Positions 1-30,100 of a stretch of 30,100 nucleotides of DNA are shown piece after piece. The DNA comes from a virus. The notes below the pieces were generated by a model. It did no database searches. It was not told the origin of the DNA and saw nothing but the letters and a program-made list of their open reading frames with translations. Both the position numbers and the translations under genes were made by a program. The stretch is from the IMG/VR virus record IMGVR_UViG_3300021379_002270, positions 1 to 30,100 of that record; one strand, 5' to 3'. Every line of letters starts with the position of its first letter. Within the stretch, counting starts at the first letter, position 1.

Positions 1-1
1 T

Positions 2-157
2 CATAAGGTCTCAGACATAAGGTCTCAGACATAAGGTCTCAGACATAAGGTCTCAGACATAAGGTCTCAGACATAAGGTCTCAGACATAAGGTCTCAGAC
101 ATAAGGTCTCAGACATAAGGTCTCAGACATAAGGTCTCATACTCATAAGATCTTACC
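2..157. repeat. Tandem array of a 14-bp unit (about 11 copies)
   Basis: The unit CATAAGGTCTCAGA repeats head to tail without spacers. There are nine identical copies (2-127), a tenth with its last bases changed (128-141), and after a 2-base offset an eleventh diverged copy (144-157). The array starts at the window edge, so more copies may lie to the left. Because 14 is not a multiple of 3 and the unit contains TAA, all three + frames are stopped, and the minus strand is stopped as well, so the array is non-coding. Each unit junction contains the imperfect dyad GTCT-C-AGAC, as expected of a protein-binding iteron or operator. An origin, a regulatory array, a slippage-generated satellite or an assembly artefact are all possible. 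The function is unknown. Confidence 0.93.
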
Positions 158-194
158 CATTCCCCCCCTCAAATTATATTAAAGGAGTTTTCAA

Positions 195-275
195 ATGGCA
201 GTAAAATGGATTCACAAAAATGGTTATTCACGCCCTGATAAGAGAACCTTAAAGAAAGGTGGAAAGAAGAAATGA
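195..275 (+). CDS. Small basic peptide, 26 aa, unknown function
   Basis: This is a short ORF read directly from the sequence, starting MAVKWIHKNGY and ending in a Lys-rich tail (KKGGKKK). The start is well supported: AAAGGAG at 181-187 is a strong Shine-Dalgarno sequence seven bases before the ATG. Its TGA stop overlaps the ATG of the next small ORF (ATGA at 272-275), which suggests translational coupling. The peptide is highly basic and could bind nucleic acid, but that is inference. No family is recognised. It lies just downstream of the 14-bp repeat array. Confidence 0.6.
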   Translation: MAVKWIHKNGYSRPDKRTLKKGGKKK

Positions 276-409
276 AAAAACCTTATTGGAATTTTTGGAA
301 AGTAGTTTTAGCAGGATGGTGTATAAGGTATCCAAAGACGGTTTTCCGAATTACTTTAATACCTATTGGAATTCTTATTGCAGTAATATATAATGCGGTT
401 GTGAAATAA
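272..409 (+). CDS. Small single-pass membrane protein, 45 aa
   Basis: This ORF starts at the ATG that overlaps the stop of the 26-aa ORF (ATGA). It begins MKKPYWNFWKVVLAGW. The second half has a continuous hydrophobic stretch (ITLIPIGILIAVIYNAVV, about residues 27-44) that fits one transmembrane helix, preceded by basic residues (RYPKTVFR). A GGTGGAAAG stretch at 258-266 could serve as a ribosome-binding site. No family is recognised. Small membrane peptides of this kind are common in T4-like phages, often in early or host-interaction regions. The coupling with the upstream ORF supports it being a real gene. Confidence 0.55.
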   Translation: MKKPYWNFWKVVLAGWCIRYPKTVFRITLIPIGILIAVIYNAVVK

Positions 410-440
410 AAAAACTCACAAAAAAATTCGGAGGGAAAAA

Positions 441-650
441 ATGATCCCAAAAGGTTCAACTGAAAAGGTATATCACATTTACGCAAAAAATAAATGTTTA
501 TTTCACTCTATAAAAGAAGAAGAATTTCAAATAACTTGGAATACACTTAAAAATATGATTGATCTAATCAAAACTGATTACAATGCAGAAGATTTATCAT
601 ATGAAGAATTACTGATCAATAAGGATGTAATTTTAAATTCATCACACTAA
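441..650 (+). CDS. Hypothetical small acidic protein, 69 aa
   Basis: The ORF begins MIPKGSTEKVYHIYAKNK and has a very good ribosome-binding site (GGAGGG at 431-436) just ahead of its ATG. The central part (EEEFQITWNTLKNMIDLI) looks like an amphipathic helix, and the second half is acidic. There is no signal peptide or membrane segment. The sequence resembles small hypothetical proteins I associate with marine T4-like phages, but I cannot name a family. It is followed at once by a sigma70-type promoter for the glycosyltransferase-like gene, so it may end a short transcription unit. Confidence 0.72.
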   Translation: MIPKGSTEKVYHIYAKNKCLFHSIKEEEFQITWNTLKNMIDLIKTDYNAEDLSYEELLINKDVILNSSH

Positions 651-679
651 TTGACAGTACATATATAAACTGTTAAAAT
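651..679 (+). promoter_or_regulatory. Sigma70-type promoter upstream of the glycosyltransferase-like gene
   Basis: A perfect -35 hexamer TTGACA (651-656) is followed, after exactly 17 bases, by TAAAAT (674-679), one mismatch from the TATAAT -10 consensus. It lies between the end of the 69-aa ORF and the ATG at 703. It differs from the TATAAATA late motifs seen further on, which fits early transcription by host-type RNA polymerase. Confidence 0.6.
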
Positions 680-702
680 TGAAATGAGGTTTTATAAAAC
701 TT

Positions 703-1536
703 ATGTCAAAAGGATTTACAGTTAAAACAAATGCCCCAACAAACAAAGAACCAAATTGGGATTTTGAAGCAATTAAAGAAAGAATGAAAGGCAAGAGCAT
801 TGTATTTTGTCTACCAGGTAGAGGATGTTCATTTACATTTTTGAAATCTTTTGTTCAATTATGTTTTGATCTTGTACAAAATGGAATGAGTATTCAAATT
901 TCACAAGACTACTCATCAATGGTTAATTTTGCACGATGCAAGTGTCTTGGTGCAAATGTTCTTCGAGGACCAAAACAAATTCCTTGGGATGGTAAGTTGA
1001 ATTATGATTATCAACTATGGATTGATAGTGATATTGTATTCAACACTGAGAAGTTCTGGCAACTTTGTGATTTAGCAATACCTGAGAGTGCAGTTGTAGA
1101 GAAAACATTACAACTTGAGGATGGTACAGAACAAAGTGTAAAATCTATTGATGAAAGCAAAGGGAACGAGATTGTAGCAGGTTGGTATTGCACTGAGGAT
1201 GGTAGAACTACTTCAGTCGCACATTGGTTAGAAGAAGAAGAATTCCGTCAAAATGGTGGAGTTATGAATCATGAGACCTTAGAAAGTATCAGCAAGCGTC
1301 GTAAACCATTTACAGTTGATTACACTGGATTTGGTTGGGTTCTGATTAAAAAAGGAGTATTCGAAAACCTTGAATACCCTTGGTTTGCGCCTAAGATGCA
1401 AGTCTTTGAATCTGGATCAGTACAAGATATGTGTGGCGAAGACGTATCATTCTGTCTTGATGCAAAAGAAGCAGGATTTGAAATTTGGTGTGATCCACGT
1501 ATTCGAGTTGGTCATGAGAAGACAAGAGTAATCTGA
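703..1536 (+). CDS. Glycosyltransferase-like protein (GT-A fold, GT2-like), 277 aa
   Basis: This is probably a nucleotide-sugar-dependent glycosyltransferase or a derived relative. Two GT-A-type signatures are visible. One is the DxD-like metal-binding motif in WIDSDIVF (Asp108 and Asp110). The other is an acidic acceptor-side motif, GEDVSFCLDAKEAGF (about residues 245-259), followed by a WCDPRIRVGHEK end segment. Near the N-terminus, IVFCLPGRGCSFTFLKSF fits the first beta strand of the fold. There is no membrane segment, so it is presumably cytoplasmic. In phages such enzymes may modify DNA bases, virion proteins or host glycans, and the substrate here is unknown. TGAGG at 685-689 is a modest ribosome-binding site. 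CGT and CGA arginine codons are used freely, unlike in the structural genes downstream. The stop overlaps the next ATG (TGATG). Confidence 0.72.
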   Translation: MSKGFTVKTNAPTNKEPNWDFEAIKERMKGKSIVFCLPGRGCSFTFLKSFVQLCFDLVQNGMSIQISQDYSSMVNFARCKCLGANVLRGPKQIPWDGKLNYDYQLWIDSDIVFNTEKFWQLCDLAIPESAVVEKTLQLEDGTEQSVKSIDESKGNEIVAGWYCTEDGRTTSVAHWLEEEEFRQNGGVMNHETLESISKRRKPFTVDYTGFGWVLIKKGVFENLEYPWFAPKMQVFESGSVQDMCGEDVSFCLDAKEAGFEIWCDPRIRVGHEKTRVI

Positions 1537-1700
1537 TGATAAAATTTGATATTCTTTATAAGAATAAAAAAATTTATCAAGATCTTGATCATGAACAGTG
1601 TTGTGAAATTCTTGAAGAACTTTCATCTCAGTGTTATGATAATAATGACTTTGACATTTATGAAATTCAATTAGAGGAAATTAATTATGGCAACACGTAA
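1536..1700 (+). CDS. Hypothetical small acidic protein, 54 aa
   Basis: The ORF was read from the ATG that shares one base with the TGA stop of the glycosyltransferase-like gene (TGATG), so it is probably translationally coupled to it. The protein starts MIKFDILYKNKKIYQDLDHE and is acidic, with three cysteines (two adjacent in HEQCCEIL). Its 3' end overlaps the start of the next small gene by 14 bases and contains that gene's ribosome-binding site. No family is recognised. The phase-linked overlaps on both sides are the main argument that it is real. Confidence 0.55.
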   Translation: MIKFDILYKNKKIYQDLDHEQCCEILEELSSQCYDNNDFDIYEIQLEEINYGNT

Positions 1701-1821
1701 GACTCAACAAATCGAATCTTTACCTAAAAAAACTCTTCAAGGTTTAGGTAAGCATACTAAGTATGCAGCGACTTCTCGTAATAAAGCTAGAAAGAGATAT
1801 CGGGGACAAGGTAAAGCATGA
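1687..1821 (+). CDS. Small very basic protein, 44 aa
   Basis: The protein begins MATRKTQQIESLPKKTLQG and ends ARKRYRGQGKA. It is rich in Lys and Arg with almost no acidic residues, so it may bind nucleic acid or ribosomes (inference). The start is supported by AGAGGAAAT about seven bases upstream, inside the end of the preceding ORF. The Arg/Gly-rich tail resembles short conserved peptides of marine T4-like phages as I remember them, with no assigned function. Its stop overlaps a further ATG (ATGA at 1818-1821) that opens the interrupted ORF described next. Confidence 0.65.
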   Translation: MATRKTQQIESLPKKTLQGLGKHTKYAATSRNKARKRYRGQGKA

Positions 1822-2003
1822 TTGATGATGACACATAAGGTATTGGTGAAAATAAAATTGAACTAGACCCTGATCTACATACTGAAGATATGATTCTTCA
1901 CAAATACGTCTCCCCTGGATATTTCTGGTGTGAATATCTAGTGGGAGACCATTATAGTATAGATGATGTAAGACTTGGTTATTACATTGAGAGTTCGAAA
2001 TAA
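1818..2003 (+). pseudogene. Interrupted small ORF with an in-frame TAA at codon 7
   Basis: Starting at the ATG that overlaps the previous stop, the frame reads MIDDDT, then TAA (1836-1838). It then continues open in the same frame through GIGENKIELDPDL to the TAA at 2001-2003. The continuation contains a normal-looking peptide rich in aromatic and acidic residues (PGYFWCEYLVGDHYSIDD). Either the gene is broken by a nonsense mutation or sequencing error, or translation begins at the internal ATG at 1890 to give 37 aa, although only a weak GAAGA precedes that ATG. The acidic start followed by an acidic open frame suggests one original gene of about 61 codons. The function is unknown. Confidence 0.4.
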
Positions 2004-2006
2004 ATA
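1999..2006 (+). promoter_or_regulatory. Candidate T4-type late promoter (AATAAATA)
   Basis: AATAAATA is one base from the T4 late consensus TATAAATA recognised by the gp55-type late sigma factor. It overlaps the stop codon of the small ORF ending at 2003 and lies about 60 bases before the 81-aa gene. The position is plausible, but in such AT-rich DNA a one-mismatch motif alone is weak evidence. Confidence 0.4.
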
Positions 2007-2036
2007 TTCCTAGGGATAGAAACCCCGTAAAAAGTT

Positions 2037-2055
2037 CTGATTTGCAGTAAATCAG
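2037..2055 (+). promoter_or_regulatory. Hairpin in the leader of the 81-aa gene
   Basis: CTGATTT (2037-2043) and AAATCAG (2049-2055) are perfect inverted repeats around the 5-base loop GCAGT, giving a 7-bp stem. The right arm overlaps the only ribosome-binding-site-like sequence (CAGG, 2053-2056) ahead of the ATG at 2065, so folding could limit initiation. It is not followed by a T run, so a terminator is unlikely. Confidence 0.4.
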
Positions 2056-2064
2056 GTAAAAACA

Positions 2065-2310
2065 ATGTCAAAATCAGTAGATAGAGACAAAAATTATATG
2101 TATGAATTGTGGGGAACCACAAATTTGACCTCAGATTATGGTGTTTTTGAAAAACTTCAACAAAAAAAGATGCTTAGAGAAATTACAAACGATGATTTAA
2201 CTCCAAAAAGGCATAATTTTAAAATTCAAAACGAATTACATTCAAAAATTCGTAACGATACTGATTATGATGATTGGGAATATGGTACAGAACCAAATTA
2301 TGGAGTATAA
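2065..2310 (+). CDS. Hypothetical protein, 81 aa, upstream of gp25
   Basis: The ORF begins MSKSVDRDKNYMYELWGTTN and is charged and hydrophilic, with an acidic aromatic C-terminus (DYDDWEYGTEPNYGV). It has no membrane segment or signal peptide. It is preceded by a candidate late promoter and a hairpin that could cover its ribosome-binding site. Its stop codon is embedded in the TATAAATA late promoter of the gp25 operon. It is the last gene before the structural cluster. I do not recognise a family. Given the context it could be a small virion or assembly protein, but nothing in the sequence shows this. Confidence 0.68.
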   Translation: MSKSVDRDKNYMYELWGTTNLTSDYGVFEKLQQKKMLREITNDDLTPKRHNFKIQNELHSKIRNDTDYDDWEYGTEPNYGV

Positions 2311-2313
2311 ATA
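2306..2313 (+). promoter_or_regulatory. T4-type late promoter (TATAAATA) for the gp25-gp6 operon
   Basis: This is a perfect match to the T4 late promoter consensus TATAAATA. It overlaps the TAA stop (2308-2310) of the 81-aa gene and lies 22 bases before the gp25 ATG. It is well placed to drive gp25, gp6 and the giant tail genes late in infection. Confidence 0.75.
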
Positions 2314-2335
2314 AGGTAGTTTCCTTGGTATTTTA

Positions 2336-2737
2336 ATGCCTTCTGAAAGGGTAAGTATAGGATTTAAGGATTTAAGTATGACATTTCAGGTTAATCCCCT
2401 GAATTATGATTTAATTGCACTTAAGAATGAGAGTTCGATTGCACGTTCTATTAGAAATCTTGTACTTACCTATCCTGGAGAAAGATTTTTTAATCAAAAT
2501 CTCGGATCTAAAGTATCTAAATCATTATTTGAAAACATTGATTCTATTTCATCTAGCATTATTAGAGATGAAATTGTTAATACGATTAACAATTACGAAC
2601 CTAGAGTTAATTTAATTAATGTTGTTGTTAATCCAAATTATGATGAAAATGAATTTATTGTGACAATTTTTTATAATATCGTAGGAATTGATGTACCTGC
2701 ACAAAGATTATCATTCCCATTACAGCCAACTCGATAA
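2336..2737 (+). CDS. 25: Baseplate wedge subunit gp25
   Basis: This is a homologue of T4 gp25, the small lysozyme-like (GPW/gp25 family) protein of the baseplate wedge, which with gp6 and gp53 forms the conserved inner core and nucleates sheath assembly. The length of 133 aa is close to T4 gp25 (132 aa). The diagnostic central block is clear: IARSIRNLVLTYPGERFFNQNLGS (about residues 34-57, shown only in part by its key residues NLV-T-PGER-F--N-GS), followed by a helical segment and a beta-strand-rich end. No Shine-Dalgarno sequence is visible ahead of the ATG. The stop is directly followed by the gp6 ATG with no gap, and synteny with gp6 supports the call. Confidence 0.93.
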   Translation: MPSERVSIGFKDLSMTFQVNPLNYDLIALKNESSIARSIRNLVLTYPGERFFNQNLGSKVSKSLFENIDSISSSIIRDEIVNTINNYEPRVNLINVVVNPNYDENEFIVTIFYNIVGIDVPAQRLSFPLQPTR

Positions 2738-4651
2738 ATGGCAGCATTAATAAGTTTTACAAATTTAGATTTTGATCAAATAAAAACAAGTCTTCGTGAT
2801 TATTTGAGAGCAAACTCAAATTTTACGGATTATGATTTTGAAGGATCAAATTTATCTGTTCTTTTAGATATACTTGCATATAATACATATATTGCCTCAT
2901 ACAATGCTAATATGGTTAGCAATGAGGTTTTTATTGATAGTGCAACATTAAGAGAAAATGTAGTTTCTCTCGCAAAAAATATTGGATATGTTCCTCGTTC
3001 AAGGAAGGCATCTAGTACCAATATCAGTTTTTCAGTAGATACATCAAATTCTTCAACTTTACCTCCAACAACAATTACATTAAAAAGTGGGACTGTTTGT
3101 ACATCATCATCATCCTTTGGAAATGTTGGTTATACAGTTTCAATTCCTGATGATATTACAATTCCTGTTGTCAATGAAATTGCTATATTTGATAAGATTA
3201 AAGTTTATGAGGGAAATTATCAAAAAACATATTTTACAGTAGATTTAAGTAAAAAAACTCAAAGATTTATTCTTGATAATCCAAATATTGATACTTCAAC
3301 AATCAGAGTTTCTGTTAGGGATAATGCTGCAAGTAGTGCTGTAAGAAAATATAGTTTATCTACTGATTTATTAGAAGTTGATTCCGATTCTAAAATATTT
3401 TTTATACAAGAAATAGAAGATCAAAGATATGAATTAATTTTTGGTGATGGTATTTTTGGAAAAAAACTTGATAATTTAAATTATATTGAAGTATCTTATA
3501 TTGTGACAAATGGAGAAAATGCAAATGGTTTATTTTCATTTAATTATAGTGGAAGATTAATTGATAATAATGGAAGAGTAATTACTTCTGGTATTTCTTT
3601 AGTAATACCAGAATCTTCGACTGATGGTGGATCTGAAATTGAATCAATTTCTTCAATTAAAAAATATGCACCAAGAATCTATGCATCTCAGAATAGAGCT
3701 GTAACATCAACTGACTATGAAGCAATTATTAATAAAATATACCCAGAGACTGAATCAGTAACTGTTTTTGGTGGGGAGGAATTAACTCCTCCACAATACG
3801 GAAAAGTTTTTATTGCTATAAAACCTTTTTATGGTCCTTTTATACCAAATAGTATTAAGGACAATTTAAAATTATCATTAAGAAAATATTCTGTTGCAGG
3901 TGTAATTCCTGAAATTATTGATTTAAAATATCTATATGTTGAAATAGATACATCAGTGTATTATAATACAAATTTAGCACCTAGTGCTAATTTTGTAAGT
4001 GGTCTTGTTCAAAAAAATATTCAATTCTATGCAGATTCTACAGAATTGAATAAATATGGAGCAAGATTTAAATATAGTAAATATCAAAAAATTATAGATG
4101 ATAGTCATGAATCAATTACATCAAATATAACAAAAGTTACTATCAGAAGAGATTTATCTGCAAAATTAAATCAATTGGCAGAATATGAAATTTGCTTTGG
4201 AAATGCATTTCATATAAAAAATATTTTTGGGTATAATATAAAATCATCAGGATTTTCTATTGATGGAATATCTGGTACATTATATTTTTCAGATTTCCCC
4301 AATTCTGATTTGAATACAGGAACAATTTTTATGTTTAAATTGAATTCATCCACACAACCAGTGATCATAAGAAAATCAATAGGTACAATTGATTATAATA
4401 AAGGTGAGATTTTACTAAAACCTATTAAATTTTTATCAACACAAAAATCAATTCTTGGTCAACCAATAATAGAAATTGCTGCAATACCAAGATCAAATGA
4501 TATTATTGGATTACAAGATCTTTATTTGCAACTAGATATTAATAATAGTGTTGTAAATATGATATCTGATAATATTTCATCAGGATCTGATACTTCTGGA
4601 TCAACATATATTTCAACATCAAGTTATAGTAACGGAAACTTAGTAAGATAA
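2738..4651 (+). CDS. 6: Baseplate wedge subunit gp6
   Basis: This is a homologue of T4 gp6, the protein whose dimers join neighbouring wedges into the continuous ring of the inner baseplate; it belongs to the baseplate-J superfamily. The length of 637 aa is near T4 gp6 (660 aa). Visible signatures are the N-terminal block with LLDILAYNTYIASYNANM (about residues 42-60) and the baseplate-J-type segment RAVTSTDYEAI (about 320-330), leading to IYPE and a beta-rich C-terminal half. The start abuts the gp25 stop without a spacer or Shine-Dalgarno sequence, so it is probably coupled to gp25. A seven-base gap separates it from the giant gp7-like gene. Ser, Asn, Ile and Lys are abundant, as in the whole cluster. 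Confidence 0.92.
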   Translation: MAALISFTNLDFDQIKTSLRDYLRANSNFTDYDFEGSNLSVLLDILAYNTYIASYNANMVSNEVFIDSATLRENVVSLAKNIGYVPRSRKASSTNISFSVDTSNSSTLPPTTITLKSGTVCTSSSSFGNVGYTVSIPDDITIPVVNEIAIFDKIKVYEGNYQKTYFTVDLSKKTQRFILDNPNIDTSTIRVSVRDNAASSAVRKYSLSTDLLEVDSDSKIFFIQEIEDQRYELIFGDGIFGKKLDNLNYIEVSYIVTNGENANGLFSFNYSGRLIDNNGRVITSGISLVIPESSTDGGSEIESISSIKKYAPRIYASQNRAVTSTDYEAIINKIYPETESVTVFGGEELTPPQYGKVFIAIKPFYGPFIPNSIKDNLKLSLRKYSVAGVIPEIIDLKYLYVEIDTSVYYNTNLAPSANFVSGLVQKNIQFYADSTELNKYGARFKYSKYQKIIDDSHESITSNITKVTIRRDLSAKLNQLAEYEICFGNAFHIKNIFGYNIKSSGFSIDGISGTLYFSDFPNSDLNTGTIFMFKLNSSTQPVIIRKSIGTIDYNKGEILLKPIKFLSTQKSILGQPIIEIAAIPRSNDIIGLQDLYLQLDINNSVVNMISDNISSGSDTSGSTYISTSSYSNGNLVR

Positions 4652-4658
4652 TAAAATT

Positions 4659-7600
4659 ATGGTAAAAACCAGAGTTCAAATTAATTCCGTTGTAGAAAAT
4701 CAAATTCCTAACTTTGTAAGGGAAGATTTTCCTTTAGTCGCAGAATTTTTAAAGGAATATTATAGATCCCAAGAAATTGATGGTTCATCTTACAATATTC
4801 TTCAAAATATTGATCAATATATTAAACTAGATAAATTAACAAATCTAATAGATTCTACTATTGTAGAAAAAGTTAATGATTCTACATATTCTATTGGATT
4901 ATTTGACAATGAAATTTATGTTTCCTCTACAGAAGGATTTCCTGATAGATATGGATTAATAAAAATTGATGATGAAATAATCACATATAAATCAAAAACT
5001 GATACTTCATTTACGGAATGTGTTCGAGGATTTAGTGGAGTAGAAAATTTAAAAGATACTAATAATCCAGAAAAATTAGTTTTTTCTGTATCAGATGCAT
5101 CTGAACATGTTTCTGGAAGTATTGTTACAAATTTATCTGTATTATTTTTACAAGAATTTTTAAATAAAATAAAAAAGCAAACATTTTATGGGTTTGAAAA
5201 TAGAAAATTAGATGATAATTTAAACCAAAATTTATTTTTAAGTAGAAGTAAGGATTTCTATACTACTAAAGGGACTGATAGATCATTTAAAATTTTATTT
5301 AAATCTTTGTATGGAGTAAATGCTGATGTTATTAAACCAAGAGATTTTTTAATACAACCCTCAGATGCACAATATAGACTGACTAGAGATCTTGTTGTAG
5401 AGGCAGTTACTGGTAATCCATTAGAATTGGTTAATAGAACATTATTTCAAGATTCAGATGGATTTATTTCTAGATCTTATGGATCAGTAACTTCTGTAGA
5501 AAAGATTACAAGATCTGGAAAAGAATACTATATTGTAAGTTTAGATTATGATTTTGACAAGGATATTAATGTTTCTGGTTCAATATTTGGAAAATTTAGT
5601 ATACATCCAAAAACCATACTAGTAAATGATGTAGATGCTTCAAAAACTATTCTTGATGTAGACTCTACTTTAGGGTTTCCTAAATCAGGAGAATTATTAA
5701 TTAAATTGAGTGATCAAAATACTTTAAAAGTAACATATACTTCAAAATCTTTAAATCAGTTTTTTGGATGTTCTGGTATAACTCAAAATATTTTATCTGG
5801 ACAAGAAATATTTTATAATGCAACTGCATATGCATTTGTTGATAAAACTAAAACAGAGAAAATAGAAGTTAGAATTGGAGGTGTTTTATCGGAACTTGAC
5901 TTGCCACCAAATACTTTTCAGTATGAAAATGGAGATAGTGCTAAAATAATTTCATTGGGATCCAATGATTCTAGTATAAAATTAAATAATTGGATATTTA
6001 ACATTCCAATTGAATATGAGGTAGAATCATTTTTATGGTTAAATTCAGTTTCCATTGGGCAACAACAACCATCAATTTATAAGCATGAAATTTTTACTTA
6101 TGATAGTAATAACATTTACAAAGGAGACAGAGTAGAAATTGATATTGTTATCAGGGATTTAAATAATCAAATTGAACCATTATCAAGACTCAAAAAGATA
6201 TTTGTCGTAGAATCAGGAACAATACCAAATAAATCATTTATTGTTAATAATGATCATGAAATAATAAAAGTTTATAGTACCAAAAAACTGATAACAAAAT
6301 CTATTAATGATTATTCTGCAAATGTTCAAAATGTATATAAAGATGATAAAGAAGTATGTTATGTTGCATCACCATCTCTTCCCGATTATTTAAGTCAAGA
6401 AATAACAACTAAAAATAGATCCATTCAATTTAGTGGAATATTTGGAAATTCTTTTGTAGGTATTAAAACTGATACTATTGTTTTTAAAGGTTCTGGTGGA
6501 TCATTAAGATCTCATGGATTCTTAACTGGTGATTCTATTGCTTATATTCCAGGGGAAGGAAACAATACATTAAGTATACCAAAGAGTACTTATTTTGTAA
6601 AAAAAATTGATGTTAATACAATAAAATTATCAACAAGTCGTGAGAATATATTAAATAATATTTTTGTAGAGTTTTATGGAAATATAACAAACAATAAACT
6701 TATTCCTTTAGAATTTGTAGATACTAATTTAAATGAAAAGGTTTTAGATTCTCAAAGACTGATTAGAAAAATTGATAATCCAAAAAATGATGGAAATGTT
6801 TATGATACAAATCCAGGGTTTATTGGCATCTTTTCTAATGGTGTAGAAATTTTAAATTACAAATCACAAGATACCATTTATCACGGAAAACTTGAAAATA
6901 TTATAGTTTCTTCTAAGGGGTCTAATTATGATGTTATTAATCCTCCTGTTTTAGAAATAACAGATTCTACTGGAACTGGTGCAGAAGGTATTTGCGCAGT
7001 AACTGGATCATTATCTAAAATAAACATTATTGATCCTGGATTTGATTATATTGAAGATCCTTCAGTTATTATTACTGGAGGAAATGGAGTTAATGCAAAA
7101 GCAAAAGCTAATCTAATTTCAGTAGATCATATATCATATTTTAATTCTGAACAAATTTCTGGCCTTGTAAATTTATCCAATAATTCTATAACTTTTGATA
7201 GTGATCACAAATTTAGAGATAATGAAAAAGTTTTCTATGTCTCAGATGATCAAAATCATGTTGGAGGTTTAATTAATAATTCAATATATTATGTTTCAAT
7301 ACAAAATTCCAGAACAGTAAAAGTACATAATACATTATCCGATTCAATATCCGGAATAAACACAGTATCATTAACATCATATGGTTCCGGAATTCATGGA
7401 TTTAAATCTTACAATAAAAAGAAAATAATAGGATCTATATCAGTTACAAATCCAGGTTTTGGATATAAAAATAAACTGATAGTTGCTAAACCAGATCAGA
7501 TTATTATTGAAAATAGTACTATTAATATTACATCTCATGGTTTTAGTAGTGGAGAAATAATAAATTATTATTATTCTTCTTCTCCTATTGGAGGATTATC

Positions 7601-10600
7601 TGAAGGACAATATGTTGTTACTAAGATTGATAATAATACATTTAAATTATCTTTGATTGGATCTTCAGATAAACTATTTTATTATAATACTAAACAATAT
7701 ATTGAATTTATTACAGTTGGCAGTGGATTGCATTATTTTAATTATCCAGATATTTCAGTTGAAATTATAGGATCTATTGGAGTATCAACTTTTTCTGGAC
7801 AAGACTTTAGAGCAAAAATTCAACCAATTTTTAGAGGATCTATTGATTCAGTATTTTTATTAAATCCCGGATCAAATTATGGTTCTCAGGAAATAGTTAA
7901 TTTAAATAGAAAACCACAATATAAATTAAAATCTGGACAAGATGCAAAACTAGAACCTATAATATCCGATGGCAAAATTGCACAGGTTCTTATTTTAAAT
8001 CCAGGAAGTAATTATAACTCTCCTCCTGATATAACAGTATATGGTTCTGGGTCTGGTGCAATTTTAACACCAATAATTGAAAATGGAAGAATAATTAGAA
8101 TTAAAATAATTAATGGTGGATTTAATTATTCTAGTAAAAATACATCTATTATTGCAAATTCTGCCGGACAAAATTGCAAGTTAAACTTTAAAATACAGTC
8201 TTGGAATATAAATTTAGTTGAAAGATTAAAATTCACAAATCAAATATCAACAAATGATGGTATTGTTTCAAATGGAATTGCTGAACAATATGGATTACAA
8301 TATTGTCATGCTTATGCTCCAAAAAGATTAAGAGAAATAGTTTTTAGTAAAAATGAAGAAGATGGAAATATTAAATATAGATCAGACTTATTAAATGATA
8401 CTTTCAATGATAACTATCATTCACCTATTATAGGATGGGCATATGATGGCAATCCAATTTACGGACCCTATGGATATGACAAAGTTGATGGAGGAAGTAT
8501 AAGACAGTTATTATCTGGATATTCCGATCCAATTGTAAAATCTGGAAGACCATCATTATCTTTATATCCATTAGGATTTTTTGTTGAAGATTATGATTTT
8601 ACTGATAATGGAGACTTAGATATTTGTAATGGAAGATTTTGCATAACTCCAGAATTTCCAAATGGCACTTATGCATATTTTATATCATTACAGGAAAATT
8701 TAATTGGTGGAGAAAAACTTCCAAAGTTTCCATATTTAATTGGAAATCAATTTAAATCAAGTCCAATAGATTTTAATTATCAAAAAGAATCCAATCAAGA
8801 TGATCTTGATATCAATGGTCTAAATTTTTTAAGAAACACTAAACCATATAATTTAAATTCTAAAAATAGTAGTTATAATTATATTATAAATTCAAATGAA
8901 ATAAAACAACAAATATCAGATGTAACTTATGCTTCTGGTGGAAAAATAGATAATATAAAAATAGTTAAACCTGGATCAAATTATCAAGTCGGTGATATTA
9001 TTTCATTAGATGATGAAAACAATGAAGGATATGGATTTTATGCCACAGTTTCTTCAGTATATGGAAAAAATGTAGAGAAAATAGAATCTAAAATTTATGA
9101 ATTAAAGAATATTGAGATTATTCCATCAAACAATACTAATGAGTACATTGCTTATGCAAATTCTCCACATGAAATAAAAAATACTGATATTGTAAGCATA
9201 AGTGGTCTTGGTACATATTTTTCATCTTTACAAAATTCCTATGAAGCAAAAGTAAGCGTTTCTACTCTTATACTTTCTTCTGAAGTCGAAGACTTATCAG
9301 TTACGGGAATAGTTACGTATTTTAATGTTTATGGAAATTTAAATTATCCAAATATCAGAGAAAATGATATCTATTCTATAGAAGGTGAAATAATTAAAGT
9401 TTTAAACATAGATACAAATTCATCTAGAATAAGAGTACTTAGGCAATCTAAAACAAAATCACATAAATCTGGAGAAATATTAACAGAAATACCAAGAAAG
9501 TTTAAATTTATTACAAGTGATCGTTTAAATTATAATTATAAAATTAATAAAGAAATTTATATAAATCCAAAAGAATCTATTTGTATTGGTACAGTTGGTG
9601 CTGGAACAACACTATCAATATCAAATCCAGGTATTGGGGCAACTGAAGTTTTTGTTCCTATACAATCAATTTATATACCAAACCATGGATTAAATACTGG
9701 AGATTTATTAAAATATTATAGAAACAATAATGAGAATATTTCAGTTTTTGATGGAACAAAAACATTTAAATTAAATCAAAATTATAACATATACGTAGCA
9801 AAATTTTCAAATGATTTGATAGGAATATCAACAAATAAAATTGGAATAGGTACAACAGGTTCTTTTGTTGGAATAAATTCAGACATTGGATTATTATATT
9901 TTACATCAACAGGTACTGGATCAAATCATAGTTTTAAAACTAAAAAGTCATCAGTAGTCTTAGCAAATGCTGATAAAAAAACTGTAACAGTAACAACATC
10001 AGAACCACACAACTTACAATTTGAAGATGATATATCAGTCGAGTGTAAACCACAAATATCAAAAACCATTAAAATAAAGTATAATTTGAAATTAAAAAGA
10101 TTAGTTGTAAATCCAACTAATTTTAATGCTATTGATATAGATTTAGATACATCTTCAATAAAAATAGATAATCATGATTATAAAACAGGAGATAAGGTAA
10201 TTTATACTTCAAATTCTCCTTCTTTAGGATTATCAAATAATAAAATTTATTTTGTTGTAGTTATTGATATCAATACAATCGCACTTTCAGAATCTTATTA
10301 CAATTCCAAATTAAATTCACCAATTACTGCAAATATTTTATCACGATCCGATGGATCTATTTCTAAAATTAATCCAGAAATTGTAGTATTTAAAAATAAT
10401 AAAATTATCTTTGATCTTTCAGATTCATCATTATCTTATACTAATGGATCTACAATTTTACCAAGTTTTAAATTTAAACTATTTAAAGATTACAATTTTA
10501 CAGATGAATTTATTAGTAGTAAATCTACTGAGAATTTTGAAGTTATTGAATATGGAATTATTGGTAAAACTGGTGCAAAGATTGAATTAAATATATCTGA

Positions 10601-13376
10601 TAATATTCCAAAAAATTTATATTACGGATTAATTCCTTTAAAAAATGTTTTAGAAGGAAATTATGCAATTAAAGATAATGAATTTATTATTAATGCAAAT
10701 AAAATAAATGTATCAGACAGTCTTTATAATGGAAAAAATAAAATTTCTAATATTACTGAAAATACATTTTCATATACTGTTAATATTAATCCAGAAGAAA
10801 CTACCTATGTTTCTGGAATTAATTATACAACAACATCTACTTCTGCATTTGGTGGTATAAGTAAAATTTCAATAAAATCTAAAGGAAATGGGTACAAAAA
10901 ACTACCAGGAATTAGTGGAGTAATAAGTAAAAATGGATCAGATGCAATACTTTTACCTCAAAGTAATAGTATTGGGAATGTAAAAACTACAAGAATAATT
11001 GATATTGGCTTTGATTATTCTTCAGATTATACCATTAGACCAACTGTAAAGTTACCTGATATATTAAAGATAGAACCTTTATCAACTTTTGATAGAATTG
11101 ATATATTATATAAAGGTAAAGGTTATGATGTTGCTCCACAATTAATAGTTCTAGATGGAGTAACTGGAGAATTGGTTGACGATGTAGTTTTAAAATACGA
11201 AGTCGATAATGATCAAGTAACTATTATTAAAAATTCTACAGGTTTTTACAATTCTGTACCATCTATTATTCCAATTAATAATCCAAATGGAGTAGGAATT
11301 AGTACAATATCATTTAATGATTTAACAAAAGAAGTAACAGTCACTTTAAGTAAACAATTTAGTGATGTTGAAGATTTTCCGTTTATAATCGGAGACAAAA
11401 TCTTTGTAGAAAATGTTAGCATTATTGAAGGTACTGGTATTGGATACAACTCTTCAGATTATAATTACTCATATTTCACAGTTACTGATATTGATAAAAA
11501 TATTGGTGGAGACGGATCTAAAATTATTTTTAGTCTTATAGGATTATTGAAAAATATATCTCAACCAGGAATTTTTAATTTTTCAGAATCTTTTGGAAAA
11601 GTAATACCTGTTAGAGATTTTCCAATTTTTAACGCTATTTTAAAGAAAAATCAATTTTTCAATAGAGAAGAAGTATATGCGGAAGATTCAAATGGAATAG
11701 TAGAAAAATGGGATTCTCAAAATGAATATTTAAAAGTTGAAACAGTTGATTTATTTAAATCTGGAACATTGATTAAAGGAAAATCATCAGGTTCTCAAGG
11801 ATTTATTTCTTCCGTAAATGAATTTAAAACAACATATTCAATAGATTCAACTTCAATAGTTAAAAAAGGTTGGAATAAAGAGACTGGATTTTTAAATAAT
11901 ACCAATCAAAGAATTCATGATAATGATTATTACCAATATTTTTCATATTCTATAAAATCTCCAATTTCTTATGATGATTGGAATGATAAAGTAAGTACTT
12001 TAAATCATGCTTCTGGATTTAAAAAATTTAGTGACCTTATTGTTGAATCATACGATTCTAATTATTATGGAATTAGCACCTCTCAAAATCAAGGAGATTT
12101 TACGGGAGTTTCTAATTTATCTACTATTATAGATGTTGATTGTTACAATGATTTTGATTTGGTAAGTGAAAATCTATTTAAAATTAACAACAATAATATA
12201 TCAAATGAAATAATATTCAATTCTAGAGAAATACAGGACTATTCAGAATCAATTGGAAATAAAGTTTTAAAAATTGATGATATTAGTTCTCAATTTGATC
12301 ATTTGTCTAGATTGACTCCATATACAATTGTTGATGTATTTAAATTAGATTCTGGATATTCTAGAAAGTATATTACTTACGTTAAAGACAAGAGATATAC
12401 TGATGAAAGGCAGATATTATTAGTTACTTTACTGCAAGATGATAATTATGTATATATTAATCAATATGCAAGACTTGATAGTTATGGAGATCTTGGATCA
12501 TTTGATGCAATAATTAATGGAAATGAAGTAAGTCTACTATTTTATCCAAACAAATATGAATTTAATGATTATGATATATCTTTTGTAAATTATACATTAA
12601 AACAAATAAATTCTGGTATTGGTTCAACTTCATTTGGAGACGTTGCAACTATTATTTCTAATCAGTATTATGTACAACCTGATTCAAATCAAACGATAGT
12701 TTCTTTACCAACATCATATAGATCTGCGAAAGTTTTAGTTGAGTTTGTTGGAGATGATGGAAAATTTGAATTTGATGAATTTACAATTCTTCATGATAAT
12801 TTTAATGTAGATTTATTGGAATATGGACAATTAACTAATACATTTACATCACTTTCTTCTTCAGGATTTGGAACATATTATCCAAGAATTTCAGGATCAG
12901 ATATTTTAATTGATTATATACCATCACTATCTGGTGTAGGAGTAAGTATAACAACTTTAGTTACAGCACTAAATTCTAATGGATTTACTTCAGGTAGTCA
13001 ATCTATAGATAATGCAATATTAAGTTCTTCATATACAGGAATTTCATCTGAAACAGAACCAATTCCAAATACAGTTGCAATTTATGATAGTGCAGAATAT
13101 GATTCTGCTTATTATACTGTAACTATAGAAGATATTACTAATGGAGAATATCAAACACAAGAAATAGTGGTAATTAATGATTCTTTAAACACATATATTT
13201 CTGACTATGCAATTTTACAATCAAATAATACACTAGGATCTTTTAGTGTAAATAGTACAGTAAATGATTTAATAGAACTACAATTTACACCAATTCCTGA
13301 TATTGAAACTGAAGTTAGAGTATTTCAAAATGCTTTAAAATTAATAAGTGCAGAAACAACACCTATAGAAATTTAA
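4659..13376 (+). CDS. 7: Giant gp7-like baseplate wedge protein with YHYH domain, 2905 aa
   Basis: This ORF fills the gp7 slot between gp6 and gp8. Residues 195-219 (SRSKDFYTTKG, then SFK-LFK-LYG) closely match a block I remember from the last third of T4 gp7 (SRSYDFYSTKG, then SYKFLFKVLY). The preceding helical part (FVREDFPLVAEFLKEYYRSQ) also fits. Order: gp7-like domain, about 1-330; two 'epitope-turn' modules near 85-130 and 328-375; many beta modules of the types G-x-GY and HGF-x-GD from about 610 to 2170; a YHYH domain around 1253-1330 (NYHSPIIGWAYDGNPIYGPY, then ICNGRFCITPEFPNGTYAYF); a C-terminal triplication at about 2567-2896. It is almost three times the length of T4 gp7 (1032 aa). 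It probably starts wedge assembly through its N-terminus and projects a long modular arm. There is no clear Shine-Dalgarno sequence. The gp7 assignment rests on motif memory and synteny. Confidence 0.78.
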   Translation: MVKTRVQINSVVENQIPNFVREDFPLVAEFLKEYYRSQEIDGSSYNILQNIDQYIKLDKLTNLIDSTIVEKVNDSTYSIGLFDNEIYVSSTEGFPDRYGLIKIDDEIITYKSKTDTSFTECVRGFSGVENLKDTNNPEKLVFSVSDASEHVSGSIVTNLSVLFLQEFLNKIKKQTFYGFENRKLDDNLNQNLFLSRSKDFYTTKGTDRSFKILFKSLYGVNADVIKPRDFLIQPSDAQYRLTRDLVVEAVTGNPLELVNRTLFQDSDGFISRSYGSVTSVEKITRSGKEYYIVSLDYDFDKDINVSGSIFGKFSIHPKTILVNDVDASKTILDVDSTLGFPKSGELLIKLSDQNTLKVTYTSKSLNQFFGCSGITQNILSGQEIFYNATAYAFVDKTKTEKIEVRIGGVLSELDLPPNTFQYENGDSAKIISLGSNDSSIKLNNWIFNIPIEYEVESFLWLNSVSIGQQQPSIYKHEIFTYDSNNIYKGDRVEIDIVIRDLNNQIEPLSRLKKIFVVESGTIPNKSFIVNNDHEIIKVYSTKKLITKSINDYSANVQNVYKDDKEVCYVASPSLPDYLSQEITTKNRSIQFSGIFGNSFVGIKTDTIVFKGSGGSLRSHGFLTGDSIAYIPGEGNNTLSIPKSTYFVKKIDVNTIKLSTSRENILNNIFVEFYGNITNNKLIPLEFVDTNLNEKVLDSQRLIRKIDNPKNDGNVYDTNPGFIGIFSNGVEILNYKSQDTIYHGKLENIIVSSKGSNYDVINPPVLEITDSTGTGAEGICAVTGSLSKINIIDPGFDYIEDPSVIITGGNGVNAKAKANLISVDHISYFNSEQISGLVNLSNNSITFDSDHKFRDNEKVFYVSDDQNHVGGLINNSIYYVSIQNSRTVKVHNTLSDSISGINTVSLTSYGSGIHGFKSYNKKKIIGSISVTNPGFGYKNKLIVAKPDQIIIENSTINITSHGFSSGEIINYYYSSSPIGGLSEGQYVVTKIDNNTFKLSLIGSSDKLFYYNTKQYIEFITVGSGLHYFNYPDISVEIIGSIGVSTFSGQDFRAKIQPIFRGSIDSVFLLNPGSNYGSQEIVNLNRKPQYKLKSGQDAKLEPIISDGKIAQVLILNPGSNYNSPPDITVYGSGSGAILTPIIENGRIIRIKIINGGFNYSSKNTSIIANSAGQNCKLNFKIQSWNINLVERLKFTNQISTNDGIVSNGIAEQYGLQYCHAYAPKRLREIVFSKNEEDGNIKYRSDLLNDTFNDNYHSPIIGWAYDGNPIYGPYGYDKVDGGSIRQLLSGYSDPIVKSGRPSLSLYPLGFFVEDYDFTDNGDLDICNGRFCITPEFPNGTYAYFISLQENLIGGEKLPKFPYLIGNQFKSSPIDFNYQKESNQDDLDINGLNFLRNTKPYNLNSKNSSYNYIINSNEIKQQISDVTYASGGKIDNIKIVKPGSNYQVGDIISLDDENNEGYGFYATVSSVYGKNVEKIESKIYELKNIEIIPSNNTNEYIAYANSPHEIKNTDIVSISGLGTYFSSLQNSYEAKVSVSTLILSSEVEDLSVTGIVTYFNVYGNLNYPNIRENDIYSIEGEIIKVLNIDTNSSRIRVLRQSKTKSHKSGEILTEIPRKFKFITSDRLNYNYKINKEIYINPKESICIGTVGAGTTLSISNPGIGATEVFVPIQSIYIPNHGLNTGDLLKYYRNNNENISVFDGTKTFKLNQNYNIYVAKFSNDLIGISTNKIGIGTTGSFVGINSDIGLLYFTSTGTGSNHSFKTKKSSVVLANADKKTVTVTTSEPHNLQFEDDISVECKPQISKTIKIKYNLKLKRLVVNPTNFNAIDIDLDTSSIKIDNHDYKTGDKVIYTSNSPSLGLSNNKIYFVVVIDINTIALSESYYNSKLNSPITANILSRSDGSISKINPEIVVFKNNKIIFDLSDSSLSYTNGSTILPSFKFKLFKDYNFTDEFISSKSTENFEVIEYGIIGKTGAKIELNISDNIPKNLYYGLIPLKNVLEGNYAIKDNEFIINANKINVSDSLYNGKNKISNITENTFSYTVNINPEETTYVSGINYTTTSTSAFGGISKISIKSKGNGYKKLPGISGVISKNGSDAILLPQSNSIGNVKTTRIIDIGFDYSSDYTIRPTVKLPDILKIEPLSTFDRIDILYKGKGYDVAPQLIVLDGVTGELVDDVVLKYEVDNDQVTIIKNSTGFYNSVPSIIPINNPNGVGISTISFNDLTKEVTVTLSKQFSDVEDFPFIIGDKIFVENVSIIEGTGIGYNSSDYNYSYFTVTDIDKNIGGDGSKIIFSLIGLLKNISQPGIFNFSESFGKVIPVRDFPIFNAILKKNQFFNREEVYAEDSNGIVEKWDSQNEYLKVETVDLFKSGTLIKGKSSGSQGFISSVNEFKTTYSIDSTSIVKKGWNKETGFLNNTNQRIHDNDYYQYFSYSIKSPISYDDWNDKVSTLNHASGFKKFSDLIVESYDSNYYGISTSQNQGDFTGVSNLSTIIDVDCYNDFDLVSENLFKINNNNISNEIIFNSREIQDYSESIGNKVLKIDDISSQFDHLSRLTPYTIVDVFKLDSGYSRKYITYVKDKRYTDERQILLVTLLQDDNYVYINQYARLDSYGDLGSFDAIINGNEVSLLFYPNKYEFNDYDISFVNYTLKQINSGIGSTSFGDVATIISNQYYVQPDSNQTIVSLPTSYRSAKVLVEFVGDDGKFEFDEFTILHDNFNVDLLEYGQLTNTFTSLSSSGFGTYYPRISGSDILIDYIPSLSGVGVSITTLVTALNSNGFTSGSQSIDNAILSSSYTGISSETEPIPNTVAIYDSAEYDSAYYTVTIEDITNGEYQTQEIVVINDSLNTYISDYAILQSNNTLGSFSVNSTVNDLIELQFTPIPDIETEVRVFQNALKLISAETTPIEI

Positions 13377-13384
13377 GAACTATT

Positions 13385-16300
13385 ATGGGAGCATTAATAG
13401 AGAGTGGTTACGGAAGTTATGTTGGAACATCAAATAAAGTTAAAACATCATTTAACTTAACTTATAACGGATCACATATTTTTAAAAAAGAATTAAATTC
13501 TGAGGATAATAATTTTGTGGGATTGGGATCAGATTCCAGTATTTTATCATTCGACAATCATTTTTTTGTTAGTGGAGAAGAAATTAATTATGATTATGGA
13601 TCTGGATCTCCAATAGGTATTGCAACTACAGTTATATCAGGAGTTTCGACCGATAAACTTCCATCTACAATATATGCTATAAAAATTGATAATAATAAAA
13701 TAAAAGTAGCATCATCGCCAGAAAATGCTCTTAAATTCATTCCAAAGTTTTTAGAAATAACTACTCTCGGAATCGGAACTCAACATTATTTTATTTCGAA
13801 AAAGCAAAATACAAAATCTTTAATAACTATTGATAATGTTATACAATCTCCGGTAGTTTCTACTGGAGTCACTACAATATTATTAGGAAATATTAATATC
13901 ACCCAAAATACATTTCCAGTTTATAATCCCAAATTATTCTCATCAGGAGATATTATAAAAATTAATAGTGAAATAATGAAAGTTAATTCTATTGTTAATA
14001 ATTCACTACAAGTAACAAGGCAATTTTTGGGTACAGAAATACAGAATCATAACTCAGGATCATTAGTTGCAAAATTATCAGGAAATTATAATATTGTAGA
14101 TAATACATTATATTTTAGATCTGCTCCTTATGGCAATGCTCCACAAGAAAACCCTTTAAATCCTTATGATGTAGACTATGCTGGTATTGTAACATCATCA
14201 TCTTTTAGCGGTAGAATATTTTTAAGAACAGCAGAATCAGATACTACGAAAGAAACTTATACAGATAATTATACATTTGATAATATATCAAATCAAATAA
14301 TAGGATTAACTACTAGTTATGAATTAACTGTAAATGGTCAAAGTATTACCAATATAAGTGAAAATAATTCTACAATTTTAGTTAGAAGTGTATTTCAAAC
14401 ACCAAAAAGAACAGGTCCAAAACCAATAATTGGAGATTATTATCTTTCAGAGCAATCTGGAAAAACTAAAATTTATTTTAGTGGGGAAAAGTCTGAAAAT
14501 TATTATGATATTAATTCTTCAAGTATTCCATTGGGCGGAATAATTGTTTCTGTTGGATCTACTTCTGGTAATGGATATCAACCATTAGTCTCTGCAGGAG
14601 GAACTGCTTTAGTTTCAATTGCAGGATCTATAGATTCTATAATCATAGGAAATAATGGGTCTGGATATAGATCTGGTATACAAACTAACGTATTTGTTGG
14701 TGTTAAAACCGAAAATCTTTTTGATTTAAATGTAGAGATTATTGGAACTGCTTCACTAGATAATGGTAAAATATCAAATATTAACATAACAAATCCCGGA
14801 TCTGGATATAGTCAAACAAATCCACCTATAGTTATCATAGATTCTCCTGTTGGATACAAAAATATTCCTTTAGTATACAGTCAATACTCGCAGTCTGGTA
14901 TTGGAACAGGAGCATCTGTAGATTTAGAAGTAAGTTTATCTGGAAAAGTATCTTCATTTCAAATTAAAAATAATGGATATGGGTATGAAGTTGGTGATAT
15001 TTTAACCGTTGAAGTTGGTGGTACACACGGAATACAAACAGATAATTCAGTTCAATTTGAAGAATTTCAAATTTATGTGGATGAAACTTATAAAGATGAT
15101 GTTTCTGGATGGACTTTTGGTGAACTTGAAGTATTGGATTCTTTTGATTCTTATTTTAATGGGACTAGAAAAAAATTTTTTATTAGAAAAGAGGGATTAG
15201 TTAGATCAATTAGAGCAAAAAAAGGTTCTGATATAGATGTTGAACCATCTTTACTAGTTTTTATTAATAATATCTTACAAGTTCCAGGAGAATCTTATAC
15301 TTTTACTGGAGGAAGTGTAATAACATTTAAAGAGGCTCCTAAAGGGGAAGATCCAAATTATCCAGGTTCTGGAGATAAATCTAAAATATTATTTTACAGA
15401 GGAACTAAAGATATAGATGTTATTGACAAAGATATATTAGAAACTGTAGAAGAAGGGGATATTGTTGATATTAATTCTGATCTTTTATTTTTAGATGAAG
15501 ATGAAAGATTAGTTACAAGTATAATATCTTCAGATAGTATTAATACAAATCCATATGCTGGGCCAGGATCAAGTGCAGATGAAAATTTATTGAGACCTAT
15601 TAGTTGGTGCAAATCAAAAGTTGATAAAGTTATTGATGGTAAACAAGTTACTAAAGATAGAATCTATAATGAAGCACTTATAAATCCTATTACAAATATT
15701 ATACAGTCCGTTGGAATTGGATCTACTGCTGAAATTTTTGTTGAGAATGTAAAATCATTTTTTGATAATGAAAAAGAATTAGCTCCTAGTAAAATTAAAT
15801 CTACTATTCAAATAATTTCCCAAAATCAAATAAAATCCGAAATAATTGATAATGTAATTTATGAAGGAGATTTTGGATTTATAACAGGTATAACTACAAC
15901 TACTGTTGGTGTTGCTTCTACTGCAATTATATTATCTCTATTCATACCGGAAAATTCAGTTTTAAATGATCCAGAAATTACAAAACCTATTATTAACACT
16001 AGTGGTATTTCAACAGGATCATTTTTTGTAATTAAAAATACTAATATTGGTAATGGTGTTACATCTCTTTATAATGATGGAGCAATTTTATCTATTGGAT
16101 CAACTTTTATTGACAATGTGTATCAAGCATATTCTGCAGATTTTTCTCCAGATTTAATAACTCAATCACAAATAATAGTTAATAGTGTTATATATGGTAG
16201 TCCTTCAATTATAAATGACGATACTACTATTCTTATTGAAAATGGAGGAACTCTTACAATTTCTGACTATTCTCCACTTAAAGTTACTACTTTAATTGAA

Positions 16301-16498
16301 GATTATAATGGAATAGATTCATCTTTATCTTTATCACAGAGTAGTTATTTTGGAGAATATAGTTGGGGAAGAATTACTGCACAAAAAAGAAAAAATCCAA
16401 AAGAATTTGAATTTTATCCAACAGGAACTATCGGGATTTCAACATCTGCAGTTGTTAGAAGATTTTATCCCTTAAAGTATTTAAATTATAACCCATAA
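13385..16498 (+). CDS. Unassigned virion (baseplate/tail) protein, 1037 aa
   Basis: This protein lies between the gp7-like giant and gp8 and is almost certainly structural. It has no T4 counterpart that I recognise. From the N-terminus it shows: a short start (MGALIESGYGSYVGTSNKVK); an HGF/GD-type module at about 56-115; an 'IN-EIM ... VTRQF' module at about 189-220; a run of G-x-GY beta repeats at about 385-545 (for example NPGSGYSQTNPP and NNGSGYRSG); and a C-terminal part with LLVFINNILQVPGESYTF and a terminal block FYPTGTIGISTSAVVRRFYP. There are no membrane segments. The start is 8 bases after the previous stop, without a Shine-Dalgarno sequence. Similar proteins follow gp7-like genes in marine T4-like phages as I remember them. 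It may be a peripheral wedge or fibre-attachment component. Confidence 0.72.
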   Translation: MGALIESGYGSYVGTSNKVKTSFNLTYNGSHIFKKELNSEDNNFVGLGSDSSILSFDNHFFVSGEEINYDYGSGSPIGIATTVISGVSTDKLPSTIYAIKIDNNKIKVASSPENALKFIPKFLEITTLGIGTQHYFISKKQNTKSLITIDNVIQSPVVSTGVTTILLGNINITQNTFPVYNPKLFSSGDIIKINSEIMKVNSIVNNSLQVTRQFLGTEIQNHNSGSLVAKLSGNYNIVDNTLYFRSAPYGNAPQENPLNPYDVDYAGIVTSSSFSGRIFLRTAESDTTKETYTDNYTFDNISNQIIGLTTSYELTVNGQSITNISENNSTILVRSVFQTPKRTGPKPIIGDYYLSEQSGKTKIYFSGEKSENYYDINSSSIPLGGIIVSVGSTSGNGYQPLVSAGGTALVSIAGSIDSIIIGNNGSGYRSGIQTNVFVGVKTENLFDLNVEIIGTASLDNGKISNINITNPGSGYSQTNPPIVIIDSPVGYKNIPLVYSQYSQSGIGTGASVDLEVSLSGKVSSFQIKNNGYGYEVGDILTVEVGGTHGIQTDNSVQFEEFQIYVDETYKDDVSGWTFGELEVLDSFDSYFNGTRKKFFIRKEGLVRSIRAKKGSDIDVEPSLLVFINNILQVPGESYTFTGGSVITFKEAPKGEDPNYPGSGDKSKILFYRGTKDIDVIDKDILETVEEGDIVDINSDLLFLDEDERLVTSIISSDSINTNPYAGPGSSADENLLRPISWCKSKVDKVIDGKQVTKDRIYNEALINPITNIIQSVGIGSTAEIFVENVKSFFDNEKELAPSKIKSTIQIISQNQIKSEIIDNVIYEGDFGFITGITTTTVGVASTAIILSLFIPENSVLNDPEITKPIINTSGISTGSFFVIKNTNIGNGVTSLYNDGAILSIGSTFIDNVYQAYSADFSPDLITQSQIIVNSVIYGSPSIINDDTTILIENGGTLTISDYSPLKVTTLIEDYNGIDSSLSLSQSSYFGEYSWGRITAQKRKNPKEFEFYPTGTIGISTSAVVRRFYPLKYLNYNP

Positions 16499-16501
16499 AT
16501 A
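16494..16501 (+). promoter_or_regulatory. Candidate late promoter (CATAAATA) for gp8
   Basis: CATAAATA differs from the T4 late consensus only at the first base. It overlaps the TAA stop (16496-16498) of the 1037-aa gene, and the gp8 ATG follows at 16519. The geometry matches the promoter ahead of gp25. Confidence 0.6.
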
Positions 16502-16518
16502 GTTAAAAAACAGCAAAA

Positions 16519-18078
16519 ATGTCCGCAATTATAACTGATCAATTTAGAATATTAAATGCAAGTAATTTTGTAGACCTATTAACCTCTACATCATCATCAT
16601 TTTATTCTTTTGTTGGTTTATCTAATGCTACAGACTATGATTCAAATTGGGATGATAATCCTCCATCACCAAAGGACAATTTTGATGAAGAGAATGATTA
16701 TTGGGATACAATAATTGCTCTTAAAAAAATTTCAAATGATGATGTTAGACAAGTAATAAGAAAAATTACTTGGAGTTCTGGAACTACTTATGATATGTAT
16801 AGACATGATATTAGTAGATTCAATCTAGCAAAACCTTCAAATGCAACTAGTTTATATTCATCAAACTTTTATGTGATGAATAGTGAATATAGAGTTTATA
16901 TTTGTTTACAGAATGGATCAGATCCAGAAAATCCAAATGGGAGACAATCATTAGATGAACCTCAATTTGTAGATTTAGAACCTGGATCTGCGGGAACAAG
17001 TGGAGATGGGTATATTTGGAAATATTTGTACACAATAAATCCAAGTGACATTATTAAATTTGATAGTATTAATTTTATTCCTGTACCAAGAAATTGGAAG
17101 ACTTCTACAAATTCATCTATTGTTTCTGTTAGAGAGAATGCAAGTACTAGTGGACAAATAAAAGTTATAACCATAAAAAATAGAGGAATTGGTATTGGAA
17201 CAGCAAATCAAATTTATACAGATGTTCCTATCAAAGGCGACGGTTTTGGTGCATCAGCAACTATAGTAATTGGTAACGATTCTAAAGTTGAATCTGTTAT
17301 TGTTTCAGACGGGGGATTTGGATATACTCATGGTAGACTAGATCTTTCTGCAGCAGGTGTTCCTCAAGCAACTATTAATCCTATATTTGATGTAATTATT
17401 CCCCCTCAAGGTGGACATGGTGCAGACATTTATAGAGAACTTGGTGCTACCAATGTTTTAGTTTATTCTAGAATTGAAAATGACATTGAAAATCCAGATT
17501 TTATCACAGGAAATCAAATTGCTAGAATTGGATTAATTGAAAATCCATTGAGTTATGGAACATCATCTACAATAACCTTAGATAAAGCAAGTGCTGTTTC
17601 TGCAATAAAATTAGTTGGTGCAGGATATAGTTTTGCATCATTTGATCAAGATTCTAGAATTACTCAAACAATAGGACTGGGAATTACTGCAGTTGGTAGA
17701 GTAATTTCTTATAGTAAAGAAACTGGAATATTAAAGTATTGGCAAGATAGAAGTCTTGTTGGATTTAATACTGATAAAACTCAAAATAATTTTCCTGAAT
17801 ATGGATATAATTTAAATAAGTTTACTTCAGATATTAGTGCTGGTGGAGAATTAATTATTAAAGGTGGTAGTACAAATTTAAACATTGATTCTGCATTTAC
17901 TGGTGTGTCAACAACTATAAATAGTAGAACATATAATCTAGGTCAACAATTTAATAATGGAATTTCTAATCCAGAAGTTCAAAAATATTCTGGAAAGATC
18001 ATTTATGTTGACAATAGACCTTCTATTACAAGGTCTATAAATCAAAAAGAAGATATTAAAGTAATTTTGCAATTTTAA
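16519..18078 (+). CDS. 8: Baseplate wedge subunit gp8 with internal insertion, 519 aa
   Basis: This is a homologue of T4 gp8, a dimeric wedge protein that bridges gp7 and gp10 in T4. Two blocks match T4 gp8 from memory: GDGYIWKYLYTI (residues 162-173; T4 has GDGYVWEYLFEI) and the C-terminal YSGKIIYVDNRPSI then EDIKVILQF (about 490-519; T4 has SGEMIYMENRPPI then EEINILFTF). It is about 185 residues longer than T4 gp8 (334 aa). Much of the extra length lies between the two blocks and includes G-x-GY-type repeats (ITIKNRGIGIG and VSDGGFGYTHG, about 213-285) like those of the neighbouring giants. A candidate late promoter precedes it, with no Shine-Dalgarno sequence. Six bases separate it from the next gene. 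Confidence 0.92.
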   Translation: MSAIITDQFRILNASNFVDLLTSTSSSFYSFVGLSNATDYDSNWDDNPPSPKDNFDEENDYWDTIIALKKISNDDVRQVIRKITWSSGTTYDMYRHDISRFNLAKPSNATSLYSSNFYVMNSEYRVYICLQNGSDPENPNGRQSLDEPQFVDLEPGSAGTSGDGYIWKYLYTINPSDIIKFDSINFIPVPRNWKTSTNSSIVSVRENASTSGQIKVITIKNRGIGIGTANQIYTDVPIKGDGFGASATIVIGNDSKVESVIVSDGGFGYTHGRLDLSAAGVPQATINPIFDVIIPPQGGHGADIYRELGATNVLVYSRIENDIENPDFITGNQIARIGLIENPLSYGTSSTITLDKASAVSAIKLVGAGYSFASFDQDSRITQTIGLGITAVGRVISYSKETGILKYWQDRSLVGFNTDKTQNNFPEYGYNLNKFTSDISAGGELIIKGGSTNLNIDSAFTGVSTTINSRTYNLGQQFNNGISNPEVQKYSGKIIYVDNRPSITRSINQKEDIKVILQF

Positions 18079-18084
18079 AGAATT

Positions 18085-21000
18085 ATGCCTCAGGAAACTA
18101 ATTTAAATGTATCTCCTTATTTTGACGACTTTAATTCTAACAAGAATTTCTATAGAGTATTATTTAAACCTGGATATCCAATTCAGGCTAGAGAACTAAC
18201 AACAACTCAATCAATTTTACAAAATCAAATTGAACAATTTGGAAATCATGTTTTCAAAGAAGGGTCAATTGTTATTCCTGGGCAATTAAATTATAATAAC
18301 CAATTTTATTCTGTAAAAATTGAAAGCGAATTTGCCGGAATTCCAGTAAATTTTTATGCGCAAGAATTAGTTGGTAAAACTATAAAAGGCAATATTAGTA
18401 AAATTAGAGCAAAAATCATTCATGTAATAGATGAAGGAGATTTAGATAACGAATATATTACATTATTTGTAAATTACTTAGGATCTGGTATTTCGGGAGA
18501 ATCTACATTTCTTGACGGAGAAACTTTAATTTTAGAAGAGACCTTTGTTAAAGAATCCGTTTTAATACAATCAGGTCAAGGATTTTGCAATACAGTCTCT
18601 ATAAATTCTACTTCAGTTGGTTCTGCAGTAATTTTATCGGAAGGTGTATATTTTATTAGAGGTACTTTTGTAAATGTTCCTAGTCAAATTTTAATTCTGG
18701 ATCCATATTTAAATACTCCATCATATCAAGTTGGATTTACTGTAGTAGAAGAGATTATAACTGCAGATGAAGATATTTCTCTGTCAGATAATGCACAAGG
18801 ATACTCAAACTATGCTGCACCTGGTGCAGATAGACTTAAAATTAGTGCAATTTTAACAAAAAAACCATTAGATAGTTTAAATAACGAGAGTTTTATAAAT
18901 CTTCTTGATATTAGACAAGGAGTTTTAATATCATCAAAAACTAGACCACAATATTCAGTAATTCAAGAAGAGATTGCAAGAAGAACATCTGAAGAATCCG
19001 GTGACTATTATGTTACTCCATTTACATTAACTCCAAAAGAAAGTTTAAATAACGATCTTGGTAATGGTGGTATTTTTCGTGAAGGTCAAGTAACTTATAA
19101 TGGAAATATTCCAAGTGAATCTTTAGCCACATATAAAATTTCACCTGGAAAAGCATATATTAAAGGAAGAGAAGTAGAGATACCAACAACTGTATTTTTA
19201 GATTTTCCAAAACCAAGAACAATAAAAACTCAAAAAAATCAAAGAGTAGTATATAGCACAGGATCTACATATACAGTAAATAGAGTGTATGGAGCACCAA
19301 ATTTAAGTTTAAAATCTCCATTTATTGTAAGTCTTAGAGATTCTAGAGTAGGAACTTCACAAATACTAGGATCTGGTAAAGAAATTGGACTTGCTAGAGT
19401 ATACGATTTTGCTTTAGAGTCTGGTTCATATAATACATCAAATTTAAATCTTAATCAATGGGATTTATCTCTATTTGATATTCAAACATATACTGAAATA
19501 GAATTAAATGAACCCATTACATTAAACACTCCTGTTCAAATTAAAGGGAAATCTAGCGGAGCTACTGCATACCTTAGATATGATGTTTCTAATTCAGGAA
19601 TTTTAACAGCATATAATATTAATGGTAAATTTTCTATTGGCGAAAAATTTGTATTTAATGGTGTAGAAAATGATAGTAGAATTGCAAAAGTAGTAACTGA
19701 ATATACAAACAAAGATGTAAAATCAATCTGCCAGGTTGGAACATCATCTACGGTGTTTAGTGGTGATGTAATTCCATCTTTAGAAACATTTATTGGATTT
19801 GCTAATATTACAACTAAAGATGTTTCTACTGGTATAAGCACAGTATCTATTCCAGATTCATCTGATATAATATTTACAAATATAATTAAAATTGGTTCAT
19901 TAGTTGGATATACTAAACCATCAGAAACTATACCAACATATTCTATTGTAGAATCTGTATCTGAAAAATCTTTAACAATTAGTGGGATTACTACAGTATC
20001 TGGTATAAATGAAGGTTCTTTACCGATTTCTGATGTTTCGGTAAATGATTTTGCTATTTTAGCATCAAAGTTTCAACAATCATTTGATAACGCACTATTT
20101 ACAATTTTACCAAAACCTTTCATTTCATCTGTAGATTTAAATAATTCAAGTTTAGTAATTAAGAAAGAATTTTCTATTACAATTACTAGTAATCAATCTA
20201 GCACTGTTACTGCAGATGCTAATGAGACATTCTTACCTTTTGATGAAGAAAGATATATTTTAATTAGATCTGATGGATCATTTGAAGTTTTAACTCAGGA
20301 TAAGTTTGTATTTACAAATGGTTCAAAAGAACTGACTATTTTTGGTTTGGGTTCTAATGATGCTGAAGCAAGATTAATTGCAACATTATCAAAAGAAAAA
20401 ATTACCCATAAAATAAAAAATAAAAATAGAATTAATTCCATCATTATTGATAAATCTACAAATCCACAGTCTGGTATTGGATCAACTACATCAAATGATG
20501 GTTTAGTGTATGGTAATTATCCATATGGAACTAGAGTACAAGATGAAGAACTATGTTTATTAGTTCCAGATATAACTAAAGTTTATGGTATTTTAGAATC
20601 TAGTGGTACAAGTGATCCTATTTTACCATCAATTAATTTTAATTCCATTAATAGTCCAACAAATACTACTAATGATCTATTGGTGGGAGAAGAATTTATT
20701 GGTAAAAGTAGTGGGGCTGTTTGTGTATATGTTAAAAAGAAAAATGATCTAAGCATAGAATTCACATACTTAACAGATAAAAAATTACAAGAAGGTGAAA
20801 TAATATTATTTAAAGATTCTGGAATAACTGCAACTATTGGCACTCTAACATTTGGAGATAAAAATATTATTTCAGATTTCCAATTTGATTATGGACAAAA
20901 AGATACAATTTATGATTATGCAAAATTAAGAAGAAATACAAATACAAAAGCACCAACAAGAAGAATACGAGTTATTTTTGAAAATGCTTCATGTTCTGCA

Positions 21001-24000
21001 TCTGATGATGGAGATATTACAACAATAAATTCATATAATCAATTTGATTATTGTACTATTACTTTTGCTAGGGAAAACGTTAATAATGGCGATATTATTG
21101 ATGTAAGACCAAAAGTTTCCAATTATACTGTAAGTGAGTCTAGTTCAAGATCTCCATTTGAGTTTTTAGGTAGATCATTTAGTCAGGTATCAAATAGTGC
21201 TAAAAATATTTTAGCATCAGATGAATCTTTAGTAGTAGATTATTCTTATTATTTACCAAGAATTGATAGAATTTTCTTAACAAATGAAGGTGTATTTCAA
21301 CTAAATCAAGGTGATCCATCAGAAATTCCACAACCACCTGCTGGAGTTGATGATGCTTTAGAAATAGCATCTATTTCATTACCAGCATACCTATGCGATG
21401 CTTCTAAAGTAACAATTAAATTAATGAATCATAAACGATATCAAATGAAAGATATCGGAAAACTTGAAGATAGAATTAAGAGTTTAGAATCAATAACTAC
21501 TTTAAATCTACTAGAAACTAACACAGAAAACTTAAAAGTCAAAGATGCAAATGGTCTTGATAGATTTAAGTCTGGATTTTTTGTTGATGATTTTACATCA
21601 ACATCATCTCAAAATAAATCTGGTATAGTAAAGAATTCAATTGACCCATCTCTTGGTGAATTGAGACCTGCTCCGTTCACAACAGAAATTGATTTACAAA
21701 TAGGATCAAAATCTTTAGTTGGAATTGGAACATCTGCAGATCCAACTAAAGATCCTAGATTTGTAACAGACTTGGTTGGTAATAATATTAGAAGAACTGG
21801 TCAATTAGTAACACTTGAGTATGAAGATGTAGTTAAAGTTCAAAATCTTTTTGCAACAAGAACTGAGAATGTAACTCCTTTTTTGATTACTCGATATAAC
21901 GGAACAATCGAATTATTCCCTTCATCAGATACCTGGACAGATCAAGTTAGAACTGATGCAAAACGAGTAGAAATTGACAATTATACAGAAACAGAGCAGC
22001 AATTAATTGCTCAAGGATGGGATCCTCAAACTGGTTATAGTCCAGTAACTTGGGGTGCATGGGAGACTACTTGGACTGGATCTAGCACCACATATGAAAG
22101 TTATAATAATTATCATTATGGTCATTATGGATATTGGGGTTATCCTTACTATTATGGATATTGGAATTATCCTTACTATTATGGATATTGGGGTCGTAAA
22201 TATTGGTGGAATTATGGATATGGATATTATTACTGGGGATATCCTTGGTATTACAATTATAGCACTACAACAATTGCAACTACAACAAATACTGGAATCG
22301 AAACCAGAGAGGGCACTCAGTTTAAATTAAGTGAAAAAATTGACACATTCTCTCAGGGAGATTCTATTATTGCTACAGATTTCATTTCTTATATGAGATC
22401 TAGAAATATAGAATTTACTGGAAAAAGATTTAAACCATTAACACAAGTATATGCATTCTTTGATGGAGAAGATGTTAGTTCATATATTATACCAAAACTA
22501 TTAGAGATCTCTATGATTTCTGGGACATTTGAGGTTGGTGAAACAGTAATCGGAACCATGTTGAATTCATCTACAAATGAAAATCCAGTTTCTGGAGAAG
22601 TATTAAATCAATTTGTATGTAGATTAGCAACATCTAATCATAGATATGGCCCATACAATGAACCAACTGATATCTTTATTACAAATCCATATAATTCAGA
22701 GTCAACAACCAATTTACCATCAGATTATTCTTCCACTTCAGAAATTCTTAATATAGATACATACTCTTTATCTGAGCAAGCACAGGGTGATTTCTATGGA
22801 TATATTCAAACTGGTATGATTTTAAGAGGACAATCTAGTGGTGCAGAAGCAACAATTACAAATATTAGATTGTTTACTGATAGTGTAGGAACCATCATTG
22901 GTTCATTCTTTATTCCTAATCCTAATGTACCATCAAATCCGACATTTGAAACTGGAACAAAAACATTTAGATTAACTAGTAGTTCTGTAAATTCATTAAT
23001 TGATGGTATTACAACAACTAGTGCTGAAGAAAATTATTATGCCCAAGGAATATTAAATACAATTCAAGAAACTATAGTATCTGTTAGAAGTGCTAGAATT
23101 GAATCCGAAACTTTAACTGAAAGTAAAGATATTTCAGAAACAACTACATCTACATCAACTGCAATAAAAAATATTTGGGGAAATACTATTCGTACCTATG
23201 CTAATGGTGAGTTTGGTTATTGTTATTGGGATCCTCTTGCACAATCATTCTTCGTATCCGAAAAAGGTGGAGTATATATTACTAAGGTAGATCTATTTTT
23301 TAGAACAAAAGATGTAGAAACACCAGTAGTAGTCCAACTTCGTCCAATGTCAAATGGTGTACCAAAGACAGACGTGCATCCATTTAGTGAGGTAGTTGTT
23401 GAACCAAAAGATATTAATTTGTCTGAGGATGGATCGGTATCTACAACAATTACATTCCCATCTCCAGTATATTTAAAAGGTGACTCTGAACATGCTTTAG
23501 TATTGCTTTCACAATCAAATGAATATAATGTTTGGATTTCTAGATTAGGAGAAATTGATGTCACAACACAGAATCTACCAGAGTCTCAACAAGTAGTTGT
23601 TACCCAACAACCACTTTTAGGATCTTTATTTAAATCTCAAAATGGTTCTACATGGGATCCAAGTCAATATGAAGATTTGAAATTTATACTTTACAAGGCA
23701 AAGTTCTCTACTCAATCAGGTGATTTTAATTTTTATAACCCAATATTAAATGTTGGTAATAAGCAAGTTGCAAACTTACTTATAAATCCACTACTCTTTA
23801 ATTCTAAAAAAATTAAAGTATCATTATCATCTACTATTACGGATTCTAATTTGAAATTTGGAAATACTATAGTACAGCAAGGTTCTAATGCCAGTGGTAA
23901 TTATGTTGGCGTTGCTGGATCTGCATTTGGAACACTTAATGTTATTAATAGTGGTATTGGATACTCTGATGGATATTATACAAATGTTCCATTAATTAAT

Positions 24001-25755
24001 GAAACTGGACTTGGTAAAGATGCAACTGCAAATATTACAATTTCTTCTGGATCTATAGTTTCACTTGGAGCAACAATTTTATTGGGTGGTTCAGGATATC
24101 AAGTTGGGGATATTGTAACAGTTTCCAATATTGGTGGTAGTACTATTGGTAGAAATATACAATTATCAATTTCTCAATTGAAAGGAAATAATGAAATTAT
24201 ATTGGATAATGTGCAGGGCAACTTCCAAACAGGAGTTGGTAAAACTATTCAATATGAAAGTTCAGTAATTGGTGTCGGATCTACAGATCTGAATGGAACA
24301 GGATCTGATGTATTAATAACCTCCATTACAAATTATAATGAAGAGTCTGATGGATTACATATCCGTGTAAATCATAAAAATCATGGTATGCATTCAGGAT
24401 CTAATATAGTTTCAATTAGAAATGTATATTCAGACAAAAGATCAACATTCTTATCAATAGATTATTCAAATGTATCTTCTGATGATATTACACTAACTAA
24501 TATGTTTATTAATCCAGAAACTGGATTAAGTGATTTTGCAGTATTTGAAAACGTATTAGTATCTGAAAATAATCCAGGTTATATTTTAATTGATGGTGAA
24601 ATTATTGCATACACTGGAGTAAATGGAAATAATTTAACAGGAGTAACAAGATCTATAGATCAAACAAATGTATTTTCATATAATGCCGGAACACCAGTGT
24701 TTAAATATGAAAATAGTGGTATATCCTTGAGAAGAATTAACAGAATGCATTCTTTAGAGAATGCTGATGTTTCAAGACCAAGAGGATTAGATTATTATTA
24801 CATTAAACTTGATATGAGTTCTTTAGATAAAGGATCTATCGCGGAAAATGGTGCAAATGGATTAGTTGATAGAAGTTCTGGAATCAATTATCCAAAACTT
24901 TATATTAATGAGACAAAATCTTCTGGTGGAGTTAATGTTTTAGCAACACAAAATATTCAATTTGAAGTTGTTAGACCAGTCATACAAAATGTTAAACTAT
25001 CTAATACTAGTATGACTGCTAGAATTAGGACTATTAGTGGAACAAGTATTGATGGATTTGAGACATCATTCTTAGATCAAGGATATGAAAATATAAGTTT
25101 AGATTCCAATACTTATCTATCATCTCCAAGACTAATTGCATCAAAAATTAATGAGGATACTTTATTAGGTAATCTGCCAGGTAAAAAATCATTTACTTTT
25201 AATTTGCAATTGAATACATCTGATGAAAATATTTCTCCCGTTGTAGATTTGGATAGAATAGGAATTGTTTTAACTTCTAATAGAGTTAATAAAGCAATTG
25301 ATAATTATATCACTGACTTTAGAACATCTAGCATAAACAATGACCCATCATCATTCGTATATGCAACAGATTCTATCACTCTGAATGTCCCTGCATCCTC
25401 AATAAAAATTTATGTGAGTGCTCATGCAAATCAATTTAGCGATATTAGAGCTTTCTATGCAATTATGAAGGATACAAAAGAGGAATCTGTATACTATCCA
25501 TTCCCAGGTTATAATAACATTATTAAAACTGGTCAAGTAATTGATATTTCACAAAGTGATGGTACACCAGACTTTATTGTTGAAAATACAGATGGTTTAG
25601 GTACAATTAATGGTGAACTGGACTATAGGGATTATGAATTTACAATTGACAATCTGCCTGATTTTAGACATTTTAGTATCAAATTAATTGGAACTTCAAC
25701 AAATCAAGCATATCCTCCAAGATTTAGGGCACTAAGAGTAATTGCATTAGCATAA
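18085..25755 (+). CDS. Giant DUF4815-type tail protein, 2556 aa
   Basis: The N-terminus matches the DUF4815 family of phage tail proteins: NVSPYFDDF, then FKPGYPIQARELTTTQSILQ (about residues 27-46), then QIEQFGNHVFKEGS. Later parts include three SSGA-type modules (near 480, 869 and 1578), WDPQTGYSPVTWGAW just before a Tyr/Trp/Gly-rich segment (1337-1392), a block RSRNIEFTGKRFKP with VYAFFDG, the block DPLAQSFFVSEKGGVYITKV, G-x-GY repeats near 1947, and an 'IDGEIIAY' module near 2165. It sits where T4 has gp9-gp12 and wac, so it probably supplies the peripheral baseplate or fibre function of host contact. That role is inferred from position and family. No catalytic motif is visible. The start has only a weak AAAG ahead of it. 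Confidence 0.83.
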   Translation: MPQETNLNVSPYFDDFNSNKNFYRVLFKPGYPIQARELTTTQSILQNQIEQFGNHVFKEGSIVIPGQLNYNNQFYSVKIESEFAGIPVNFYAQELVGKTIKGNISKIRAKIIHVIDEGDLDNEYITLFVNYLGSGISGESTFLDGETLILEETFVKESVLIQSGQGFCNTVSINSTSVGSAVILSEGVYFIRGTFVNVPSQILILDPYLNTPSYQVGFTVVEEIITADEDISLSDNAQGYSNYAAPGADRLKISAILTKKPLDSLNNESFINLLDIRQGVLISSKTRPQYSVIQEEIARRTSEESGDYYVTPFTLTPKESLNNDLGNGGIFREGQVTYNGNIPSESLATYKISPGKAYIKGREVEIPTTVFLDFPKPRTIKTQKNQRVVYSTGSTYTVNRVYGAPNLSLKSPFIVSLRDSRVGTSQILGSGKEIGLARVYDFALESGSYNTSNLNLNQWDLSLFDIQTYTEIELNEPITLNTPVQIKGKSSGATAYLRYDVSNSGILTAYNINGKFSIGEKFVFNGVENDSRIAKVVTEYTNKDVKSICQVGTSSTVFSGDVIPSLETFIGFANITTKDVSTGISTVSIPDSSDIIFTNIIKIGSLVGYTKPSETIPTYSIVESVSEKSLTISGITTVSGINEGSLPISDVSVNDFAILASKFQQSFDNALFTILPKPFISSVDLNNSSLVIKKEFSITITSNQSSTVTADANETFLPFDEERYILIRSDGSFEVLTQDKFVFTNGSKELTIFGLGSNDAEARLIATLSKEKITHKIKNKNRINSIIIDKSTNPQSGIGSTTSNDGLVYGNYPYGTRVQDEELCLLVPDITKVYGILESSGTSDPILPSINFNSINSPTNTTNDLLVGEEFIGKSSGAVCVYVKKKNDLSIEFTYLTDKKLQEGEIILFKDSGITATIGTLTFGDKNIISDFQFDYGQKDTIYDYAKLRRNTNTKAPTRRIRVIFENASCSASDDGDITTINSYNQFDYCTITFARENVNNGDIIDVRPKVSNYTVSESSSRSPFEFLGRSFSQVSNSAKNILASDESLVVDYSYYLPRIDRIFLTNEGVFQLNQGDPSEIPQPPAGVDDALEIASISLPAYLCDASKVTIKLMNHKRYQMKDIGKLEDRIKSLESITTLNLLETNTENLKVKDANGLDRFKSGFFVDDFTSTSSQNKSGIVKNSIDPSLGELRPAPFTTEIDLQIGSKSLVGIGTSADPTKDPRFVTDLVGNNIRRTGQLVTLEYEDVVKVQNLFATRTENVTPFLITRYNGTIELFPSSDTWTDQVRTDAKRVEIDNYTETEQQLIAQGWDPQTGYSPVTWGAWETTWTGSSTTYESYNNYHYGHYGYWGYPYYYGYWNYPYYYGYWGRKYWWNYGYGYYYWGYPWYYNYSTTTIATTTNTGIETREGTQFKLSEKIDTFSQGDSIIATDFISYMRSRNIEFTGKRFKPLTQVYAFFDGEDVSSYIIPKLLEISMISGTFEVGETVIGTMLNSSTNENPVSGEVLNQFVCRLATSNHRYGPYNEPTDIFITNPYNSESTTNLPSDYSSTSEILNIDTYSLSEQAQGDFYGYIQTGMILRGQSSGAEATITNIRLFTDSVGTIIGSFFIPNPNVPSNPTFETGTKTFRLTSSSVNSLIDGITTTSAEENYYAQGILNTIQETIVSVRSARIESETLTESKDISETTTSTSTAIKNIWGNTIRTYANGEFGYCYWDPLAQSFFVSEKGGVYITKVDLFFRTKDVETPVVVQLRPMSNGVPKTDVHPFSEVVVEPKDINLSEDGSVSTTITFPSPVYLKGDSEHALVLLSQSNEYNVWISRLGEIDVTTQNLPESQQVVVTQQPLLGSLFKSQNGSTWDPSQYEDLKFILYKAKFSTQSGDFNFYNPILNVGNKQVANLLINPLLFNSKKIKVSLSSTITDSNLKFGNTIVQQGSNASGNYVGVAGSAFGTLNVINSGIGYSDGYYTNVPLINETGLGKDATANITISSGSIVSLGATILLGGSGYQVGDIVTVSNIGGSTIGRNIQLSISQLKGNNEIILDNVQGNFQTGVGKTIQYESSVIGVGSTDLNGTGSDVLITSITNYNEESDGLHIRVNHKNHGMHSGSNIVSIRNVYSDKRSTFLSIDYSNVSSDDITLTNMFINPETGLSDFAVFENVLVSENNPGYILIDGEIIAYTGVNGNNLTGVTRSIDQTNVFSYNAGTPVFKYENSGISLRRINRMHSLENADVSRPRGLDYYYIKLDMSSLDKGSIAENGANGLVDRSSGINYPKLYINETKSSGGVNVLATQNIQFEVVRPVIQNVKLSNTSMTARIRTISGTSIDGFETSFLDQGYENISLDSNTYLSSPRLIASKINEDTLLGNLPGKKSFTFNLQLNTSDENISPVVDLDRIGIVLTSNRVNKAIDNYITDFRTSSINNDPSSFVYATDSITLNVPASSIKIYVSAHANQFSDIRAFYAIMKDTKEESVYYPFPGYNNIIKTGQVIDISQSDGTPDFIVENTDGLGTINGELDYRDYEFTIDNLPDFRHFSIKLIGTSTNQAYPPRFRALRVIALA
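22093..22260 (+). repeat. Tyr/Trp/Gly-rich coding segment with 27-bp tandem repeat
   Basis: The segment encodes residues 1337-1392 of the DUF4815 protein. By count, 26 of 56 residues are Tyr, 7 are Trp and 9 are Gly. A 24-base sequence starting TATCCTTACTATTATGG occurs identically at 22141-22164 and 22168-22191, a 27-bp (9-codon) tandem repeat encoding YPYYYGYWN and YPYYYGYWG. Shorter echoes (HYGHYGYWG, YGYGYYYWG) flank it. The repeat probably grew by slippage or unequal recombination. Confidence 0.9.
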
Positions 25756-25760
25756 TCATT

Positions 25761-26009
25761 ATGGAAAATTTACATAGCAACCTTCCATTTTCAATTGTGG
25801 AAGGTTATAAAAATTTAATAAGAGATGAAAAAACAAAGGCAATTTTAAATACAAACTTAAATGAATATGAAAATTATAAAAAAATGAAAGAAATTAAAAA
25901 TGAAGAAGTTGGTAGAATTAATAATCTTGAAGAAGACTTAAATAATATTAAAAACGATATTGATGAAATCAAATTATTATTGAGGACTATTGCAAATGGA
26001 TCCAAATAA
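25761..26009 (+). CDS. Small coiled-coil protein, 82 aa
   Basis: The ORF begins MENLHSNLPFSIVEGYKNLI. Its C-terminal half has a heptad pattern of Ile, Val and Leu (VGRINNLEEDLNNIKNDIDE, then IKLLLRTI; about residues 50-77) that predicts a coiled coil and oligomerisation. It starts five bases after the DUF4815 gene and overlaps the following 54-aa ORF by 14 bases. The place between the peripheral baseplate genes and gp13 is where T4 has wac (fibritin, a trimeric coiled coil). This protein is far shorter and no homology is claimed. It could be a small virion component or an assembly chaperone. Confidence 0.7.
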   Translation: MENLHSNLPFSIVEGYKNLIRDEKTKAILNTNLNEYENYKKMKEIKNEEVGRINNLEEDLNNIKNDIDEIKLLLRTIANGSK

Positions 26010-26160
26010 AATATCACTGTCAAATATGAATAAGTTATTTGAATATGAAAAGATATCTAGAGATATAGATAGTATAGATGATATTACTGAATTAAGATCA
26101 ATTGCAAAATCTTACATTAAATTATATTTGAAACAACAAGAAGTAATAGCAGAATTCTAA
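25996..26160 (+). CDS. Small helical protein, 54 aa, upstream of gp13
   Basis: This short ORF starts at the ATG at 25996, inside the end of the 82-aa gene, and ends in a TAA that shares one base with the gp13 ATG (TAATG). The protein, MDPNKISLSNMNKLFEYEK through KSYIKLYLKQQEVIAEF, is predicted to be mostly helical and is neutral to acidic. Linked overlaps on both sides strongly suggest a real, translationally coupled gene. It resembles a short conserved ORF before gp13 in marine T4-like phages as I remember it, but I cannot name a family or function. Confidence 0.68.
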   Translation: MDPNKISLSNMNKLFEYEKISRDIDSIDDITELRSIAKSYIKLYLKQQEVIAEF

Positions 26161-27002
26161 TGGCAAAACCATCAACAAGACAAGGACTTATTGATTATTG
26201 TTTGAGAAAATTAGGTGCACCAGTTTTGGAGATTAATATTGCTGAAGAGCAAATCGATGATCTTGTAGATGATGCTTTACAACTTTTTCAGGAAAGACAT
26301 TTTGATGGTGTTTATCCAACATTTTTAAAATATCAGATAACTCAACAAGATATTGATAGAGGAAGAGCAAAAGGAATTGATGGTGTTGGTATAGTTAGTA
26401 CTTCGGCATCTTCAAATATTGATGGATCAAATATATCTTTTAATTACTATGAAAATAGTAACTATTTACAAGTTCCTGATCATGTAATTGGTATCAATAA
26501 AGTATTTCATTTTGAAGGGTCTAATTCCATTTCAAGTGGAATGTTTAGTGTAAAATATCAATTATTTTTAAATGATATTTATTATTGGGGATCAGTTGAA
26601 CTATTGACATATGCAATGACAAAGACATATTTAGAAGATATTGACTTTCTATTGACAACTCAAAAACAAATTAGATTTAATAAAAGGCAAAATAGATTAT
26701 ATTTGGATATTGATTGGTCTAGTGTTAAAGTAGGGCAATATTTAGTAATTGATTGTTATAGAATGATGGATCCAAATGATTATTCTAATGTTTGGAATGA
26801 TTCTTTTTTAAAGCAATATTTAACTGCATTGATAAAAAGACAATGGGGACAAAATTTAATAAAATTCCAAGGAGTAAAACTTCCTGGAGGAGTTGAGTTA
26901 AATGGTAGGCAATTATTTGATGATGGTCAGCGAGAACTTGAATCAATAGAACAAAAAATGACTTCTACTTACGAATTACCACCATTAGATATGATTGGAT
27001 GA
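26160..27002 (+). CDS. 13: Neck protein gp13
   Basis: This is a homologue of T4 gp13, which with gp14 completes the head after packaging and forms the neck to which the tail attaches. The N-terminal block MAKPSTRQGLIDYCLRKLGA, then VLEINIAEEQIDDLVDDALQ and FQERHFDG, is characteristic of gp13 in marine T4-like phages. The length of 280 aa is close to T4 gp13 (309 aa). Tyr- and Trp-rich strands follow (YYWGSVELLTYAM; RLYLDIDWSSVKVGQYLVID), with a C-terminal helix QRELESIEQKM. Its ATG overlaps the stop of the 54-aa ORF and six bases separate it from gp14, so gp13 and gp14 are presumably made together. No beta-module extension is seen here, unlike in gp14. Confidence 0.9.
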   Translation: MAKPSTRQGLIDYCLRKLGAPVLEINIAEEQIDDLVDDALQLFQERHFDGVYPTFLKYQITQQDIDRGRAKGIDGVGIVSTSASSNIDGSNISFNYYENSNYLQVPDHVIGINKVFHFEGSNSISSGMFSVKYQLFLNDIYYWGSVELLTYAMTKTYLEDIDFLLTTQKQIRFNKRQNRLYLDIDWSSVKVGQYLVIDCYRMMDPNDYSNVWNDSFLKQYLTALIKRQWGQNLIKFQGVKLPGGVELNGRQLFDDGQRELESIEQKMTSTYELPPLDMIG

Positions 27003-27008
27003 TAAATT

Positions 27009-28472
27009 ATGTTAAATCCATTTTTTCTCCAAGGATCTAAGTCAGAACAAAATTTAATACAAGATTTAGTAAATGAACATCTAAAAATATATGGTGTTGA
27101 TGTATACTATCTTCCAAGACGTTATGTTACTGAAAAAACAGTTATAAAAGAAGTAATAGAATCAGAATTTTCAAATGCTTTTCCTATTGAAGCTTACTTA
27201 GACACATATGAGGGATATTCTGGACAAGGAACAATTTTATCAAAATTTGGAATTCAAGAACTTGACGATTTAGTATTAATAATATCAAAAGAAAGATATG
27301 AAAATTATATTGAACCATTAATAAAAAATATACCAGATATAAAATTATCAGATAGACCTAAAGAAGGAGATTTAATCTATTTTCCTTTAGGAGACAAATT
27401 ATTTGAAATTAAATATGTTGAGCATGAAAAACCTTTTTATCAACTACAAAAAAATTATGTTTATGAGTTAAGATGTGAACTCTTTAGATATGGTGATGAA
27501 ATTGTTGATACTAGTATTGATTTTATTGATGATAATACATCAGAGGAAGGATATATTCAAACATTACAAATGGTTGGATTTGGATCAACAGCTTCTGCAA
27601 TAACTTCGATTGTTAGTGGTGGAGTTACATATGTTTCAGTTACAAACAGGGGATCTGGATATACATCTACACCATCTGTTATATTTTCTTTACCTTTACA
27701 ACCAGTACCACCATCAATAATACCTCCAAATGAAAAATCTAGAGCTACAGGAATAGCTACAATGATTTCTGGAATTGTGGATTTGTGTGAAACTGATTCG
27801 AATTTATTAAGAGTTCAAGGTGTAAATATTATAAACCCAGGATTTGGATACACTACACCACCTATGGTCAATTTTATTGGAGGTGGAGGATCTGGTGCTG
27901 AAGCAAAATCTTATATTGGTGATGGTGTTGTTGGAATCATAACGGTTACTGATGGTGGAAGTGGGTACTCTACTCCTCCATTAGTAACTTTTTCTTCTCC
28001 TGGAATTGGAACTACAGCACTAACAATAACAGCTACTGGATATGCCTCAATTAATTCTTCAGGATCAGTTACTGGAATATATCTAACTAATTCTGGATTA
28101 GGATATACAGTTTCACCTACAATTACAATTTCAAGTCCACAAACAATAGTTGGATCTGGATCATACTTATTTAATGAAACTGTGGTTGGATCATCAAGTG
28201 GAGTAACCGCAAGGGTTAAATCTTGGGATATTGTTAAAAATATTTTAGAAGTTTCAAATATTGATGGAATTTTTACTCCAGGAGAAATTTTAGTTGGTCA
28301 AAAATCTGGTTCAAATTACTTATTAAAAACTGTTTTTACAGATAACCTTTCAGATAACCTTTCAAATGACAATTATAATGGAAAAGATAAATATGCCGAT
28401 AACAATCAAATAGAAATAGAGTCAGATTTAATATTGGATTTTAGTGAAAAAAATCCTTTTGGAACACCTTAA
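27009..28472 (+). CDS. 14: Neck protein gp14 with long beta-repeat C-terminal extension, 487 aa
   Basis: The first 190 residues or so are a T4 gp14-type neck protein: MLNPFFLQGSKSEQNLIQDL, VYYLPRRYVTEKTV, and the distinctive YVYELRCELFRYGDE (about 150-164). T4 gp14 has 256 aa, whereas this one has 487. The extra C-terminal part contains four or five G-x-GY repeats (NRGSGYTSTPSV, NPGFGYTTPPMV, DGGSGYSTPPLV, NSGLGYTVSPTI; about 198-377). An SSG module follows (VVGSSSGVTARVKSWD, about 391-406), then a polar tail with a 12-bp tandem duplication (NLSDNLSN). The same modules occur in the tail proteins upstream, so the neck may be decorated with them. The start lacks a clear Shine-Dalgarno sequence. 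Confidence 0.9.
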   Translation: MLNPFFLQGSKSEQNLIQDLVNEHLKIYGVDVYYLPRRYVTEKTVIKEVIESEFSNAFPIEAYLDTYEGYSGQGTILSKFGIQELDDLVLIISKERYENYIEPLIKNIPDIKLSDRPKEGDLIYFPLGDKLFEIKYVEHEKPFYQLQKNYVYELRCELFRYGDEIVDTSIDFIDDNTSEEGYIQTLQMVGFGSTASAITSIVSGGVTYVSVTNRGSGYTSTPSVIFSLPLQPVPPSIIPPNEKSRATGIATMISGIVDLCETDSNLLRVQGVNIINPGFGYTTPPMVNFIGGGGSGAEAKSYIGDGVVGIITVTDGGSGYSTPPLVTFSSPGIGTTALTITATGYASINSSGSVTGIYLTNSGLGYTVSPTITISSPQTIVGSGSYLFNETVVGSSSGVTARVKSWDIVKNILEVSNIDGIFTPGEILVGQKSGSNYLLKTVFTDNLSDNLSNDNYNGKDKYADNNQIEIESDLILDFSEKNPFGTP

Positions 28473-28475
28473 TCT

Positions 28476-28483
28476 GTTAAATA
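28476..28483 (+). promoter_or_regulatory. Candidate late promoter (GTTAAATA) for gp15
   Basis: GTTAAATA lies in the 34-base gap between gp14 and gp15. It has two mismatches to T4 TATAAATA but keeps the TAAATA core common to late promoters of marine T4-like phages. The gap is one of the longest in the structural cluster, which supports a regulatory role. Confidence 0.4.
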
Positions 28484-28506
28484 AGTAAAGACTATTTTCT
28501 AATAAC

Positions 28507-29502
28507 ATGTTTGAATATTTTTATAACGAAATTTTTCGTAGAACAATCATTGGATTTGGTACATTATTTAATCAAATTCAAATAAAAAAAGTAGATGAAT
28601 CTGGAAATACTTCTTCTATAATAAAAGTTCCTTTAGCATATGCTTCTACACAAAAATTTCTTGCTAGACTTGAGCAACAATCGGATTTAAATAAACCAGT
28701 TCAAATATCATTACCAAGAATGTCATTTGAAATGGTTGGTTTATCATATGATTCCCAAAGAAAATCTACAACTACTCAAACATTTGTTTCAAAATCAACA
28801 TCAAATTCTAAAGAAGTAAAAAAGACTTACTTACCAGTACCTTATAATATGTCTTTTGAGTTATCAATTTATACTAAACATAATGATGATATGCTGCAAA
28901 TTGTTGAGCAAATTTTACCATACTTTCAACCAGCATATACTTTAAGTATTAATTTAGTAGATACTATAGGAGAAAAAAGAGATATACCTATCATCTTAGA
29001 TAGTATTAATATGGAAGATAATTATGAGGGAGATTTTTCTGAAAGAAGGGCTTTAATATACACTTTAAGATTTACTGCAAAAACTTATGTATTTGGTCCT
29101 GTTTCAAAAGATGTTACAAAAGATATTGTCAAAAAAGTTTCTATTGGATTTGTTGCAGATGGATCAACTAGAGATGTTACTTATTCATCTCAACCTGTTG
29201 CAACTAAAAATTATACAGGTACTGTAACAACTATTTTGGAGTCTGATATTCAAATTGGAGATACTACCATTGAAGTTGTAGATTCTTCAACTATTGAAAA
29301 TAATTCATATATTACTGTTGATAATGAAACTATGCAAATTTTAAGTAAAGATGGAAATAAATTAAATGTTATAAGAGGATCTTATAACACAGAAATATCC
29401 ATTCATGTTTCCGGAACAAATGTTTATAAAATTACTGAAGAAGATAATAGTTTAATCGAATTTGGGGATGATTTTGGTTTTGGTGGATTTGACATAATTT
29501 GA
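28507..29502 (+). CDS. 15: Tail completion / sheath stabiliser gp15
   Basis: This is a homologue of T4 gp15, whose hexamer caps the tail tube and sheath and joins the tail to the neck. Matches to T4 gp15 are strong: MFEYFYNEIFRR at the N-terminus (T4 MFGYFYNSSFRR), QIQIKK, VPLAYASTQKF, and the nearly invariant DDMLQIVEQILPYFQPAYT (residues 127-145). The length of 331 aa exceeds T4 gp15 (272 aa). The excess is a C-terminal module at about 253-300 (ITVDNETMQILSKDGNKLNV, then IRGSYNTEISIH) of the kind also found in the giant tail proteins. A candidate late promoter lies upstream and there is no Shine-Dalgarno sequence. Ten bases separate it from gp16. Confidence 0.94.
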   Translation: MFEYFYNEIFRRTIIGFGTLFNQIQIKKVDESGNTSSIIKVPLAYASTQKFLARLEQQSDLNKPVQISLPRMSFEMVGLSYDSQRKSTTTQTFVSKSTSNSKEVKKTYLPVPYNMSFELSIYTKHNDDMLQIVEQILPYFQPAYTLSINLVDTIGEKRDIPIILDSINMEDNYEGDFSERRALIYTLRFTAKTYVFGPVSKDVTKDIVKKVSIGFVADGSTRDVTYSSQPVATKNYTGTVTTILESDIQIGDTTIEVVDSSTIENNSYITVDNETMQILSKDGNKLNVIRGSYNTEISIHVSGTNVYKITEEDNSLIEFGDDFGFGGFDII

Positions 29503-29512
29503 GGTAATACTT

Positions 29513-29965
29513 ATGGATAAAAGTTTTGAACAACTAGACAATATTTTTAATGTATCTTCAGATATTGTAGATTCATCTATAGAATCAGAAAATAACTCTA
29601 AAATTACTATTAACAAAGAATTAGAAAAAAATAAATTAAAAACTGATGATATTGAAAAAGATTATGAATACACTAGAGGTAATTTATATTCAATAATTGA
29701 GAAGGGACAAGAAGCAATAAATGGTGTTCTTGAACTGGCACAAGAAACAGAATCTCCAAGAGCATATGAAGTTCTTGGACAATTAATTAAAAATGTATCA
29801 GATACTACAGATAAACTATTAGATCTTCAGAAAAAAATTAAGGATATTGATGAAAATAATGGATCTAATGGTCCAACAAATGTTACAAATGCTCTCTTCA
29901 TTGGATCAACAGCGGAATTATCTAAACTACTAAAACAGCAGAAAAATGTTGAAGAAAGTCAATAA
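29513..29965 (+). CDS. 16: Terminase small subunit gp16
   Basis: This is a homologue of T4 gp16, the small terminase, which forms rings, recognises DNA and stimulates the gp17 packaging motor. The core SPRAYEVLGQLIKNVSD (about residues 81-97), followed by KLLDLQKKIKDI, corresponds to the central coiled-coil block of T4 gp16 (SPRHMEVFATLM, then LKLHKDMKDI). The C-terminal NALFIGSTAELSKLL (about 126-140) corresponds to T4 NATVFMGSPTELM. The length is 150 aa against 164 aa in T4. Unlike most neighbours it has a good Shine-Dalgarno sequence (TGAGG, eight bases before the ATG) just after the gp15 stop. The order gp15-gp16 is as in T4. Confidence 0.92.
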   Translation: MDKSFEQLDNIFNVSSDIVDSSIESENNSKITINKELEKNKLKTDDIEKDYEYTRGNLYSIIEKGQEAINGVLELAQETESPRAYEVLGQLIKNVSDTTDKLLDLQKKIKDIDENNGSNGPTNVTNALFIGSTAELSKLLKQQKNVEESQ

Positions 29966-29968
29966 AAG

Positions 29969-29976
29969 TATAAATA
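29969..29976 (+). promoter_or_regulatory. T4-type late promoter (TATAAATA) after gp16
   Basis: This is a perfect TATAAATA four bases after the gp16 stop and 29 bases before the next ATG (30005), the second perfect intergenic match in the window. It probably starts transcription of the packaging and tail genes that follow. Confidence 0.75.
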
Positions 29977-30004
29977 TTAAAAGATTCAAGTAGAATATTG
30001 TACT

Positions 30005-30100
30005 ATGTCATCAAATAAATCCGATCATGAATATTCTATGGCAAGGTCTGAACTTGCTACTATTGAAAAAGCAGTAAAAAGATTAAAGTCTAAAGTGAAG
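30005..30100 (+). CDS. Start of a gene after gp16 (partial, cut by window end)
   Basis: The open frame from the ATG at 30005 runs off the window after 32 codons. It begins MSSNKSDHEYSMARSELATI and continues with a Lys-rich helical stretch (EKAVKRLKSKVK). In T4 the gene after gp16 is gp17, the large terminase, but this N-terminus does not look like gp17 as I know it. It is more like a small helical protein sometimes found between gp16 and gp17 in marine T4-like phages. A perfect late promoter lies just upstream and there is no Shine-Dalgarno sequence. Identity is undecided. Confidence 0.6.
   Translation, partial: MSSNKSDHEYSMARSELATIEKAVKRLKSKVK

Follow-up and report, generated by a model that had tools for sequence, protein, structure and literature searches.

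Does the short tandem array that opens this cyanophage contig serve replication, regulation or recombination, or is it a satellite that grew by slippage? The window, by which we mean the whole stretch of DNA analysed, is an entire virus record of 30,100 bases. It begins with nine perfect copies of the 14-bp unit CATAAGGTCTCAGA at 2-127 (starting at 2, 16, 30, 44, 58, 72, 86, 100 and 114), followed by a tenth unit with a single change (CATAAGGTCTCATA, 128-141) and by an eleventh, diverged copy, which a CT at 142-143 places 2 bp out of phase (Table 1). A unit-by-unit check thus agrees with the nine perfect and two diverged copies described in an earlier, sequence-only reading of this DNA, and Tandem Repeats Finder returned 2-139 with period 14, 9.9 copies and 100% matches. 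That reading had the copies follow one another without spacers, which is correct for copies 1-10 but not for the eleventh, because of its shift in phase; GGTCTC, placed by it in every copy, is present in each of copies 1-10. Stops occur in each of the six frames within bases 1-160, so the array is noncoding, as had been stated, and a coding repeat is rejected. The GC content of 0.42, against 0.28 for the whole window, likewise bears out the statement that the array is GC-richer than its surroundings.

A CRISPR array was rejected, as the units abut without unique spacers, and so was restriction-site avoidance, because outside the array the window has 5 GGTCTC/GAGACC sites where 2.6 are expected. 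Base 1 of the window is a T, as is the base before the first unit in the second carrier described below, while another copy would give an A. The left border of the array may therefore sit just inside the contig, in which case the window array would be one of ten copies, although a single terminal base is thin evidence for this. The off-phase copy, here called the relic, can pair as RNA with the last unit, and this stem is predicted in the folds of both carriers.

Table 1. Features at the left end of the window and the evidence for each (positions in the window).
Feature	Position	Strand	Evidence or remark
Tandem array of ten 14-bp units CATAAGGTCTCAGA in phase, nine perfect and the tenth with one change	2..141	+	
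Off-phase diverged copy CATAAGATCTTACC (relic)	144..157	+	contains the perfect palindrome TAAGATCTTA (146-155); present in L009 too
SD-like site AAGGAG, now beside the orf26 start codon	182..187	+	sequence; identical in L009
orf26, 26-aa frame MAVKWIHKNGYSRPDKRTLKKGGKKK	195..275	+	matched by tblastn in 11 of 84 sequences, counting the window and L009
orf45, conserved 45-aa frame	272..409	+	matched by tblastn in 46 of 84 sequences, counting the window and L009
phrog_2626 conserved small protein, function unassigned	441..650	+	E 7.5e-16
phrog_1574 protein, function unassigned, weakly glycosyltransferase-like	703..1536	+	query for finding relatives
gp25 (baseplate wedge), the first gene behind the array recognised as a tail gene	2336..2737	+	PF04965, E 3.1e-13

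Two scans of IMG/VR, one with a pair of abutting units and one with a relaxed version of that pair, each returned a single contig, L009 (11,540 bases). Over 10,343 bp it shares 98.6% identity with the window, and we therefore take it as the same virus species. Its array comprises seven units at 1233-1330, and since these lie inside the contig, the array is no artefact of a contig end, a candidate that is accordingly rejected. The third unit of L009 has a C to A change, the last carries the same change as the tenth of the window, and the relic behind them is the same in both; further 3', L009 lacks nine bases. Copy number varies, as ten and seven units occur in near-identical genomes, with the reservation that these are two genomes only and that short-read assembly may misjudge such counts. 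No exact match to a nearly two-unit pattern was found in the GTDB contigs, which leaves the window and L009 as the two known arrays of this unit.

The leftward extension beyond the window edge that had been proposed for this locus is provided by L009, whose left flank is syntenic with relatives. This GC-rich flank (L009:1-1232) has no DNA match among phage records at E 1e-5, and a 128-aa frame within it has distant protein matches, the best to Synechococcus phage S-CBS4 (38.8% identity, E 2e-13). Elsewhere in the two genomes, the 2905-aa frame of the window (4659-13376) is interrupted in L009 at 7181-8807, with separate frames at 5838-7181 and 8807-11539, perhaps through an assembly error or a frame shift.

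The genes behind the array form a tail-baseplate region of cyanophage type, and 169 phage records are DNA relatives of window positions 140-2340, every one of them with Synechococcus, Prochlorococcus, cyanophage or "marine" in its name. The phrog_1574 protein as query retrieved at least 80 relatives, and the 420 bases upstream were read in 17 of them, plus L009. A noncoding element with CTAACCTACA lies in this stretch in 15 of the 17 (in L016 the preceding CCC is absent), and in L014 and L030 it sits further upstream. In relatives the element is followed by an AT-rich leader, mostly with TTTCCGGAG, an SD-like site, or a similar sequence, and orf26 homologues begin right behind an ancestral CCGGAG site. 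The order element, CCGGAG, orf26 ATG is found in L029, L075, L061, L057 and L034, with the ATG within ~10 bases of the site. In L009 the order is element (ACTACCCTAACCTACACTGTATGTCTTTTTCGACC), leader (CATAAAAAATTTCCGGAGGTAAATAAGAACCTT), array, relic, AAGGAG and orf26, with the element ~65 bp before the array.

The array is thus placed between the ancestral SD-like CCGGAG site and an orf26 start codon that has its own AAGGAG. Because it splits the ancestral site from orf26, it is most likely part of an untranslated 5' leader, as far as gene order and sequence can indicate. Neither orf26 nor orf45 has a match in Pfam or PHROG. A strong sigma-70-like site (TTGACA, 17 bp, TAAAAT) lies before the phrog_1574 gene at window 651-679, and a scan found the identical sequence at L009:1830-1858; sigma-70-like sites as a class are no commoner in L009:1000-3300 than in shuffles (10 vs 9.7).

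The distribution of the unit was compared among homologous leaders. We listed a sample of 138 leaders that are distinct in the element plus the next 100 bases and extend at least 250 bases after the element. L009 is the only one among them with the 14-bp unit, and no other reaches four copies. The absence of a like array from close relatives other than the same-species L009 argues against a conserved function, and we regard the array as lineage-specific on these comparisons. Tandem repeats with a Tandem Repeats Finder score of at least 50 occur in 11 of the 138 listed leaders and in 7 of 119 upstream stretches of 400 bases and, thus counted, are not clearly commoner in leaders than upstream. 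The short duplications in the leaders of L065, L156, L159 and L185 are unrelated in sequence to the 14-bp unit. Among the 6- to 8-mers of 125 leaders (L009 not counted), CCGGAG, TATATAA and TATCACAT are enriched but the unit is not, its AAGGTCTC being present in one leader of the 125. The left edge of the array with the preceding leader aligns to single-copy DNA in L041 and L178 (84% over 38 nt) and in L065 (81%, 37 nt). This suggests growth in place, although the alignments are short, confined to the left edge and largely made up of generic leader before the array.

Among the four options raised by the sequence-only reading, an iteron-type origin, an operator array, a recombination hotspot and a slippage satellite, the last is the best supported, by the near-identical units, the ten against seven copies and the absence from 137 of the 138 listed leaders. 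We consider it probable that the array is a slippage-type short tandem repeat which grew in place in a noncoding leader, between the conserved, control-like element and orf26, the first small gene of the block running into the baseplate genes (the tail-leading block). Replication slippage or unequal recombination would have expanded the unit in situ, and the product would be transcribed as 5' leader RNA. Any effect would then be restricted to the length or structure of the leader, hence to the yield of the first small proteins, and the effect on translation would be modest at most. The modelled pairing of neighbouring units and the predicted hairpin of last unit and relic leave room for a function.

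Other repeats were seen in the same material. ATTCGTGATTA recurs in L022:2403-2652, L057:2460-2691, L009:1058, L016, L020, L040 and L076; in L022 and L057 it forms arrays of 69-72-bp units, at least 700 bp or so before the element. Several relatives carry at least two copies of TGTGGAAAAG ahead of the same tail-leading block (L011:1891, L047:2733, L048:481, L085:84, L088:35 and others). The window itself has a 27-bp repeat of 2.6 copies at 22124-22194, within the 2556-aa frame 18085-25755, which encodes a stretch rich in tyrosine, glycine and tryptophan.

The element beside the array, at L009:1152-1200 and hence left of the window, is noncoding and found across cyanomyoviruses. Its constant part is a 16-mer (ACTACCCTAACCTACA), behind which come a variable module of ~13 bases, mostly with CG at its end and seen in nine or more forms, and then an ATAT box. 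Its conservation is partly a product of selection, because the constant part was also the search key, while the modules behind that part were not selected by the search. In the 138 listed copies the modules are GAGGTGAC (65), AAGTGTTA-like (21), AAGGTTCCC-like (18), ACGAACC-like (16), CTGTATGTC-like (7, L009 included) and AAAGTGNGTAC (4), with 7 copies in all of five rarer or unclassed forms. A rapidly built tree of 107 non-identical phrog_1574 proteins, drawn from 165 loci with the gene after removal of element-less loci and duplicate proteins, requires 25 changes of module label, where the minimum possible is 8 and the shuffle average 46. The modules have likely been exchanged between lineages, to judge from this sequence-based tree, although the number of changes is not exact given the low support on many branches (20 of 104 starred).

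A 55-nt query with the element found 322 phage records and 323 places (E up to 10), 321 of the records being named Synechococcus, Prochlorococcus or cyanophage and one "Marine"; many of these matches are partial, as 43 of the 322 records cover 80% of the query. Another element query gave 172 records and 172 places. In S-SM2 (GU071095.1), scanned in four stretches, a single copy within three mismatches of the 16-mer lies at 58,846, with a series of small genes on one side and the gp25 block on the other. The freshwater phage DSL-LC03 (OR003938.1 83,265-84,850, L216) has the element followed by two small genes on the + strand and then by genes on the - strand, a gene order different from the one-strand order in S-SM2.

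Positions -14 to -12 of the element are always AAA and position -11 is A in 97%, and in 65 of 119 loci a TATAAA begins 17-18 bases ahead of CCC. This conservation and placement make a candidate transcription start near ACTACCC plausible. At the place of TATAAA, L009 has the imperfect match TAATAAAAATG; the ATAT box behind the module is an alternative. For cyanomyoviruses, the accessible part of one report describes a late promoter NATAAATA and no motA or asi homologues (PMC2984593). A full-text literature search with the letters of the element returned no paper, and the accessible parts of the cyanophage and repeat literature contain no mention that we found of the 14-bp repeat or the element.

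How far the array might do more than lengthen a leader depends first on its structure. The repeated units could act as RNA or as binding sites that tune downstream translation or stability, with copy number as the dial, and the array does lie between a start codon and an element that may hold a promoter. GUCU and AGAC of adjacent units can pair into one long imperfect stem, and window 1-195 folds at -51.2 kcal/mol (z -4.8 vs whole-sequence shuffles). Shuffling the unit and tiling it is the fairer control, however, and 164 of 1000 such sequences match or exceed this stability when dinucleotides are preserved cyclically (629 distinct), as do 245 of 1000 when composition alone is kept. The leader of L009 reaches a z of only -1.5 and the array is not conserved, so that we regard such a regulatory leader as unlikely. 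A known RNA family was rejected for L009:1-3300, where Rfam gave no match among 4227 families at E up to 1. Still less probable is a more elaborate version, in which the leader belongs to a master control site of cyanomyoviruses and the array serves there as a copy-number dial. The element, with its constant ACTACCCTAACCTACA, swappable specificity module and ATAT box, would then switch on the tail-leading block through a recognition system whose several alleles can be exchanged, and the output would be tuned by the repeat. The sequence-only reading also saw in the dyad GTCT-C-AGAC some ten identical potential protein-binding sites at 14-bp spacing. Identical units with a 4+4 dyad do exist at the junctions, but arms of at least 4 arise in 14% of 20,000 tiled unit shuffles, so that the dyad alone is not notable. 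Two sites with one mismatch to the 12-base core TAAGGTCTCAKA, both TAAGGTCTCATG, occur elsewhere in L009 (2449 and 7662), and none for the reversed control of this pattern. At least one of the two is inside a gene (2449, in that for the phrog_1574 protein), and although we take both as chance, they count slightly for an operator. The full unit recurs within three mismatches once in the window outside the array, at 27113, and nowhere in L009 outside its array. With a dyad of chance size and an array that relatives lack, operator function appears very improbable.

Readings that tie the array to replication or recombination fare worse. Tandem noncoding units close to the edge of a gene module would suit an iteron-type origin, since such origins contain short direct repeats in noncoding DNA. 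Against this, 137 of the 138 listed homologous leaders lack the array, and a search of Pfam and PHROGs found no initiator among six neighbouring proteins (three small frames at ~1539-2004 left out). Furthermore, cumulative GC skew in S-SM2 climbs over the entire record with no turn at the homologous place, although S-SM2 has no array and its mostly one-stranded genes could mask a turn. We therefore do not follow the proposal of an origin, which these observations render extremely improbable. The array does stand where variable, GC-richer DNA gives way to the AT-rich tail module, and in L009 the GC content drops across the element from 0.62 to 0.31, the largest step of 84 loci, which could suggest a recombination hotspot or a module-exchange junction made by the array itself. 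Upstream GC is higher, however, in 69 of the 84 loci, nearly all without the array. The array is not needed to explain the GC border, because the border goes with the conserved element, and a hotspot is accordingly highly improbable. The preferred reading thus remains that of a slippage-type repeat grown in place.

Known systems offer partial parallels to such a repeat. The tandem repeat regions of archaeal Borgs, as far as the accessible text describes them, are likewise noncoding head-to-tail units that are recent, independently arising and fast evolving; they differ in that there are many regions per genome, with A-rich units and flanking partial repeats, whereas the present phage has a single array, flanked on one side by an off-phase relic (PMC9879509). 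Repeated noncoding DNA ahead of virus genes is also known from the promoter-carrying intergenic repeats of halovirus HF2, which, in the portion of that report available, are classes of intergenic repeats of 29-58 bp rather than a single local 14-bp array (PMC8707807). The unit examined here, in contrast, has no promoter match. The psbA leader of S-PM2d resembles the present case as a cyanomyovirus leader with predicted structure between promoter region and gene, but according to the accessible section it is a 36-bp inverted repeat at another gene, not a tandem array (PMC5931967). From iteron-type origins the array is set apart by its lack of conservation and by the lack of an adjacent initiator among the six neighbours.

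As a repeat, the array is ordinary. It indicates that slippage arrays can arise in cyanophage leaders, and its presence may account for where the contig ends. The conserved element is a more interesting lead than the array beside it. It lies where variable genes meet the structural module of cyanomyoviruses, and its several modules are mutually exclusive and apparently exchanged between lineages. Should it prove to be a promoter or the 5' end of an RNA, it would offer a concrete site for testing how the gene programme is controlled in phages without motA and asi homologues.

Follow-up and report, generated by a model that had tools for sequence, protein, structure and literature searches.

A tyrosine-, tryptophan- and glycine-rich segment, probably at the tip of a β-hairpin, in the DUF4815/VrlC baseplate protein of a clade of uncultured phages

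Abstract

Among relatives of the DUF4815/VrlC baseplate protein, a segment built largely of Tyr, Trp and Gly (the Y/W/G segment) is confined to one supported clade of uncultured phages. We tentatively propose that it constitutes a flexible aromatic hairpin tip on a pyramid-forming baseplate protein and adheres to the host, a reading to which we assign a probability of roughly 0.45. Its location at a tip is moderately supported; adhesion by the segment and, by analogy with a related phage, exposure of the tip in a pyramid are what we infer beyond that.

Results and Discussion

Genomic context and identity of the protein

The DNA analyzed here (the window) is a 30.1 kb stretch of an IMG/VR record, in which profile matches identify baseplate, neck and packaging genes of the T4-like type. 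These include wedge proteins resembling gp25, gp6 and gp8, neck proteins resembling gp13 and gp14, a gp3-like sheath stabiliser and a small terminase, the T4 gp numbers being our presumptive reading of the family names. The nearest isolates are Synechococcus phages, namely S-SM2 for gp6 (61%) and for the DUF4815 protein (46%), and S-SKS1 for gp13 (71%), which places the window with or near the Kyanoviridae. The psbA gene, sought as a clue to the host, occurs in none of six partial contigs, all of which are fragments. The window begins with a tandem array of a 14-bp unit (CATAAGGTCTCAGA; about 10 perfect copies at positions 2-139, at the contig start). As a 98.6% identical relative (L194) carries 6.9 copies at the same place (1233-1328), the array is real, variable in copy number and upstream of the structural genes, rather than an artefact of the assembly end. 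A gene of unknown function, phrog_1574 (703-1536), adjoins the baseplate genes and weakly matches a phage glycosyltransferase family.

The first-pass annotation had assigned the aromatic segment to a giant DUF4815 protein, and profile searches bear this out: PF16075 (DUF4815) is matched with E 6e-58, at 196.9 bits against a curated cut-off of 30, and phrog_358 is matched at 2026 bits across residues 1-2556. A sequence search of the PDB recovered the DUF4815 chain of the baseplate of Staphylococcus phage phi812 (E 1.5e-40). The gene lies between that of the gp8-like protein (16519-18078) and the neck genes (26160 onwards), the same position as in S-SM2. VrlC has been suggested as a substitute for gp7 (PMC7029224), a role that we do not favour, since the window has a distinct giant wedge family, phrog_2885, further upstream. 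The 4179 positions of that family are divided between two adjacent genes in the window, the first (4659-13376) matching positions 6-2886 and the second (13385-16498) from 2914 on; this could be either a natural gene split or a frameshift or assembly break.

Table 1. Features of the DUF4815/VrlC gene and its Tyr/Trp/Gly-rich segment (window coordinates)
Feature	Coordinates	Strand	Basis
DUF4815/VrlC baseplate protein gene, 2556 aa	18085..25755	+	PF16075, phrog_358, phi812 chain match
Predicted jelly-roll (lectin-like) domain, first half, from which the strands leave	21817..22083 (approximate)	+	fold match to 9euj_G
Predicted β-strand entering the segment (residues 1327-1346)	22063..22122	+	AlphaFold2, both models
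Tyr/Trp/Gly-rich segment, residues 1337-1392	22093..22260	+	composition; low pLDDT, few sequences in model
Two adjacent 27-nt copies	22138..22191	+	25/27 nt identical; direct reading and TRF
Core YPYYYGYWGRKYWWNYGYGYYYWGYPW	22168..22248	+	residue order common to 8/11 variants
Predicted β-strand leaving the segment (residues 1389-1427)	22249..22365	+	AlphaFold2 model 1; shorter in model 2
Predicted jelly-roll domain, second half	23257..23712 (approximate)	+	AlphaFold2 model, fold match, phi812 sequence match

Composition and internal repeat of the segment

Translation in the frame of the DUF4815 gene yields YESYNNYHYGHYGYWGYPYYYGYWNYPYYYGYWGRKYWWNYGYGYYYWGYPWYYNY, confirming the 26 Tyr and 7 Trp in 56 residues reported in the first-pass annotation, as well as the 42 of 56 residues that these make up together with 9 Gly. 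Tyr and Trp thus account for 33 residues, as against a maximum of 13 and a mean of 8.8 in 500 shuffles of the whole protein, which rules out chance composition. A wrong reading frame is likewise ruled out, since the segment shares its frame with the 2556-aa ORF and the gene continues in neither of the remaining frames. No other open frame in the window with 100 codons or more contains a comparable segment.

A tandem 9-residue pattern had also been described. TRF detects a 27-bp period at 22124-22194 with 2.6 copies, and two clean copies can be read directly (GYPYYYGYW at 22138-22164 and NYPYYYGYW at 22165-22191), preceded by a degenerate third (YHYGHYGYW, 22111-22137). The tandem pattern therefore spans about half of the segment rather than all of it. 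In alignment, the second copy is missing from L002, the next closest variant. At the site of the window's Tyr-rich repeat L002 has an Arg/Trp run (YWRRRWWRRRYWG; 3598-3800).

A hypervariable site and a clade-specific trait

The site is a hypervariable linker between a left flank (DPQTG.SP..W.AWET.W.G) and a right flank (R.G...GD......MRSRN) that are both conserved. In many relatives the linker is Thr/Arg/Gly-rich, often with Gly-Trp motifs; it is short in S-RIM8 and missing in Synechococcus phage ACG-2014f, and a different stretch is found at this point in Ackermannvirus FEC14 and Staphylococcus phage IME-SA1. None of the isolates compared, which form part of the 407 phage records matching the region, has a Y/W/G segment. 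In a set of linkers from other lineages that includes many near-duplicates, Trp is about twice as frequent as in the flanks (3.2% vs 1.6%) and Tyr is rarer (0.5% vs 3.3%). In a distant homologue, the VriC protein of Escherichia phage FEC14 (L086), the 56 residues richest in Tyr and Trp (898-953) also fall at this position, with GAGGVWWGYRY as their last residues; exposed aromatics here may therefore be more widespread in the family.

The number of Tyr and Trp per 40 residues is bimodal among the relatives, being either 0-4 or 18-26, a count that leaves aside the short variant L107 and the truncated L108, both added by direct reading. In a tree built from a short region and containing some long branches, the 12 Y/W/G rows fall on one side of a branch with support of 95/90, and the trait calls for one change, a number as low as which was reached in 0 of 500 shuffles. 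One relative (L001) is 99% alike to the window and identical in the segment, and scanning IMG/VR for GYPYYYGY returned four matches in the DUF4815 Y/W/G family and one unrelated match.

The cores of the 11 variants are 15, 39, 39, 56, 56, 57, 57, 60, 60, 67 and 69 aa long. Their 575 residues include 204 Y, 130 G, 107 W, 38 R, 31 P, 27 N and 24 H, a single E and one Phe, and not one I, L, V, M, C or D. In 8 of the 11, a stretch of 27-28 residues of the type PYYxGYWGxxYxW...YYWGYPW keeps its register; the short variants are without it.

Predicted structure

Two AlphaFold2 models bear on the location of the segment: the first covers residues 1036-1900, with 36 sequences and low overall confidence (pLDDT 56), and the second, of 345 residues, is poor (mean pLDDT 43) and lends support to the two flanking strands only. 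These strands are predicted to be long and Thr-rich. For the segment itself the pLDDT is mostly 24-29 in the first model and <50 in the second, with few sequences behind either, so that no confident fold is predicted and disorder would be compatible with the models. Given this result and the range in core length from 15 to 69 aa, the segment does not appear to be a short, conserved globular domain of fixed length, and its initial characterization as low-complexity rather than globular sequence is upheld.

Using VIA-align, range 210..840 of the model was matched to phi812 chain 9euj_G (Z 19.5, 165 residues, rmsd 2.3), and the next structural matches include the Cwp84 lectin-like domain (Z 11.0); residues 1714-1891 also match the phi812 protein by sequence. 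The two strands probably pair as a β-hairpin that leaves this lectin-like jelly-roll and bears the segment at its tip, and we infer from the strands of the model that the jelly-roll is split into two halves around the hairpin.

Selection or drift

Local alignment of the segments beats composition-preserving shuffles with z of 3.7-16.3 for most pairs of long forms. For the window and L002 against L108 z is 1.7-2.0 only, and pairs that include short forms do not as a rule exceed the shuffles. Among pairs that differ at all, L007 and L008 are the closest, and their segments show 12 synonymous and 7 nonsynonymous codon differences; the pattern is reversed between L004 and L096 (4 and 16), and the window and L002 differ by 13 and 18, respectively. 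A clear sign of purifying selection is thus confined to short evolutionary distances. The synonymous excess of L007 and L008, together with the shared order of the core, nevertheless makes selection likely, as opposed to drifting repeat DNA; on balance, these sequence comparisons suggest that selection acts on the composition of the segment and, in long forms, on residue order.

Pure drift of repeat DNA is weakened as an explanation by the mixed codons used across the Y/W/G segments, by the order test and by the synonymous excess. Of the recent tandem growth proposed initially, the 27-bp copies stand, but most long variants keep their order and the closest pair differs mostly by synonymous substitutions, so that such growth is not the whole explanation. 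It seems improbable to us that the segment is neutral filler, i.e. a functionless, tolerant loop swollen by slippage of repeat DNA: such an origin would fit the 27-bp duplication in the lineage of the window, the variable length and the missing loop of ACG-2014f, but composition has persisted despite deep divergence (for most pairs, the flanks are 55-80% identical), residue order is conserved with mixed codons, and synonymous changes exceed nonsynonymous ones in the closest pair. The notion that the insert outpaces its flanks in evolution is not supported, the mean identities being 0.65 and 0.66, with that of the insert inflated by low complexity. A diversity-generating retroelement was rejected, as the identified genes of the window include no reverse transcriptase and the segment of L001 is identical.

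A candidate adhesive tip

Contact with host glycans or membrane, or a stacking spine, had been suggested initially, and each would be consistent with what was observed. Tyr and Trp in the company of Gly, Asn, Arg and His, without acidic or aliphatic residues, suit stacking on sugars and contacts with anionic polysaccharides. In Pfam and NCBIfam, four variants searched at E up to 10 gave no match to any family, carbohydrate- and cell-wall-binding ones included, the filters of such searches being poor on low complexity. A PDB search with the segment gave one match, to an antibody heavy chain that contains a Tyr-rich stretch (E 0.017).

The behaviour of Listeria phage A511 provides the main analogy. 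Its Gp106 protein assembles into trimeric pyramids, of which there are two for each tail fibre; once binding by the receptor-binding protein has taken place, the upward-facing pyramids turn to the cell (PMC9863714), becoming reoriented to the cell wall (PMC9863714; PMC11406892). If this analogy holds, three DUF4815 copies would form a pyramid that turns cellward when the tail docks; the tip, nearly free of acidic residues, would then present many exposed Tyr and Trp rings alongside Gly, Asn, Arg and His, and many weak stacking contacts could hold sugars of the host surface or lipopolysaccharide. A hairpin projecting from a lectin-like domain would be a good place for a contact surface, provided that the window protein behaves like Gp106; the trimeric state and the exposed position are both borrowed from the homologues, the model being silent on either.

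We count the following in favour of an adhesive tip: 1) the homology to phi812 (E 1.5e-40; Z 19.5) combined with the behaviour of the A511 pyramids. 2) The Cwp84-like domain (Z 11.0) and the two predicted strands that flank a segment for which no confident fold is predicted. 3) Lengths of 15-69 aa in which I, L, V, M, C and D are all absent, with order kept beyond composition in most long variants. 4) The twofold enrichment of Trp in the linkers of other lineages. Against it, the model is of low overall confidence, the segment matched no carbohydrate-binding family in the searches above, most relatives are without the segment, so that the baseplate works without it, and the conserved core could equally serve contacts between subunits. 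In the latter case, tips of the three subunits of a pyramid, or of neighbouring pyramids, would zip together through their aromatic residues and so stiffen the baseplate, without touching the host. Such a structural spine, which we consider rather unlikely, would agree with the conserved order of long forms, the long Thr-rich strands and the trimeric state of the homologues (PMC9863714). A packed interface would, however, poorly tolerate length variation of more than fourfold and the missing core of the short forms, and most relatives manage without the segment.

Since membrane interfaces are favoured by Trp and Tyr, an aromatic, basic tip might instead insert into the outer membrane surface on docking. 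The Arg-rich variant L002 and the near absence of acidic residues point in this direction, but the 575 residues hold no aliphatics and one Phe, and L009, L095 and L107 are devoid of any Arg or Lys; we therefore give this mode of contact little credence. Returning to adhesion to surface glycans, it is possible, if doubtful, that a fast-evolving aromatic pad on the pyramids supplies a further, less specific hold on the host once the tail fibres have made their choice, through multivalent stacking on envelope polysaccharides and tuned by growth and shrinkage of the tip.

Comparison with known systems

In bacterial genomes GYPYYYGY occurs at 63 places, 51 of which lie in similar Y/W/G-rich stretches. 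These belong to presumed secreted proteins and lipoproteins that share both the composition and the GYPYYYGY words of the phage segment; their N-termini, read by eye, mostly resemble signal peptides or lipoprotein signals, suggesting that the stretches face the envelope. The proteins themselves are different and no common flank was seen, and the likeness is therefore likely to be convergent. The phage segment would be a low-complexity sequence apparently under selection in a virion machine, with the same make-up as stretches of many bacterial secreted proteins.

The VrlC/DUF4815 proteins of the Kyanoviridae (S-SM2, S-TIM4, S-RIM8 and others; phrog_358) resemble the window protein in their place after gp8, in 32-46% likeness over the whole length and in the conserved flanks; in the isolates compared, the linker is Thr/Arg/Gly-rich, short or absent and, unlike that of the window, lacks the Tyr/Trp-rich segment. 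Gp106 of A511 and DUF4815 of phi812 (PDB 9euf before contraction, 9eui and 9euj after it) belong to the same family by sequence and fold and have in common with the window protein the Cwp84-like domain, which has also been reported for the Deep-Blue and Vp4 homologues of Gp106 (PMC11406892). These proteins differ in being about half as long as the window protein (1152 aa in phi812) and in their Gram-positive hosts, and the Staphylococcus homologue compared is without the Tyr/Trp-rich segment. In A511, the upper layer of the double-layered baseplate is known to turn hostward. A clade whose predicted outer tip is built of Tyr, Trp and Gly would mark that tip as a point of contact and suggest what it might bind. 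The DUF4815 protein is of a kind already known, and the Tyr/Trp/Gly tip, as predicted here, represents a new variation on it.
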